Shown here: piece after piece, positions 1 through 64,000 of the stretch | How positions within the stretch are numbered: position 1 is the first letter of the stretch | How the letters are laid out: every line of letters begins with the position of its first letter | Assembly (NCBI RefSeq): GCF_000016125.1 | Contig: NC_009135.1 | Location: 1,178,001-1,242,000, forward strand | Direction: 5' to 3' | Source: Methanococcus maripaludis C5 | GTDB lineage: Archaea > AGJL01 > Methanococci > Methanococcales > Methanococcaceae | Length of the DNA: 64,000 nt | Program-made: the position numbers and the translations under genes | The notes under the pieces: model-generated | What the model was told of the DNA's origin: nothing | Seen by the model: only the letters and a program-made list of their open reading frames with translations | Database searches by the model: none

Positions 1-357
1 TCGCTCGATATCAACAATTTCAGACATTGGAACTCCATTTTTTAAAGAAGAAGCTTTGTGCATCTTTAAAGCCCTATCTTTATCCCCTATTTTCAAAACT
101 TCATCAAATCCAAACTTTTTGAGCTGTTCGTGACATATAAAAGTATCCCCTTTTAACCCATACCAGGTTTCATCGTTTATTAAATCAGAAAACGTGTATA
201 AAACAGTATCAATGTCGGGGGAGAGGTAAATGTCTCCAATATACGTATCTTCACCAGTATTTACTATAACTGAAATATCCTCATTTGGAATGATTTCTTT
301 AAAACCCTGAATCAATTTTGGTGTACCTGTTCCGCCTGAAAGAATGGTTATGTTCAT
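1..357 (-). CDS. cofD: 2-phospho-L-lactate transferase (coenzyme F420 synthesis), N-terminal part
   Basis: The reading frame is open from an ATG at 357 to the window edge, so only the first 119 residues are present. It begins MNITILSGGTGTPKL and continues with a VNTGED motif and a WYGLKGDTF segment, the hallmarks of the CofD family. CofD transfers the 2-phospholactyl group from its nucleotide-activated donor to the deazaflavin Fo, giving F420-0, a step in making the F420 electron carrier used in methanogenesis. It is cytoplasmic. The next gene on the same strand starts upstream at 1456 and ends 13 bases before this start, so the two are probably cotranscribed. Confidence 0.9.
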   Translation of the reverse strand, partial: MNITILSGGTGTPKLIQGFKEIIPNEDISVIVNTGEDTYIGDIYLSPDIDTVLYTFSDLINDETWYGLKGDTFICHEQLKKFGFDEVLKIGDKDRALKMHKASSLKNGVPMSEIVDIER

Positions 358-370
358 AGTTTCACGTGAA

Positions 371-1456
371 TTAAAGTCCATTTTCTACAATATCCATGAC
401 CTTATCGGTTCCGCTATTTTTAAGGTAGAAATTCATTAACTTTTTAGAATTTTCAAGATATTTCGTAGTTGAAGACATTTTTTCAATTGCTTCTTCTAAA
501 TTATTATCAACCTCTCGGTAAGATAATGCAATTCCACAACCCATGTCAGCTATTTTTTTCGCATTGTTTTCCTGCTCAGGGTGATCGAGATCAGGAACTG
601 TTATTATTGGTTTTCCAAAACATGTCGCTTCCATCAATGTTGAATGTCCACCATGACATACCACAAAAGAACATTTTTTTATCAATTCATCCATGTTTGT
701 TGTTATAGGGATTATTTCAACATTTTTGGATTTTATTTTTTCAAGTTTTTCTGCAACGTCGTAGCTTCCGCAAACCATCTTTACTTTTAATCCTTTTTTA
801 GCGGAAATCTTGTTTAAAAGCTCCAAAATTTTGTATCGATATTCAAATCCGCCTATGACACATAAAATATAACCTTCATCCGCAATTTCTTCGGGAACTA
901 CATCATATCGAATTAAAGGGCCGATAAATGAAAGGTTTTCTAGGAGTTTTAAGTTATATTCGCATACGGTATATGGAAGGGGGAAATCTGGAATTATAAC
1001 TTTTTCTGCAGATTTGTTTATGACATTTAATATCTCCATTACGGGATAAACGATATATTTTTCCTTTTTATCCGTTTTGGTACAGTTTTGATTGGTTATA
1101 ATATAATATGGCTTTTTAAAAACCTTTGACGCAACAACTGAACTGTATTTACAGTCTGAAATAACTAAATCCGGATCATAATCTTTTATTATTTCAACTT
1201 CTTTTTTTATTGCTCTTGCAGGGTGATAATCGTTATTAAATATGCTCTTTTTGACGTCAAACTTACCATCTTTTCCAGAAAGCCTGATTTCAGGATAAGT
1301 TTCAAAAACATCTCCACCAGACATTTCCACAAAGTCTTTGCTTTTACCGTATGCTGCATATTTAACTTCGTGATTCTTGGATAATTCATTTCCAATAGCA
1401 ATGCAACGGGTAGTGTGCCCAAATCCTTCACCACATATGGAAATAAGTATTTTCAT
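371..1456 (-). CDS. MurG-like glycosyltransferase (MJ1255 family)
   Basis: The 361-residue protein starts with [18 protein letters not shown], the glycine- and histidine-containing donor/acceptor loop of MurG-type GT-B glycosyltransferases. Near the C-terminus it has [11 protein letters not shown] followed by [15 protein letters not shown], the nucleotide-sugar binding region of the second Rossmann domain. This pattern matches the conserved archaeal MJ1255-like family, whose acceptor is not known to me. A GGTGA ribosome site six bases before the ATG fixes the start. It lies directly upstream of cofD with a 13-base gap. A role in cell-surface or lipid-linked sugar transfer is inference. Confidence 0.75.
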
Positions 1457-1743
1457 AATATTTCACCCAAATAATTCTAAATAATTATTATCGTATCGTT
1501 ATGTCCCAAATAGCCTAATTTAACGTCTTAATCTCTTAAAAATGATAAAAATTGAAAAATTGGATTTTTGATTAATTTCAATAAGTTAAACTCCAATCTT
1601 CATTCCTTAATTGTTCGATTTCAATTTAACAATTATAGTATATTAATAAATCCTTAATTCAAACATTGAAATTTATAATTTAAAATAGCATTCCATTACA
1701 AATATAGTTTTGCATAAAAAAGTGAATATTTGAAGAAGAATTC

Positions 1744-3105
1744 TTAAATTGAACCATCTAAATCTTCTGAAAGGGCAATTTTGTTAATTCTTCCTATTTT
1801 TACTTTCCTAACAATTCCTCTCTGCTCTAGATCGGAAATCGTCCTCGAAACTTTAGGTTTAGTAAGTCCTGTTATATCAACAATTTCTTTCTGAGAAATA
1901 GATCCATGTTCCCTAATTAATTCAATTAATCCTTTTTCTTCATCAGTTAAAATATTCATTAGTGTTTCACTTTTATGGGATTCATAATCGCCAATTCTAT
2001 CCATTAATTCTAAGATATACCCTTCTTTTTCTTTTAAAACTTCATTTAATTCAGCAATTTTTGAATTTAATTCTTCGGATAATTTTTTGTAAGACATTAA
2101 ATTTTTAATTTCGATATTTTTTGAATTTAATTCTTCTTTTAGCTTAACATAATTTTCAATCTGAGATTTAAACTGAATTATGTTCTCTTTTAATTCAGTA
2201 ATTTTTAATTCGTATTCTTTCAAGGTATTCTTTGATAAATCCAGTTCTTTTAAAACATGTTCATTTAATTCTTCCAATCTCCTAATTTCCTTGGTTTTAT
2301 TTTGTAAATTAAGCTGCGATATTTCTAGCCCCTTATTTAATCCAATTATCTCGTTTTGGAGTTCATTTATCATTTTTACCTTGTTATAATTTCGATATAT
2401 AAAAAATATTAATGCAACTACGAGTACCCCTAAAACAGTACTTACTGCACGGTATAACTCTTCGTTACTTTCCCAGGTAGTTATTGTAGCAATTGCACTT
2501 GTCAGTACATAGTTTATTGTAACCTCAAAATATTTCTCTTCAGAAGTTAATTCTTTTTCCCATTCAACAAAAATACTTTTACCGTTCGTTCCGACAGCAT
2601 AATCCTTAGGGCTTATACTTAGAACATCTTTTACAGGAGACACAATTGCAGCCCCTTCTGGAAGTTGCACAGATAGTTTAAAGTCTGAATCATGTGCGGG
2701 AACTATAATATATACCTGTTTTTTTCCACTAAGATCTGAAACCTGTCCTGTAAAACTAATTATTAAATCCCCGCTTTGCCATGGGCCTATTGGTTCAGCC
2801 AAGCTTACAATAACTTCAGTTACGCCCTCATCATCGGTAGTTATTGAATAAGAGTCGATCCCGTTAGAAGAATTAAAAGTCAGATTTGAAGTTTCTTGAG
2901 GAATACTATAGCTAATATCATATAAATCATCGGAATTGTTGTTGTAAATTTCCAAATCTATTGTTTCGTAAAAATTATCGTTTTGATCGATAGTATATTG
3001 AACGGAATACTCATTAAAACGATATGAATCAACAGCACTTATCGAACAAAAAATTAAAGTAATTAGCAAATATATTCTGTAATTAGTTGAAATTGGCTTT
3101 GACAT
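1744..3105 (-). CDS. Membrane-anchored winged-helix regulator with secreted sensor domain and coiled coil
   Basis: The 453-residue protein has an N-terminal signal segment (about residues 10-26), an external beta-rich domain to about 215, one transmembrane helix (about 221-238), a long charged coiled coil (about 240-375) and a C-terminal winged helix (about 388-445). The last contains ISQKEIVDITGLTKPKVSRT, a typical MarR/DUF7343-type recognition region. The layout suggests a one-component signalling protein that senses something outside the cell and binds DNA from the membrane. The ligand and target genes are unknown. The neighbours, a glycosyltransferase downstream and a methionine synthase upstream, do not reveal the target. 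A ribosome site AGGGTAAGAT precedes the ATG. Confidence 0.7.
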   Translation of the reverse strand: MSKPISTNYRIYLLITLIFCSISAVDSYRFNEYSVQYTIDQNDNFYETIDLEIYNNNSDDLYDISYSIPQETSNLTFNSSNGIDSYSITTDDEGVTEVIVSLAEPIGPWQSGDLIISFTGQVSDLSGKKQVYIIVPAHDSDFKLSVQLPEGAAIVSPVKDVLSISPKDYAVGTNGKSIFVEWEKELTSEEKYFEVTINYVLTSAIATITTWESNEELYRAVSTVLGVLVVALIFFIYRNYNKVKMINELQNEIIGLNKGLEISQLNLQNKTKEIRRLEELNEHVLKELDLSKNTLKEYELKITELKENIIQFKSQIENYVKLKEELNSKNIEIKNLMSYKKLSEELNSKIAELNEVLKEKEGYILELMDRIGDYESHKSETLMNILTDEEKGLIELIREHGSISQKEIVDITGLTKPKVSRTISDLEQRGIVRKVKIGRINKIALSEDLDGSI

Positions 3106-3124
3106 CGTATCTTACCCTAAAAGC

Positions 3125-4063
3125 TTAACTTAAATCCTTTTCTATCTCATTTGCTGCAGTAACCATATTATTTAATTTAGCGTATGCAACATCTACTGGA
3201 AGTAATCTCATACCGCAGTCTGGGTCAATTATGACAGAATCATTTATTGAATCTCCAAATTTAGAATTGTTCTTTAATATTTCTATTCCTTCACTTATTA
3301 ATGCTTTTACTTCGTCGACAGAATCTACGGATTTAAGTTTGGTGTTTATGCACCCAAAACCAACTTTTTTTGTAATTTCGTTTAATATTTCAAGATTGTT
3401 TTTACAGGATGCAAATTCGTGGTCTAAAATATCCACATTAAATTCATTTAATTTGTAAAATATTTTTGAAACGTCTCCACAAACGTGCATTGCAACGGGG
3501 ACATTTATTCCGGAAGTAAGAATATCCATTGCTTTTTTCGCAACTTCAAGGTCATATAATCCAGTTGAAAGAATTGGCTCGTCAAACTGTATCATTTTTA
3601 CATAATTTTGAATTGAAAGTGCTTCTTTGTTTAAGGTCCTTGCTAAATCGTAAATTAAATTTTCATCTTTATTATCTGCGTAATAATTTTCAACTCGGAT
3701 GGATGAAGCTAACGTGCATGCTCCAGTAATTATTCCTTTTACTCCTTTTTGAGGGTCTTTTTTTGAAATATATTTTAGAGAATATTTTATGTCGTTTAAA
3801 GTGATTGGTTTTACAAATTCAACTCTATTGACAACTCGCCTACCTTCAAAACCATACATATTTGATACAAATATCTCGACCATGTCGCCCCTGACTTGGC
3901 CGTCGCTTAAAATATCAATTCCGGCACTTATTTGATCATCTAGCGCCCTTTTTATTGAATTTTCGTATTCATCATATTTTCCAAAAAATTTCTTAAGTTT
4001 ATCAAAAATCGAGTCAGGTCGCCCTTTAACTACGGGATAACTACCAACAACAGTTTTTATCAT
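3125..4063 (-). CDS. Archaeal methionine synthase, MetE core type
   Basis: The 312-residue protein corresponds to the C-terminal catalytic domain of cobalamin-independent methionine synthase, without the N-terminal half of bacterial MetE. Visible zinc/substrate residues are in MIQFDEPIL (Glu), AMHVCGD (His, Cys) and IDPDCGM (second Cys). Archaeal MetE-core proteins methylate homocysteine using a corrinoid methyl donor; the physiological donor protein cannot be read from sequence. GGTGA lies six bases before the ATG. It ends 20 bases upstream of the membrane regulator gene and begins 36 bases after the ACT-domain gene, consistent with a minus-strand operon. Confidence 0.8.
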   Translation of the reverse strand: MIKTVVGSYPVVKGRPDSIFDKLKKFFGKYDEYENSIKRALDDQISAGIDILSDGQVRGDMVEIFVSNMYGFEGRRVVNRVEFVKPITLNDIKYSLKYISKKDPQKGVKGIITGACTLASSIRVENYYADNKDENLIYDLARTLNKEALSIQNYVKMIQFDEPILSTGLYDLEVAKKAMDILTSGINVPVAMHVCGDVSKIFYKLNEFNVDILDHEFASCKNNLEILNEITKKVGFGCINTKLKSVDSVDEVKALISEGIEILKNNSKFGDSINDSVIIDPDCGMRLLPVDVAYAKLNNMVTAANEIEKDLS

Positions 4064-4098
4064 ATAATCACCTAAAAATAGTAAAAAATAATATAAAA

Positions 4099-4752
4099 TT
4101 AAAGTATTTTTCCGCGAACCTTATTTAGATCAAATTTAGCAGTATCTGCAACAGTCATTACTGCAATAACTCCTGCCTGTAACGGATCAGTTACAATTAA
4201 ATCTGCAAGTTTTGGAAGGCTTCCAAACATGTTTAAACAAATTACCGGAATATTTGTGTCTTTTTTTACTTCCCCAACAGCTTTTGTAATTTCTCCACCC
4301 ATCAAGGACCCTGCCAAAACCAAAACTCCTGCTCTTGGAAGTGTTTTTATTGCTAAAATAGCATCTGCAAGGTTTTCTTCCCCAACAACTGCCATTGTGT
4401 CGACACTTATTCGCTCCCCACGGATGTTGTGCCTGTCAGCTTCGCTTATTGCACCCATTGCAACTTGAGCTACTTGAGCGCCCCCCCCAAATATCAAAAC
4501 TCTCTTACCAAATATTTTCTTCATGGTTTTGTGAGTTTCAACTTTTTTTACAAATTCTAATTTTTCGAGTCTTTTAACCAGATCTTCCTCGTTTTCAACG
4601 CCATCAAGTTCCATGTAGATTAAACCAGTATTTTCTCCGACAATAAACTGCTGAGTGTACACTATGTTTACATTTACTTCCGAAATTATTCCTGTTAACC
4701 GATAGAGTATTCCTACACGGTCTTCCGCAATTACAGTAAGTCCAAGCTGCAT
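4099..4752 (-). CDS. ACT-domain protein with DUF5612 domain
   Basis: The 217-residue protein opens with an ACT domain (residues about 1-73; LTVIAEDRVGILYRLTGII), a small-molecule-binding fold usually sensing amino acids. The rest, beginning KRVLIFGGGAQVAQV, is the DUF5612-type domain found in methanogens and has a Rossmann-like glycine cluster. Function is unknown; a regulator of amino-acid metabolism is a reasonable inference given the methionine synthase next to it. The gene ends 10 bases after the HtpX stop region and lies in the same minus-strand run. AAGGCGAT precedes the ATG. Confidence 0.7.
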   Translation of the reverse strand: MQLGLTVIAEDRVGILYRLTGIISEVNVNIVYTQQFIVGENTGLIYMELDGVENEEDLVKRLEKLEFVKKVETHKTMKKIFGKRVLIFGGGAQVAQVAMGAISEADRHNIRGERISVDTMAVVGEENLADAILAIKTLPRAGVLVLAGSLMGGEITKAVGEVKKDTNIPVICLNMFGSLPKLADLIVTDPLQAGVIAVMTVADTAKFDLNKVRGKIL

Positions 4753-4761
4753 TAAATCGCC

Positions 4762-5619
4762 TTATCTTAAATATTTAGGATTACTTGCCATTTCCATCAA
4801 TCTTTTTACCCGTTCTTCTGTTGAAGGGTGCGTTGAAAATAATCTTGCAACGTTTCCTGCTTTAAAAGGATTTACAATAAACATGTGCGCAGTTGCAGGG
4901 CTTCCATTTTTTAAAGGATGGTATTTAACCCCTTTTTCAAGTTTTGTGAGTGCATTTGCAAGATAAATTGGGTTTGAATATCTTGCACCGCTTTCGTCAG
5001 CAGTAAATTCGTTTTGCCTTGAAACTGCAAATTGAATAACCATTGCTGCAATTGGAGCCAGGATTATGAAAAGCAATGATGCAACAAGCTGCATTGGATT
5101 TCCATCGTCATCTCTTCCATATCCAAATAACATGCCCCATTGTAAGAAATTTGCAATATACATTATTGCTCCAGCCATTGTTGCAACTATCGTTCCAATT
5201 AATATGTCCCTGTGCTTTATGTGTCCAACTTCGTGTGCTAAAACCCCTTCGAGTTCTTGCTCATTTAAAAGTTGTAGTATTCCTGTAGTAACTGCAACTA
5301 CCCCATTTTTAGGACTTCTTCCTGTTGCAAATGCATTTGGAGTATCAGTATTAATTATTGCAACTTTTGGTTTTTGAATATTTGCCCTGTTTGCTATTGA
5401 TTCGACAATTCTGTGTAAATTTGGTGCCTCACTTTCTTCCACCATTTTTGCACCATAGCTCTTTAGAACTATTTTATCGCTATAAAAATAGCTTATTAAA
5501 TTTGGAATTAGTGCTAAAAGTATTGCAAATATCGGGGGGAACCCAAGCATATAACAAATTCCGTAAATCATTCCTGTTAAAAGTGCCATCAATAAAAGAA
5601 CTTTTACTGTAGACATCAT
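4762..5619 (-). CDS. htpX: HtpX-family membrane zinc metalloprotease
   Basis: The 285-residue protein has two N-terminal transmembrane helices (residues about 4-23 and 27-47), the zinc motif LAHEVGHIKHRD near residue 128 and two further hydrophobic segments. The third zinc ligand is expected in the NEFTADESGARYSNP segment. HtpX proteases (family M48) degrade misfolded membrane proteins with the active site on the cytoplasmic side. Length is typical. The start is supported by GGTGT four bases before the ATG. It lies between pantoate kinase and the ACT-domain gene with 10-base gaps, so transcription is probably shared, though the functions look unrelated. Confidence 0.9.
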   Translation of the reverse strand: MMSTVKVLLLMALLTGMIYGICYMLGFPPIFAILLALIPNLISYFYSDKIVLKSYGAKMVEESEAPNLHRIVESIANRANIQKPKVAIINTDTPNAFATGRSPKNGVVAVTTGILQLLNEQELEGVLAHEVGHIKHRDILIGTIVATMAGAIMYIANFLQWGMLFGYGRDDDGNPMQLVASLLFIILAPIAAMVIQFAVSRQNEFTADESGARYSNPIYLANALTKLEKGVKYHPLKNGSPATAHMFIVNPFKAGNVARLFSTHPSTEERVKRLMEMASNPKYLR

Positions 5620-5629
5620 GTTTACACCT

Positions 5630-6505
5630 TTATTTGTAAATTTTACAAACTACTGGATTGGATAAAATTGAAACTGCATCGTTTAATTCTTCGCCTTTAC
5701 ATATACAAAATATCGCATTTCCAAGCATTGCCTGAGAAGCTCCCGCAGTAAAGCTTAAATCATCACATATCTCGACTATTTCTTCGGATGCAAGTCCTGT
5801 GTTTTTTGCAAAGTAGTAAGATAATTCCATGAAATTTTCAAGCGTTGGTTTTTCCAACAATTTTCCAAGTAATTCGTCTGAAGTATTGTTTATTTTTTCA
5901 ATCCATGATGGATCATTAATTACTGTATCAGTTTCCTTTTTGCCAAATATATCTACCAAAATATTGTATTCGCCCATATTCTTAATTTTAATGCTTTCTA
6001 CGCCAAGCGGAAATCCTGGGCTCTTTCGAATAACAAAGCCTTTCGTGTGCTGTGCTATAACATCACCAAGACCCGTATTACATCGCACTTCTGCCTTATG
6101 AGCAATTTTCACGAGTTCCGGTACATCCGATTCATTTTTTTGATTATTTAAATCACTTCTATCAATATCATTTTGCAGGTTCTTAAAGTTGTATGTTGAA
6201 CTCAGTTCGTATGCCGCACCAAGTGCACAGCATCCTGATGTTCCCATACCGCAACCAAGCGGAAAATCGGAAGTATAAATTATATCGTGTTTTAATTCGT
6301 TTTTCAGCCCCAAATAATGAATAACATCTTTTGATGGACATAAATCTATTTTTTCATCGTTAAAATAAACGTTTCCAGAACCTTCAACCAGTTTTGTGGA
6401 TACACCCCTGTTTAGAGTAATTCCTGCACCAGTTGATCCGGTTTTTAGTAAATTTTCGTGTCTAGTTATTTTGAAAAAACCTGTAATATGAGCGGGTATG
6501 AACAT
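5630..6505 (-). CDS. Pantoate kinase (archaeal coenzyme A synthesis)
   Basis: The 291-residue protein is a GHMP-superfamily kinase starting MFIPAHITGFFKI, with the phosphate-binding loop PLGCGMGTSGCCALGAAYEL near residue 83. Archaeal pantoate kinase phosphorylates pantoate to 4-phosphopantoate, which is then joined to beta-alanine, replacing the bacterial PanC/PanK order. The conserved N-terminus and length match this family (COG1829) rather than mevalonate or homoserine kinases. AGGTGC precedes the ATG. It sits directly downstream of alaS. Confidence 0.85.
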   Translation of the reverse strand: MFIPAHITGFFKITRHENLLKTGSTGAGITLNRGVSTKLVEGSGNVYFNDEKIDLCPSKDVIHYLGLKNELKHDIIYTSDFPLGCGMGTSGCCALGAAYELSSTYNFKNLQNDIDRSDLNNQKNESDVPELVKIAHKAEVRCNTGLGDVIAQHTKGFVIRKSPGFPLGVESIKIKNMGEYNILVDIFGKKETDTVINDPSWIEKINNTSDELLGKLLEKPTLENFMELSYYFAKNTGLASEEIVEICDDLSFTAGASQAMLGNAIFCICKGEELNDAVSILSNPVVCKIYK

Positions 6506-6546
6506 TTTAGCACCTAATATTTATCAAAAACAGAAATGAAATAAAA

Positions 6547-9225
6547 TTATTTATTTAAAATCTGGCTTATTTTTTCCGTGATTTGTTCCTTTGTTTCAGA
6601 ATATTTTCCTTGTGCGAGGTTATCTTTACCCCCACCTTTTCCAATATTTCTGATTAATTCTTTCATGCTTAATTCAACGTTTTCTCCTCTTTTACATAAG
6701 AGGTAGTCGTTTTCATTCATTAAAACTATGAGTTTATTCCCAATTGCAAGGTTGTCTGCAATTGACATCAACTCGTTTGGAGTTCCGCTGACTTGTTCAA
6801 CTAAAACTTCATAATCTCCGTGTTTTTCGAATTTATCGGCAAGTTCATATTTAACAAGTTCACCGACTTTTTTCTGGAGTTCTTCAATCGTTTTTTTCTG
6901 TTCTTTCCATTCTTCAAAGAATCTTTTAACAGTTTTTGGAAGCTGGTCATTTGGAATTCCCAAAATTTCAGCAGAATCGATTAAAATATCCTCAAGAACT
7001 GCAATTTCCGAAACTGAACCCATTCCTGTTGAATATTCAAGTCTTTCAACACCATCTTGAATTCTTTCGGTCTTTAAAACTTTAATGTATCCAACTTCTG
7101 AAGTGTTGCTACAGTGAGTTCCACCACATGCTTCAACGTCAGTTCCTTCGATTTCAATTATTCTTAAAGTATCTCCCGGAACTACACCGCCCTGGTAGAT
7201 TGTAAAGCCATATTTTTGTTCTGAATCGTTTCTATCCATAAATGTGGAATTTACAGGCATTTTTGAAAGAACAATTTCATTTGCAATTCTTTCGATTTCT
7301 TTTACCTGTTCTCTTGAAATTCTCTCGTAGTGAGTTATATCAAGTCTTCCTTTTTCGGTATCAACGTTTGAACCAGTCTGCCATATGTGTTTTCCAAGAA
7401 CTCTTGTTGCTGCCGCATTTATTACGTGCGTTGCAGTGTGGTTTCTCATCAATTTAAGCCTATTTTCCCAGTTTAGCGTACCTTTTACAGTGTCGCCTTC
7501 TTTGAATTTTGAAATATCTGAAACCTTGTGGAATACGATTCCATTCTTTTTCTGGACATCTGAAACTTCTATTCCATTTAATTGACCAATATCGTACTTT
7601 TGACCTCCACCTTCAGCGTAGAAGAGTGTTTTGTCAAGTAAAACGTATTTTTCAACTGTTTTCAAGACTTTAGCTTCAAATTCGACTTGTGTTGGATGTT
7701 TGAAGAATAAAAGTTCAGTTTCGGAAACTTCAAGTTCTGGAAGTTCTTTTTTCGTTGAAACTACTTCTTCAGGTTTTTCTTCCTCGTGTCTTTCTGCAAC
7801 AATCGTGTAGAAATTATCTGGAACCGTAATTGCGATGGTTTTCTTTCCTTTTTTATTTATTTCGTCGACTACATCCTTTACAATTTCGGGAGGAATTCCA
7901 TTACTGTCATATAATTCAATTAAATCGTCAAGAGTAATTTCAGACTTTGAAACAGCCATTCTTTCAACGATTCCCCTTCCACGGTTCACAGTTTGAATGT
8001 ATTTTTTCTCTTCAGAATCCAAAACATCCATGATGTATTCTTTCATTTCACTCAATTCAGGATAAATTTCCTTCATGTTTTCAAGCTGCATTGCAATTAT
8101 ATCTTTGATAGACATTGAGATTCCGATTTTTTCCATGTATCTTAATGTCTTTCTTAGAACGAGTCTTGCAAGGTATCCTTCTTTTACATTTGAAGGTACA
8201 ATTCCATCCCCAAACATGAACGAAAGACATCTAGTGTGATCAGCAATCGCGTAGATGTATTCAAGCGGGCTTATTAATTTATCAAGCTCATCTACATCCA
8301 TTCCGATTTTTTCAGCAACTTTTTGCCTTAAAACTCTTAAATCACCGACATTTTCAATGTCCATTAATCCAGCAAGAGTTGCACTTTCGGCCATTATTTT
8401 TTCGTCAACTTCAGGAATTCCTGCATCTTTCTTTAATTTTTCAATTACTTCTGAAAATAAAGATTCGTAAACTGTTGGAGTTCCTTGTGAAGCCCATGCA
8501 AATCTTTCGATTCCGTATCCCGTATCAACAATTTTCAAAGGAATTTCTTCGTAATCGTTTCCAACTTTTTTGTACTGCATGAAAACAAGTGTTGCAAGTT
8601 CAACACCATGTGTTATTACTTCGTAACAAGGTCCAGCGTTTCCTCCGCCTTCCCACCAGCTTTCGATAAATGTAACCGTTTTTTCATCGATTCCAAGTCT
8701 TTTCATTAATTCAAAACAGTATTCAACAGTTTTATCTGTCCAGTACTTGTACTCGTCTTTTGAGTTGAATGCGTGGTGTGCACCCATTGTAAAGCAGGTT
8801 AAGTGTCTTCCAGTTCTTCCAACATTATCAATATCGTTAAGCCTAATGCATGGCTGTGCAATTACTAACGGATTTTTTACAGGTTTTACGAGTCCACTTG
8901 TAACCCATGGCTGAAATACTGCAATTGATGCAATAGTTAAAAGAATATCGTCTCTCCATCTTTTTGCAACTACGGGAGATCTTTTTACAGGGCTGTGCCC
9001 CTTTTCAGCAAAGAAGTTTGTAAATTCCTTTACCATTTCGTTGTAAGTATACTTTTTACTGGTTATTGGGCTTCCAATAAATGAATACTCGTCACAAGGA
9101 CTGTCTCCACACGTAGTCCTGTCTTTATCGAGTGTCCAAAACCATTGGTTACATTCCGTACACTGTTTTCTTTCAAAACCTAATTCATCAAAAAGTTTTA
9201 CTCTATAATCGTGATTAATCTCCAT
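6547..9225 (-). CDS. alaS: Alanyl-tRNA synthetase
   Basis: An 892-residue archaeal-type AlaS that charges tRNA-Ala. The N-terminus has an archaeal zinc-binding insertion (CTECNQWFW...TTCGDSPC), then the class II catalytic domain, and then the editing domain with [11 protein letters not shown] (HxxxH) and [10 protein letters not shown] (Cys, His) zinc ligands that clear mischarged seryl-tRNA. The C-terminal part carries a coiled coil and a glycine-rich GKGGGKDN segment. I chose the ATG at 9225 (MEINHDY) because GGTGG lies just upstream; a TTG seven codons earlier at 9246 lacks such a site. A 41-base gap separates it from the pantoate kinase gene. Confidence 0.95.
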
Positions 9226-9406
9226 TACAAACCACCAATCCGGCAATAATTGACATTATTGATAATGATTTTAAAATAATATGTATTTTTTGTTTTTATT
9301 CTTTGCCCAGTGATATTCGTAAATTAAGATATATAAAATTAAATTAAAATTCGATAAAAGTATTGAAAAAATTACAATTTAAAATGAAAAATATTAAAAA
9401 ATAGAA

Positions 9407-10699
9407 TTAAAATGGAACTTTGAAATCTTTTCCAGCGTACTTTGAAATCTGGAGTTCTTCTTCTATTCTTATTAACTGGTTGTATTTTGCAGTTCTTTCT
9501 CCTCTTGCAGGAGCTCCTGTTTTTATCTGACCTGAATTTAGTGCAACTGCGAGATCTGCAATTGTTGAGTCCTCTGATTCACCACTTCTGTGTGAAACAA
9601 CCAAACTGTAGCCATTTCTAAATGCCATGTTTGCAGCATCGATTGATTCTGAAAGAGTTCCAATCTGATTTACTTTCAAAAGAAGTGAATTTGAAGCACC
9701 CATTTCAATTCCTTTTTTGAGTCTTTTCGTGTTTGTAACAAATAAATCGTCACCAACAATCTGAATTCCTTTCAATTCTTTTGTTGCTTTTGTAAATCCT
9801 TCGAAATCTTCTTCAAACAATGGATCTTCAATTGAAACAATCGGGTACTGTGCAACCATTTCTTTGTAAATATCGATTAATTTATCAGTTGAAACTTTTT
9901 CCCCTGCAACGATATATGAACCGGATTTTTCATCGTAAAATTCACTTGCTGCCGAATCGAGCGTGAATACGATTTCATCTTCATATCCTGCTCTTTTAAC
10001 GCCTTCTAAAAGTAATGCAAGAGCTTCATCGATTGTTTTTACAGGAGGTGCAAATCCACCTTCGTCACCGATATTTACGGCATCTTTTCCGTATTTTTCA
10101 GCAACTACTTTTTTCAAAGATTGGTACGTTTCAGCACACATTCTTACAGCTTCTGCAAATGAATCTGCGCCAACAGGCATTATCATGAATTCCTGGAAAT
10201 CAAGCGCGTTTCCTGCGTGCTGGCCACCATTTAACACATTCATCATTGGAGCAGGCATTACATATGCGTTGCATCCACCAATGTACTTGTAAAGTGGAAG
10301 TGATGCAGTGTCTGCTGCAGCCTTTGCAACTGCAAGTGAAACTGCTAAAATTGCATTTGCACCCAAATTTCCTTTATTTTCAGTTCCGTCCAAGTTTATC
10401 ATTATTTGATCAATTAATCTCTGGTTTCTTGCATCTTCACCGATTAATTCCTGTGCAATAATATCATTTACATTTGAAACTGCATTTAATACGCTTTTTC
10501 CGCCGTATTTTTCAGTAGCGTCCCTTAATTCAACTGCTTCGAAAGTTCCTGTTGAAGCACCGCTTGGAACAATTGTATGTCCATATCCCCCACCTGCAGT
10601 TAAAACTTCAGCTTCCACAGTAGGATTTCCTCTTGAATCGAGTACCTGTCTTGCTTTTATTTCGTATATATCAAACGAATCGTCCATGTTTCTTAACAA
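9407..10699 (-). CDS. eno: Enolase
   Basis: The 430-residue glycolytic/gluconeogenic enzyme interconverts 2-phosphoglycerate and phosphoenolpyruvate in the cytoplasm. Signature segments are [58 protein letters not shown] and [10 protein letters not shown]. The start is taken as the TTG at 10699: GAGGTGA lies four bases before it, the same spacing as at the histone gene, whereas the first ATG (10687) is 16 bases away. The gene has its own upstream AT-rich region and is divergent from the small gene at 10943. Confidence 0.95.
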
Positions 10700-10942
10700 A
10701 ATCTCACCTCAGGTAAATTTCCAAATTATTAAAGTTTAAAAAAGATAAATGCCGCTAAAAACTACAATAATGATATTGTTTTAAGAAATATATAGTTTTC
10801 CCATGAGTAATCCAATTGTAAAAAGCCACGATTGAGTTTAAAAAATCCTCCAGCATTCTCCATTCAAAAAATCAATAAAAAAAGTTATTTATAATTAAAA
10901 AAATAAAATTAAAATGATTCTTAAAAGTAAAAAGATGATATT

Positions 10943-11221
10943 ATGAAAGGAACTGGCAATCTAATTACCGTTGACGATAAAACCATTGTAAACTCCATGG
11001 AAAGAGTCTTTAAAGAAGAACTTGAAGACATGGAACGAGATTTAAAACTATTGTATGAAAAATACGACGTAAACCATAGTAGATTACTTGCAGATAAGGT
11101 TTCTGCAGGAGTTTACATGGGCGAAGAAATTTTAAGGGATTTGGAAGACATGGAATATTTTGAAGAAAATATTGAAAAATTAAGGGCTTACTTAAGAGAT
11201 TTGAATATGAAAAAGATTTAA
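10943..11221 (+). CDS. Small helical protein of unknown function upstream of hemD
   Basis: The 92-residue protein is acidic and predicted mostly alpha-helical (FKEELEDMERDLKLLYEKYD, ILRDLEDMEYFEENIEKL), with no signal peptide, membrane segment or metal-binding cysteines. I do not recognise the family. The ATG is the first in the frame and is preceded by AAAAAGATGATATT, a weak ribosome site. It ends 16 bases before hemD on the same strand, so the two are probably one transcript. A partner or regulator in tetrapyrrole metabolism is only a guess from position. Confidence 0.6.
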   Translation: MKGTGNLITVDDKTIVNSMERVFKEELEDMERDLKLLYEKYDVNHSRLLADKVSAGVYMGEEILRDLEDMEYFEENIEKLRAYLRDLNMKKI

Positions 11222-11237
11222 TCGATTTTGGTGCCAT

Positions 11238-11972
11238 ATGAAAGTTGTAATTACACGACCTCTTGAAAAGGGAAAAGATTTTTCAGAAATGCTTGAAAAT
11301 GCAGGTTTTGGAACAATAATTATTCCTACACTTGAACTGGTTTTTAAAAAAGCTGAAATAAATCTTGAAAAGTATTCCTGGATAGTTTTTACAAGCCCTA
11401 GGGGAATTGAAGGTTTTTTTAAAAATTTAACTTCAAAAGATATTGAAAAGGTTTTAACTAAAAAAATAGGTGCAATAGGAATTGAAACTGCAAAAGAATT
11501 TGAAAAAATCTTTAAAAAACCAGTTTACGTTATTCCTGATCTTTATACTGCAGAAAATTTGCTTGAAGCACTTGAAAAGCAGGTTAAACCTGGTGAAGGG
11601 GTTCTTGTTCCAACAACCCCTTCAACGAGAGATGTCTTAAAAGAAGGATTAAACGCAGACTTAATTTTTGTTTACAGCTCTGAAGAACCAGAAAACATAT
11701 CTAAAAAATTAGAAGAACTTGAAAAACAAGTTATTTCTGAAAATAAAAATAATAAAAAAGTAATTTTAACATTTACAAGTGGACTTACTGCAAAAAACTT
11801 CTTTAAACACTGTAGACCAGAATTTTTAGAACTTTTAAAAGAGCAACATGTTGTCTCGATTGGCCCGATAACAAAGAAAAACGTTGATTCCTTTGGATTC
11901 GATTCTTTGATGCCTGAAAAAAATTATACTGTTGAAGGAATGCTCCCTGTGATTAAAGCTTTAAATATCTGA
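11238..11972 (+). CDS. hemD: Uroporphyrinogen-III synthase
   Basis: The 244-residue protein shows the two-lobed HemD pattern: MKVVITRPLEKGKDF at the N-terminus, WIVFTSPRGIEGFF, then LTFTSGLTAKNFF and VVSIGPITKKNVDSFGF in the second lobe. HemD cyclises hydroxymethylbilane with ring D inversion, feeding the cobamide, sirohaem and F430 cofactors essential to methanogens. The sequence is divergent, as is usual for HemD. It follows the small 92-residue gene closely and is followed 58 bases later by the phosphoesterase gene. Confidence 0.85.
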   Translation: MKVVITRPLEKGKDFSEMLENAGFGTIIIPTLELVFKKAEINLEKYSWIVFTSPRGIEGFFKNLTSKDIEKVLTKKIGAIGIETAKEFEKIFKKPVYVIPDLYTAENLLEALEKQVKPGEGVLVPTTPSTRDVLKEGLNADLIFVYSSEEPENISKKLEELEKQVISENKNNKKVILTFTSGLTAKNFFKHCRPEFLELLKEQHVVSIGPITKKNVDSFGFDSLMPEKNYTVEGMLPVIKALNI

Positions 11973-12030
11973 TTTTCTATTTTATATTTTGTTTTATTGT
12001 TTAATTATCTTGTTAATATTGGTGAGTTAT

Positions 12031-12546
12031 ATGAAAATTGGAATAATGTCGGATACACACGACCATTTACCAAACATTAGAAAGGCTATCGCTGTTTTTA
12101 ACGACGAAAAAGTCGATATGGTTATTCACTGTGGTGATTTCGTATCATTGTTTGTAATAAAAGAGTTTGAGAACTTAAACTCAAAAATCGTTGGAGTTTT
12201 GGGAAACAATGACGGTGAAAAAACCCTGCTAAAAGAATGGTTGAAGGAAATCGATCCTGATAATGAACTTGAAAATTATGTTAGTTTTGAAACAGACGGC
12301 CATAAATTCTTTGTTCTTCACGGAACGCATGCGCCAATTCTCGAAGCAGTGATTAAATCAAAAGAATACGATGTAGTAATTCACGGACACACCCACGAAA
12401 GACAGTTTGAAGAAATCGACGGAGTTTTAGTAATAAACCCTGGAGAGTGTTGCGGATACTTAACAGGAAAACCAACAGTTGCAATATTAAATACAAAAGA
12501 CAAAGAATATCAGGAAATCGATTTAGACGAAGTTTCTGAGATTTAA
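12031..12546 (+). CDS. YfcE/MJ0936-like metallophosphodiesterase
   Basis: The 171-residue calcineurin-like phosphoesterase carries the full metal set: MSDTHDHLPN (Asp, His), HCGDF (Asp), GNNDG (Asn), VLHGTHA and VIHGHTHE (His residues). Archaeal homologues hydrolyse phosphodiester bonds using Mn or Ni; the natural substrate is unknown. The start is the ATG at 12031, preceded by GGTGAGTTAT; the frame stays open upstream to 11989, but that extension is hydrophobic, low-complexity and lacks a ribosome site. Confidence 0.88.
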   Translation: MKIGIMSDTHDHLPNIRKAIAVFNDEKVDMVIHCGDFVSLFVIKEFENLNSKIVGVLGNNDGEKTLLKEWLKEIDPDNELENYVSFETDGHKFFVLHGTHAPILEAVIKSKEYDVVIHGHTHERQFEEIDGVLVINPGECCGYLTGKPTVAILNTKDKEYQEIDLDEVSEI

Positions 12547-12734
12547 CCTATTTTAAAATACATTTTTATTATTTATTTTTCTATTTTTTCAGTTTAATCA
12601 TGGATAATTTATTTATTGTAATAGTACAAAGAAAAAACTGAATAAATCATTTCCATTTTCAAAAATTAAAAATACTAACATTAATATATTTTTAAAATAT
12701 TTTTTTAGCTAAAATAATCGAAATGGTGGTTTGT

Positions 12735-14069
12735 ATGAAAGTTTTACTTATTGGCGGAGGGGCTAGAGAGCATGCAATTGCAATGGCCCTTAAAAAAAAC
12801 GAACTCGTGGAACTCTATACTTTGATGAAAAATAAAAATCCGGGGATATATGCAATCTCCGATGAAGTATCATTTAACAGTGAAACCGATGTTCCTGCAA
12901 TAAAAGAGTTTGCGGAAAAAATTAAACCTGAACTTGCAGTAATCGGTCCTGAAGCGCCCCTTGGAGTTGGAGCTGCAGATTTACTCATAGAAATGGGTAT
13001 TCCAACAGTTGGTCCAAAAAAACTTCCTGCACAGATTGAAACAAGCAAAGAATTCATGAGAAACTTATTTAAAAAATATGAAATCGACGGTTCTTTAAGA
13101 TATGCTGCATTTAATGAATATGGAAATGATCTTGAAACATTTATCGATGAAATGACCTCGTTAGGAAAAGACGTTGTTGTAAAACCAGCAGGACTTACCG
13201 GCGGAAAAGGCGTAAAAGTCGTTGGTGAACAGTTAAAAGATAATGAAGAAGCTAAAATCTACGCAAAAGAAGTATTCGATAAAAGCATTGGTGGCGGAAA
13301 CATAATTATCGAAGAAAAACTTGTTGGTGTTGAATTTACACTTCACGGATTTGTAGATGGCGAAAATATCGTATTCATGCCTGCTGTTCAAGACCACCCT
13401 CATGCATACAACAATGATGAAGGCCCAATCACAGGAGGCATGGGTTCGTACTCCTGTCCAAACCATGGATTACCATTTTTATCTGCTGAAATGCTTGATA
13501 GGGCAGAAAAAATTATGGAAAAAACTGTCAGTTCAATCAATTCAGAAGTTGGCCCATATAATGGATTTTTATACGGTCAATTCATGTTAACTGCTGATGG
13601 TCCAAAAATTATTGAATATAACGCGAGATTTGGAGATCCTGAAGCCATGAACTTACTTCCAATATTAAAAACAGACTTTTTGGATGTTTGTTTCGCAATT
13701 GCCGAAGGAAAACTTGACAAAATAAACCTTGAATTTGAAAACAAAGCAACTGTTTGTAAATACGTCGTACCAAATGGTTACCCGATAGACCCAGTAAGAA
13801 ACAAAGAATTGACTGTTGACGAAAAAGCAATTGAAAATGCAGATGCAATATTGTTCTACGCTTCAATTAACGAAAAAAATGGAAAATTATACATTACTGG
13901 CTCAAGAAGTGCCGCGGTTGTTGGAATTTCAGAAAATATTGAAGAAGCTGAAAAAATCGCTCAAATGGCAATTGAAAACTTTAAAGGCGAAGTATACTAC
14001 AGAAGTGACATTGGTACCCTTGGTTTGATTAAAAAAAGGATAGAAAGAGTAAAACAGCTTGCTAAATAA
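12735..14069 (+). CDS. purD: Phosphoribosylamine-glycine ligase
   Basis: The 444-residue purine synthesis enzyme joins glycine to phosphoribosylamine with ATP. It has the PurD N-terminus [18 protein letters not shown]-grasp core [16 protein letters not shown], the [20 protein letters not shown] loop and [16 protein letters not shown]. The start is the ATG at 12735, four bases after GGTGGT; an in-frame ATG at 12723 lies before that site and would add MVVC. It stands alone between the phosphoesterase and the aminotransferase, with an upstream AT-rich promoter region of nearly 190 bases. Confidence 0.95.
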
Positions 14070-14166
14070 AATTAAAATTTATGATAATATATAAATAATA
14101 GAAATATATATCAAATTTCATCAATATTATTGAATTTAGAAACAACAAGTCAAATAGAGGGATTTA

Positions 14167-15315
14167 ATGAAACAGATGGATACTGAAAAACTGTTAATGA
14201 TTCCGGGCCCCACAATGGTTCCAAGCAGGGTTTTAAACACCATGGCGTTACCAATTATTGGCCACAGGACAAAAGACTTTGGAGATTTGACTGAAGATAC
14301 TGTCGACAAAATGAAAGAAGTCTTTCAAACTAAAAACGACACATATATTATAACCGGTTCAGGTACTGCTGTAATGGACATGGCTATTTCAAATACATTA
14401 GATAAAGACGACAAAGTAATAAACATTACAAACGGAAACTTTGGAGAAAGATTCTACAAAATTTCATCAGTTTACAAAGCAGACACAATAAAATACGAAC
14501 CGGAATGGGGAAGTTTAGCAGATCCTCAAAAATTAAAAGAATTACTCGAAGAAAACGAAGATGTGAAAGCAGTGACTGTTGTTCACAACGAAACTTCAAC
14601 CGGTGCTAAAAACCCAATCGAAGACTTAGGAAACGTTGTAAAAGATTTTAACGCAATTTACATCGTAGATACAATCTCATCACTTGGTGGAGATTACGTA
14701 GATGTAGACAAGTTCAACATTGATATCTGTGTTACAGGCTCACAAAAATGTATTGCTGCACCGCCAGGACTTGCTGCAATTACTGTTGGAGAAAAAGCAT
14801 GGGATGTTGTTTCAAAAACGGAAACTAAATCATTCTATTTAGATTTAAACGCATACAAAAAATCATGGGACAGTAAAAAAGAAACCCCTTACACACCATC
14901 TGTTTCATTAACTTACGCAATGAACGAAGCTCTTGAAATGGTACTTGATGAAGGACTTGAAAACAGAGTTAAAAGACATGATTTACTTGCTAGAGCTACA
15001 AGAGCAGGTTTAGAAGCTATGGGACTTGAATTGTTTGCAAAAGAAGAAGCAAGATCAGTTACAGTTACTTCAGCAAAATACCCAGAAGGAATTGATGACA
15101 AAAAATTCAGAGGACTCCTCGCAGAAAAATACAACATAAGAGTTGCTGGCGGACAGTCCCACTTAGCTGGAAAAATATTCAGAGTTGGACACATGGGTTC
15201 AGCTAAAGAATACCAAGTTTTAGGAACTTTGGCTGCTATCGAACTTACATTTAAAGAATTGGGTTACACTGCAGAAGGTGGAGTTGCTGCTGCAAAAAAA
15301 GTCCTCTCAAACTAA
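14167..15315 (+). CDS. Class V aminotransferase (alanine-glyoxylate/serine-pyruvate type)
   Basis: The 382-residue PLP enzyme has MIPGPTMVPSRVL, GHRTKDF, TGSGTAVMD and VTGSQKCIAAPPG, where the Lys binds PLP. The C-terminus contains FRVGHMG, typical of the alanine-glyoxylate/serine-pyruvate group. Archaeal members accept several amino donors, so the physiological substrate is uncertain. An AGAGG site lies before the ATG at 14167; an in-frame ATG nine bases later is possible. The gene is followed by the DUF84 gene 67 bases downstream. Confidence 0.85.
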   Translation: MKQMDTEKLLMIPGPTMVPSRVLNTMALPIIGHRTKDFGDLTEDTVDKMKEVFQTKNDTYIITGSGTAVMDMAISNTLDKDDKVINITNGNFGERFYKISSVYKADTIKYEPEWGSLADPQKLKELLEENEDVKAVTVVHNETSTGAKNPIEDLGNVVKDFNAIYIVDTISSLGGDYVDVDKFNIDICVTGSQKCIAAPPGLAAITVGEKAWDVVSKTETKSFYLDLNAYKKSWDSKKETPYTPSVSLTYAMNEALEMVLDEGLENRVKRHDLLARATRAGLEAMGLELFAKEEARSVTVTSAKYPEGIDDKKFRGLLAEKYNIRVAGGQSHLAGKIFRVGHMGSAKEYQVLGTLAAIELTFKELGYTAEGGVAAAKKVLSN

Positions 15316-15381
15316 ATCATAATCTTTTTTAATCATTATTTTCATTTTTTAAATATCGAAGTAATTATTTTTGGTGAGTTA

Positions 15382-16041
15382 ATGTTTGAATCGAGATTTT
15401 GCGATATTTGCGGCAAACCTGCAAAAACATATCGATTTGGAAGTTTACTATGTGATAATCCAGAATGCTTGGAAGAAGCACAAAAACTCCGCGGAGGGCC
15501 TGCAGGACATAAATTAAGAGTAGTTTCTGTAGGAAGCACAAATCCAGTTAAAGTTTCTGCCGTAGAAAAAGCAATTGCCAAAACTGTTGGAAATATGCTT
15601 GTAACTCCCAGTGATGTTGAAAGTGGAGTACCAAATCAGCCGAACGGATTTGAAGAAACTTTTAAAGGTGCATACAATCGGGCAAAGGGCGCTTTTGAAA
15701 AAGTAAACTCAGTTTATGGAATTGGAATTGAAGCTGGAATGGTAGAAATTGGAGAAAAAAAACTGGATATTCATATTTGTGTTGTTTATAATGGATTAGA
15801 TTATAGTGTTGGAACATCTCAAGGTTTTCAAATTCCAAAAGAAATTTCCGATAAAATAGATGAAGGTTTTGAATGCGGCAGTGTTACAGAAGAAACTTAT
15901 GGAATAAAAAATATCGGGCAGAAGAACGGGCTTATTGGAGTTCTTAGTGATGATAATATTTTAAGAGAAGAATTGTGTATAAATTCCGTAATAATGGCGA
16001 TGATTCCAAAGTTTAAAAGAAATTCAGAAATAAGGTTTTAA
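15382..16041 (+). CDS. DUF84-type inosine/xanthosine triphosphatase with N-terminal zinc finger
   Basis: The C-terminal 170 residues match the DUF84/YjjX family (VVSVGSTNPVKVSAVEKAI, GVPNQPNGFEET, GIGIEAGMVE, GTSQGFQIP), which hydrolyses non-canonical purine nucleoside triphosphates such as ITP and XTP. In front is a compact four-cysteine segment (CDIC at residues 7-10 and CDNPEC about 18 residues later) that looks like a zinc finger. The start ATG has GGTGAGTTA upstream, so the finger is part of the protein and not a mis-called extension. The fusion may target the enzyme to nucleic acid or serve stability; this is inference. Confidence 0.75.
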   Translation: MFESRFCDICGKPAKTYRFGSLLCDNPECLEEAQKLRGGPAGHKLRVVSVGSTNPVKVSAVEKAIAKTVGNMLVTPSDVESGVPNQPNGFEETFKGAYNRAKGAFEKVNSVYGIGIEAGMVEIGEKKLDIHICVVYNGLDYSVGTSQGFQIPKEISDKIDEGFECGSVTEETYGIKNIGQKNGLIGVLSDDNILREELCINSVIMAMIPKFKRNSEIRF

Positions 16042-16127
16042 ATAGGATTAATGCAACAATCTAATGAGGATAATTTTTATACGATGATTTTAATTTGTAT
16101 AATAATTCTAATGGTAAAAGTGATACG

Positions 16128-17467
<1,340 letters not shown>

Positions 17468-17468
17468 A

Positions 17469-18110
17469 TTAATAATTTTTTGGTTTTACTTTGTTTTTTG
17501 CATTTTTCTCTTTTCTGTAATCATAATACATCCAGATTACAAATAATATCACAAATATAATCAAATGCTCTTTTAAGATTATTGAAAGGTTTCCAAGATA
17601 CGGAATTATAAATGGTTCTCCATCTAAGTTAACCACCCTTTGTCTGATTTGCTCGGTGCGTATCAGTTCAGGATCATACGTCGGGTTGTTGTCCCCTTTT
17701 GTAACATAATATTTGTTTCCTTCAGAATCAATCCATGTATCAATTACCCTGTGGATTACGGGAGTTGTTGGGGAAAATCCTGAAAGTATCGGGAAATTAT
17801 AGATTATGCTTTCTTTAGGATTTATTTCATAATAGTCAAGGGTTCGCCCATTTATCGATAAGTCCTGATTTATTATTGTATTTTCGCCAGCATTAGTCCA
17901 ATGGGCACTATAAACAATTATATCGCCTAAAGATACATCTTCGGGCTCGAATTCAAATAATGAGTTTTCCACGACTACAAAATCGCCTCTCGTCATTACT
18001 GGAACCATGCTGTCTGAGACCACGACATTGACATGTGTCCACACAATAAGAAAAACGAATAAAAATACAGTCCATTCAAGAATATTTTTATTATTGATGA
18101 TACCACCCAA
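17469..18110 (-). CDS. Archaeal signal peptidase I
   Basis: The 213-residue membrane protein has an N-terminal transmembrane helix (about 13-31), the catalytic Ser34 in SDSMVPVMTRGDF, His120 in PVIHRVID and Asp140 in VTKGDNNPT, the Ser-His-Asp arrangement described for archaeal S26B signal peptidases. A second transmembrane segment lies near the C-terminus (LIIFVILFVIWMYY). It removes signal peptides from secreted proteins on the outer face of the membrane; the S-layer protein further on and the secreted element proteins are plausible clients. It is convergent with the reductase gene, whose stop lies one base away, and divergent from the histone gene. Confidence 0.88.
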   Translation of the reverse strand: MGGIINNKNILEWTVFLFVFLIVWTHVNVVVSDSMVPVMTRGDFVVVENSLFEFEPEDVSLGDIIVYSAHWTNAGENTIINQDLSINGRTLDYYEINPKESIIYNFPILSGFSPTTPVIHRVIDTWIDSEGNKYYVTKGDNNPTYDPELIRTEQIRQRVVNLDGEPFIIPYLGNLSIILKEHLIIFVILFVIWMYYDYRKEKNAKNKVKPKNY

Positions 18111-18239
18111 ACTGTAATTTCATTTCAAGATTTTTGGATTCTTAATAATATTATACGTAAGCTAATATAAATTACATTGTGGTTTTGAGTTTATTCAAGA
18201 TTTCATATTGGTATAGGCTTGCCATCTGCGGTTTTTTCC

Positions 18240-18296
18240 GAAAGATTTATATATTTAGTTTTCCAAAATTAAAACTGTAAAAGATTGAGGTGATTT
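18240..18296 (+). promoter_or_regulatory. Histone gene promoter and ribosome site
   Basis: A purine-rich BRE-like CGAAAG precedes the TATA box TTTATATA (18247-18254). About 25 bases later transcription would begin near 18279. The strong ribosome site GAGGTGA ends four bases before the ATG at 18298. I used this spacing to judge other starts in the window. Confidence 0.7.
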
Positions 18297-18297
18297 T

Positions 18298-18501
18298 ATG
18301 GCAGAACTACCAGTTGCACCAGTAGTAAGAATATTAAAAAAAGCAGGTGCTGAAAGAGTAAGTGAAGATGCAGCAAAAATGTTTGTTGAAGCATTAGAAG
18401 AAATCGCGATGGACATCGCTAAAGAAGCAGCAGACTTATCCAAACATGCTGGAAGAAAAACTGTTAAAGTTGAAGACATTAAAATGGCTTTAAAAATGTA
18501 A
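18298..18501 (+). CDS. Archaeal histone
   Basis: A 67-residue single histone-fold protein: [56 protein letters not shown]. It has no tails, forms dimers and longer assemblies, and wraps genomic DNA. Length and sequence are those of Methanococcus histones. It stands alone with its own strong promoter and perfect ribosome site, fitting high expression. Confidence 0.97.
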
Positions 18502-18745
18502 TTACCCGTTAAGGGAAGATTGCACGTTTAAAATGTCATTGATAATGTATTTATCAGATATCAATCCAAATCTTTGATTTTGTGATTCGATCTTACAGTT
18601 ATCAATTATCTTTATTGTTACTTTTTTATTTTTCTTTTTTGAGAATTTTTCAACTAAAATTTTATATAATGAATGATTATACTATTTAGGATAATTTAGA
18701 GTTATTGTTTTTTGAAAACTTACAAAATAGAACTGAGGTTACTTC

Positions 18746-19423
18746 ATGGACGTAGTTTTTGCACTTGGAGGATCAGTCTTGATGCCTAAAGAAGGGGCGT
18801 CAACTGAAAACATTCAAAATTATGCTAAAGCATTTAAAAAATTAAAAGAAATGGGTCATCGGGTTTCAGTTGTTGTTGGTGGAGGAAATACTGCAAGGCA
18901 GTACATATCAGTTGCGCGAGAATTTACAAATGAATCTTTTTGTGATGAAATAGGTATCCTTGCAACACGAATGAACAGCATGTTATTAATTTCAGCACTT
19001 GGAAAAGATGCAGTAAAACAGGTTCCTGAAAATTTCAAAGATGCCGAACTTATTTTAAATATGGATAAAATACTTGTGATGGGCGGAACTCATCCTGCAC
19101 ACACAACAGATGCAGTTTCAGCAACTCTTGCAGAATTTATTGATGCGGATTTACTCGTTATTGCAACAAATGTTGATGGAGTATATACTAAGGATCCAAG
19201 ATGCAATGAAGATGCGGTAAAACTTGATAAAATAAATACAAAAGAACTTTTAGAAATTACTGGTTCAAGTTCAATGAGTGCAGGATCATCAGGAGTAGTT
19301 GATCCATTGGCATCAAAAATTATTGATAGGGCAGAATTAAAAACTATAGTCGTAAAAGGAATTCCTGAAGAAATTTTAGCATCGGTTTCAGGAGATCATA
19401 ACGGAACTACAATTACCCCCTGA
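18746..19423 (+). CDS. pyrH: Uridylate kinase
   Basis: The 225-residue amino-acid-kinase-fold enzyme phosphorylates UMP to UDP. It shows FALGGSVLMP, VVVGGGNTARQYI, LVMGGTHPAHTTDAVSATLAE and ATNVDGVYTKDPR, the archaeal PyrH pattern. GAGGTTACTTC precedes the ATG. A 244-base gap separates it from the histone gene and holds AT-rich DNA with no further gene that I can support. Confidence 0.93.
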   Translation: MDVVFALGGSVLMPKEGASTENIQNYAKAFKKLKEMGHRVSVVVGGGNTARQYISVAREFTNESFCDEIGILATRMNSMLLISALGKDAVKQVPENFKDAELILNMDKILVMGGTHPAHTTDAVSATLAEFIDADLLVIATNVDGVYTKDPRCNEDAVKLDKINTKELLEITGSSSMSAGSSGVVDPLASKIIDRAELKTIVVKGIPEEILASVSGDHNGTTITP

Positions 19424-19424
19424 C

Positions 19425-19450
19425 CTTTTCTTTTAAAAAAAGAAAAGCCT
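19425..19450 (+). terminator. Hairpin terminator after pyrH
   Basis: Immediately after the pyrH stop, CTTTTCTTTT is followed by AAAAGAAAAG, an almost uninterrupted inverted repeat. It would form a hairpin in the transcript and is followed by a short pyrimidine stretch. Confidence 0.4.
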
Positions 19451-19532
19451 TTGTGGGAAAAAAAGATTTTTAGTAGCTATTTAATAATAATTTAAAACTT
19501 TCCAAATTAAATAGTACAACTTGGTGATAAAA

Positions 19533-19715
19533 ATGGAAAAACACAAACACTGTGTAAATTGCGGATTATCTATCCCCCCAGAAGAATCATTCTGTTCACA
19601 AAAATGTAAAGAAGAATTTGTTCAGAAAAGAAAAAAAATGATGAGAAGTCAGCAGATATTCTTTGTTGCGATGCTTGTTATATTGGCAGTTTACGCATAC
19701 ACCGCATTTTTCTAA
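19533..19715 (+). CDS. DUF2116-type zinc-ribbon membrane protein
   Basis: A 60-residue protein with four N-terminal cysteines (HCVNCGL and SFCSQKCKEEF) forming a small treble-clef-like zinc site, a basic linker (KRKKMMRS) and one C-terminal transmembrane helix (FFVAMLVILAVYAYTAFF). This matches the archaeal DUF2116 family; function unknown. The ATG at 19533 follows GGTGATAAA; an in-frame ATG-less extension upstream is unlikely. It may recruit a partner to the membrane. Confidence 0.8.
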   Translation: MEKHKHCVNCGLSIPPEESFCSQKCKEEFVQKRKKMMRSQQIFFVAMLVILAVYAYTAFF

Positions 19716-19761
19716 TAAAATAGCATTTCTAAACAAATTTTTTAAATATTTAACCCATAAG

Positions 19762-19806
19762 TTTAAATACTACGGTTAATATGTTTATGTGTTAGCAAAG
19801 TGCTAA
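19762..19806 (+). promoter_or_regulatory. Promoter and leader hairpin of the tRNA pair
   Basis: TATA-like TTTAAATA lies at 19762-19769, giving an expected start near 19792. There TTAGCA (19792-19797) and TGCTAA (19801-19806) form a six-base hairpin in the 5' leader ahead of the first tRNA. It is the only clear promoter before the pair, so both tRNAs may be made from one transcript. Confidence 0.45.
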
Positions 19807-19827
19807 TCAGAACTAATTTATAATTGA

Positions 19828-19906
19828 AGCGAGGTAGGGTAGCCAGGCCTATCCCGCCGGGCTCATAACCCGGAGATCAGAAGTTCAAATCTTCTCCTCG
19901 CTACCA
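19828..19906 (+). tRNA. Initiator tRNA-Met (CAT), copy 1
   Basis: The 79-base gene folds as a standard cloverleaf: acceptor AGCGAGG pairs with CCTCGCT, anticodon loop CTCATAA is closed by CCGGG/CCCGG, and the T arm is GAAGTTCAAATCTTC. The anticodon is CAT. Two features mark it as initiator rather than elongator: the first acceptor pair is A-U, and three G-C pairs close the anticodon stem. The 3' CCA (19904-19906) is encoded in the genome. Confidence 0.93.
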
Positions 19907-19998
19907 TTTTTTAATTGAGTTTAAAAATAAAGATTTGCGTTTTTTAAATTAGTTACTAAATTCTGAATTGTTATCAGTTTGGAAAAAGTTGTATTTGA

Positions 19999-20077
19999 AG
20001 CGAGGTAGGGTAGCCAGGCCTATCCCGCCGGGCTCATAACCCGGAGATCAGAAGTTCAAATCTTCTCCTCGCTACCA
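19999..20077 (+). tRNA. Initiator tRNA-Met (CAT), copy 2
   Basis: This 79-base copy is identical, base for base as far as I can compare, to the one at 19828, including the encoded CCA. The 92 bases between them are unrelated AT-rich sequence apart from a short TTGAAG match just before each gene. Identity suggests a recent duplication or gene conversion. Confidence 0.93.
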
Positions 20078-20174
20078 TTTTTTTAAAAGTTAAAATAAAT
20101 CTACTAAAACTTATTTTTTTAAATTTTAAATATCTATAAATTCAAATATAATAATATTATTTTCTAAAAAAGAA

Positions 20175-20198
20175 AAAGTGGGTCTTTTGACCCACTTT
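20175..20198 (-). terminator. Terminator of the S-layer gene
   Basis: A perfect ten-base-pair hairpin (20175-20184 with 20189-20198, core GTGGGTC/GACCCAC, four-base loop) lies 35 bases beyond the S-layer stop. On the minus strand it is followed by TTTTTCTTTTTT. It fits termination of a very abundant mRNA. Confidence 0.7.
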
Positions 20199-20232
20199 AG
20201 TTATGTTTGATTAAACTTTCTTTGAAGTTTAA

Positions 20233-21921
20233 TTATAACATAGCGATTAATGCATCAGCAGCATCTTGTGTTGCAGCTCTGTCTCCACCAGCTACAACCA
20301 ATACATCGTTACCGTTTGCAGCGCCAGCAGCTACTGCTAAGGTTGCAGGTGATTCGTTGTCGATTGCGATTAATCCAGCATCAGCGAGTTCAGCGGTTAA
20401 TGCGTTTACAACTGGTCCACCAACTAAGATTAATGCTTTGTCAGCATCATCTAATGAAGCTTCTGAGTCTAATACTGCGATTGGTGCAGTCATCACAACA
20501 GCTTCTTTAGCTTCAGCAGCAATGTCATCTAATTTAATTTCAGCGTTTAATACTGAAACTTTTTCACCGATGTTTACGGTTACATCTTTTGATTCGTCCA
20601 TTAAGAATTTAGCAGCCATTTTACCGCTGTCTTCATCAAGGTCTAATTTTGCGTAGTCTGCAATTGTGAATGTTTTGTCTTTTGAAATTTTATCAACGTC
20701 TTCTCCAACGTATTTTAAAGCAACACCAACAATTGTTCCTGTTGCGGTAGCTTTGTCTGATAATGTAAGACCGGTACCTGCTATGTAGTCAACTGTGTAT
20801 GCTTCGTAGTCAGGGATGAATTCTTCCCCAAGTTCCATTTCAACCACATTGTCTGCGATCACAAGTTCTGCGAAACCGTAGTTTTCACCAACATCAGTCC
20901 ATGCATCGTTTACAACTACACCTACGTCTTTGTAAACCAATTTAAGCTGTGTTGCCTGTTTTTTTACTGTGTCGAATTTTGAAGCTACAACTTTTCCATC
21001 TTTTAAGATTGAAACATCTACTTTGTAGTTTGTACCGGACATTAAAACGTTGTTTACTTCTACGGTGTATCCGTTTCCAAGGTCGTATGATTCACCTTGT
21101 TTGATAACTCCATCGTATGCTTCGTCACCCACAAGAACTAAATCATCATCTGTGTCGAGTTTAACAATTACTTTTTCTTCACCGAGTAATGGAATTCTCA
21201 TACCCGGGAATAATGCAGCGTAGTCAGTTCCTAAAGCACCGTATTTGTCTTCTTCGAATGCTAATGATGCGTAGATTACTTCGTCTTCTAAAATTTCTAT
21301 ATCTGCACCAGCAGTACCGAGTGTAGCTAAATCTGAATTAATTGTAGCTACGAGTACTTCTGCAGCTTCGAAATCTGCACTTGCCGAATTGAAATCCCAT
21401 CCTGAAGGGTCAGCATCGGATACAAATGCTAAGGTTTGTAAGTCTTCTAAATCAGCTGCAGCACCTGCAGTTGTAATTCCAAATAATTCTGTTGCAACAC
21501 CAGTACCATCAGCTAATGCTAAAATACCTGTTACAGCACTTGTGTAATCGTCATCAGCAGCAGTAATTACGAGTGCTTTTTTAACAAGTGATACAGTAGC
21601 GTCAGTGTATACATCCTTAACTTCGTCGGATTCTGCTGCAGCACTTACTGTAATTTCTGCACTACCGTCTTCAACAGTTCCTTCTTTGAACATTAATGAT
21701 CCGATTTTTGCAGCCATGTTAGCAGCTGAAACAACGTCTAAAGCAGCAGCGTTTGAACCTACTACAATATCCACGTTTGCTTCACCATCTACCACTACAT
21801 CAGCAGCGAAAGCGTCTACATCTCCAACTTTTTCAGCAGCGAAAGCGCCTGTTGCTAAAGCGGATGCAACCATTGCACCGCCTACAGCAATAGCACCAAT
21901 TTTTTTCATGCTCATAGCCAT
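20233..21921 (-). CDS. S-layer structural protein
   Basis: The 562-residue protein starts [19 protein letters not shown] and has a signal peptide cleaved probably after GAFA, the same N-terminus as Methanococcus S-layer proteins. The mature chain is acidic, rich in Ala, Val and Asp, nearly free of Cys, and ends with a conserved C-terminal S-layer domain ([37 protein letters not shown]). It is exported and self-assembles into the cell-surface lattice. The ribosome site AAAGGTGA is six bases before the ATG. It is very likely among the strongest promoters in the cell and has its own terminator at 20175. Confidence 0.95.
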
Positions 21922-21949
21922 AGTAATTCACCTTTGTTGTGTTACTTTT

Positions 21950-21990
21950 TTTACAAGAATAGCCTTGTCGCCATCACTATATATACCTTA
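21950..21990 (-). promoter_or_regulatory. S-layer gene promoter
   Basis: On the minus strand an eight-base TATATATA (21978-21985) is preceded by GGTAAGG, a BRE-like stretch. Transcription would begin near 21955, giving a leader of about 33 bases with a near-perfect ribosome site. Confidence 0.65.
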
Positions 21991-22094
21991 CCATTTGAAA
22001 CGGTTGCAATAATAGTTTCAGGGAATTAAACTTGGATTTACCGGTTATTTTTAAAAAATAAATTCAAAAAAGTAATTATTTTAAAAAATAAACT

Positions 22095-22112
22095 GTTGCA
22101 AATATTTGCAAC
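22095..22112. promoter_or_regulatory. Perfect 18-bp palindrome upstream of the S-layer promoter
   Basis: GTTGCAAATATTTGCAAC is a perfect inverted repeat. It lies in the 441-base region between the S-layer gene and ABCE1, about 115 bases upstream of the S-layer TATA box. A half site, GGTTGCAA, lies at about 22002-22009. It may be an operator for a dimeric regulator; the rest of the region is AT-rich and shows no gene. Confidence 0.4.
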
Positions 22113-22362
22113 TTTTTTAAAGAATTTTTTAACAACAAAAAATTTTAAAATTCTGCATAATTTAGCATTTTGAAATATGGCCAAATAATATTCGTTAAAT
22201 TCTTTTAAAACCAATTTAACAAAATATTTATAAATTTAAATATTTGACAATATATACAACTATTGACATAATTTACTTCGCTTTATGGTAAAATATCGTA
22301 ATATGCTATTGGAATACCCTGTGAAAAATAAATAAAATAAAAGTATTGTTTTAATTCCCAAG

Positions 22363-24135
22363 TTATTCGTCACTGTAATAATATTCTCCAATTTCCTTTT
22401 GGTAAACGTCTCTTTGACTTCCTTCCTTGTTAACTCTCGGTCTTCCGGTGTCAGGGTCCCTTCTAAAAGTAATTCCCATTTCTTTTAAAAATTTGTTTGC
22501 ACCAGCTCTTTTTTGCAATGGTTCTGAACCAGTTCCGTTTGATCCAGCAATACCGCTAAATACAATAAATCTATCGGAAATATAATCTTGGAACAAGATA
22601 TCGTGATCAACAACAAACATTGCTGCTTCTTTTTCGTCAGCCATTCTTCTAATTACTCGTGAAGTACTTAATCTCTGTTCAACGTCCAAAAACGCTGAAG
22701 GTTCATCTATCAAATACAAATCAGCATCATGACTTAAACATGCGGCAATTGAAACTCTTTGAAGTTCCCCGCCTGAGAGGTCTTTTACAGAGGAATCAAG
22801 TATATTTTCAAGTGCAAGCGGTTTTATTATCTCGGATTTGTAGTATGACGTGTGAATCGCAGTAATTGACATTAATAATTCCTCAACTGTTCCTTCAAAG
22901 TCTGATGAAATGTATTGCGACTTATATGAAACTGTAACGTCTCCAGTAACCTCTCCGGAGTCAGGCGAAATTACTCCTGCAAGAGCTTTTACAAATGTAG
23001 TCTTTCCAATACCATTTGGCCCCAAAATTCCTACGACTTCACCTTGGTAGATTTGACCACCTTTAACGCCTAAGCTGAAATCTCCAAGTTTCTTTGAAAT
23101 ATCGGTATAATCCAAAAGTAAAGGCCTGTTGGTACTGTCTTGAGGGGGCCTTTTTTCAAATACTATCGGGCTTTTTCTAAATCTTATGTTCTCTTCTTTT
23201 AAGAAGCCATCGAGATACGTGTTTATACCAACTCGTGTTCCCCTCGGGTGAGTTACAACCCCATAAGCTGAGGGGATACCATACATTATGTGAATATAAT
23301 CTGAAAGATAGTCTAAAACAATCAAATCGTGTTCTACTGCAACGACTTTTTTGCCTTCAGCAACTTCCCTTATTACTTTTGCAGCACTAAATCTCTGTTT
23401 TACATCAAGCCATGATGTTGGCTCATCAAAATAATAAATATCTCCATCCCTAAGGCATGCTGCTGCAATTGCAACCCTTTGAAGTTCCCCGCCTGAAAGC
23501 TGGTCAAAAGTTCTACCCAATATATTTGAAATTTCAAGAGCATTTATTATTTTTTCAAAATCTCCTTTTTCGTCAACTTTTTTTAGGAGTTCTCCAACTT
23601 TTCCTTTCACAACTTTTGGTAAAACATCCACATATTGGGGTTTGTGGATAGGTTTTATTCCGTTGTTTTTCAATTTTTCAAAGTAATTTTGAAGTTCTGT
23701 TCCTGAAAAATAATCCAGTACTTTTTTCATGTCGGGAGCTTCTGTTAAATTGTTTAAATTTAAAACCATTTCTCCACTGAGTGCCTTGATTATCGTTGAT
23801 TTACCAACACCGTTTGGCCCTAAAAGTCCAGTTACTCCGTCTCTTGGAGTAATCAATCCATATAATCTAAACCTGTTTTGACCGTATGAATGAACAATCC
23901 TGTCATCAGTCAATTCTTCAGGAAGCCCGATAATTTTTATCGCTTCAAATGGACATCTTTTGGTACAGATACCACATCCACTACAAAGTTCCTCTGAAAT
24001 TATTGGTTTTCCTAAATTTTCATCCATTACGATTGTTTCTTCTTCCATCCTAACTCCCGGACAGTATTTCATACATTCCATCGAGCATCTTCGTGGTTGA
24101 CATCTATCATAATCTAAAATCGCCAGTCGTGACAT
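22363..24135 (-). CDS. ABCE1/RNase L inhibitor, ribosome recycling ATPase
   Basis: The 590-residue protein has an N-terminal iron-sulphur domain with two cysteine clusters (CQPRRCSMECMKYCPG; CSGCGICTKRCP), then two ABC ATPase domains with Walker A GPNGVGKST and GPNGIGKTT, and LSGGELQRV signatures in both. ABCE1 splits ribosomes into subunits after termination and is universal in archaea. Length is typical. GGTGA lies four bases before the ATG. Confidence 0.97.
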   Translation of the reverse strand: MSRLAILDYDRCQPRRCSMECMKYCPGVRMEEETIVMDENLGKPIISEELCSGCGICTKRCPFEAIKIIGLPEELTDDRIVHSYGQNRFRLYGLITPRDGVTGLLGPNGVGKSTIIKALSGEMVLNLNNLTEAPDMKKVLDYFSGTELQNYFEKLKNNGIKPIHKPQYVDVLPKVVKGKVGELLKKVDEKGDFEKIINALEISNILGRTFDQLSGGELQRVAIAAACLRDGDIYYFDEPTSWLDVKQRFSAAKVIREVAEGKKVVAVEHDLIVLDYLSDYIHIMYGIPSAYGVVTHPRGTRVGINTYLDGFLKEENIRFRKSPIVFEKRPPQDSTNRPLLLDYTDISKKLGDFSLGVKGGQIYQGEVVGILGPNGIGKTTFVKALAGVISPDSGEVTGDVTVSYKSQYISSDFEGTVEELLMSITAIHTSYYKSEIIKPLALENILDSSVKDLSGGELQRVSIAACLSHDADLYLIDEPSAFLDVEQRLSTSRVIRRMADEKEAAMFVVDHDILFQDYISDRFIVFSGIAGSNGTGSEPLQKRAGANKFLKEMGITFRRDPDTGRPRVNKEGSQRDVYQKEIGEYYYSDE

Positions 24136-24167
24136 AAAATCACCAAATATCCATTTTAATTTATTTT

Positions 24168-24653
24168 TTAGTTTTTCTGTTTCTTTGCGTAATTTATAAG
24201 CCCGCCTTCATCCATTATGTCTTTTGCAGTTCCGGTTGGAATGTGGCAGTCTAGAACCTTGTCCTTTAAAATTACTTTTTTATTTTCGAGATCCAATTCT
24301 ATTAAATCTCCATCTTTCACGTGTTTTGATATTCCTTTGCATTCAATTGGAAAAACTCCAAGATTAATACAATTTCTATAAAATATCCTTGCAAAACTTT
24401 CAACAATTATTGCCTTGATTCCGCAGTATTTTATTGCAATTGGAGCTTGCTCTCTCGAACTTCCGCATCCGAAATTCTCACCTGCTACCAAAAAGTCGCC
24501 TTCTTTGACCATTTCTGGAAAATCTTCATCGATTCCAGCCATACAGTGTGATGCAAGCTCATATTCATCAGTTGTTTTTAAATAAGCGCCAGGAATTATC
24601 GCATCTGTGTCGATGTCATCCCCAAATACGTGCACCTTGCCTGTTATTTTCAT
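24168..24653 (-). CDS. Homoaconitase / 3-isopropylmalate dehydratase small subunit
   Basis: The 161-residue swivel domain of an aconitase-family enzyme shows [18 protein letters not shown] and [14 protein letters not shown]. In archaea the YLxT segment is associated with methanogen homoaconitase (coenzyme B synthesis), and a more hydrophobic residue set with the leucine-pathway enzyme. YLKT therefore favours homoaconitase (HacB), but LeuD cannot be excluded. It needs a large subunit encoded elsewhere. GGTGA lies four bases before the ATG. The gene ends 32 bases upstream of ABCE1. Confidence 0.8.
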
Positions 24654-24822
24654 TATGTCACCATCAATAACTAAAATAAAACCGAATTTTTCCGAATTTA
24701 AATTTTAAAATATGCTAAAAACTGTAACTCTCAAATATTACTTTAATAAACATATAAATTTAACTAATATTTTAAAGATGATTTATCGTAAAAACTAGAA
24801 CTTAAATTTCTGCGGTGTTTTG

Positions 24823-27165
24823 ATGGAAAGCCTGATTGATTTGGACTACAATTCTGAAGATTTATGCATTTATCTCTATTTATTAAATGAAATCATAAAA
24901 GAAAAGGATTTTAAGCCATATTTTTACATAAATTCGACAGATAAAGAACAAATCCTCGAATTTTTAAAAGATTACGAAAAAAAGCATAAATTAGATAGTG
25001 AAATCACCAAAATGATTGAAAAAATCGAGACTGTTAAAAAAATAGTTTTTGATCAAAATTATCAAGAAAAGGAACTCTCAAAAGTCACTGTAAAATATCC
25101 GAATAACGTAAAAACGGTTCGTGAAATATTAATGGAATTTGAAAGACTCTATGAATACGATATTCCATTTATAAGACGTTATATGATTGATAATAAAGTT
25201 ATTCCAACGTCAAACTGGGATTTTGAAAAGAATAAGCTGATGGACAATAAAATTCCAGAATTTAAAACGGTTTCTTTTGATATTGAAGTTTACTGTCATA
25301 AAGAGCCAAATGCAAAAAAAGATCCGATCATAATGGCAAGTTTTAGTTCAAAAGATCAAAATATTGTAGTTTCCACCAAAAAATTCGATCACGACAAATT
25401 AGAATATGTAAAAGATGAAAAAGAACTTATAAAACGAATTATCGAAATTTTGAAAGATTACGACATAATTTACACGTACAATGGAGATAATTTTGATTTT
25501 CCATACCTTAAAAAAAGAGCTGAAGTTTTTGGGCTTGAATTAAAGCTTGGAAAAAACGATGAAAAAATAAAAATCACAAAAGGCGGAATGAATTCTAAGA
25601 GTTATATCCCCGGACGAGTCCATATCGATTTGTACCCAATTGCAAGGCGGCTGTTAAATTTAACAAAATACCGTCTTGAAAATGTAACCGAAGCTCTTTT
25701 TGACGTGAAAAAGGTCGATGTTGGTCATGAAAATATTCCAAAAATGTGGGATAATTTAGATGAAACACTTGTAGAATATTCTTATCAAGATGCATATTAT
25801 ACTCAAAGAATCGGAGAGCAGTTTTTACCTCTTGAAATAATGTTTTCAAGAGTAGTAAATCAGTCGCTCTACGATATCAACCGTATGAGCAGCAGTCAGA
25901 TGGTAGAATACTTACTTTTAAAAAATTCTTATAATAAAGGAGTTATCGCACCAAACCGGCCTTCTGGAAAAGAATATCAAAAAAGAATCAGAAGTTCCTA
26001 TGAGGGGGGCTACGTAAAAGAGCCGATAAAAGGAATTCATGAAGATATCGTTTCAATGGACTTTTTAAGCCTTTATCCTTCAATTATAATGAGCCATAAC
26101 CTAAGCCCTGAAACAATAGACTGTGATTGCTGTAATGATGAGGAAAATGAAGAGATTTTGGGCCATAAATTCTGTAAAAAGAATATCGGGATTATTCCAA
26201 AAACACTTATGGATTTGATAGATAGAAGAAAGAGCGTTAAAAAGATATTAAGAGAAAAAGGTGAAAAAGGAGAATTTGACGAAGAATACCAGATTTTAGA
26301 TTATGAGCAGAGATCCATTAAAGTTCTTGCAAATTCCCACTACGGATACCTCGCATTTCCAATGGCAAGGTGGTATTCAAGAGATTGTGCAGAAATTACC
26401 ACGCACCTTGGACGACAGTACATTCAAAAAACTATCGAAGAAGCAGAAAATTTTGGATTTAAAGTAATTTACGCAGATACCGATGGATTTTATTCCAAAT
26501 GGGCGAATGGCGAAAAACTCACCAACGATGAGCTTTTAGAAAAAACAAAAATATTTTTAAAAAATATTAACGATAAACTGCCTGGAGAAATGGAACTTGA
26601 ATTTGAAGGGTATTTTAAAAGAGGTATTTTTGTAACCAAAAAGAAATACGCCCTTATTGATGAAAATGAAAAAATTACTATAAAAGGGCTCGAAGTTGTA
26701 AGGCGAGACTGGTCAAACGTTTCAAAAAATACTCAAAAAAGCGTATTAAATGCACTTTTAAAAGAAGGTAGCGTTGAAAATGCAAAAAAAGTAATTCAGG
26801 ATACAATTAAAGAATTAAAAGATAGAAAAGTGGATAAAGAAGATTTATTGATTCATACCCAGCTTACAAAACGAATTGAAGACTATAAAACTACGGCCCC
26901 ACATGTTGAAGTTGCAAAGAAAATCTTGAAATCTGGAAATCGTGTAAATACTGGTGACGTTATAAGTTATATTATAACGGGTGGAAACAAATCAATTAGT
27001 GAACGGGCTGAACCGATAGAAACTGCAAAAGATTATGATACGAACTATTATATTGAAAATCAAATTTTACCACCAGTTATACGACTAATGGAAGCTTTGG
27101 GGATCACAAAAGACGAATTAAAAGATTCAAAAAAGCAGTACACACTTCACCATTTTTTAAAGTGA
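24823..27165 (+). CDS. Family B DNA polymerase
   Basis: The 780-residue replicative/repair polymerase has a 3'-5' exonuclease domain ([31 protein letters not shown]) and polymerase motifs A ([16 protein letters not shown]), B ([11 protein letters not shown]) and C (YADTDGFY), followed by KKKYAL. No intein is present. The start is the ATG at 24823 after GGTGT; a TTG directly before it is also in frame. The next gene starts four bases after the stop, so it is probably cotranscribed. Confidence 0.95.
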
Positions 27166-27169
27166 TTTT

Positions 27170-27493
27170 ATGGAATACGTCAATATTTTTGCATACGGGG
27201 AACTGATGAAAGACAAAAGATTGCTCAAACTTATAAATAGAATTCCTGAAAGAAATTCTGGAAAAATAATTAATTTTGAGAAATTTTTCGATGAAAAAAT
27301 TGGATACTATGGCGTTAGATTAAAAGAAAATTCTTTATTGGATGGAATTATTCTATTTAATATTACTTCAAAAGAACTTGAAATTTTTGACGATTATGAA
27401 GATGATGGAACATATTACTCAAAAAATAAAACTATTTGCTATGATTTAAATGGAAAAGGTTATGAATCATACGTTTACGTGAGATTGGAGTGA
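27170..27493 (+). CDS. Gamma-glutamylcyclotransferase-like protein
   Basis: The 107-residue protein has the N-terminal substrate loop FAYGELMKD, corresponding to the YGxL motif of the AIG2/GGCT fold, and a carboxylate-rich ELEIFDDYEDDGTYY segment containing the expected catalytic Glu. Family members cyclise gamma-glutamyl amines or related compounds; the archaeal substrate is unknown. It starts four bases after the polymerase gene and overlaps the region of the next ribosome site. Confidence 0.75.
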   Translation: MEYVNIFAYGELMKDKRLLKLINRIPERNSGKIINFEKFFDEKIGYYGVRLKENSLLDGIILFNITSKELEIFDDYEDDGTYYSKNKTICYDLNGKGYESYVYVRLE

Positions 27494-27498
27494 AAATT

Positions 27499-28782
27499 AT
27501 GATACTGATAAAAAATGCGTCGTATTATATTGATAATAATTTAAATGTTGATGAAAATTGCGATATTTTAATTGAAAAGACTGAAAATTCTGAAACAAAA
27601 ATAACTGCTGGAAAAAATCTCATTGAAAAACTAAATTTAAATCAGAACGACTTGAAAATAATTTCTGGCGAAAAAAAATGTGCAATGCCCGGGCTTTATA
27701 ATGCACACACCCATATTCCGATGACTCTTTTAAGGGGAATTGCGGATGACATGATCCTTCAAGACTGGTTAAATCAAAAGATATGGCCAAATGAAGCAAA
27801 ATTAAATAATAACGATGTTTACCACGGTTCACTTTTGGGATGCCTTGAAATGCTTCGTTTTGGAGTTACCTCATTTAACGAAATGTACTTCTTTTCTGAA
27901 AAAATATTGAAAGCTACAAAGGAAATCGGCTTAAATGCGCAAATATCTTATCCAATTATCGATTTTGGGACCCCTGAAGAACAAAGTATCGATAAACTCT
28001 TAAATTCTGCGGAATCTTTTGTTAAAAACAATGTTGATGAAAAAAATATAAAAGTTGGAATTGCACCTCATGCACCATACACCTGTTCAGAAGAAACATA
28101 TCAAAAATGTAGTGAAATTTCAAACGATTATAACGTAAATATGCACACACACGTTTCTGAAACACGATACGAAGTGGTTGAACTTGAAAATAAAATTGGA
28201 ATGCGTCCCGTAGAATACCTTGAAAAAATCGGAGTTTTAAATGAAAAATTACATGCAGCACATTGCGTATGGATTACAAAAGATGAAGCAAAAAAACTTG
28301 CGAAAAACAAAACCAAAGTAATTCACTGCCCAACAAGTAACATGAAACTTGCAAGCGGAGGAGTTATGCCTCTTTTTGAACTTTTAGAATATGGTGCAGA
28401 TGTTTCAGTTGGAACTGATGGTCCTGCAAGTAACAATAACTTGGATATTTTCAAAGAAATGAAAATGACATCATTATTACATAAAGCGCATAGATGGGAT
28501 CCAACAGTTGCAGATATTGATACCGTTTTAAAAATGGGAATTAATAGTGAAAGTATTGGAATAAAAAATAAAGATATTATACTGATTGACCTTGATTCAG
28601 CACATTTGAGGCCATTTAATAATATAAAATCAAATATCGTCTATTCTGCATTTGGAAACGATGTTGATACGGTAATTGTCGATGGAAATATTTTACTCGA
28701 GAACAAAAGATATAAATTCTCCGAAACATTCATAAATAATATCTACAAAAATGTACACAAAATGACGGAAAAATTCGAATAG
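27499..28782 (+). CDS. dadD: 5'-deoxyadenosine / S-adenosylhomocysteine deaminase
   Basis: The 427-residue amidohydrolase shows the metal ligands NAHTHIPM (HxH), MHTHVSET and GTDGPASNNN (Asp), and AHCVW. The closest characterised relative I know is the Methanocaldococcus 5'-deoxyadenosine deaminase DadD, which recycles the product of radical SAM enzymes and also acts on methylthioadenosine and S-adenosylhomocysteine. The ATG at 27499 has GGAGTGA at the right distance; a GTG at 27490 overlaps the preceding stop and is less likely. Confidence 0.88.
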   Translation: MILIKNASYYIDNNLNVDENCDILIEKTENSETKITAGKNLIEKLNLNQNDLKIISGEKKCAMPGLYNAHTHIPMTLLRGIADDMILQDWLNQKIWPNEAKLNNNDVYHGSLLGCLEMLRFGVTSFNEMYFFSEKILKATKEIGLNAQISYPIIDFGTPEEQSIDKLLNSAESFVKNNVDEKNIKVGIAPHAPYTCSEETYQKCSEISNDYNVNMHTHVSETRYEVVELENKIGMRPVEYLEKIGVLNEKLHAAHCVWITKDEAKKLAKNKTKVIHCPTSNMKLASGGVMPLFELLEYGADVSVGTDGPASNNNLDIFKEMKMTSLLHKAHRWDPTVADIDTVLKMGINSESIGIKNKDIILIDLDSAHLRPFNNIKSNIVYSAFGNDVDTVIVDGNILLENKRYKFSETFINNIYKNVHKMTEKFE

Positions 28783-28811
28783 ATCGATCAATTTAACATT
28801 CTGGTGACCTA

Positions 28812-29456
28812 ATGATAAAAATTGATATGCATGTGCATACTAACACTTCCAGATGCTCCATGAATTTTATGGAAATGCTGAAGAAAATGTGCGCTAGAAA
28901 ACGTATTGTGCCGATAATTACAGACCACAATGCTATGACGAAAGTCGAATGGGGGATACCTGGAGAAGAAATTGCAACGGAAAAAGGGGAATTTTGCGGA
29001 ATTTTTTTAACTGAAGAAATAAATGAAAAAAACATTTTTGAAGCTGTTGACAAGGTGCATGAACAGGGAGGACTTGTTTATTTACCGCATCCATTTGACT
29101 GGAGAAGAAAGAGGTCTCTTTGTAAATACGGGCCACTTGAAGATCCTGAATTTGTAAAAAATGTTGATATTGTCGAAGTGTATAATAGCAGATGTGTCGA
29201 ACAAAGACCAAACGAAGAAGCTTACTCTTTTGCAGAATCTAAAAACCTCTTAATGGGCGTTGGAAGTGATGCACACTTCCCTTGGGAAGTGGGTAATGCA
29301 TATTTGAATGTTGAAGATTTTAATTTTGATAATCCAAAAGAATTTTTAAAAGTTCTTGAAAAAGCCGATAGAAACGGATTTTACTGTAAAAGATCCCATC
29401 CAAGCAACATGCTCGTATGCAGTAAACTTTCAAAAAGAATTAAAAAAATGATCTGA
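28812..29456 (+). CDS. PHP-domain phosphoesterase
   Basis: The 214-residue protein begins IKIDMHVHTNTSRCS and contains IITDHNAM, LPHPFDWRR and VGSDAHFPWEVG, the metal-binding set of the PHP domain. Such proteins hydrolyse phosphoesters (for example histidinol phosphate or 3',5'-nucleotide bonds); the substrate is not evident. GGTGA lies four bases before the ATG. The RNA ligase follows after five bases, so the two may act in one pathway, perhaps nucleic-acid end processing. Confidence 0.8.
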   Translation: MIKIDMHVHTNTSRCSMNFMEMLKKMCARKRIVPIITDHNAMTKVEWGIPGEEIATEKGEFCGIFLTEEINEKNIFEAVDKVHEQGGLVYLPHPFDWRRKRSLCKYGPLEDPEFVKNVDIVEVYNSRCVEQRPNEEAYSFAESKNLLMGVGSDAHFPWEVGNAYLNVEDFNFDNPKEFLKVLEKADRNGFYCKRSHPSNMLVCSKLSKRIKKMI

Positions 29457-29461
29457 TTGCA

Positions 29462-30646
29462 ATGGACAAAATGTATCTTTCAGAAGATATTCCTAATTTT
29501 GAAGAATTTATTATAAATGCGTCCAAAAGATTGAATATTGATGAAGATACCCTGGAAAATGGATTTAAGAGAAAATTAATTACCAAATATGAATATAACG
29601 GGAAAAAATACCTCTGTTTTAAAAAGAAATTAAAACATATTGAAAGAGGGACTATTCTTTTTTTAAATGATAATTTAGATTTTATCCAAGGTTATCCCAA
29701 AATAAGGCGTGCAATGGTTCTTGAATCAGCTGTTGAAAAATATTTTGACAACAAAATTGCAGTAGAAGAAAAATTAGATGGCTACAATATTAGAATCGTC
29801 AAATTTTACGGAGAAATTATTGCAATTACTCGCGGTGGAAAAATCTGCCCTTTCACAACCAAAAAAGTGAAAAAATATATGAATACTAAATTTTTAGACG
29901 ATTTTCCAGAATTAATGCTCTGCGGTGAAATGGTTGGATTGAATAACCCTTATGTAAGCCACTACTACCCTGAAGCGGATAAAAATCATGAAAACCTCGG
30001 GTTTTACATCTTTGATATAAGAAATAAGGAAACAAATTCTGCTATTTCGATATCTGAAAAGGAAAAACTTTTAGATAAATATGATATTCCATACGTAAAA
30101 CCGATAAAAATCATCGATAGTTCTGATTTTGAAGAATTATGGAATCTTTTAGACGATTTAAATGAAAAACATCGAGAAGGCGTTGTTTTAAAAGATTTGA
30201 AAATGATAAAAAACCCGATAAAGTATACTACCCACAACACGCAATGCGGGGACCTTTCGGTTGCATTTAAATACGTTTACGATCTTGGAATTGATTTTAT
30301 GTTTAGCAGACTTGTAAGAGAGGGCTACCAATCATTTGAAAAATGTGAAAACGAAGAAGAAATAAAAAAACGTTCGCATGACCTCGGGGAATCGATTTTA
30401 ACACCAATGGTTGAAACTATAAAAGAAATTTCAAAAGATGGCCTTGCAAAAGAATGCTTTGAGCTTTATTTTGATTCTGAAGATGATTTTAACGAATTCA
30501 TAAACTACCTTAAAACAATGCACATAAATTTTGCAATTGAAACCAGAGAATATATCAAAAAAGACGTATTTAAGGCTAAAATTTGTAGAATCTACAATTC
30601 AACATCAAATAAGATTAAAAGCCATCTTGAAGGCAATTTATGGTAA
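29462..30646 (+). CDS. ATP-dependent RNA ligase, Pab1020 family
   Basis: The 394-residue protein carries the nucleotidyltransferase motif VEEKLDGYNIRIV (the Lys is adenylated), then ITRGGKICPF, LCGEMVG, LGFYIFDIR, REGVVLKDL and a C-terminal helical dimerisation region. This is the homodimeric archaeal RNA ligase family that circularises single-stranded RNA. It directly follows the PHP gene. It is the last recognisable core gene before the accessory region. Confidence 0.88.
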   Translation: MDKMYLSEDIPNFEEFIINASKRLNIDEDTLENGFKRKLITKYEYNGKKYLCFKKKLKHIERGTILFLNDNLDFIQGYPKIRRAMVLESAVEKYFDNKIAVEEKLDGYNIRIVKFYGEIIAITRGGKICPFTTKKVKKYMNTKFLDDFPELMLCGEMVGLNNPYVSHYYPEADKNHENLGFYIFDIRNKETNSAISISEKEKLLDKYDIPYVKPIKIIDSSDFEELWNLLDDLNEKHREGVVLKDLKMIKNPIKYTTHNTQCGDLSVAFKYVYDLGIDFMFSRLVREGYQSFEKCENEEEIKKRSHDLGESILTPMVETIKEISKDGLAKECFELYFDSEDDFNEFINYLKTMHINFAIETREYIKKDVFKAKICRIYNSTSNKIKSHLEGNLW

Positions 30647-30683
30647 TTTAAATCATTTAGTTTTATTTTAAGCATTGGAAAAG

Positions 30684-30820
30684 GTTAAATATATAGATGC
30701 AATAACTAAACATGTCCGTAGGGACACTCCATGTGAATAATTGTGGTCGTGTGGGGCATATCTTTAATTGTGGTTGGGGAACCTAAAAGTTATATGCCCC
30801 CTAAAACGACTGGCTTTTTT
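30684..30820 (+). ncRNA. Structured non-coding RNA candidate with promoter and T-tract
   Basis: A TATA-like TTAAATATATA (about 30684-30694) precedes a GC-rich island in AT-rich DNA. Four helices can be read directly: GTCC/GGAC at 30714-30725; GTCGT (30746-30750) with ACGAC (30806-30810); inside that GGGGCATAT (30753-30761) with ATATGCCCC (30792-30800); and at the tip GGTT/AACC around a GGGG loop (30772-30783). A T6 tract at 30815-30820 ends it. No open frame crosses it and the next gene is 260 bases away, so a free-standing RNA is more likely than a riboswitch. It does not match any RNA family that I can name. Confidence 0.6.
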
Positions 30821-31082
30821 AACCTAAAATTAAAATTTTGAAAAAATGTTTTCTAGATAATTTAAAAGATCGAGATTTTTTACAGAAATACTTCAAAATA
30901 AATGGGCCTTTCTTGAATTCACGTTACATCGGGCGTTAAATTATTATTCTTTAAGAGTTTATTTATCCTATGAACTGATTTATTAGTATTATTTTCTAAA
31001 TTTCCGATAACTAATGTTTAACATATATTCACTTAAGTTTTTACAATATTTTAACAATTTCAATAGTATCTTGGGGGAAACT

Positions 31083-31316
31083 ATGAAATTTAAAAAATAT
31101 TTAAAAGTATATTTTAAAAAAGATGTATCTTGCTTTCTGTTTTTAGGCGTTATCGCCGTATTTTTACTTACATCAGTTCTCAAGATTAGTTATTCATCAT
31201 TTTGCGACCTGAGTCCATTTTTTATCAATACGATTCCGAACATTGAAACATGTCTTGGAATGCTCATGTCAATGTTGTTTTTGGGAGTAGTAGTCACAGA
31301 ATACCTCTTGAAATAA
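31083..31316 (+). CDS. Small two-helix membrane protein
   Basis: The 77-residue protein has a basic start (MKFKKYLKVYFKKD) and two hydrophobic helices (about 18-36 and 56-74) separated by a loop with two cysteines. GGGGGAA before the ATG at 31083 supports this start over an in-frame start at 31014. Family and function are unknown. It stands alone in a stretch of decayed sequence. Confidence 0.5.
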   Translation: MKFKKYLKVYFKKDVSCFLFLGVIAVFLLTSVLKISYSSFCDLSPFFINTIPNIETCLGMLMSMLFLGVVVTEYLLK

Positions 31317-31345
31317 TCAAATCCTTCTTAGAGTGGCGATAAAAA

Positions 31346-31508
31346 CAACAATCTGTAGCAATGTTACTTACACTAATTGTTGCAATGTTTTTGTTGATTG
31401 CAATATTAACGCAATGTTACAGGTGTTTTGGGAACTGGTATAGAAGGTTATACCTCATTTTTTGCAGGAATTTATAATAGTATTGTGAGTTTATTTGGAT
31501 TATTGTAA
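31346..31508 (+). pseudogene. Decayed small hydrophobic protein gene
   Basis: One frame from 31346 reads QQSVAMLLTLIVAMFLL, a membrane-helix start. After about 31400 the coding signal passes to another frame reading GVLGTGIEGYTSFFAGIYNS and ending at 31508. A single frameshift would join them into a protein of about 55 residues with two hydrophobic segments. The parent family is not recognised. Confidence 0.35.
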
Positions 31509-31545
31509 TTAAAATTTTAAATTGCTCTTTTTAAATTTGATTGAA

Positions 31546-31670
31546 ATGAAAAAGAAGGAAGAAAAATAATAAAAGAATTTGACATAGACCTGCCAGTTTA
31601 TTATTTTGAAGACGGAAAGATGAAAAGTTTCCAGATTATCGGATTTGAGGAAGTTGGAGTTATTGAATAA
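31546..31670 (+). pseudogene. Frameshifted small protein gene
   Basis: An ATG at 31546 opens MKKKEEK and stops at once, but the neighbouring frame continues IIKEFDIDLPVYYFEDGKMK to a stop at 31670. The break falls in an A-rich run (31561-31574). The intact product would have been about 41 residues. Its leader contains the AATTACTCTTTTTAA-like repeat also found at 58.5, 59.3 and 59.7 kb. Confidence 0.35.
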
Positions 31671-31821
31671 AAAAATATCGGTTATTTTGAGTTTTGAAAA
31701 ATCCCCCATACAAAAAACGTTTAAAAAGGATAATAAACGTTGTATAATATGCGTTAAAATATGCAGATTAACGTATTAAACTGGGAATTCATAGCAGTAT
31801 CGCATATAATAAAGGTGAATT

Positions 31822-32919
31822 ATGATAAATACCGATATTATTCCAGAACTAAATAATAAAGATTATATCGATAAATTAACTGAAAAATACGATATAGGAT
31901 TTTGTCCAATAGATAAAGTAGAGGATTTAGTACTCTTTATTGATAAATACTGGAAAAAAGACCATATATTTGTATTATCCAGAAAGCTTCTTGATTGGCA
32001 GCATTTGGATAAAAAAAATAATCGATACAACTTTGTGATTGCAACCGATAAAAATACAAAAGAAATTCATTCGATTTTGGGATTTGTTACGACCAGCCAA
32101 TATGATGATAAAATTAATAATACGTTAGCTTGGGCGTGTATATGGAAAGTAAGAGATGAGATATCCGTTAAAGGTTTAGGGGTATCGTTATACCATTATC
32201 TTAAATGCAACTTAAAACCCGAAACACTTTGTGTACTCGGAATAAGTAAAGAAACCGTGGGGATTTACCAAAAATGGAACTTTAAAACTGGGGAAATGAA
32301 CCATTATTATATATTAAATGACTCATTAAACGACTACAAAATATTAAAAAACTACGAAAACATACCCAAATGTTTCGATAGTCCTGCAAATACGGATAAA
32401 ACATTTAAAAAGTGTAACAAAGACGAATTTAAAAAACTCGATTATGGCTCTTTTACTTCAAAAAACATTTACAAATCTAAAGATTACTACATAAATAGAT
32501 TTTTTGAACATCCGATGTACAAATATGAAGCAGTTGCTATTTACAGCGAAGATATTGTTATCGGAGTGTTATTTTATAGAATTTCAGAATACAATAATGC
32601 AAAAGCATTGAGAATTGTTGATTACATTGGAAAAGCCGATACACTTATTGGATGTATTGACTGTTTCAAAGAGATAATACTCGAATATAACGCTGAATAC
32701 ATTGATGTTATAAATTTCGGCATAACAAATGAAGTATTTAATAAAGCCGGATTCATGAATAAAGCAGATGGTGACTTAATTATTCCAAATTATTTTGAAC
32801 CCTTTGTTCTCGAGAATATACCCTTAGAGTATGCTTTCAAAACCATTTCTAAAGATTCAGAATGTATTTTCTTTAAGGCAGATGCAGATCAGGATAGACC
32901 CAGTATGTTAAAGGAATAA
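31822..32919 (+). CDS. GNAT-like acyltransferase, probably two-domain
   Basis: The 365-residue protein has a first GNAT-like half (SILGFVTTSQYDD, then VKGLGVSLYHYL where the acyl-CoA loop is expected, and GIYQKWNFKTGEMNHYY) and a second, shorter half (VIGVLFYRISEY ... VFNKAGFM). Proteins of this type occur in surface-polysaccharide clusters. The polysaccharide deacetylase 10 bases downstream supports acyl exchange on a cell-surface sugar. GGTGA precedes the ATG. It lies beside the integrase remnant, so it may be cargo of the mobile element. Confidence 0.6.
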   Translation: MINTDIIPELNNKDYIDKLTEKYDIGFCPIDKVEDLVLFIDKYWKKDHIFVLSRKLLDWQHLDKKNNRYNFVIATDKNTKEIHSILGFVTTSQYDDKINNTLAWACIWKVRDEISVKGLGVSLYHYLKCNLKPETLCVLGISKETVGIYQKWNFKTGEMNHYYILNDSLNDYKILKNYENIPKCFDSPANTDKTFKKCNKDEFKKLDYGSFTSKNIYKSKDYYINRFFEHPMYKYEAVAIYSEDIVIGVLFYRISEYNNAKALRIVDYIGKADTLIGCIDCFKEIILEYNAEYIDVINFGITNEVFNKAGFMNKADGDLIIPNYFEPFVLENIPLEYAFKTISKDSECIFFKADADQDRPSMLKE

Positions 32920-32929
32920 AGGCGGAAAA

Positions 32930-33904
32930 ATGAACACGAAAGTAACAGTATTAATGTATCACTACGTCAGAAATTTAGAAAATTCGAGGTATCCCAAAAT
33001 AAAAGGATTAAACTCAGATCTTTTTGAAGAACAGATTAGATATTTAAAAAAACATTATAATTTTGTTTCGATAGAGGACATAATATCTGCAACGGAAGGT
33101 AAAAACAAACTACCCAAAAAAGCCGTGTTACTCACATTTGATGATTGCTACAAAGATCACTTTACATATGTTTTTCCAGTATTGGTCAAGCACAATATAA
33201 AAGGGGCGTTTTATGTACCATTGAAGTGTATTCTGGAACAAAAAGTTCTTGATGTAAATAAAATTCACTTTATACTCGCTTCTTCAGAAGATAAAAAAGA
33301 ATTAATTGATGAAATCTATAAATTATTGGATTATTATCGGGAAACGTATGATCTAGAAGAAAACGAGTACTATTATAAAAAACTTGCAAAGGCATCGAGA
33401 TTTGATACAGAAGAAGTAATATTTATAAAGAGATTACTTCAAGTGGAATTAAACGAAGAATTAAGGGATATAATAACTAACATGCTGTTCCAAAAGATAG
33501 TAAATGTTGAAGAAACTACATTCTGGGAAGAATTATACTTAACAAAAGAACAGATAAAATGTATGGAAACTTTTGGAATGCATTTTGGATCACATAGTTA
33601 TGATCACTACTGGCTTAATTCATTAACAAAAGAACGTCAGGCTGAAGAAATTGATTTATCACTAAAACATCTTTCAGAAATGGGGATCAATATAGATAAC
33701 TGGACGTTATGCTATCCTTACGGAAGCTATAATGATGATACTTTAGAAATTTTAAAGGAAAAAGGATGTAAATTAGCTTTTACAACAGACGTGGCTGTTT
33801 ACGATATTTTGAAAGATAATAAATATGAAATACCCCGACTCGATACTAATGATTTACCCAAATCAGCTAATGCAGAACAGAATAAATGGTATGTTATGGG
33901 ATAA
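32930..33904 (+). CDS. Polysaccharide deacetylase (NodB fold)
   Basis: The 324-residue protein has the NodB catalytic motif VLLTFDDCYKDHF (TFDD) and the zinc motif FGSHSYDHYWL (HSxDH), followed by LCYPYGSYND. These enzymes remove N-acetyl groups from amino sugars in polysaccharides. No signal peptide is visible, so it probably acts on cytoplasmic or membrane-linked intermediates. A 120-residue helical insertion (about 105-205) lies between the two motifs, longer than in compact NodB proteins. It forms a pair with the preceding GNAT gene. Confidence 0.8.
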   Translation: MNTKVTVLMYHYVRNLENSRYPKIKGLNSDLFEEQIRYLKKHYNFVSIEDIISATEGKNKLPKKAVLLTFDDCYKDHFTYVFPVLVKHNIKGAFYVPLKCILEQKVLDVNKIHFILASSEDKKELIDEIYKLLDYYRETYDLEENEYYYKKLAKASRFDTEEVIFIKRLLQVELNEELRDIITNMLFQKIVNVEETTFWEELYLTKEQIKCMETFGMHFGSHSYDHYWLNSLTKERQAEEIDLSLKHLSEMGINIDNWTLCYPYGSYNDDTLEILKEKGCKLAFTTDVAVYDILKDNKYEIPRLDTNDLPKSANAEQNKWYVMG

Positions 33905-34019
33905 TGGTAAATTACTCCAAAATAACATAGATACATATGAAAAAATAATTCACCCCATTTTAAAATTTTTTCGAAAATAATTTAAAAAAGTTAAAATCAT
34001 TTTTTATTATTCATAACTC

Positions 34020-34208
34020 TTAAATACTCTTTTTTTCTTGATTTCCAGTAAATTGAAAGTATCCAACAGTAGTATTCAACTTTAAATGGCCCATTACAAA
34101 ACTCATAAAATAATGCTCCATAGCACCGTCATTTATATACTAAATACCAGTTAATATATTGAATGACTTCAATGTAAATTTTACATCAAAACCACTCGAT
34201 GATGATTG
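34020..34208 (-). pseudogene. C-terminal remnant of a tyrosine recombinase (integrase)
   Basis: The minus-strand frame reads FDVKFTLKSFNILTGI, a TAG at 34142-34140, then YINDGAMEHYFMSFVMGHLK and LNTTVGYFQFTGNQEKKSI with a stop at 34022-34020. MGHxxxxTT followed by the tyrosine in VGYF is the C-terminal box of tyrosine recombinases. The Arg expected in the HxxR box is absent (KSFN) and nothing in frame remains upstream of 34208. It is therefore a dead fragment, or the C-part of a gene split on integration with an added stop. Confidence 0.6.
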
Positions 34209-34458
34209 TTATCACAAGAAATATATATTAAATCTATATATGTTTCGAGTATGGTCATCATCGGGAATTTTTATTAATCAATTCCTTATTTTGGCAAAAT
34301 ACGGACGGAAAACGCTTATTTTTTTAGACGATTAAAACAGGTATAAACCGACTATTTTTCAGATATTAACCAATAAAGAGCAATTATCGAATATCTATTT
34401 TGCCGGGCTTTTGAGTTGTACTTAAAATCCACGCACAGAATGTTGGTAACTATTATTA

Positions 34459-34850
34459 GCCCTGACGGGCAAAGTTGTGAAAAAGTTGCCAAAGGGTATA
34501 CGCTAAACCCTGAAGGGTTTAGCTACTGCACTGATAATGGGCTTCGCCCATAATAAGTGCTTTTAAGCTTATTGATTTATCGGAGTAATGAATTGCTAAC
34601 GCAATTCATTCAATTAAGCTTAGATATTAACACTCAAAACTATGTTTCAATTGCTTTCGCAGGTCGAGACCTGCTCAGACGTTTCTCGAACCGCCAAGAT
34701 TGATTTTATTTTTTAGAGTGTTGGCAGTTCTCCGGAACGCCACGCAATTTAGGAACTTCCATAGGTCATGCCTGGCTTATATACCCTTTCGGGTATAAAT
34801 CGCCATGCGATAATTAGAACTTAGCGTTTATTGATTTATGCCCCTTCGGG
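34459..34850. repeat. Cluster of eight short GC-rich hairpins
   Basis: Within 390 bases of otherwise AT-rich, gene-free DNA there are perfect or near-perfect inverted repeats at 34459-34470, 34502-34523 (nine pairs, TGAA loop), 34528-34560 (outer GCACT/AGTGC, inner ATGGGC/GCCCAT), 34564-34622 (outer AAGCTTATTGA, inner nine pairs at 34588-34609), 34659-34674 (GCAGGTC/GACCTGC), 34723-34741, 34780-34797 (TATACCC/GGGTATA) and 34842-34850. The stems differ in sequence, so this is not a CRISPR or simple repeat. It precedes the ArdC-like gene and could be a replication or transfer origin or a structured transcript. The 33905-34458 stretch before it holds only the integrase remnant. Confidence 0.7.
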
Positions 34851-34900
34851 TCTGGAACACCCAAAGACAGTTTACTTCTTTTTTTATTCGTTTATTCTCT

Positions 34901-34940
34901 TAGTAACTAATAGTAACTAATAGTTACCTTTATATATTAC
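34901..34940 (+). promoter_or_regulatory. Heptamer operator repeats and TATA box of the ArdC-like gene
   Basis: TAGTAAC occurs at 34901-34907 and 34911-34917 with a variant TAGTTAC at 34921-34927, an exact ten-base period. A TATA box TTTATATATTA follows at about 34930-34940, placing transcription start near 34960. The reverse complement of the same heptamer, again with a ten-base period, lies before the small gene at 37468. Confidence 0.55.
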
Positions 34941-35008
34941 GGAGTACATACATAAGAAGTAAGTAGAACAGGGGAATAAACAAAAAAATATTATTCTTCG
35001 GTTAAAAC

Positions 35009-35062
35009 TTAAAAACTCCAAAAAATAAAACTCCAAAACTCAAAGAGGTCATAAATATGTCA
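35009..35062 (+). repeat. Duplicated 54-bp leader, copy 1
   Basis: This segment, ending with the first two codons of the ArdC-like gene, is identical to 37053-37106. It contains ACTCCAAA repeats and the ribosome site AAAGAGGTCAT. Confidence 0.9.
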
Positions 35063-37039
35063 AAATCAGTTCAAGAAATCATAACAGAAAAAATAATTGA
35101 AAAGTTAGAAGCTGGAATAATTCCATGGCATCAACCTTGGTATTCAAAACCCGCTATAAATTACGTATCCGGTAAAGAATACAGCGGAATAAATAGATTA
35201 TTACTTGACGGCGGCGAGTATTTAACATTTAAACAAATTCAGGAATTAGGCGGTCAAATAAAAAAAGGTTCAAAAAGTCATATGGTAGTATTCAATAAGC
35301 CAGTAGGCGTTAAAGATGAAAAAACAAACATCGAAATAGTAACCGGATGTATAACAAGATATTACAGAGTATTTTCAATAAAGGACACAGAAGGTATAGA
35401 AACAAAACAAGCACAGCCAAGAATCAAAGAACATAAACCCATAGAACAAGCAGAAACAATAATAAAAGGCTATGATATACCAGTCCAAGAAATAGAAAAC
35501 AGTAACAGAGCAGTTTACGAAAGCGAAGCCGATAACATATATATACCACACAGAAAACATTTTGAAAACATAGAAGAATTTTATTCTACCGCATTTCACG
35601 AAATAGGACACAGCACAGGGCATAATTCAAGATTAAACAGAAACGAAGTAGTAGGATTTTGTAAATTTGGAAGTTCAAGATATAGCAAAGAAGAATTAAC
35701 CGCTGAAATAACTTCAGCATATTTATGTGATTATTGTGGATTTTTACCGAAAACATTCGAAAATAGTGCAGCATATATTCAAGGATGGTTAAAAGTTTTA
35801 AAAAATGATAAAAATATGATTTTCCACGCTTCGGCAAAAGCCCAAAAAGCGTTAAATTATGTTTTGGAAAGTGTAGAAAAAAATAAATCAAAAATAACAG
35901 AAACAGTAACAGAAATTAAAACGGAACTTAAAACAGTTAAAAAAGGTCAGGCGGATTTATTAGATTTTATTAAAAATCAACCTGAAAAACCCTTTTTAAA
36001 ACCCGAAATAAAGCCGGAACCAATAAAAGAAGAACCAAAACGAATTAATTTAAAATTAGCCCAAAATTTAGAAGCAAAAGCGGAAAGCCTGAACGCAAAA
36101 ATTGAAAAAAAATTAAATTGTTTTTCAGGTTGCAACATGACCCGAAGACGTGCAAATTTTAGAGAAAGTGCAAGAATAGACGCGGAAAACTTAAAAAAAG
36201 TACAAAGTGTTTTATTTAATTTGGCAAAACTCCACAGAAGCGGAGAAATTAAAAAAGAAGTTGAAAATATAAATGCAGTTTCACAAGTTGAAATATTATT
36301 ATGCGAACACGTCAAATATAAAACTCCAAACGATATTAAACCGGATTATGGAGAATGGGCAAAAGAAGAGATTTTAAAAAGATTTAAAATGTTTAATAAA
36401 TTAAATATCCATTCTCAAGAAGATTTAAACGAAACAAGAACTATTTTAAAAAGTTTAATTCTTGAAGAAAGCCAGGAAGAAAAAACAAAACGAGAATTGC
36501 AAAAGCTTGAAGATGAACTGATTGGAACTAAAATTCCGGGATTCTTCCCAACTCCAAAAGAAATTATAAAAAATATGATAGATCAGGCAGAAATAAAAGA
36601 GAATGATAAAATTTTAGAACCCTCCGCCGGAAAAGGCGATATTGCAGAGTTAATAAAAGAAGAAACCGGAATAAAAGCGGATTGCATAGAAATAAACCCA
36701 AGATTACAAAACATATTAAATAAAAAAGGTTTTGAAACCTTAGAAAGTGATTTTTTAGAATTTAATGGAAAATATGATAAAATTATAATGAATCCACCTT
36801 TTGAAAAGGGTCAAGATGTGGACCACGTTAGACACGCATATAATTTATTAAACAATGGGGGAAAGCTTGTTTCTATTATGTCAAATTCCGTAACCTTTAG
36901 AAGTGATAAAAAATATGCTGATTTTAGGAACTGGCTTTCCAGTATAGGCGGATATATTGAAGAACTCCCCGAAAACGCATTTAAAAAAGCTTTCAATAGT
37001 ACAGGCGTTAAAACGTGTCTTGTAGTACTTACAAATTAA
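35057..37039 (+). CDS. ArdC-like / metalloprotease / methyltransferase polyvalent protein
   Basis: The 660-residue protein joins three parts. Residues 1-110 match the ArdC/DUF1738 single-stranded DNA-binding domain of plasmid antirestriction proteins (IPWHQPWY, GINRLLL, KKGSKSHMVVF). A zinc peptidase-like domain follows with HEIGH at 181-185 and GHNSRLNR. After a basic, helical linker, residues about 490-660 form an N6-adenine-type methyltransferase (FFPTPKEI, EPSAGKGDIAEL, MNPPFEKG). Such polyvalent proteins travel with incoming DNA and protect it from host restriction. Its presence next to the integrase remnant supports a mobile origin. Start from GAGGTCAT before the ATG. Confidence 0.8.
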   Translation: MSKSVQEIITEKIIEKLEAGIIPWHQPWYSKPAINYVSGKEYSGINRLLLDGGEYLTFKQIQELGGQIKKGSKSHMVVFNKPVGVKDEKTNIEIVTGCITRYYRVFSIKDTEGIETKQAQPRIKEHKPIEQAETIIKGYDIPVQEIENSNRAVYESEADNIYIPHRKHFENIEEFYSTAFHEIGHSTGHNSRLNRNEVVGFCKFGSSRYSKEELTAEITSAYLCDYCGFLPKTFENSAAYIQGWLKVLKNDKNMIFHASAKAQKALNYVLESVEKNKSKITETVTEIKTELKTVKKGQADLLDFIKNQPEKPFLKPEIKPEPIKEEPKRINLKLAQNLEAKAESLNAKIEKKLNCFSGCNMTRRRANFRESARIDAENLKKVQSVLFNLAKLHRSGEIKKEVENINAVSQVEILLCEHVKYKTPNDIKPDYGEWAKEEILKRFKMFNKLNIHSQEDLNETRTILKSLILEESQEEKTKRELQKLEDELIGTKIPGFFPTPKEIIKNMIDQAEIKENDKILEPSAGKGDIAELIKEETGIKADCIEINPRLQNILNKKGFETLESDFLEFNGKYDKIIMNPPFEKGQDVDHVRHAYNLLNNGGKLVSIMSNSVTFRSDKKYADFRNWLSSIGGYIEELPENAFKKAFNSTGVKTCLVVLTN

Positions 37040-37052
37040 TTTTTTTAATTTT

Positions 37053-37106
37053 TTAAAAACTCCAAAAAATAAAACTCCAAAACTCAAAGAGGTCATAAAT
37101 ATGTCA
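37053..37106 (+). repeat. Duplicated 54-bp leader, copy 2
   Basis: Identical to 35009-35062 and placed the same way relative to its gene, so both genes share a ribosome site and 5' untranslated region. Pieces of the same leader recur, rearranged, at 37666-37679 and 37689-37700. Confidence 0.9.
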
Positions 37107-37286
37107 GAACTTGCCTTGTATCCTTCAGGTTCTAAAAACTGTAAACCAAGATTCAAAGATGAAAACGGAGAATATTATATTTTATCAACTTCGAAAGCAT
37201 GTTTATTAAGAGAAAAAGACGGAAAATTTATTTCAATTAAAAATTTTGTATTTCCATTAAATATTAAAGAAGAAATCTTGATTTAA
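37101..37286 (+). CDS. Small protein sharing the ArdC-like gene's leader
   Basis: The 61-residue protein (MSELALYPSGSKNCKPRFKD, ending ISIKNFVFPLNIKEEILI) is probably a small beta-rich fold; I do not recognise it. The duplicated leader supplies a ribosome site, which is good evidence that it is translated. It lies 61 bases after the ArdC-like gene and could be cotranscribed with it. Confidence 0.6.
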   Translation: MSELALYPSGSKNCKPRFKDENGEYYILSTSKACLLREKDGKFISIKNFVFPLNIKEEILI

Positions 37287-37430
37287 AATTTTTTGCACCA
37301 GTTACAGACTAATTTTTAAATTTTCTTCTTTTGAAAATTATTTTTTAAATTATTTTGAGAATAATTTTCTTTGAAATTTTTTTAAGATATTCTGATTCTT
37401 TAATTTAACAATAACTATATGATTAATTAA

Positions 37431-37447
37431 GTTACTATTGGTTACTA
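37431..37447 (+). promoter_or_regulatory. Heptamer operator repeats before the RHH-like gene
   Basis: GTTACTA at 37431-37437 and 37441-37447 is the reverse complement of the TAGTAAC repeats at 34901. The site lies downstream of an AACTATATGA TATA-like element and 20 bases before the ATG, a position suited to repression. Confidence 0.5.
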
Positions 37448-37467
37448 AAAAGTAAAAACGTGATAAC

Positions 37468-37620
37468 ATGAAAGTGATAAAAGTAAATGATGAAGACTAT
37501 TCATTTATTGAAGATGAAAAAAAGGATTTTGAAGAAAAAAACGGTTTTGAACCCAACATACCACAAATAGTATCAAAATTGATTAAAGAACTTAAAGATT
37601 TAAGAAAACAGAACAAATAA
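37468..37620 (+). CDS. Small ribbon-helix-helix-like protein
   Basis: A 50-residue product: a short strand (MKVIKVND), a helix (DYSFIEDEKKDFEEKNG), a turn with Pro, and a second helix (NIPQIVSKLIKELKDLRKQN). This layout is that of ribbon-helix-helix DNA-binding proteins such as CopG. Members of this class bind heptamer repeats, and such repeats lie just upstream, so autoregulation plus control of the ArdC-like promoter is a testable idea. GTGAT precedes the ATG. Assignment is from pattern only. Confidence 0.5.
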   Translation: MKVIKVNDEDYSFIEDEKKDFEEKNGFEPNIPQIVSKLIKELKDLRKQNK

Positions 37621-37830
37621 ACTATTTCTTCAATTCAAAAGAGCTTAAAGAGAGTAATAAAAATTACTCAAAGAGGTCAAGCTCTAAATTAAAAACTCCA
37701 AGATAAACTTTATTTTTGAAGTATTTATATTTTATCAAATTTCGCTCTGGTACATAGCCGATATCGGTTACACCTTCAGAAAAAACTACTTTTCTGCTGC
37801 ATTCAAAATATATTTTTCTTATAAGACTTC
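37621..37830. other. Gene-free stretch with rearranged leader fragments
   Basis: No gene is supported between 37620 and 37931. The stretch holds ACTCAAAGAGGTCA (37666-37679) and TTAAAAACTCCA (37689-37700), both pieces of the 54-bp leader in swapped order, and a palindrome CCGATATCGG at 37758-37767. It may be what remains of another gene cassette. Confidence 0.45.
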
Positions 37831-37853
37831 AAAAATTCCAGGAACAGCTCCTG
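37831..37853 (-). terminator. Terminator of the membrane coiled-coil gene
   Basis: CAGGA (37839-37843) pairs with TCCTG (37849-37853); on the minus strand the hairpin is followed by GGAATTTTT. It lies about 80 bases past the stop at 37931. Confidence 0.45.
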
Positions 37854-37930
37854 AAGAAAAATTTTAATCTTTGGAAAATCCTTTAAATTTAATTTAAAAG
37901 ATAAATAAAAGTTTTTCTTATAGTAAATTT

Positions 37931-39679
37931 TTATGGGTTGCAAAGTTTTTCTATACGTAATTTAATTAAAAATTTAAACGAGTTTAATTCATAATCTGTA
38001 AAATCATCAAAAAATCTTTTTACATCTCTTGAATTTAATTTATCAACGATTTCATTAAATCTTTTATCAAAATTTACATATTGAGGGACATGATTAATAC
38101 GTCCAAATATGTTTTTATTTTCCAAATATTTTCTAAACATCAAAATTAGCCAATATTTTGGGGCTTCAGAATCACTACTCCAATAACCCTCATTTAAAGG
38201 CCATTCTGGAGGTTCATAAACATGGGTCCAAACATTTACATCGTGTATCGTATCATACTTTTCATAACTGAAAATTTCAAATACGAGGTTAAAATAATCT
38301 TTTCCAAATTCTTCTTTTTCAATATAATACATCAAATCATACATTGTTTTTAAAATTATATTTTTTATTTTTGCCTTATGTATCTTTGTTCTATCTGCTT
38401 CGTTCGAACTGCATAATCTTACAAATGTTAAAAGCATGTTTTGAATATATGATCTTAAATAAATTTTTCTATTGGGAATATTCGGATATTTTAGAATATA
38501 GTTTAAAATATCTTTATGAATATTAGTTGTGTTTTCCATCACTTTTTTCACGAATACCTCGTTATCTCCCCCTAACTTTGAGTGCTCACAGGATAAAAAA
38601 TAATTTTTTAAAAAGTACCCTTGTGAATTTAATTCGGGGCTGAATTCTTTTAGATACATAAAGTCCTTTTTTATTTTTTCTGCATGGATATTTTGAAGAT
38701 GGAGGATATTATCAATATTTTCTTCGGAATAAAATTTTGAGTATTTAGATAAACTGCGTAAAAATTCATCAAAACAACCACTAAAACTAAACCAGTTGTT
38801 TTTTTCAACAAGATTTAATGCGATATGCATATTTAGAAGTATTAGATTTAATTTAACGGGATCTTCCAAATATTTTTTAAAAAATTTAGTATATTCCTTA
38901 AAAACAATTTTATATTTATAGGTTTTTTCAGAATATGCAAACAAATCCACAAAATCTTTAAAAATAACTTTTGAACGTTCCAATACTTTATAATTTTTAT
39001 CGGATAATTCAAAACGTTTTTCTTGAAGTTTACGCCTCATAACATTTACTTTTTTTTCTTGTTCACTTGATTCATCCACCAATTCATTCATTTTAGCCAA
39101 TTCTTTTAGGTATTCTTCTTCAAGTTCATTTACAGATATTTTTAATTTTAAGTTTTCATTAATTAAATCAGATAATTCGTTTTCTGAATTAACATCTACG
39201 TCTTCGAAAATTTTTTTAACAATTTTTTCAAAACTTACGCTTCCAATAAGTTTTTTAAGCCGATCGATAACTAAAAGGGGCATTAAAATTATACTTAAAT
39301 ATAAAATCAAAATTCCAATAGAAATATTCCAATAATTTAAAATTAAAACAGATACAAAAGTTAAAGTCCATGAACTAAGTATACTAACACTTATCTCGTT
39401 TTTCAGAACGTATTTTATGGAATTTCCAATATTTACCTCCTTAGAAAGTCCGATTGTGATTGCCAAAACTGTAAAATATATGCCCAGTAATCCAATCATC
39501 AAACCGATAAATATAGAAACTGCAGTATCGTGAGAGATGATATCAAATGAAAACGATAAAACCCATAAAAAATTAAAAATTAAACTAGGGACTACAATTA
39601 GAAATATTCCTAAAATAATTAAAAAACATATAAAGAATAAGAATATTAATCCCATACCCGAAATTATTCCAAAATCCAT
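37931..39679 (-). CDS. Membrane protein with four helices and long coiled-coil cytoplasmic domain
   Basis: The 582-residue protein has four hydrophobic helices in the first 140 residues (about 8-30, 33-52, 52-75, 105-140), a charged coiled coil (about 165-225) and a 350-residue helical region rich in aromatic residues. I recognise no catalytic motif. It has its own promoter and terminator and is separate from the downstream surface-protein operon. It may be cargo of the element; a defence or sensing role is possible but not shown. GGGGAA precedes the ATG. Confidence 0.55.
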   Translation of the reverse strand: MDFGIISGMGLIFLFFICFLIILGIFLIVVPSLIFNFLWVLSFSFDIISHDTAVSIFIGLMIGLLGIYFTVLAITIGLSKEVNIGNSIKYVLKNEISVSILSSWTLTFVSVLILNYWNISIGILILYLSIILMPLLVIDRLKKLIGSVSFEKIVKKIFEDVDVNSENELSDLINENLKLKISVNELEEEYLKELAKMNELVDESSEQEKKVNVMRRKLQEKRFELSDKNYKVLERSKVIFKDFVDLFAYSEKTYKYKIVFKEYTKFFKKYLEDPVKLNLILLNMHIALNLVEKNNWFSFSGCFDEFLRSLSKYSKFYSEENIDNILHLQNIHAEKIKKDFMYLKEFSPELNSQGYFLKNYFLSCEHSKLGGDNEVFVKKVMENTTNIHKDILNYILKYPNIPNRKIYLRSYIQNMLLTFVRLCSSNEADRTKIHKAKIKNIILKTMYDLMYYIEKEEFGKDYFNLVFEIFSYEKYDTIHDVNVWTHVYEPPEWPLNEGYWSSDSEAPKYWLILMFRKYLENKNIFGRINHVPQYVNFDKRFNEIVDKLNSRDVKRFFDDFTDYELNSFKFLIKLRIEKLCNP

Positions 39680-39784
39680 TTTTTCCCCATATAAACGTTA
39701 AAAAAACAGTGTAATTTTTAATATTTATATCTAGGAGAATGGATTTTAATAATTTTAAAAAAAAGCATTTTTTTCTATTTTACA

Positions 39785-39828
39785 AAAAGTCAAGAGAGGA
39801 ATTCTTGACATTTTGAAGATTTTTCTTC
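39785..39828 (-). terminator. Terminator of the late/surface operon
   Basis: On the minus strand TCAAGA and TCTTGA (39803-39808 with 39790-39795) form a hairpin followed directly by CTTTTT. A second small hairpin GAAGA/TCTTC lies at about 39815-39828. Both follow the stop of the last operon gene at 39939. Confidence 0.55.
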
Positions 39829-39938
39829 AGGTGGTCGCCCAAAAAAAAGAAAACTTCTAAATACTAACAAACAATAAACTATCAAATCATAAAGTATATA
39901 AAACCCACATAAAAAAAATTAAAAAAAGTTAATTTATT

Positions 39939-41969
39939 TTATTTCCATCTTCTTTTATATCCTGAAGATTTAGGTCTAAATACAACTACTGCACCACAAA
40001 GTAGAACAATAACTGTAAGCATTCCCCCGGGAACTGAAGTATTTATTTCTTCAGAGTATGGAATAAAAGACAGGTAATCGTTTATATCATCTAAGAAATC
40101 CGAAGCGAACAAAGAAATAAGTCCAAAAGCTACATCGTTTTTTTCTTCATATTCAGAAACAAGTATTTCAGCAGTATCTTCAGCACCGTAGTAGCATTTT
40201 TTTGAAGCTTCAAGATAATCGTTTGCTTCAACTTCGTAAAGATAAGCATTTGTTTTTGCTTCCCTTACTTCAGCAATATCATCAGTTTTTACACCGCTAA
40301 GCGAATCGATAGCAGCTTGATATTTTGTTGCTGCCATTTTTGCATATTTAACTCCAAGAGTAGAATCTTTAAGTTCACATTTATCTTGCCATTCTTCAGC
40401 TTCTTCTTTTTTATCGGAAAGTGTAGCAATATCTGACTCAAAGAGTGTTTTTATTGTACTCATTTCTGAAACTGAAATTAAGCCATCTTCTAAAAATTCA
40501 TCAATCTGTTCAGAGTGTTCAGCAGTAATTGATTCGTAATTACTTCTAACTGAAATCGAAGGTCTTGCAATATACCATACTGGATATGATTGATCTGCTT
40601 GGGTATCATAAATTTTACCTGTAACAAGCAAATAAGTATAGATTTCAACCGTGTCGTTATCCGCAGTATATGGAATTACCTTATCAACAATTCCATCTTC
40701 ATCAACATCAGGTATAGAAGCCCTTGAATCAAAAGATAAACTGCAAGTTCCATCCATGTGGTAATTTATGGCAACAAGTCTAAACCTTACATCTTGAATT
40801 TTTGAATCGTCTGAATACGGCAGTAAGTTTTTAGGATTATTTAATATATTAAACCTGAATCTTGCAGGGTTTTCGAATTCGTGAACCATTGTAGCATACA
40901 AAGGAACTACAAAGTTATTTACTGCACCATTTGAAGCAGTTTTGAAGGGAAATAATTCACTCCCGAATATTTCTTCAAATTCAGCACTTACACCGGATTC
41001 ATAACCGTTTACAGGGTGCTGACCGACATATATAAAATCATCAGCGTTTCTCGTTGTATAAATCGAGTCATAACCATATGATTCAGGCGGTTCTTTCCAT
41101 CTGGCGATATCATCTTTTGATTCCCATTCTTCATGTTCTACCATATCCCATGTAGCATATTCAACAGATTCTTCCCAAATGTAAATCGTATGGTCTATTT
41201 TTACCCTAACTTCAAAATCTTCAACTTCAGCATTTAAAATTGAGTTCATTTGAGAAACTGTAACGAGTCCACCATCAACAATTGAAGAAATTTCTTGATA
41301 GTTATCATCAGGGGCTTTTAAAATTCCTATAAATGTATGTGAGCTTGATTCTGAAGAAACATTCAAATCATCTAACACATACTGAGAAACCACGATATCT
41401 CCTTGAACGACCTGAAAAGTAACTCTCGTAATATTTGTATATCCTTTAATATCTAAAGAATAACTTTCTCCATCAACTTCTCCGGTTTTTTCTGATATTC
41501 CCTCTAAATCTGTTGAAATTCTCGGAGTTGTTACAGTAATTTGAACTGGAAATACTGAAGCACCGTGAATATTATTTGCAACTTTAAACTCTGAAAGAGT
41601 TAAACCGCCCTGTTTTTCTCCTGAAACAGAACAAATTTCAGGTTCTTGAGCAACAGCTTCCATAATATATTGAATTGATTCCATCATGTCTTCAGTTGCA
41701 GTTTGCTTATCTCCAAGTATATTAGTAACTGCTTGGTCTTCAGCTTCAGATTGATTCATTGTAGAAGCGTCTGAAGTTATATTTTCTTTTGCTCCAGTTG
41801 TAGGATCTACTACAAAATCACTATCTGCAATTAAATTTGAACGGTCAATAACGTAATTAATTAATGAACCTAACCAGTTATCACTTGTAAATTCAATGAG
41901 TGATGCATTAACCGGACACATTGAACCAAGTACACAAAAAATTAATAAAAGGGTTAGCTTTTTATTCAT
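39939..41969 (-). CDS. Large secreted protein anchored by C-terminal helix (element surface protein A)
   Basis: The 676-residue protein has a signal peptide (MNKKLTLLLIFCVLGSMCPVNA), a long acidic extracellular region with few Cys, a helical stretch near 520-620 (EEAEEWQDKCELKD ... TNAYLYEVEANDYLEASKKC) and a C-terminal transmembrane helix (GGMLTVIVLLCGAVVVFR) followed by basic residues. It is a type I membrane protein of unknown family. It is the last gene of the eleven-gene minus-strand operon; its start overlaps the previous stop (TAATG) after GGTGGT. A receptor-binding or spike-type role on a virion or conjugation surface is inference. Confidence 0.65.
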   Translation of the reverse strand: MNKKLTLLLIFCVLGSMCPVNASLIEFTSDNWLGSLINYVIDRSNLIADSDFVVDPTTGAKENITSDASTMNQSEAEDQAVTNILGDKQTATEDMMESIQYIMEAVAQEPEICSVSGEKQGGLTLSEFKVANNIHGASVFPVQITVTTPRISTDLEGISEKTGEVDGESYSLDIKGYTNITRVTFQVVQGDIVVSQYVLDDLNVSSESSSHTFIGILKAPDDNYQEISSIVDGGLVTVSQMNSILNAEVEDFEVRVKIDHTIYIWEESVEYATWDMVEHEEWESKDDIARWKEPPESYGYDSIYTTRNADDFIYVGQHPVNGYESGVSAEFEEIFGSELFPFKTASNGAVNNFVVPLYATMVHEFENPARFRFNILNNPKNLLPYSDDSKIQDVRFRLVAINYHMDGTCSLSFDSRASIPDVDEDGIVDKVIPYTADNDTVEIYTYLLVTGKIYDTQADQSYPVWYIARPSISVRSNYESITAEHSEQIDEFLEDGLISVSEMSTIKTLFESDIATLSDKKEEAEEWQDKCELKDSTLGVKYAKMAATKYQAAIDSLSGVKTDDIAEVREAKTNAYLYEVEANDYLEASKKCYYGAEDTAEILVSEYEEKNDVAFGLISLFASDFLDDINDYLSFIPYSEEINTSVPGGMLTVIVLLCGAVVVFRPKSSGYKRRWK

Positions 41970-44200
41970 TATTTACCACCCTTTTTACCGTCTTTTTTTA
42001 CAATCGGCTTTTTAATGGTTTTTAAAGGTTTTTTACCTTTTTTTCTTCCAAAGACCACATACAAACCTAAACCTGAAATAATTAAAATTCCTGCGATTTT
42101 GTAGTTATCATAAACCAAAGTAATTACTGTATCAATTATTCCATCATCTAAATCAATGAAAGGAATAAATGAACCACTTGAACCGATATTCAATATTACA
42201 CTATCTGAATAGATTTCAGTTAAACCGGATTCTTCTACCAGATAAACCTTCAAAGGTAGTGAATAGCTGTCATAGTCTAAACTATCAAGCAAGGTAAATG
42301 ACAGTGATTGAACTTTAGAACTTCCTGGAGAAATTGAAAAATCTACTTTTGTAGAATTAACTAAAGGAGTTCCTTCAATCGTTAATCTGTAATATTGGGG
42401 TTCTGAAAATGGGTTTTCAATACTTACGGTTACAGTTCCAGTACTTCCTTCACTTGCAGTAATTGTTTTTGTTGTCAAAGAAACAGGATTAGCCACATTT
42501 ACATCAATGTAAGTGTTGATTAAATCCCCTGATTGAATGTAAAGTTTGTAATCTCCGGTTTCTTCAAAGTCGATATTGAATTTATGAGTTTCAAAACCTT
42601 CAAGCGTATATGAATCAGAATAGATTATATTTTCATCTGAATCTTCAACTTTTATAGTAACAGTTCTTGTTTCCCCTTCAGTTTCAATAACTGTTAAAGA
42701 ATTACTTCCAATACACCAGTTAGGAACTGTTAAAGAGAGTGGAAGTCTTACTATTTCGTAATCAATTGTAGTATCTGTTACAAACTCCGTACCAATTGAA
42801 TTATAACCTGTAACCCTTACAGCTAAACTATTTGTACCTAAAATAGTTCCAGAATTAATTTTTACATTTACTGTTTTTGCATTTGTAAGGTCATCAAGTA
42901 AATAATAACTATCCTGTTTTGAAATTTGAACATTTGAAGAATCCCTGACATCTAAAACTTCCTGACCTGTCAAGTATAACTTAACACCGTAAGCATTATC
43001 GTTTGGTTCAATGTTTAGTGCGATATTCACTTCAGAATTTGAATAAGTTGTAATTTCGACAGGAGTATTTGAAATTTTAAAAAATACTGATTCAGGGTAC
43101 ATTCTAACAGATATTTCTTCAGTAATGTTACTTACTGTAAAAGATTCTGTTTCATTCCAAAAACCCGATTTAACGAATGTAAATTCATACGTTCCATCAA
43201 GAACATCTAATAAATCCCCATCTGAATAATTATTAAAAAATGTTCCATTTTTATAAACGCTTACATCAGTCAATCCACCTTCTGAATATTCAATACTCAA
43301 AGGAATAGACCTAAAAGGTAATTGCATTGTATAATCTTCATCCATAACCACAGATTCAGTATATGTAAATCCATCTTTTTCAACTGTTATTTCATGTGTT
43401 CCAGTTGCAAATTGAATTATATCCCCATCATCAAACGTTCCTAATAAATTATCCCCATCATAAACATTAAAATCGTTTACAACAGATTCAAACGTTATAT
43501 AGTACAGTTCAGGCGGTGCAATCATTGTATAGATACTTGAATAACTTGAAGTTGAATCATAAACGAAATTTCCAAAGATAACCACAGTATAGGTCATTCG
43601 GGAAACATAACTCGAACCATCAAGAACTAAACGCAAATCGTTAGTTATTGCAGATGTGGGAGTTTTAAACACAGGAGTCGTACAGGCTACATCGTGGGAA
43701 GTATGAATCATATTTCCGTTTAGATAAATATCGTCCCCCGAAAATTGACCGTGATTAGGAAAGAGCATCATGTAAAACGTTTCAGGAACTGTTGTATTGA
43801 TGTAAATATGATCCTCGACATAATCCCCACCAAGGTCGTAACTCCAAACACCTTTTAACAGCCCATACGGTGAGTATTGACCATTTATATATGGCGAAAA
43901 CTCCCCATTGAACGGAATTTGTAGGTAATCTGCACTAATATAATTACAGAATCGACCTAAATCTTTTTCCGAAGCAAAATAAATTGTGTTTCCATCTACA
44001 CCAGTAACAACAGGCAGATAAGCAACAAAATCTATATTTTCAATAATTGTTATCGTTGCTTCCGTAGTCATGGCACTATCGTCCAGTACAACACAGTAAC
44101 TAGACGGAGTACAGGTTTCGGGAACCGTCAAATATTCCGCATTTACGGAACCCATTACACCCAGTAAGAATAGTAAAAAAAGAAGAAAGTGTTTTTTCAT
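41969..44200 (-). CDS. Large secreted PEGA-repeat protein with C-terminal anchor (element surface protein B)
   Basis: The 743-residue protein has a signal peptide (MKKHFLLFLLFLLGVMGSVNA), a beta-rich N-terminal domain with four Cys, two PEGA-like repeats (VYDGDNLLGTFDDGDIIQFA and VYKNGTFFNNYSDGDLLDV), Ig-like beta domains, and a C-terminal helix (IAGILIISGLGLYVVFG) followed by a lysine-rich tail. It is clearly a surface-exposed adhesin-like protein. GTGATT precedes the ATG. PEGA units also occur in the next upstream gene, so the two proteins are probably partners or share ancestry. Confidence 0.7.
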   Translation of the reverse strand: MKKHFLLFLLFLLGVMGSVNAEYLTVPETCTPSSYCVVLDDSAMTTEATITIIENIDFVAYLPVVTGVDGNTIYFASEKDLGRFCNYISADYLQIPFNGEFSPYINGQYSPYGLLKGVWSYDLGGDYVEDHIYINTTVPETFYMMLFPNHGQFSGDDIYLNGNMIHTSHDVACTTPVFKTPTSAITNDLRLVLDGSSYVSRMTYTVVIFGNFVYDSTSSYSSIYTMIAPPELYYITFESVVNDFNVYDGDNLLGTFDDGDIIQFATGTHEITVEKDGFTYTESVVMDEDYTMQLPFRSIPLSIEYSEGGLTDVSVYKNGTFFNNYSDGDLLDVLDGTYEFTFVKSGFWNETESFTVSNITEEISVRMYPESVFFKISNTPVEITTYSNSEVNIALNIEPNDNAYGVKLYLTGQEVLDVRDSSNVQISKQDSYYLLDDLTNAKTVNVKINSGTILGTNSLAVRVTGYNSIGTEFVTDTTIDYEIVRLPLSLTVPNWCIGSNSLTVIETEGETRTVTIKVEDSDENIIYSDSYTLEGFETHKFNIDFEETGDYKLYIQSGDLINTYIDVNVANPVSLTTKTITASEGSTGTVTVSIENPFSEPQYYRLTIEGTPLVNSTKVDFSISPGSSKVQSLSFTLLDSLDYDSYSLPLKVYLVEESGLTEIYSDSVILNIGSSGSFIPFIDLDDGIIDTVITLVYDNYKIAGILIISGLGLYVVFGRKKGKKPLKTIKKPIVKKDGKKGGK

Positions 44201-44215
44201 TTTTGAATCACTTCC

Positions 44216-44929
44216 TTATTTCCTGTTAAATCCTTTTCCTTTTGGCATATTGCCGATAAGTGCTACAATGAATACAACTGCAATTAAACCAAAGAATACT
44301 TTATTTTCAGTAAAAATATCTACAATATCATCGCCTTCAGCGTAAGCAATCAATATTGCAGTTTGAACATCTTCGGTTTCTTCAGTTGTTGTAGTTGTAG
44401 TATTTTCTTCTTCAGTTTCTTCTACAATTTCAGACATTGAAACGTTAATTTCAGTAACTCCTGGAACTGTGAGGTTCATTGAAACGTTTTCATATCCTGT
44501 TTTTGAGAAAGTTAAGTAGTACGTACCGTATGTAAGGCTTAATACTTGTGAAGTGTTATCGTAAGTACCTAAAAGTACGCCATCTTCGTAAACATCGCAT
44601 TCTTCAACGTTTGCGTTAATTTGTACTACGTATTCAGTTAATTCAAGTGTAACGTTACATTCAGTTGCTACAGTTGGGTCTACTTCAACAGTTTCGTTAT
44701 CATAGTATTCTTTAACGAGGGTAATGTTTTGAGCTTCATCTGTTATATTCAAAACACCTGAATCGTTAATTGTACCAAGTAAAGTATCATCTGAAGAATA
44801 AACTTCAATTTCGTTAATTCCATTCGTATTAAAAGTTACATCGGTAGCACAAGCTGGTAACACGCAAGAGAATAAAACCATTGTAACTACAAGAATTTTT
44901 TTCAAATTTTCTTTCATTTCTTTAAACAC
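44216..44929 (-). CDS. Secreted PEGA-domain protein with C-terminal anchor
   Basis: The 237-residue protein has a signal peptide (ILVVTMVLFSCVLPACA), two or three PEGA-like units (VYSSDDTLLGTINDSGVLNI, VYEDGVLLGTYDNTSQVLS), a Thr/Glu-rich stalk (EEENTTTTTTEETEDV) and a C-terminal transmembrane helix ending in basic residues. Start is a GTG at 44929, five bases after GAGGTGA; the ATG at 44917 is 17 bases from that site. The stalk and anchor suit a short surface fibre. Function beyond surface display is unknown. Confidence 0.65.
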   Translation of the reverse strand: MFKEMKENLKKILVVTMVLFSCVLPACATDVTFNTNGINEIEVYSSDDTLLGTINDSGVLNITDEAQNITLVKEYYDNETVEVDPTVATECNVTLELTEYVVQINANVEECDVYEDGVLLGTYDNTSQVLSLTYGTYYLTFSKTGYENVSMNLTVPGVTEINVSMSEIVEETEEENTTTTTTEETEDVQTAILIAYAEGDDIVDIFTENKVFFGLIAVVFIVALIGNMPKGKGFNRK

Positions 44930-44941
44930 AATTATCACCTC

Positions 44942-45322
44942 TTAATCTCTCATAGCAATTGCAAAGTATAGTACACCAGTAAACGCTAACGCAATCAACT
45001 GATATTCTGGAATCATTAAAGCTTCAACCTGAAGGTATCCAAAGACATACATTATTACTAATAAAAATGCAATTCCAAGACCTTCGACACCTGAAATATT
45101 TTTACTTTGTTTGAAGTTCCTTTTTCCTGAAATCAGGACAACAAACATACACCCGATTTCAACGAGTACAGCAGTCCAGAAATCAGCAATAAACGTATTC
45201 TGTAAGTAAATAATATCAACCATTACCGCAGTTCCGAGTAATGCAAAGAGAAACTCAAGCCAGGAAACTCTCCCATTTCCGGCAAATTTAATTTTTTGTT
45301 TTGAAAAATCCATTTTTTGCAA
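44942..45322 (-). CDS. Four-helix membrane protein
   Basis: The 126-residue protein has four hydrophobic helices after a basic start (FSKQKIKFAGNGRVSW). The start is taken as the TTG at 45322, four bases after AGGTGT; an ATG lies nine bases further in. It belongs to the operon run with gaps of about ten bases. Unrecognised family; a small integral component of a membrane assembly. Confidence 0.6.
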   Translation of the reverse strand: MQKMDFSKQKIKFAGNGRVSWLEFLFALLGTAVMVDIIYLQNTFIADFWTAVLVEIGCMFVVLISGKRNFKQSKNISGVEGLGIAFLLVIMYVFGYLQVEALMIPEYQLIALAFTGVLYFAIAMRD

Positions 45323-45331
45323 AATTACACC

Positions 45332-45739
45332 TCATTTTCCACCATAACATAATGACAGGGCAGTTATATCAATTAATAAATAAACAAATCCGGCAGGAAT
45401 ATTCGCAAACGCATCAATACCTGGTAACGTCATTGTTACAAAAGTTATTACTGGCTGACTTAAGGTCAAAGCTTCAAGAAGGATACCTAAAAATCCACCT
45501 GCACCTTTTCTGAATGATGTAAAAAACAAAATCATACAAGTTGCAAGAATCCCTAAAGTACCGCCCATTTGGAAAACAGCACCTATAAGATTACCAATTA
45601 TTGGAATTGCAGAAACGGCTACAAATCCACCATTTACTAAAGACATTCCAATCCCAACAAACAACAAAAGAACTCTAAAGTTTCCAAAACGAGACCTTCC
45701 ATAGTTCCGATATGTTGGATTTCCACCACCATAGCCCAA
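45332..45739 (-). CDS. Glycine-rich multi-helix membrane protein
   Basis: The 135-residue protein starts MGYGGGNPTYRNYGRSR, a positively charged Gly/Tyr-rich cytoplasmic segment, followed by four hydrophobic helices. The TTG start at 45739 has a full GGAGGTGA four bases before it. No family recognised. Small hydrophobic proteins with a basic N-terminus in such operons are candidates for a membrane-embedded coat or pore protein, but this is inference. Confidence 0.6.
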   Translation of the reverse strand: MGYGGGNPTYRNYGRSRFGNFRVLLLFVGIGMSLVNGGFVAVSAIPIIGNLIGAVFQMGGTLGILATCMILFFTSFRKGAGGFLGILLEALTLSQPVITFVTMTLPGIDAFANIPAGFVYLLIDITALSLCYGGK

Positions 45740-45743
45740 AATT

Positions 45744-46016
45744 TCACCTCCAACCTTTCTTTTTATAATTTGAATTGTAATTAGAATTATAATTGTTGTA
45801 TCCCCTTTGTCTTAATTTTATAGACCAGAGAATTCCTATAATTATTAAAGAAAAACCGAATACCGTTGTAATCTGTTCAGGAGTGCAGTATTCTGAAAGC
45901 GTTGGCAACAGGGAACAAGCCCATTCTATAAAATTATCCTGAAGGTACGTTGAATTGACATATACACCCCCAACAATAATTAACAAACTTGAAAAGAAAC
46001 CGAGTCTAATCCTCAA
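45744..46016 (-). CDS. Small two-helix membrane protein with Asn/Tyr-rich tail
   Basis: The 90-residue protein has two hydrophobic helices (about 4-21 and 50-68) around a short external loop with two Cys, and a tail of YNNYNSNYNSNY ending in basic residues. The size and two-helix plan resemble major coat proteins of spindle-shaped archaeal viruses, a comparison of shape only. The start is a TTG at 46016, nine bases after GGTGG. It is the first gene after the 165-base gap in the operon, so it may be expressed from its own promoter at a high level. Confidence 0.5.
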   Translation of the reverse strand: MRIRLGFFSSLLIIVGGVYVNSTYLQDNFIEWACSLLPTLSEYCTPEQITTVFGFSLIIIGILWSIKLRQRGYNNYNSNYNSNYKKKGWR

Positions 46017-46181
46017 ATATTACAACCACCTTTAATTTTAATCAAATATTTAACTACAATTAAAATAGAGCGTGGAATGTATAAAAACGCTATTAAAATA
46101 CGCCAATAAGTCGAATAAACCAATAAATGAATAAAACTAATAAATTAATACGTGAATAAATGAATAAATTTAAAAAAAGTA
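46017..46181 (-). promoter_or_regulatory. Intra-operon gap with candidate promoter
   Basis: The only sizeable gap in the surface operon is 165 bases long and very AT-rich, with AATAAATGAATAAA-type short repeats. On the minus strand TTTTTATAC near 46080 could serve as a TATA box for the genes from 46016 onward. Confidence 0.3.
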
Positions 46182-46817
46182 TTAAGATGAAAATATAACA
46201 TCTACAAGCTCATCAAATTCTTTAAACCTTGTATCGTGTTCATCATCCTTAAATTGGCTATAAAATTCAACACTTGGAGCTTCAACACCAATATTTATAC
46301 CCATTACAGAAATAGTTCCTTTTCTTAACACATAAGCTTCAATAAAGAAAGCTCTACCGTCTTTATCTAAAAGCGATAAATCAGGGGTAGTTGCAATAAT
46401 AAGAGGAACAACAGTTCTTACCATCTGCAAAATCTTCGCAAATGCTTTATTTATTTTAGTTGCTCCATCCCTTTTATAGAAGTATTTAGCGATATCATCA
46501 ATAAATACGATATCTAAATCCCTTCTACCTTTTAATTTTTCAAAGTCGGCTTTTGTTTTGATAAATACGGATTTTAAACCTAATTTTTTACATTCTTCAT
46601 GCATTGCAATTAAGTGAGTAGTCTTAAAAGAACCACGTTTTCCATCGATACAGATTGAAATATGTTCTTTTTCAGGTCTATACATATCTACAAGTTCAAG
46701 TATAGATATTTCCGAATCTGAAAAATCAATTTCTACATCAAAACCTAAACTTTTTGCAAGAGTATGCTCTTTCATCAAACTTAAATCGTATTCACCATAT
46801 AAAGCCGAATTAACCAT
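46182..46817 (-). CDS. P-loop ATPase of the element (packaging/assembly type)
   Basis: The 211-residue protein has a Walker A loop GKRGSFKTT (near residue 59) and a Walker B IVFIDDIAKYF (about 104-114), then VPLIIATTPDL, a sensor-like strand. It has no membrane segment. It sits among membrane proteins, as do the ATPases of archaeal viruses and of pT26-2-like plasmids, where they are thought to power DNA packaging or assembly. Its start overlaps the preceding stop (TAATG). It is the only enzyme recognisable in this operon. Confidence 0.65.
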   Translation of the reverse strand: MVNSALYGEYDLSLMKEHTLAKSLGFDVEIDFSDSEISILELVDMYRPEKEHISICIDGKRGSFKTTHLIAMHEECKKLGLKSVFIKTKADFEKLKGRRDLDIVFIDDIAKYFYKRDGATKINKAFAKILQMVRTVVPLIIATTPDLSLLDKDGRAFFIEAYVLRKGTISVMGINIGVEAPSVEFYSQFKDDEHDTRFKEFDELVDVIFSS

Positions 46818-47086
46818 TATTTCGTTTCCTCTTTCATTCTTTCATTTTCAAGTGCTGAAATAAAGCTCTTAAATGAGTTTTTATCCCCTGTTGCTTTTAT
46901 ATATATCGGGTAAAGTTCGGGTTTTAAAGAAACGAGTCTTCTAAGTCGGTTAGCCATCCATATTGTTCTAATTTTTTTACTCACTTTTGCCATCGCAGAC
47001 ATTAAAATATCGTTATCTCTTGAAACATATTCAAAGGACATAAAACTATTGACCAGTATTTTCAGTTCCATCTCCGTCAGGCTCAT
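46817..47086 (-). CDS. Small basic protein upstream of the ATPase
   Basis: The product of about 89 residues (MSLTEMELKILVNSFMSFEY ...) is basic and helical, with IRTIWMANRLRRLVSLKPE in the middle. I begin at the ATG at 47086, after AGGATGATATT; another start at 47104 is possible. Its first 41 bases overlap the end of the gene upstream and its stop overlaps the ATPase start, so it is translationally coupled on both sides. It may be a DNA-binding or adaptor partner of the ATPase. Confidence 0.55.
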   Translation of the reverse strand: MSLTEMELKILVNSFMSFEYVSRDNDILMSAMAKVSKKIRTIWMANRLRRLVSLKPELYPIYIKATGDKNSFKSFISALENERMKEETK

Positions 47087-48497
47087 TAATATCATCCTTT
47101 TCATCTTTTTTGAATATGTCTATTCCTTTATCAAAGAAATCTTCAATATCTCCGAGAATGTCTGTTGCATTTTCCATTGCGAGAGGGTTTAAATCTCTTG
47201 CAATTTTCTCAACTGCCACAGCCGTAAACTCCTGAGCTTTAATTGATTTTTGATATTTTTCATTATAGAACTTTTTAGCCCAGTTATTAACTTCTTCGGC
47301 AATTGTTTCAAGGTTATCGTGTAAAAATATTGATTCAGCAACCGTTTTATTCATTATTTTACTGAAATCTATTGTTACAACCCCGTGAATCCTTCCAAAA
47401 TAATCTTTTACCCAATCAACGAATTTTTCAAACCATGTTAAAATCCTGTTGATTGCAGTTGATTCATTGTAAACTTTTTCTTCAGTATCGTGAAGCTCAA
47501 ATGAAGTAACTTCATAAAGGTCTTCAAGGTTTCCAGTCATTGGATTTATATACTTAGTAGCGTTTACGTGTGGCATTCTCAAAACCCTAATTTTTCCATC
47601 ATCCCATCGAACACGAGCAATATCTCTTTCCCAAGATACAGGAAGGATTTTAATATCTCTCATGTTACTTTTAAAATTCATGTACCAAATGTTGATGTAT
47701 TCGGGCTTGGAAAGCTTAAAACCTAACGAATAACCGATTATTAAAGCTAATGGGTATATCCAGTTGAAATAAGATATTAAATAAAGCAAGTTCCAGTTTG
47801 AGAAATCAAAAAACGGCAATTTTAAAACAAATTTCCATTTTTCAATCGTTAATACTTCGTACATACTGAAAGGTAAGCCATATTTAATTGAAAGCATTGC
47901 AGCAATTAACCCTACAAAGCCCAAAATTAAAACATAACAGCCTTGTTTCCAGTAATCAATTAACATTCTTTTATAAAGCAGTTCTTTAATTGTTAATTGT
48001 CCAAATACTACCAAAAAGGCAAATAAAAAACCGGACTGAAGACTTAGAAACCCTAAAGCATTTGATGAAGCAATATAGAATTTCTGCTGCAAAGTTAAAG
48101 GAGTTGCAAACTCTTTTACAATTGCCATGTTTCCACCCTCTTTCCAAAACACAAAACAGAAACGACCCGATTTTAATTGAACTGAGTGAAATTCTTTATA
48201 GTTCCTTCCGGGGTCTAAAGTAATCTCGGTATTCCTTTTAGAATAAATATCATATGCGGTCATTGTAACAGAGTGAGAATTTGAGTTATAAATCTCAAAG
48301 TTAAGCTCTTTTGTAGTTGTATTATACTTAAAAGAAACTATATCACAGCCGTCTACCGTGTAAATATCACTTCCTGAAGAATCAGTAAAAGAATTTAAAG
48401 CTTCATAACTTGAAACATCTGAATAGTCTTCTCCTTCATCTGCTGTAACATTTGGGATAAAACAGAGTATTATTAAAAATAATAATTTAAGCTTCAT
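47046..48497 (-). CDS. Polytopic membrane protein with secreted N-terminal and large cytoplasmic C-terminal domains
   Basis: The 483-residue protein has a signal peptide (MKLKLLFLIILCFIPNVTA), an external domain to about 125, three or four transmembrane helices (about 140-265, including GFLFAFLVVFGQL and YVLILGFVGLIAAML) and a 200-residue cytoplasmic domain ending in an acidic tail. The start is the ATG at 48497 (TTGGAG upstream). It is a candidate platform or channel linking the ATPase to the surface proteins. No family recognised. Confidence 0.6.
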   Translation of the reverse strand: MKLKLLFLIILCFIPNVTADEGEDYSDVSSYEALNSFTDSSGSDIYTVDGCDIVSFKYNTTTKELNFEIYNSNSHSVTMTAYDIYSKRNTEITLDPGRNYKEFHSVQLKSGRFCFVFWKEGGNMAIVKEFATPLTLQQKFYIASSNALGFLSLQSGFLFAFLVVFGQLTIKELLYKRMLIDYWKQGCYVLILGFVGLIAAMLSIKYGLPFSMYEVLTIEKWKFVLKLPFFDFSNWNLLYLISYFNWIYPLALIIGYSLGFKLSKPEYINIWYMNFKSNMRDIKILPVSWERDIARVRWDDGKIRVLRMPHVNATKYINPMTGNLEDLYEVTSFELHDTEEKVYNESTAINRILTWFEKFVDWVKDYFGRIHGVVTIDFSKIMNKTVAESIFLHDNLETIAEEVNNWAKKFYNEKYQKSIKAQEFTAVAVEKIARDLNPLAMENATDILGDIEDFFDKGIDIFKKDEKDDINEPDGDGTENTGQ

Positions 48498-48828
48498 TTT
48501 CCCAATCTCCAAGAGGATTTAAATCATACTTTGAGGATTTTTGAGAAATCATTCTAAAAGTACACTCTCCTGCTTTTTTTATTAATCGAAATCCTAATAC
48601 GTATCTTTTTCTTGTTTCAATTCCAACTGAAACAGTTACATCGATATCGTCAGAATCGTAAGTAATTTTAGCTTGGTCTAAAATATCCTCAATCGAGTTC
48701 TCAATGTTGCAGGAATCCTTTAAATATCTTATTCTACTTTCAGCAAGTTCTTTTAGCTTATCATTTACATGGTAAACGCTCTTGTCTTCAAGGATTTCTT
48801 TATTTTGAACTTTAGGTACGAATATCAT
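48487..48828 (-). CDS. Unknown small protein of the surface operon
   Basis: The 113-residue protein starts MIFVPKVQNKEILEDK at the ATG at 48828, after GAGTGA. A longer frame to 48924 only overlaps the upstream gene. It is soluble, mixed alpha/beta, and has one Cys pair (NIENS preceded by Cys and ECTF). Stop overlaps the next gene's start region. Function unknown. Confidence 0.55.
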   Translation of the reverse strand: MIFVPKVQNKEILEDKSVYHVNDKLKELAESRIRYLKDSCNIENSIEDILDQAKITYDSDDIDVTVSVGIETRKRYVLGFRLIKKAGECTFRMISQKSSKYDLNPLGDWENEA

Positions 48829-48832
48829 GTTT

Positions 48833-49174
48833 TCACTCGATAACTTCGACATTCTCAACGGTAAGACCATTTCGGTATGCCAGAACAATTTTATCGACCA
48901 TAATAGAGTTATCATCTTCGTCAAACAAAGATAATTCTTCAGAAGTGCCGTCAGAATAAGTTACACGTACTTCAGAAAACACAAGGTCGTTATCTTTTCG
49001 GTACTTTCGGTATTCAAGCCACGAAAAAAAGCCAAGAAGACAGATACCGATAATAAAAAAACAAATGTATTCGATAACAGAGGTTTTAAGGAAAATGCCG
49101 CAAATATACCCCACTATAATGTAAACTAAAAAGAAAGGAATATTTTTTCTTTTGATTGAATTAATAGTTTCCAT
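48833..49174 (-). CDS. Two-helix membrane protein, first gene of the surface operon
   Basis: The 113-residue protein has two close hydrophobic helices (about 13-30 and 34-53) and a cytoplasmic beta-rich domain (VRVTYSDGTSEELSLFDEDD ... VLAYRNGLTVENVEV). Two ATGs are adjacent; the second (49174) is four bases from GGTGA and is preferred. A minus-strand promoter with TTTAAAA near 49227-49234 would give a leader of about 30 bases. Confidence 0.55.
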   Translation of the reverse strand: METINSIKRKNIPFFLVYIIVGYICGIFLKTSVIEYICFFIIGICLLGFFSWLEYRKYRKDNDLVFSEVRVTYSDGTSEELSLFDEDDNSIMVDKIVLAYRNGLTVENVEVIE

Positions 49175-49275
49175 CATTTCACCATTAAGTTTTTTTATAG
49201 CTTGAATTTACAAATCATTCGTTTTTTAAATCCGGTTGTGAATTTAAACTTAATTTTGTTCACATTTACAAAAAA

Positions 49276-49400
49276 TATAAATATTAATTTTACAAATGTT
49301 TAATTAGTCCTGTTTTAGCATTATTGGATTATTGTGGACCTCAAAGTTGAAAACGTTTAAAATCAATATTATACCCCAAACAGGACTCCTGTTTTCAGCT
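49276..49400 (+). ncRNA. RNA unit R1: TATA box and long stem
   Basis: TATAAATA at 49276-49283 is followed 26 bases from its centre by AGTCCTGTTT (49306-49315), which pairs perfectly with AAACAGGACT (49378-49387). The enclosed 62 bases are AT-rich. No open frame is supported. The TCCTG stem motif recurs in unit R5. Confidence 0.5.
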
Positions 49401-49476
49401 TTTAATAATTAATAACTTTTTTACCGGTTTTTAGTTTGAATTCAATTTTTTCGATTTTATCCCAAATGTGTATGGT

Positions 49477-49530
49477 ATTTATAACCCCAATTAAAGAATT
49501 ATGATGGCGAGAAATCGCTATCAAGTCCAC
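49477..49530 (+). ncRNA. RNA unit R2: TATA box and GAAA-loop hairpin
   Basis: ATTTATAA at 49477-49484 precedes an eight-pair hairpin with a GAAA tetraloop at 49503-49522 (GATGGCGA with TCGCTATC). The hairpin starts where transcription would be expected to begin. Confidence 0.5.
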
Positions 49531-49631
49531 AATAATTCGATAAATTCAGGAATTTGTCGTTATTTTTTATTTTTATTTCTTTTTTTTCGGTTTTATTGCA
49601 ATCACAAATGGCTAATACTCCAATTTTCAAA

Positions 49632-49740
49632 TTTATATTACTCTGAGTTTATTTCTCGGAGGTATTTGGGGGAAATAGTATAGGTGGTAGTGGTTTTATC
49701 TTTTTAGGCCATTTATTTCGAGGGGATTTAAATGGCCCCC
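49632..49740 (+). ncRNA. RNA unit R3: TATA box, small hairpin, T-tract and second stem
   Basis: TTTATATTA (49632-49640) is followed near the expected start by TATTT-GGGGG-AAATA (49663-49677) and a T-rich tract at 49694-49705. Just after this lies a separate nine-pair stem, GGCCATTTA (49707-49715) with TAAATGGCC (49729-49737), which has no TATA of its own. Confidence 0.4.
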
Positions 49741-49786
49741 AAATTACGATTTTTAACCCGATGTACTGGTTTTGATATATCTAAAC

Positions 49787-49936
49787 ATTTAAATACTACT
49801 ATTTTCAGAAATTATATTTGCCCGAAGTGGGAATTTTCGGGTTAGGGGAGTGTAGTAATTTTTAACGGTTCCATACGTCGTGGAACAGTTCAATTTCTGG
49901 GGATTTTTGAATTGTTCCAATCCTTAACTTTTTTTA
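49787..49936 (+). ncRNA. RNA unit R4: TATA box and alternative hairpins ending in a T-tract
   Basis: ATTTAAATACT (49787-49797) precedes CCCGAA (49821-49826) pairing with TTCGGG (49836-49841) at the expected start. Further on GTTCCA (49868-49873) can pair with TGGAAC (49881-49886), or GGAACAGTTCAA (49882-49893) can pair with TTGAATTGTTCC (49907-49918); the two share GGAAC and exclude each other. A run of seven or more T at about 49929-49935 ends the unit. Confidence 0.5.
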
Positions 49937-50017
49937 ATACGTTTTTCAAATTTTTTAAAATTTAAATCCAATCTAGTCGATATGCCCGATTAAAGGCATA
50001 AAAACCTACACAAATCA

Positions 50018-50105
50018 TTTATATAGTTCGAAAATTACTTTTTATTAGGTCCTGAAGTTCCAGATGAAGCAGAGATTATATATTCAATCTGGATTTCAGG
50101 ACTGT
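50018..50105 (+). ncRNA. RNA unit R5: TATA box and two-tier stem
   Basis: TTTATATA (50018-50025) is followed at the expected distance by GTCCTGAA (50051-50058) pairing with TTCAGGAC (50097-50104). Inside, CCAGAT (50062-50067) pairs with ATCTGG (50089-50094), separated from the outer stem by three bases or fewer on each side. It is the most regular stem of the five units. Confidence 0.55.
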
Positions 50106-50293
50106 ATGACCTCAATTTACATGCTCAAAGCCGATACACTAAATTTGTGCCATTTAATGTATCAAATAAACCGAAACAGACAGATTATTACCTCATATCA
50201 GATACCACCCTTTCAAATTACCGTGTCAATTCTGCCCTAATTTCGCAGATCGGGGCAGAACTCTGGAATTTTATAACTTTTTTTAAAATATTT

Positions 50294-50527
50294 TTAAACT
50301 TCAATTCTAAATCTATCGCTCATTATCATTGCATTGTGGTATATTACGGTCTTTTCTTCATCATTTGCATGAATACAAAGCCATTTACCGTCTCTATTCA
50401 CAACAGCCATTACATTTTGATTAATTTCTTTTCGATTTTTTAGTTGGTAGATAATTCTCTGAAGTTCCCTATCAGTTACAGGAAACTTTTTTCTGTCAAT
50501 TTTCCTTTTTCTGAAATTTTTAGCCAT
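50294..50527 (-). CDS. Small basic protein, last gene of the replication operon
   Basis: The 77-residue protein is strongly basic at its start (MAKNFRKRKIDRKKFPVTDR) and may bind nucleic acid; its second half (QNVMAVVNRDGKWLCIHAND) looks beta-rich. GGTGA lies three bases before the ATG, which overlaps the stop of the preceding 41-residue gene. Function unknown. Confidence 0.6.
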   Translation of the reverse strand: MAKNFRKRKIDRKKFPVTDRELQRIIYQLKNRKEINQNVMAVVNRDGKWLCIHANDEEKTVIYHNAMIMSDRFRIEV

Positions 50528-50645
50528 TTTTCACCGAATATTTTTTAATAATCTCGTTTAACTCATCACAAACTTTTTTTTCGTCTTTTCGCAAAACTAC
50601 AAAATTTCGAACATATGTTACGTGTATTTCTGTATTTTCAGTCAC
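50520..50645 (-). CDS. Tiny 41-residue protein between two operon genes
   Basis: A GTG at 50645 opens MTENTEIHVTYVRNFVVLRK and continues to a stop at 50520-50522 that overlaps the next start. GGTGT lies four bases before the GTG, inside the end of the upstream gene. The exact fit between its two neighbours and the good ribosome site are the reasons for calling it. Charged, soluble, unknown function. Confidence 0.55.
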   Translation of the reverse strand: MTENTEIHVTYVRNFVVLRKDEKKVCDELNEIIKKYSVKNG

Positions 50646-50647
50646 AT

Positions 50648-50842
50648 TTACACCAAATATTTTGAGATATAATCTTGTACGGCGTTATCAAGCAGAACAA
50701 AAGTACAGTTATCCGCAGATTTTCTATACCAATCATAAAACTGGATAATTCTTTGAGAAATTTCACAGCCTTCTCTTGCTCTCCTGCCAACTTCCTTTCC
50801 GTGTTCTTCACTCCATTTTATAATTTCTTGGATTGTATCCAT
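50648..50842 (-). CDS. Small helical protein downstream of the helicase
   Basis: The 64-residue protein (MDTIQEIIKWSEEHGKEVGR ...) is predicted helical with no membrane segment or metal site. GGTGGTGA precedes the ATG. It begins 12 bases after the helicase stop. Unknown function. Confidence 0.6.
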   Translation of the reverse strand: MDTIQEIIKWSEEHGKEVGRRAREGCEISQRIIQFYDWYRKSADNCTFVLLDNAVQDYISKYLV

Positions 50843-50854
50843 TTCACCACCATT

Positions 50855-52978
50855 TTACAAGATTAAAGTCTGTTGCCCTTTTTTCTGTTCAAAAACATTC
50901 ACATCGTAAGGAACTTTAAGAATTTTTAGTACCTTTGCAGCGGTTTTATTGCCCAGTTGAGCGGCTAATTGATAAGGATTCTTCTTTATGTCTTCCCTTG
51001 ATTTCAAACCAACATCATAGAGTTTTCTTGCTTTTACTCGACCAATTCCTTTTATTTTCAAAAGTTCAACAAGTTCTTCAGAAGCCCCATATTTAAGCCG
51101 GACATCGATATTTGAAAACTCATTCCAGTAATCTTTTAGGTTTCCCGAAATTCTAAGAAGCTCTTTAGCTGAATACATCATCCAGTTCATTTGCTCTAAT
51201 TTGTATCGTAAAATTCCCGGTTCTACTGCGTAATGTTCGTGGATTTCTTCGTCTGATTTTTCAGAAATCCAAGCTTTAAACAGTCTTGAATAGAAGAAAT
51301 CATCAATCAATTCATCATCTGACTCATAACCTAAAGATTCAAGCTCATTTCTAATATCTGAATCATTATCAGGCATTCTCAATTTTGGTTTCATTTCGTG
51401 AGTTCCTGAGAGAGTCAATAATATATGGTCTTCAAACGAATAGTCTTCAAGTCCTGCCAAACCGTTTAAAATGTGTATTGCGGAACTTGGCGAGATATAG
51501 AGTTCAGATACCCTACAACCTAAAGCCGTAACTTCAAGGATTTCATTTTCAGGTCTTAACAATTTAGCATTTTTAAAGTCAAACAGGATTTCTTCAACAG
51601 TTCTTTTAATTTTTTGAAAATCATCGTACTGGTACGCATAGAACGTATTTTTTAAGAATTTGAATAATTCTGTCTTGGTTCTTGTAATATCAGACGCAAT
51701 CAAACCTAAAACGTGCTTTTCTAAACTTTTATAGTTGGCAATTCCTGAATAGATGTGTTCAGGGTCTCCGTTTAAAAGATTCAAAGCTTCAGTAATATCG
51801 CCTTTTTTCTTCAGAACAATTATTCCCTCACCATAAGGGTCAAGCCCGGGTCTTCCTGCTCTACCAATGCACTGCTGAATTTCCATAACCGGAATAAATT
51901 TCATTCCTTTTTCAGAAAATCTCTTAACGTCTCGGATTATTGCCCTTCTACAAGGAAGGTTTAACCCTGCTGAGAGTGTTGGAGTACAGCAAATAACTTT
52001 TACAATTCGATTTTTGTATGCAGTTTCAACAATTTTTCTCTGTTTTGTCGTGAGTCCTGCATGGTGAAAGGCAATTCCTTTTCTAACGCAGTCGGAAAGA
52101 GTTTTAACAGTTTTTCCCTCTGAGTCTGATTCAAGAAGGTCTTCTGCAACTTCGTTTAGTTTTTCAATTTCTAAGGGGTGTAAATACTTCCTTACATCGT
52201 GCTTTTTAGCTTCCCCGACTGCGTTTCTTTTTGAAGAACAAAAGATTAAACAAGAGCCTTCTTCTTTTGCCGTATCGATAACTAAATTATTTAATGGGTT
52301 TTTATGTTCATTTTCAACCTTCTTTTCTTCTGAATTTGTGTATTCAATTACATTTTCAAAGAAAGTAGCTTTTCTAAGCTCAATAGGTCTCCAAGTGTCA
52401 ATAATTAATTTAGCATTTAACCAGTCTGCGAGTTCTCCGGGATTTCCAACAGTTGCCGAGAGTCCAATAATTTGTAAATTTAACGTCTTTAGAATTGTTA
52501 AAACCACTTCTAAAGTAGCCCCCCTTTCACCGTCTCCGATTAAATGAATTTCGTCTACTACCACACATGAAACGTCTTTTAGCCAGTCTATTTTATGCCT
52601 GATTAATGAGTCGAGTTTTTCTGAAGTTGTTATGATTAAATCGTACTTATTGAGGTCTTCTTTTGAATCAAAATCGCCAATTGAAATACCTATTTTAAGA
52701 CCATATTTCTCGTATTTTTCCTTGAATTCTTCGAACTTTTCAGTAGCTAAAGCTTTTAGTGGAACAATGAATATTGCCTTTTTTCCGGTTGGTTCTTTGT
52801 TTTCATTTAAAAGGTTATTTATGAAAGCCATTTCACCGATTAAGGTTTTTCCACTTGCTGTTGGAATACATACGAGGAAATTTTTAGTTTTGTCTAAAAG
52901 TCCGTTATCTAAAACTTTCTTTTGTGGCGGTCTTAATTCTGTAATTCCAAAATCTTTTAAAACTTCAAAGACACTCAT
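50855..52978 (-). CDS. Hel308-like superfamily 2 DNA helicase
   Basis: The 707-residue protein follows the Hel308/Ski2 plan: Walker A IPTASGKTLIGEM, DEIHLIGD box, IGLSATVGNP, helicase domain 2 with GIAFHHAGL and QCIGRAGRPGLDPYGEG, winged helix and ratchet helices, and a C-terminal helix-hairpin-helix (LKIKGIGRVKARKLYDVG). Hel308 unwinds stalled forks with 3'-5' polarity. Its location in the element operon suggests an element-borne replication helicase rather than the cellular copy. The start overlaps the previous gene by four bases (ATGA). Confidence 0.85.
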   Translation of the reverse strand: MSVFEVLKDFGITELRPPQKKVLDNGLLDKTKNFLVCIPTASGKTLIGEMAFINNLLNENKEPTGKKAIFIVPLKALATEKFEEFKEKYEKYGLKIGISIGDFDSKEDLNKYDLIITTSEKLDSLIRHKIDWLKDVSCVVVDEIHLIGDGERGATLEVVLTILKTLNLQIIGLSATVGNPGELADWLNAKLIIDTWRPIELRKATFFENVIEYTNSEEKKVENEHKNPLNNLVIDTAKEEGSCLIFCSSKRNAVGEAKKHDVRKYLHPLEIEKLNEVAEDLLESDSEGKTVKTLSDCVRKGIAFHHAGLTTKQRKIVETAYKNRIVKVICCTPTLSAGLNLPCRRAIIRDVKRFSEKGMKFIPVMEIQQCIGRAGRPGLDPYGEGIIVLKKKGDITEALNLLNGDPEHIYSGIANYKSLEKHVLGLIASDITRTKTELFKFLKNTFYAYQYDDFQKIKRTVEEILFDFKNAKLLRPENEILEVTALGCRVSELYISPSSAIHILNGLAGLEDYSFEDHILLTLSGTHEMKPKLRMPDNDSDIRNELESLGYESDDELIDDFFYSRLFKAWISEKSDEEIHEHYAVEPGILRYKLEQMNWMMYSAKELLRISGNLKDYWNEFSNIDVRLKYGASEELVELLKIKGIGRVKARKLYDVGLKSREDIKKNPYQLAAQLGNKTAAKVLKILKVPYDVNVFEQKKGQQTLIL

Positions 52979-54324
52979 TTTTTCACTTCTTCATCATCTT
53001 CAATCGGCTCGATAGTTTCAAACTTAACAAATTCGGTATCATGCGAACAGCGTTCAAATGAATAGCTTATACGGTGATTACAACGTTTACAGACGTGGGC
53101 AAATTCTTCATAATCATAATCCATTAAAGAATTACATTCAGGACATCGGTATATACCATTTAAAGCCTGTCTAATCCTTTCTACTGCATCACTAAAACGG
53201 TAAATTCCCCTTTTTTGACCGAAATCAGACTCCAATTTAACAATCAAATTATTTCTTTGAAGCTTTTCTCTAAGGTTTTTAGTAGTTCTATCAAATTTTA
53301 CGACAGTAGCACCGCCATAAATAATAGTTTTAGTGATATCAAGAGACAATTTCCACCATTCAGCGAACTCTTGAAGCAAACTCTCCCCATCAAGTTTTAT
53401 AGGTCTAATACCTTCAAACTGGAACCCATATTTTAAATAAGACTCAGAAATCCCAAGCAAAATGCTTTCATAAAGAAGTTCCGGGTCTTCAAATTTCAAC
53501 CAGTTTCTTGAAGCATCTTTCGACCAAGTAAACTCGTGTCTGTTAATCCCTGCACCCTTTTGATAACGTTTAAATTGAATCGGAATCGATTTTAAGTTTT
53601 TACTGTAATATTCTGTCTGAGTCCAGTCTCCACACCTCAACATATAGTTTGATTTTCTTGTTTCAGCAATATATTCAAATTGAACCTGGTCGCAGCCTAA
53701 AAATTCGACATCGACCTCAGCCTGTTTTACTGAAACTTCAACCAGTGAAGTGTAATCGGTCTCCTGTAACTCTAAATCCCTTGCAAGTTCTTCAATATCC
53801 AAATCAAAAATTTTCTTCAGATATTCTGAATAAATAAACTTAAGCTCTTGCACGTGGTCTGAGAAAGTAACACACATTTCGTTTAAAAGCTCTTTTTCAT
53901 CGTTTAGATAAATCGGAAGAACGTTTGTAAACTTGTATGTGTCTTCATAGGGGTTTATTCCCTTCTGTTTCATGTAGAGCCTGTTAAAATTACAGTAAGC
54001 ATAACCCACGTATGGTGCAGTAAAAGAAAGTGTTAAATCTGAAATCACTTCCCCCTCTTGCGACTCTATCGGGTCAGAACTCCACCGTTCAGTTGGAAAT
54101 TTTATTCCCATCGAGTTCTTGTTACTGTAATCAAAGACCCTTACAATATTTTTTGGAAATTTCTCTTTCCATTCGTGAAATGCCTGTTTATTGTGGGATT
54201 TACCGATATATTTAAAGAGAAACGGGCAATATACAGTAAATACAACCCTATCGAGTACAATTCGTCTTGAAACATCCTCATCATATTGAACAGTTGCAGG
54301 AGGAATATTTTCAAGAGTTATCAT
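52975..54324 (-). CDS. Large zinc-ribbon protein, candidate replication protein
   Basis: The 449-residue protein has a long N-terminal region of unknown fold, a winged-helix-like segment (VVKFDRTTKNLREKLQRNNL ... KRGIYRFSDAVERIR) and a C-terminal zinc ribbon (YRCPECNSLMDYDYEEFAHV followed by CKRC). Its coupling by four-base overlap to the helicase suggests a role in element replication, possibly as initiator or loader; no catalytic motif of known Rep families is visible. AGTGATTA precedes the ATG, directly after the previous stop. Confidence 0.55.
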   Translation of the reverse strand: MITLENIPPATVQYDEDVSRRIVLDRVVFTVYCPFLFKYIGKSHNKQAFHEWKEKFPKNIVRVFDYSNKNSMGIKFPTERWSSDPIESQEGEVISDLTLSFTAPYVGYAYCNFNRLYMKQKGINPYEDTYKFTNVLPIYLNDEKELLNEMCVTFSDHVQELKFIYSEYLKKIFDLDIEELARDLELQETDYTSLVEVSVKQAEVDVEFLGCDQVQFEYIAETRKSNYMLRCGDWTQTEYYSKNLKSIPIQFKRYQKGAGINRHEFTWSKDASRNWLKFEDPELLYESILLGISESYLKYGFQFEGIRPIKLDGESLLQEFAEWWKLSLDITKTIIYGGATVVKFDRTTKNLREKLQRNNLIVKLESDFGQKRGIYRFSDAVERIRQALNGIYRCPECNSLMDYDYEEFAHVCKRCNHRISYSFERCSHDTEFVKFETIEPIEDDEEVKK

Positions 54325-54741
54325 TTAATCACTCTTGATGATTAACAAAACATCTTCTTCAGTAAGTCCCAAGTCTTTTCCTGCACTAAGCATTGTAGCT
54401 TTAGAATGGTTCATAGCGTTCATTCGTTCAATCTCTAAAACTGCTTCGTTTTCAGCTCGTTTCAAAATCTTGTTTTTCAAGTCTTCACTTTTCGTAACAG
54501 TTGCAAGAAGTCTCGCAAAATCCCTGTAAGTCATTTTAATTGACTTAGCCTGTTCTTTTGAAGTACAATCTGCATGACTTGAAAGTACAACGTAACCACA
54601 GTTTTCAGGGTCAGTAACACAAGACGTTACAACTCCATCTTTACCTTTTGTTACAGCTTTTGCAGGGTAAAAAACGACTCTTGACTGTCCGAAATTAAGC
54701 CTATCGGGAAGGTCAAATTTATCAAGGTTCATTACTTGCAC
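54325..54741 (-). CDS. Small protein related to the next upstream gene (paralogue 2)
   Basis: The product of about 138 residues starts at a GTG at 54741 placed five bases after GGTGG; the ATG at 54732 is further away. The first half is beta-rich (FGQSRVVFYPAKAVTKGKDG). The C-terminus, KATMLSAGKDLGLTEEDVLL, resembles a UBA-like three-helix end and aligns with NTILAAARDYGIAKEVAEKI in the gene at 54743-55180. The pair may be single-stranded DNA-binding subunits; this is inference. Confidence 0.55.
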   Translation of the reverse strand: MQVMNLDKFDLPDRLNFGQSRVVFYPAKAVTKGKDGVVTSCVTDPENCGYVVLSSHADCTSKEQAKSIKMTYRDFARLLATVTKSEDLKNKILKRAENEAVLEIERMNAMNHSKATMLSAGKDLGLTEEDVLLIIKSD

Positions 54742-54742
54742 A

Positions 54743-55180
54743 TTAACCACCGATAATTTTTTCAGCTACTTCTTTCGCAATTCCGTAATCCCTTGCTGCT
54801 GCTAAAATAGTATTTGGAGACAGCCCATTGTTTTTCATTGAATAAAGTTCTGAAATCTTATCTTTTGCGTACAAATCGTCAAGCATTTCTTTAAATCCGT
54901 TACCTTCATTGTAAGCTTTTACAATATCCATAACCACTGAAACAGACAATTGAACGTTAAACTGTTTGTTTTTGTCCTGTTTAACTCCGTTGTTTACATT
55001 TTGTGTAAAAAGCCTTACTGTACCTTTTTTATCAAAATCCGTTTCGTAAATGGGCTGTCCAGTTTTTTCGTCTACTTTATCAGTTTTTACCTGACCTCTT
55101 GAAACGTGGATTTTTCCAGTTTGAAAACCTGTATCGTAGTTAAACCATCTTTCAGTTACTGTTTCATGTTTTTCAGACAT
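54743..55180 (-). CDS. Small protein of the replication operon (paralogue 1)
   Basis: The 145-residue protein starts at the ATG at 55180, six bases after AAAGGTGA; an ATG two codons earlier abuts the site. It has a beta-rich N-terminal half (GKIHVSRGQVKTDKVDEKTG, TVRLFTQNVNNGVKQDK), then FNVQLSVSVVMDIVKAY and a C-terminal helical end shared with the next gene. The pattern of short strands with basic loops would suit an OB-fold, but I cannot confirm it. Confidence 0.55.
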   Translation of the reverse strand: MSEKHETVTERWFNYDTGFQTGKIHVSRGQVKTDKVDEKTGQPIYETDFDKKGTVRLFTQNVNNGVKQDKNKQFNVQLSVSVVMDIVKAYNEGNGFKEMLDDLYAKDKISELYSMKNNGLSPNTILAAARDYGIAKEVAEKIIGG

Positions 55181-55445
55181 TGCCATTCACCTTTTTTATA
55201 TGGTAGTCTCCATTTTCGAAGTAGACCTGTATTCTATCTCCTTCTTTGAGACCGTTTGATTTTGTTTTTAGTTCGTATATTTTCTTTGAATCATCTTTTA
55301 CGAGAAATTGATTTTTTAAAATGTAATTATTCGATAATTTGTTAAATTTGGAATCATAAACCGCTATTTTGCAGTTTTTAGTCTGCTGTCTCATGACGAC
55401 AGTGTATTCCTTTATTTTTGAGGTCTTTGGAAGTTCGGGATACAT
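55173..55445 (-). CDS. Small beta-rich protein of the replication operon
   Basis: The 90-residue protein (MYPELPKTSKIKEYTVVMRQ ...) is basic and strand-rich, ending KEGDRIQVYFENGDYHIKKV. The start directly follows the AbrB-like stop with ribosome site GGATGATTA, and the stop overlaps the next gene. No known family. Confidence 0.6.
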   Translation of the reverse strand: MYPELPKTSKIKEYTVVMRQQTKNCKIAVYDSKFNKLSNNYILKNQFLVKDDSKKIYELKTKSNGLKEGDRIQVYFENGDYHIKKVNGNV

Positions 55446-55574
55446 TTAATCATCCTTGTTTTCACCTTCTTTTATCGTGATTTTTACTTTCTTTCCGATT
55501 AGTTTTTTAGGTAAAGTTACATGTCCGGTGTTTCCGGAGGGTTTTACCTGTTTTATGATTGTTTTTTCTTTCAT
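55446..55574 (-). CDS. AbrB-like/DUF2080-type small protein, first gene of the replication operon
   Basis: A 42-residue protein: KTIIKQVKPSGNTGHVTLPK then KKLIGKKVKITIKEGE. The pattern of a short strand, a Gly/Asn turn, a LPKKLIGKKV segment and a closing strand is that of swapped-hairpin AbrB-type DNA-binding proteins, in particular the very short DUF2080 group found with archaeal mobile DNA. GAGGCGATA precedes the ATG. As the first gene it may regulate the operon. Confidence 0.6.
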   Translation of the reverse strand: MKEKTIIKQVKPSGNTGHVTLPKKLIGKKVKITIKEGENKDD

Positions 55575-55655
55575 TATCGCCTCTTTTGATATGGATTTTA
55601 AATGAGGGGTGGGGGGCATGTTTTGTGAATACAGACGTATATTTTTTATTAGTAG

Positions 55656-55722
55656 TCTGTCTTTTCACATACTAATCTGTGGATATCCATCTATAAAAAT
55701 CTTTCTGTATTTTTACATACTA
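55656..55722. promoter_or_regulatory. Two 19-bp direct repeats between divergent operons
   Basis: TCTGTCTTTTCACATACTA (55656-55674) and TCTGTATTTTTACATACTA (55704-55722) match at 17 of 19 positions, 48 bases apart. They lie between the replication operon (minus) and the winged-helix gene (plus). On the minus strand TTTTTATAG (about 55690-55698) between them could be the TATA box of the replication operon. They are good operator candidates. Confidence 0.5.
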
Positions 55723-55817
55723 CTTAATTAAACCATACATATTGAAAAAAATAGTATTCTCTTAATATACGGAATTCTACAAATATTTATGAGTAAAAAA
55801 TGACAATGTGAAGTCTT

Positions 55818-56210
55818 ATGCTGATAAATCTACTCTCAAAAAAGCATGTTAGGGAAATTATGACTTTTTTGAATGAATCAGGTGAAGTACATTATAGCAT
55901 GATTCAAAAAAGTTTGAAAATAAATAAAGGGACCCTTTCAAGTCTTTTATTATTATTAATGGAACATGAACTAGTCGATAAACGGAAAGATGAAACCGAT
56001 GGAGACGAAGGATTAATAAAAACTTATTATTACTTAACAGAACACGGCAAAACCGTAATGAGTCTTTTTGAAGTTGAAAAAGCTCTTGAAAATCGTGATA
56101 AAAAAAAGTTAGATAATTTAACAACCTACATTATCGGTAACAATAACCAAAATATTGGAAATATAAACGTAAATAATAATTTCATGAGTAACAACAGTTT
56201 TCAAAAATAG
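55818..56210 (+). CDS. Winged-helix regulator, candidate element repressor
   Basis: The 130-residue protein has a winged-helix domain (residues about 5-75; VREIMTFLNESGEVHYSMIQ, LKINKGTLSSLLLLL) followed by a helix and an Asn-rich tail (IIGNNNQNIGNINVNNNFMS). It is divergent from the replication operon with paired direct repeats between them, the usual layout of a repressor switch. A TATA-like AATATTTATG lies about 35 bases before the start and GTGA precedes the ATG. Confidence 0.65.
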   Translation: MLINLLSKKHVREIMTFLNESGEVHYSMIQKSLKINKGTLSSLLLLLMEHELVDKRKDETDGDEGLIKTYYYLTEHGKTVMSLFEVEKALENRDKKKLDNLTTYIIGNNNQNIGNINVNNNFMSNNSFQK

Positions 56211-56298
56211 TAAAATTGATGTTAATTTTGTTTTTATCGAAATTAAAGTTTATTTTGATTGAATATTGGATATCCATTAATTTTACGGGGGTAAATTA

Positions 56299-56838
56299 AT
56301 GTTCAAATCTATTAAATGGGTCTCTATTGAATTTTCAGATGATCCAATACCTAAAAAATCTGAAAAAACAAAGAAAACTAAAAAAATAACTAAAAAAGAA
56401 GCTTTTAAAAAAGGCAAGGCTTTTGAGTTATACTGTTTAGATATTTTTCCAGAAAATGAGTTTGATTTACTTGAAATGACACATAACCCAAATTCTGCAA
56501 ATGGTAGATTTGTTGAAAGTGATTTGAACCCAGATTTAAAATTTAGAGATAAAAAAACAAATGTTATTTTTAGTGTTGAATGTAAATACAGGAGTAATTT
56601 ATTCAAAGGGGCTTTTAAATGGGCTAAATATAAAGATCAAGCTGATAGATATCGAGAATATGAAACAGAAAATAATATTCCTGTATTTATTGCAATGGGA
56701 TTGGGTGGAACTCCAGATGATCCAGAACAAATGTTTATAATGCCACTAAAAGAAATAAAATATAATTCAGTTTATCCGAGTGCTTTGGAAGATTATGAAA
56801 TTACCGAATCTCAAGACGTTTTCAAAATTTTAAGATAA
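56299..56838 (+). CDS. PD-(D/E)xK nuclease-like protein
   Basis: The 179-residue protein has a lysine-rich start and then the core GKAFELYCLDIF (Glu), DLNPDLKFRDKKTNVIFSVE and ECKYRSN, which fits the E...D...ExK active site of restriction-endonuclease-like nucleases. It resembles Mrr-type or Holliday-junction-type nucleases in plan. A GGGGGTAA site precedes the ATG. It may be a defence nuclease or an element processing enzyme; no methylase partner is adjacent. Confidence 0.6.
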   Translation: MFKSIKWVSIEFSDDPIPKKSEKTKKTKKITKKEAFKKGKAFELYCLDIFPENEFDLLEMTHNPNSANGRFVESDLNPDLKFRDKKTNVIFSVECKYRSNLFKGAFKWAKYKDQADRYREYETENNIPVFIAMGLGGTPDDPEQMFIMPLKEIKYNSVYPSALEDYEITESQDVFKILR

Positions 56839-56930
56839 TATGTTTGATTAAGGAAATATTGAAAATTTACATGTAAAAAAGTAATTGGGGTAAATATTAA
56901 TTTTGTTTTTAAGTTCTGATCGATTGACCC

Positions 56931-57485
56931 TCACGTAGAACTTACTTCCGTTTCCGTGCAAGGACATTTTTTTTGAGAGTCTTTTTTACAATAACGGACA
57001 TTTTCTTTAAGTTTAATATCGTTTAACTTATCCTGTGCTTTCAAATAATTTAAAATGTCCTTAAATCCAGAATTGTTACAATATTTTAGTGTATTTAACT
57101 CGTACTGTATATTCTCGGTTAATTTTTTAGCTTCGATCAAGCTATCAATAGGTACTGTTTTTAACTCGTAATCTGCTTCTTTCCTAAGATCATGTAAATC
57201 TATCATATAGTTAACTACTTTCCCAAATTTTTTATTTCCAATTTCCTCTGAAAAACTTTTTAAATATGTTTTAACATTGCTGTGTGCATACGATCCCTTT
57301 AATCCAGATGCATTAAGGGAATCTTCAGATTTGATAAGTTCCCTGATGTTCAAAAAAGTATAATAGTAGTATCTGCCTATAGCAGTCCTACATATTCCTT
57401 CCCTAAATTCCGAGTTGCAACTTTTATATAATGCATCTGCAACTTCTTTGAATTCCCCAATATCCATTTTAACAGATTTAAACAA
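56931..57485 (-). CDS. HEPN-domain protein
   Basis: The 184-residue protein is helical, with RTAIGRYYYYTFLNIRELI, AHSNVKTYLKSF and IDLHDLRKEADYEL. The last is close to the LRxxADY segment of HEPN domains that occur as RNase toxins or in defence systems. The canonical RxxxxH pair is not clear, so catalytic activity is uncertain. Start is a TTG at 57485 with AGGGATAAC upstream. The C-terminus has a Cys-rich end (YCKKDSQKKCPCTE). It is the last gene of a three-gene operon. Confidence 0.5.
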   Translation of the reverse strand: MFKSVKMDIGEFKEVADALYKSCNSEFREGICRTAIGRYYYYTFLNIRELIKSEDSLNASGLKGSYAHSNVKTYLKSFSEEIGNKKFGKVVNYMIDLHDLRKEADYELKTVPIDSLIEAKKLTENIQYELNTLKYCNNSGFKDILNYLKAQDKLNDIKLKENVRYCKKDSQKKCPCTETEVSST

Positions 57486-57492
57486 GTTATCC

Positions 57493-58017
57493 CTATTCGT
57501 ATTTGATTGATACTTTTACATTAAATGATGAGTCTGGAAATCTTTCATATATTTCATCATATAACCCATCTAAAAAGTTTATTTTTTTAACAGGGTCTAC
57601 TTTATTTTTAGTGCGTAATATGACGTTTACGATATTCCATTCTTCATTCCAATCGTGTAAACATTCCGTAATATTAACTTCAAGTCCATTTTGAACTTTG
57701 GGTATGATGTATTCTGAAATTTTTTTAGATAATTCTTGCAATTCATTTGAAATTCCCAAAAATTCATCTGAATCATCAAAGAATATATTTAATTTACTAC
57801 TGTCTTTCCTAAATATTTTGTCCATTGCTTTAAATGGGGTGTTGGTATTCATCAAATACGATGGTAAATCAAAATTTTGGGGTCCGCAAGTAGGGTTTGG
57901 AATGAATGGCTTGAAGTATTCAAATTCAGAATATCCAACAAGTGTCAAAGCCCCACCAAATTCTAAACTATGCTCATTTACATAGTCCAATATTGCAGAT
58001 CTTGCGTTTGGGAGCAT
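57493..58017 (-). CDS. Unknown protein paired with the HEPN gene
   Basis: The 174-residue protein has no signal peptide or membrane segment; it has a mixed fold with a conserved-looking CLHDWNEEWNIVNVILRTK segment that resembles a two-strand dimer interface. Ribosome site GAGGGCGAT precedes the ATG. It lies seven bases upstream of the HEPN gene, so it may be its antitoxin or partner; that is inference. Confidence 0.5.
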   Translation of the reverse strand: MLPNARSAILDYVNEHSLEFGGALTLVGYSEFEYFKPFIPNPTCGPQNFDLPSYLMNTNTPFKAMDKIFRKDSSKLNIFFDDSDEFLGISNELQELSKKISEYIIPKVQNGLEVNITECLHDWNEEWNIVNVILRTKNKVDPVKKINFLDGLYDEIYERFPDSSFNVKVSIKYE

Positions 58018-58031
58018 GAATATCGCCCTCG

Positions 58032-58331
58032 TTATTCAATTTTTTTAGGAAATTCTTCAACTTTTTCGTCTATTTCTTTTAAATATTTATCTAAGTCTTG
58101 TAGCATTGCTCTAGCAGTTTCTACTGTAAAATATATTCTAAGGGATGATTCCCAATTATTTTCCCTATTAATTAAACCGTTTTTTTCATCATTTATTATT
58201 TTAAGATTATTTCTTAAAACATCCATCATAAGCATGCTTTTATTGAATGGACAAACTAATATCGCAGGAGAGAATTTTTCAGTAAAATCTGGGGATTTTT
58301 TAATCTCCATTTTATCTCCGTTCCCTTCCAT
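58032..58331 (-). CDS. Unknown small protein, first gene of the HEPN operon
   Basis: The 99-residue protein starts MEGNGDKMEIKKSPDF and has a helical C-terminal half (ETARAMLQDLDKYLKEIDEK). GGATGTGGT precedes the ATG. Fourteen bases separate it from the next gene. No known family. Confidence 0.5.
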   Translation of the reverse strand: MEGNGDKMEIKKSPDFTEKFSPAILVCPFNKSMLMMDVLRNNLKIINDEKNGLINRENNWESSLRIYFTVETARAMLQDLDKYLKEIDEKVEEFPKKIE

Positions 58332-58510
58332 TTTACCACATCCTAAAAATTAAGAATTAATTATACTATTTTACAGATTATACTATAAAGTTTACGGTAT
58401 AAATTAAATGAAATTATATATATACGTAATAAATTCTTTTAAACTTTAAATTTTAAAAATTACTCTTTTTTCAAATTTTTGATAAACTCCACGATTAAAC
58501 CTTTAAATTA

Positions 58511-58626
58511 TTTATACGATTTTTAACAGAGGAGTATTCATTCGAAATTAAAATAATGGGGCAGAATAGGATTTAAAAGAATATAAAAATGCCCGATATG
58601 ATTTTTAGTTTAAATGAGGAGATATT
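58511..58626 (+). promoter_or_regulatory. Promoter and leader of the ECF S-component gene
   Basis: TTTATACG (58511-58518) can serve as the TATA box with start near 58540. In the leader GGGCA (58559-58563) and TGCCC (58590-58594) form a short stem around an A-rich loop. The stem lies before a transporter gene, as riboswitches often do, but no known aptamer is recognised. Confidence 0.35.
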
Positions 58627-59229
58627 TTGGACGATAAATTAAATGATCTCAAAATTGAACGTGAAACTTACAAGAAAGTACTTTACAGGTATTTGATACT
58701 TCTTTCGATTGGAATTAACCTTGTGGGGGCACATTTGGTACTTCTTTTAAAATTGCCTGCTTATTTAGATAGTGTTGGAACTATTCTTGCTGCAATTTTA
58801 ATGGGGCCAATAATTGGGGCAGTTGTGGGCCTTGCAACACATTTTAGTTTAGGGATAATCATGGGTCCTGTTTATTTTCATTTTGCAATCGTAAATGGAT
58901 TAATTGGACTAATTACTGGTTACATATTTGATAAATATCCGTTTAATTTAAAAACAGTTCTTTCGGCATCAGTTGTTATTTCGCTAATGGCTTCACTGGT
59001 TGGAAATACTATAAGTTACATTGTATTTTCAGGAATTACTGGTGAATCAGTTGATATATTAACAAAACATCTATTGGAACTTGGGTTCAACCTGTTTACT
59101 GCTGTTTACATAACAGGATTTTTCTCAAATTTCTTGGATAAGTTGATTTCATTTGCATTAGTATTCTATATAATAGTAATACTGTGTGATAAATTCGAAA
59201 TAAAAGAATTTGAGATTTGTAAAAAATAA
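58627..59229 (+). CDS. ECF transporter S component (substrate-binding membrane subunit)
   Basis: The 200-residue protein has five or six transmembrane helices, with LDSVGTILAAILMGPIIGAV and NGLIGLITGYIFDKYPF typical of ECF S components that bind vitamins or metals and share an energising module encoded elsewhere. The substrate cannot be read from sequence. The start is a TTG at 58627 with GAGGAGATA upstream; there is no ATG nearby. It stands alone. Confidence 0.75.
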   Translation: MDDKLNDLKIERETYKKVLYRYLILLSIGINLVGAHLVLLLKLPAYLDSVGTILAAILMGPIIGAVVGLATHFSLGIIMGPVYFHFAIVNGLIGLITGYIFDKYPFNLKTVLSASVVISLMASLVGNTISYIVFSGITGESVDILTKHLLELGFNLFTAVYITGFFSNFLDKLISFALVFYIIVILCDKFEIKEFEICKK

Positions 59230-59245
59230 TTTTAACGTATTTCCC

Positions 59246-59285
59246 TTAAATTTTAAATTACTCTTTTTAATTGATTGAAATGAAT
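59246..59285 (+). repeat. Dispersed AATTACTCTTTTTAA element
   Basis: The core AATTACTCTTTTTAA followed by TTGATTGAAA occurs here after the ECF gene, at 59665-59700 after the next gene, at 31511-31550 (with one change) and, degenerate, at 58451-58490. The T-tract just after a stop suggests a mobile or recurrent terminator-like sequence. Confidence 0.5.
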
Positions 59286-59428
59286 AAATAATGTTTCATT
59301 ATTTTTAAATGGATTAATATATTATTTTAGCGATTTAAACTGGATATAATGGTTAATTTTAACAAAAAACTGAAAATAATAAATACTTTTGAAAAAAGAG
59401 TTATATCATAGAACGAGGGGTGGTAAAT

Positions 59429-59653
59429 ATGGTTGATCTTTCAAAATATGATACATACGAACTGATAAAAAAGTATCGAGTTTACTTTAAAGAAGGCGAA
59501 AAACCTGCAAAAATAACAATTGAAAGATACTTAAAAACAGGGGAATATTATGCACTTTTAAAACTTCCAGATGGTAGAAAATTTAGTTCCCATCCTGCGA
59601 AAACCCCTGAAGATGCATTAAATGATCCAGTAATTTCATTTAATGTAAAATAA
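59429..59653 (+). CDS. Small conserved-looking soluble protein
   Basis: The 74-residue protein (MVDLSKYDTYELIKKYRVYF ... GEYYALLKLPDGRKFSSHPA) is basic and beta-rich. The ATG at 59429 follows GGGGTGGTA; a GTG at 59420 lies inside that site. It stands alone between two copies of the dispersed AATTACTC element. Unknown function. Confidence 0.6.
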   Translation: MVDLSKYDTYELIKKYRVYFKEGEKPAKITIERYLKTGEYYALLKLPDGRKFSSHPAKTPEDALNDPVISFNVK

Positions 59654-59723
59654 AAATTCTCCCCAAATTTAAATTACTCTTTTTAAATTGATTGAAAAAT
59701 GTAATAGATTTAAAATAAAAATA

Positions 59724-60229
59724 TTACATGAGCGTAATATAATCTTCAGGCATGTTGTCTATATCGTACGTTTCGATAGCTTTTTTTATCCGTTCAATTT
59801 CAAAAGGTACATGAATTGTTTTTATGGATTTTGAATCAATCCTGAATTTTAACAGTTTTGGCCACAAATCGCTCTTTTTTAAAGGGTTTTCACCATATCC
59901 GCCAACATATGCCATAATTACAGGCATTTTATTTATGCCGACAGCCTTTTCCAGTTCAAACGGCAGTAATTTTCTATCCCTATTGTATACATCAGAGATA
60001 ATTACGAGCATGTTTTTAGACTTCTGAATTCTTTCAAAAGCTCTTGCCTTACGTGTTTCATCAGAAATATTTTGTTTTTCAACATTTTCAGGACATATAT
60101 TTAATTTTAAACCATATCTTCTGAATTATTCCATTCTTTTAAAATTTGAAAGTATTTTCTATCGATTTCAGTTGGATTCGTTGTACCACAGCCATTAAAA
60201 GCCACGTATGTTCCAGAACGGCATTTCAT
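59724..60229 (-). pseudogene. Frameshifted TIR-like (ThsB/DUF1863-type) gene
   Basis: The first part, from an ATG at 60229, reads RSGTYVAFNGCGTTNPTEID, the typical start of TIR-like proteins of the MTH538/ThsB group, and stops at TAA near 60111. Shifting by one base near 60117-60122 restores a continuous protein: GLKLNICPENVEKQ ... KNMLVIISDVYNRDRKLLPF to the stop at 59724. One missing base explains it. In Thoeris defence such proteins make a cyclic nucleotide signal after phage infection, but no ThsA partner lies nearby. Either the gene is dead or this is a sequencing error. Confidence 0.65.
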
Positions 60230-60391
60230 ATTAATCCCCTTCATATATGCTAACAATTAATCTTCGATTTAACATTAAATTGGAAATTAATCCTTCATAT
60301 TATATATACGATTTTTAATAAATACCTGTATCTTAACTTTTATTATTTTATAATCTTGATTGATTAACCACTATCCGAAAGGGGAAAACAA

Positions 60392-60475
60392 ATGCCTGAA
60401 CTTGAAATAAGAAAGAATATTTTGTCATGTCAAAATAGCAATTCAAAAGTACTTTATAAAAACAGCATATATTGA
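60392..60475 (+). CDS. Possible short or truncated gene
   Basis: An ATG after GAAAGGGGAAA opens 27 codons, MPELEIRKNILSCQNSNSKV, then stops. The good ribosome site suggests it was once translated, but it is short enough to be chance or the start of a truncated gene. It lies just before the MarR gene. The remaining 60230-60523 stretch holds AT-rich promoter DNA. Confidence 0.25.
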   Translation: MPELEIRKNILSCQNSNSKVLYKNSIY

Positions 60476-60523
60476 TCAAGATATATTGAAAAATATATGT
60501 GATATTTATTGTAGGTTTAAACT

Positions 60524-61018
60524 ATGGAATTGGTAAATGATACTTGTAAGATATGGGAATATATGTATGCAGTTTCAAGAGACTACCTTTACCAGGACAT
60601 TCCAAAAAAAGAATTTTTGGAAATCAGCATGAGTGATAAAATTTATCTTGAAACAGTGTATTACATGGAAAACCCTAAAATTTCCGAAATTGCAGAAAAA
60701 TTGCACCATACAAGTACTGCAATTACGAATATGACTAAAAAATTAGAAAAAAAAGGCTATGTTAAAAGAATAAAATCAGAAGGGGATAAGAGGGAAGTGA
60801 GGGTTGAATTAACAAAAAAAGGAAATTATTTATTTCTATGGAATGAAGAAATGCATAATGTAACGGTAAAGGAAATAAAAGAACTTTTAAGCCCTGAAGA
60901 ATTTGAAAATTTTAAATTTTTAATTAGAAAAATTTCAGAAGATTTTGAAAATAAATTAGACGGTCTTTACAGTCAGAACAAAAATATCAATAAATCAGAT
61001 TGGCCACCAATAATTTAA
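60524..61018 (+). CDS. MarR-family transcriptional regulator
   Basis: The 164-residue protein has the MarR winged helix: YYMENPKISEIAEKLHHTST, ITNMTKKLEKKGYVKRIKSE and the wing GDKREVRVELTKKG, with helices at both ends for dimerisation. It lacks the ligand-pocket cysteines of oxidant sensors. Just upstream is ATATTGATCAAGATAT (about 60469-60484), centred on the palindrome TTGATCAA, a possible autoregulatory site. No obvious target operon is adjacent. Confidence 0.8.
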   Translation: MELVNDTCKIWEYMYAVSRDYLYQDIPKKEFLEISMSDKIYLETVYYMENPKISEIAEKLHHTSTAITNMTKKLEKKGYVKRIKSEGDKREVRVELTKKGNYLFLWNEEMHNVTVKEIKELLSPEEFENFKFLIRKISEDFENKLDGLYSQNKNINKSDWPPII

Positions 61019-61341
61019 GTTTTTTAATATACATTTTAAAAAATCTCTTTTTAATTTATAATCATTGTAAAAAAAGTGTTTTTATGGCCCAATATAAACC
61101 AGATGAGTTTTTTTAATTTCACTTGGAGAGGGTGAAAAATGTCACTAGTCATATTTATAAAATTCATTATCGTTTGGATCATTGGGAACATAAAAACATT
61201 ATGATATAAAACTTGAATCATATATAAATAATAGCAATTTAACCGGAAACATAACTTATAAATATAGTTTTTTTATTTCTATTTTTTCGATTAGTGTTAA
61301 AATAACAATATTAAAAAATCAATAAAACTCATTAAAATAAT

Positions 61342-61555
61342 GTTCTGGAAAAGGTGTTCCGTTAATTCAATTGGGGTTGAATATTCATTTTTTCCAGAAC
61401 TTTTCCACAATAATTCAATAGGTGTCATTTAAACTTCAGTAGGTGTTATTTAAACTTCAGTAGGTGTTATTTAAACTTCAGTAGGTGTTATTTAAACTTC
61501 AGTAGGTGTTATTTAAACTTCAGTAGGTGTCATTTAAATACCCAGTTAACGGAAC
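61342..61555. repeat. Tandem 21-bp repeats framed by two inverted repeats
   Basis: Five full 21-base units (61419-61439, 61440-61460, 61461-61481, 61482-61502, 61503-61523) with consensus TAGGTGTTATTTAAACTTCA plus G are followed by a partial sixth from 61524. The first and sixth read GTGTC where the middle four read GTGTT. Outside, GTTCCGTTAA (61356-61365) is the exact inverse of TTAACGGAAC (61546-61555), and GTTCTGGAAAA (61342-61352) of TTTTCCAGAAC (61390-61400). There are no spacers, so it is not CRISPR. The rest of 61019-61686 shows no gene. Confidence 0.85.
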
Positions 61556-61686
61556 TATTTTTAATATATATTAGTAATATATAAGTTTTTCGGAATTTAA
61601 AGAGTTTTTAAAGGTTATTTTGACATATGGAGTATTATCTAGAATGATATACTCAAAAAAATAGAATTTATTTCTAAAATATAAAT

Positions 61687-62175
61687 TTAGAAATCAAATA
61701 CACCCAATTTATTAGCAACTCTTAAAATAACTGCTCCAATGGTGTTCATATGGGTGTAATTTGGAACGGGAATTGCGTATATTTTTTTCCAGTTTTTATT
61801 TTTATCTTCAAGGTGTATGTTGTATTTATCGATGGAATATCTTAAAATGTCGTTTTTTCGCCACAATGAGAATTTTAAATAGTTTTTTTCATAATCGCCC
61901 ATAAGTTCTTTGTAAGCATATTTTTTAAACACATCAAGGGCCAGTTTCTGTTCTAAATTCAGAGTTAGTTCCTTTATTTCATCCCGTAATACATTCAATA
62001 CTACGACGGTAGATAGTAAAAGTTTCATATAGTCTCTCGGATTTAATTTATCAAATCCTTTCTTTTTACCTTCACAGTATGTTGTAAAATACCGTAAAAT
62101 TTCAGAAGACGTTGAAATGGTTTTTGAACACAGTGAATTATATGGGGAAGATTCAAAATCAAGATCGCACTCCAT
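61687..62175 (-). CDS. Unknown soluble protein next to a chemoreceptor
   Basis: The 162-residue protein is helical with a cysteine-rich start (MECDLDFESSPYNSLCSKTI) and no membrane segment. KLLLSTVVVLNVLRDEIKEL is its longest hydrophobic helix. I do not recognise it. It starts 32 bases after the chemoreceptor stop on the same strand and may be cotranscribed with it, suggesting a link to chemotaxis; that is inference. Confidence 0.5.
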   Translation of the reverse strand: MECDLDFESSPYNSLCSKTISTSSEILRYFTTYCEGKKKGFDKLNPRDYMKLLLSTVVVLNVLRDEIKELTLNLEQKLALDVFKKYAYKELMGDYEKNYLKFSLWRKNDILRYSIDKYNIHLEDKNKNWKKIYAIPVPNYTHMNTIGAVILRVANKLGVFDF

Positions 62176-62207
62176 TTTATACCTCTTGAAAAATAAAGAA
62201 AAAGAAA

Positions 62208-64000
62208 TTAAATTTTAAACTGACTTGATTTTTTAGTTACTCGTTCTGCGACTTGAGTAACTTCTTCTGCAATTCCTCTGATTTCTTCAATAATTGAATT
62301 CAGTTCTTCAGTTGAAGCAGTAACTTCTTCTGCAGTTGCAGTAAACTCTTCTGAAAGTGCAGCAATATCCTGTGCATTCTTTAAAGCGCCTTCGGTATTA
62401 TCCGTAGCACTCTGTGCACCCTTTTTAATATCATTTATTTTGATTGCAGCATCGTTAACACTTCCTTTAATTCTTAAAAGTGCATCGTTTACTTCATCGA
62501 TTGCAATTACTCCTTTATCGACTTCATCTTTTCCTTTTAATCCAAGATCCATTGTATCTTCAATTCTTCGATTTACGCCGTCAATTGTATGGTTAATGTC
62601 TTCAACGGATTTTTTAATTTCTTCTGCAAGTGCTTTAATTTCACTTGCAACAACTGCAAATCCTTTTCCAGCATCTCCAGCACGTGCAGCTTCAATTGAA
62701 GCATTCAATGCCAAAAGTCCAGTCTGTTCTGCAATATCTTTAATTAATCCGGTAACGTCGTTAATTTTTTTACCGTCATCACCAAGCATTTGAATTGCTT
62801 TTCCTAATTCATCAATAACATTGGTTATTGACTGCATTCTTGTAATTGCGTTTTCAACTTTTTTAACTCCATTTTCAGAGTTTTCGCCGATTTCTTCGGC
62901 AGCTTTGACTGTTTCTTCTGCTGCACCATAAACTTCTTTTGCAACACCATATGTATTTTCAAGTTGGTCTGACGCTTCTTGTAATTTTGCAGATTGATCA
63001 CTCGAAGCTTCTGCAACCTGATTTGCAGCTTCTGTAACTTGCGTTGCGGTTTCTTCTGCACTTTTAAGTTCGTCTTCAACTTTTTGAACCTGACTTGTTA
63101 ATAAGTCAACTTCTTCTCTCAGGTCTTTAATCAACTGTGCAACATTTGCAACTGCAGTGTTGATTGCTTTTTGAAGGGTGTTATTTTCAGTATTTTCATC
63201 AGCCCTTGCTGTAAAGTCCCCTTTTGCAACATTGTTCATTACATTGGTTACGTTATTAAGGAGATTTGCAAGTTCAACTTTATCCATATCCATAGTTTTC
63301 ATTAAATTCTTAATATTGCCAGCCATTCCATTGAATGAATCTGAAAGTTCTTGTAATTCATCGCCAGTTTTAACAGAGGTTTTGTAATCATAGTTACCAT
63401 TTCCAAATTCAGAAGTTCCTTTTTTGAGTTCTTCTATTGGTTTTGTAATTTTTCTTCCAGTGTACATTGCAATCAAAATCGAAAGCAATAAACCTAAAAG
63501 TGCTACGATTATAATCTGATTTCTAATTCCATTAATAACTGCTAAAAATGGACCTTCTGGAGTCCCTACAAAAATCATACCCACTACATTTCCATCCATA
63601 TCTTCTATTGGAGAGTATTTTGTAATGTATGACTGGCCTAAAACAGTTGCAGTTCCAACGTGTTCTTGGTGATTTAAAGCTTTATTATAAACTTCTTGTG
63701 ATGCAGTAGTCCCAGTTGCATCTCTTCCATTAGTTTGAACAGTTGTAGAAATTCTGACATTTTTAAGGAATATTGTAGCTTCATTTCCAGTAACCTGTTT
63801 AACTCGGTCTACCCAGTAATCATCTTTGTTTACGATATCTACAAGTGCTACACTTCCCACAAGTTTTCCAGAATTGTAAACTGGAGCAACTGCACATATT
63901 GCAAGAGCATCGTTTGCATTATCTACCTTATAATCGCTGTATTTTGAAGCCTCAGCTCCAGAAATTATCAAAAATGAACTTTGAACTCCATTTCCAAGTA
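62208..64000 (-). CDS. Methyl-accepting chemotaxis protein, C-terminal part (cut by window end)
   Basis: The frame runs without a stop to the window edge, so the N-terminus is missing. Present are most of an extracellular Cache-type sensor domain ([40 protein letters not shown]), a transmembrane helix ([20 protein letters not shown]), a HAMP domain ([14 protein letters not shown]) and a long coiled coil with the signalling tip [20 protein letters not shown]. It relays ligand signals to CheA/CheW for archaellum-driven motility. The C-terminus lacks a CheR-tethering pentapeptide. Confidence 0.92.

Follow-up and report, generated by a model that had tools for sequence, protein, structure and literature searches.

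To our knowledge, few archaeal small RNAs (sRNAs) have a known function. Sponge RNAs of the CsrB/RsmZ type carry many binding sites on one RNA, and their GGA or GGGG hairpin loops titrate a translational regulator. The plasmid and phage antisense RNAs CopA, RNAI, and P4 CI RNA are fully complementary to a target from the same locus. In Methanosarcina mazei, single-stranded segments of sRNA162, which has the homologue sRNA171, mask the ribosome binding sites of mRNAs (PMC3510493). The cuckoo/alpha-r14 sRNAs of Alphaproteobacteria, such as NfeR1, consist of hairpins with variable stems in which a conserved anti-Shine-Dalgarno (anti-SD) motif, CCUCCUCCC, is left unpaired (PMC10746234). Integrated elements of the pT26-2 family in M. 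maripaludis carry helicase and membrane-protein modules; for strain C5, a remnant with two core genes is all that is listed, and the text of that paper mentions no small or noncoding RNA (PMC6972569). Literature searches returned no sRNA family described as travelling on archaeal mobile elements.

This study analyzed a 64,000-nucleotide stretch of Methanococcus maripaludis C5 (the window; C1 1178001-1242000 of the 1,780,761-base chromosome), which carries an element that can be likened to the pT26-2 family, by gene content alone, in its helicase and membrane-protein modules. Between two operons of this element we identified what we consider, with a probability of roughly 0.6, to be a cassette of regulatory sRNA genes, five in number, each transcribed separately into a structured RNA that acts in trans, and all belonging to a multi-class family, both element-borne and present as solo copies. 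As in sRNA162 and other archaeal trans-acting sRNAs, the predicted RNAs are structured and have single-stranded segments; the likeness is one of design, and sRNA162 is not described as a multi-class mobile cassette (PMC3510493). The cassette and its surroundings are as follows.

39939-49177, minus strand: surface/membrane-protein operon, context only, back to back with the start of unit 1
46182-46817, minus strand: NTPase of the surface operon
49200-50300, plus strand: five-unit RNA cassette, a 1.1-kb block between two minus-strand operons
49200-49420, plus strand: unit 1 gene, aligned in six copies
49440-49587, plus strand: unit 2 (type 2A) gene, fold z -3.4, eight-copy family alignment of types 2A and 2B
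49590-49758, plus strand: unit 3 gene, three-array alignment, fold z -3.0
49750-49935, plus strand: unit 4 gene, 15 copies in three genomes
49960-50288, plus strand: unit 5 gene, six copies aligned, with a conserved upstream region
50294-55445, minus strand: replication operon (Hel308-like helicase, 449-aa protein, small genes), context only, outside the cassette
50855-52978, minus strand: Hel308-like helicase of the replication operon
52975-54324, minus strand: 449-aa protein of the replication operon

The five plus-strand TATA-like boxes listed in the preliminary description are present (49275-49285, 49476-49484, 49632-49639, 49788-49795, and 50018-50025), and its promoter-hairpin units are real in that a structured segment and then a T-tract lie downstream of every box. 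U-tracts are functional terminators in M. maripaludis (PMC8716108), and every unit would be equipped with a promoter and a U-tract terminator of its own. Counted strictly, as a TATA box with a hairpin of at least 7 bp and a T-tract, the region contains three units. None of the remaining 1-kb tiles of the window, on the plus or the minus strand, reached this number; dinucleotide shuffles had a mean of 0.43, and 2 of 500 reached three. Fold z-scores against shuffles were -2.0 for unit 4 and -4.5 for the 5' hairpin of unit 5, in addition to those listed for units 2 and 3, whereas unit 1 was not significant when evaluated as a nested fold (-0.3). The sequences of the five units differ from one another, and so do their predicted folds. 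The genome is AT-rich and holds many TATA-like words, which would be the ground for regarding the hairpins as products of chance; however, the shuffle test, the cross-genome conservation, and the covariation presented below leave this reading next to no probability, and the conserved copies refute it. The claim that a stem-loop begins near each start held insofar as all five units contain a predicted structured RNA, but unit 1 is predicted to form a pseudoknot of the H type and the start of unit 3 had been misplaced.

With its own promoter, a structured RNA, a terminator, and no conserved coding sequence, each unit is, as judged from the DNA, an independent sRNA gene. We infer transcription from this layout, and it is in the same conditional sense that targets, a protein partner, and a direction of effect are considered below. 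Rfam 15 has no family for the region (best match, 23.3 bits against a gathering cut-off of 78), and its search across the whole window yielded two tRNAs and nothing else. Literature searches returned no account of a matching RNA family either; the gene family is apparently undescribed, in line with the earlier statement that no such system was known.

The 1.1-kb block has two further copies in the genome of the window (G000), with 73-81% identity and unchanged unit order; one of these sister arrays belongs to a second related element at 910 kb (L025), and the other lies at 1726 kb (L027). Unit 1 is doubled in L027, and both variants of unit 2 are present there; element proteins are absent from the surroundings of L027, so that this array stands as an orphan among host genes. 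A third related element (L039), in genome G002, carries units 2B and 4. Homology among the copies runs from a long conserved promoter through to the T-tract. Units 2B and 5 likewise recur, and solo copies are intergenic, beside unrelated host genes, several of them near integrases. Within the Methanococcus maripaludis group, the family would have spread as solo copies as well as on integrated elements. The genome contigs collection, IMG/VR, PLSDB plasmids, and phages were scanned with exact patterns or proteins; no relatives were found, and these sets apparently contain no close relatives. Two further RNA classes were found, unit 6, which adjoins a gene for a WYL-type protein, and U7, located at G000 C1:570904(-) with a copy at G002 C2:1751(-) (L029 3780-4010 and L036 1600-1860, both minus strand). 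U7 has a proximal promoter resembling that of unit 4, a hairpin resembling P1, and, ahead of T-tracts, a terminal hairpin with the loop CGGGGGG.

The cluster lies on the strand opposite both flanking operons, as noted earlier, and this position and orientation are kept in the window, L025, and L039 elements, which would suit cis-antisense or read-through control of those operons. The preliminary description had proposed that antisense action or protein binding could control the switch between replication and surface genes. The units, however, lie between the operons, a T-tract ends every unit, and unit 5 ends before 50294; unit 1 and the surface operon start next to each other and diverge, and unit 5 and the replication operon converge with their 3' ends facing, so neither operon would be overlapped unless transcription read through. 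The array L027 and most single copies, moreover, lie outside such elements, beside unrelated genes. We consider cis-acting control very improbable; the RNAs could regulate the element in trans, and most likely act in this manner rather than as antisense to the flanking operons. CopA, RNAI, and P4 CI RNA are comparable as mobile-element RNAs beside replication genes with possible loop-loop pairing, but the cassette has no overlapping target.

Unit 4 is the most widely distributed unit and has the following parts, all on the plus strand.

49755-49776, plus strand: distal promoter element AACCCGAYATATTGGTTTTGAT
49788-49795, plus strand: TATA box
49802-49820, plus strand: proximal promoter element, with the RNA starting from about 49818
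49820-49842, plus strand: hairpin P1 with a G-rich loop
49844-49850, plus strand: GGGG linker
49882-49918, plus strand: hairpin P3 with loop UUUCUGGGGAUU
49928-49935, plus strand: T-tract

The covariance search that had been recommended for finding relatives was productive: among 36 Methanococcales species, each searched in one genome, the unit 4 model retrieved 15 copies in three genomes (five in G000, eight in G002, and two in G001). In these 15 strong copies, with weak doubtful matches left out and the alignment fitted to the model, 96% of pair cells were standard and four pairs carried both-sided changes; a single shuffle in 500 did as well. The copies have a promoter of approximately 70 bp in common, in which AACCCGAYATATTGGTTTTGATTACCCTAAA is followed by TTTAAATA and then by TTTTCAAAAATTATATTG, the last of which reaches up to the predicted start. 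The genes for unit 4, unit 6, and the WYL-type protein were the only places where a model built from the promoter sequence gave E values below 1e-12. In many copies, one reading frame stays open ahead of unit 4, and a peptide was considered; third codon positions there vary least, indicating that the region is not coding.

Unit 5 was longer than first delimited, as its features show.

50018-50025, plus strand: TATA box, with the RNA starting from about 50047
50048-50103, plus strand: first hairpin
50133-50163, plus strand: second hairpin
50230-50260, plus strand: third hairpin
50277-50284, plus strand: T-tract

The predicted RNA of approximately 240 nt with three hairpins ends near 50285, beyond the interval 49276-50105 assigned to the array earlier. 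In its 5' stem, the arms of which were cut by hand, five of seven pairs have changed on both sides, and both the paired percentage and the covariation score exceeded those of all 500 shuffles. Compensatory changes in related elements, to which the preliminary description had tied its proposal, were thus found in helices of units 4 and 5, in alignments that were model-fitted or hand-cut and are in this respect biased toward the structures counted. The TCCTG/CAGGA core seen in the stems of units 1 and 5 turned out to be coincidental, since relatives of unit 5 have CCCGAA/TTCGGG, CTCCAAA/TTTGGAG, and others at this place.

These changes also bear on the reading of the region as a DNA element, a replication origin or recombination site whose stem-loops act in the DNA. 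The region is gene-free and adjoins a replication operon, and the origins of pT26-2 plasmids are predicted in such regions (PMC6972569). Nevertheless, G-U pairs and compensatory changes preserve the helices as RNA, the organization from promoter to T-tract is strand-specific, solo copies lie away from any replicon, and the unit 4 promoter serves a protein gene as well, all of which make a DNA element highly unlikely.

Unit 3 required a new start, and its parts are accordingly placed as follows.

About 49610-49619, plus strand: TATA box, degenerate in the window copy
49624-49639, plus strand: proximal promoter element
49641-49661, plus strand: 5' hairpin
49663-49672, plus strand: G-rich stretch
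49707-49737, plus strand: 3' hairpin with loop UUUCGAGGGGAUU
About 49748-49754, plus strand: T-tract

The box at 49632, previously taken as the TATA box, corresponds to a conserved element proximal to the transcription start, and the predicted TATA box and start lie approximately 20 nt upstream. The TATA box was placed at approximately 49610 from the sister arrays, in which it reads CTTTATATC and GCTTATATG; the start is thereby predicted at approximately 49640, which puts the conserved 5' hairpin inside the RNA. In the array alignment, both hairpins have changed letters and kept pairing, the 3' hairpin being GGCCATTTA/TAAATGGCC in the window and GGACTGTTTA/TAAATGGTCC in L027. The unit 4 model matches unit 3 weakly (E 3e-4 for the L025 copy and about 0.05 for the window copy). 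Close to where the 48.5-kb gene begins, the unit 3 loop has a 14-bp complement. This site was rejected as a target, since it falls within the last part of the coding sequence of the gene before, and chance sites of similar strength occur elsewhere.

Units 1 and 2 are considered together.

49200-49270, plus strand: conserved upstream region of unit 1
49275-49285, plus strand: TATA box of unit 1, with the start predicted at approximately 49303
49307-49315 and 49378-49386, plus strand: stem A of unit 1, interlaced with stem B
49346-49354 and 49391-49399, plus strand: stem B of unit 1
49373-49377, plus strand: C-run ACCCC of unit 1
About 49416-49422, plus strand: T-tract of unit 1
49476-49484, plus strand: TATA box of unit 2
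49503-49522, plus strand: hairpin P1 of unit 2 with a GAAA loop
49525-49543, plus strand: antisense segment of unit 2
49538-49559, plus strand: hairpin P2 of unit 2
49561-49587, plus strand: T-tracts of unit 2

In unit 1, the helix GTCCTGTT/AACAGGAC interlaces with GTTGAAAAC/GTTTTCAGC, and it is probably for this reason that the nested fold is not significant. The two helices are 96% paired, compared with 37-48% when slid; a single both-sided change was found and shuffles do not separate the pairing, so that the pseudoknot rests mainly on retained complementarity. Unit 1 is accordingly a predicted H-type pseudoknot RNA with weak covariation. Its unpaired C-run is kept in six of six copies. Across the Methanococcales, unit 1 was found in G000 and G002 only; G000 C1:524544-524639 (minus strand) gave a weak extra match to the model (E 2e-4) and is possibly a degenerate copy. 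Type III toxin-antitoxin systems have tandem copies of one pseudoknot RNA adjoining a gene for an endoRNase toxin; the five units are not such copies, and a Pfam search of the adjacent ORFs 48833-49177 and 50294-50527 returned no toxin family.

In unit 2, a GAAA-type loop closes the first hairpin in all eight copies. The segment 49525-49543 of unit 2A is a 19-nt uninterrupted complement of the unit 1 loop 49321-49339, a length reached by none of 1000 shuffles (maximum, 17). An 18-bp complement is retained in L027; the L025 array has no unit 2A, and the pairing is therefore not universal. These findings suggest that units 1 and 2A encode an sRNA and its anti-sRNA, with unit 2A pairing with unit 1 and thereby possibly acting as its sponge. 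Several copies of unit 2B have a C-rich hairpin loop, which is lacking in the window, where unit 2 is of type 2A. The C-runs of units 1 and 2B range from CCCC to CCCCCCC or read CCCUC.

The terminal hairpins of units 3, 4, and U7 have G-rich loops resembling UUUCGRGGGGAUU. These loops match GAGGGGATTTAAATG, the ordinary context of SD and start codon in the genes of these genomes; GAGGGGATTTAAATG was for this reason discarded as the leader of a specific regulon. Together with the unit 1/2A complement, the C-runs, and a C-box in the leader of the early operon, the SD-like loops favor trans-acting RNAs that would work most commonly by loop pairing and titration. Units 3, 4, and U7 would mimic mRNA leaders, and the partners of their loops may be C-rich RNAs (unit 1, unit 2B, and the C-box of the early mRNA) or an RNA-binding protein. 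The cuckoo/alpha-r14 sRNAs are similar in having several hairpins with differing stems and an SD-related motif conserved in unpaired regions. They belong to another domain of life and show no sequence relation, however, and the widespread units of the cassette carry SD-like G-loops, with C-runs in units 1 and 2B only; the anti-SD motif CCUCCUCC that marks the hairpin loops of that family is not what the G-rich loops of units 3 and 4 contain.

55606-55615, minus strand: C-box CCCCCACCCC of the early (replication) operon, within the leader and close to where the mRNA is predicted to start

The C-box raises the question of whether units 3 and 4 act as trans-antisense RNAs on the early operon of their own element, controlling replication and copy number, with chromosomal solo copies conferring immunity to incoming elements. 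The C-box is kept in three of three elements, whereas the sequence upstream of it diverges, and in the own genome the 10-mer occurs in the leaders of the window and L025 elements only. The unit 4 loop of each element is complementary to its own C-box; in L039, where the C-box differs, GUGGGGG faces CCCCCAC. For some loops, the C-box ranks first among the element leaders. On the other hand, C-run/G-run complementarity is cheap, and the duplex energy of the C-box is not exceptional within the window, where other sites score equally well or better. Moreover, G001 has solo unit 4 genes and no C-box, and full arrays occupy element-free loci. The C-box is thus a hypothetical target of the G-rich loops, and we regard antisense control of the early operon as unlikely. 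In the sister elements, the C-box lies at L025 18486-18497 and L039 5755-5764, upstream of a gene for a 42-43-aa AbrB-like protein, and a conserved TGGATATCCA palindrome lies further upstream in all three elements.

A partner protein was also considered. The gene with a unit 4 promoter encodes a 96-aa protein that matches the PADLOC WYL model (E 6e-6) and no Pfam family; its structure model is of low confidence (pLDDT 45). High-identity WYL-type proteins were found only in the three genomes with unit 4. Its mRNA leader has a potential hairpin with an SD-like G-rich sequence as in units 3 and 4, with no variation in the hairpin. Another WYL-domain protein, WYL1, is known to bind ssRNA (PMC6547453). 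The WYL-type protein is a candidate protein partner of the cassette RNAs, proposed by shared promoter and co-occurrence only, and as a stand-alone WYL protein a candidate for an Hfq-like role.

The same features form the case for titration as the sole principle, in which one protein, WYL-type or other, binds the hairpins with G-loops and its mRNA targets are in competition with the sRNAs. The promoter common to the WYL-type gene and units 4 and 6, the corresponding hairpin with a G-loop in the leader of the WYL mRNA, the restricted co-occurrence, and the ssRNA binding of WYL1 agree with it; units 1, 2, and 5, however, have no G-loop, and the WYL-type gene is located outside the element. This explanation is possible, although we would not expect it to hold. 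CsrB/RsmZ-type sponges likewise have repeated GGA/GGGG hairpin loops, and those of the cassette could titrate a translational regulator, but the cassette comprises five distinct RNAs.

The reading that we prefer, of independent trans-acting sRNA genes, may be extended into a mobile RNA circuit, in which a pseudoknot sRNA, its anti-sRNA, SD-mimic sponges, C-loop RNAs, and the co-regulated WYL-type protein, as the likely RNA-binding partner, would control translation of element and host and give carriers control over related incoming elements. This extension is speculative, and as a whole rather unlikely. A conserved multi-RNA cassette with an sRNA/anti-sRNA pair in the tractable M. maripaludis makes RNA control of mobile elements directly testable.

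Further observations concern the neighboring genes. The WYL-type gene loci (L026 3353-3747, L030 13379-13775, and L037 6974-7367) have unit 6 upstream and a small conserved ORF of 97-101 aa downstream, the L026 copy of which has no Pfam family. In G001, the WYL-type leader is apparently damaged (L040 8190-8200), the part with the Shine-Dalgarno sequence and ATG having seemingly been lost. The portion of the surface operon at 39939-46817 encodes, besides the NTPase, small proteins of hydrophobic character and large ones with signal peptides, with almost no PHROGs matches, and is possibly a membrane-containing virus or transfer module. At 35057-37039, the window encodes a 660-aa protein in which an ArdC-like antirestriction N-terminus is fused to metallopeptidase and methyltransferase domains.
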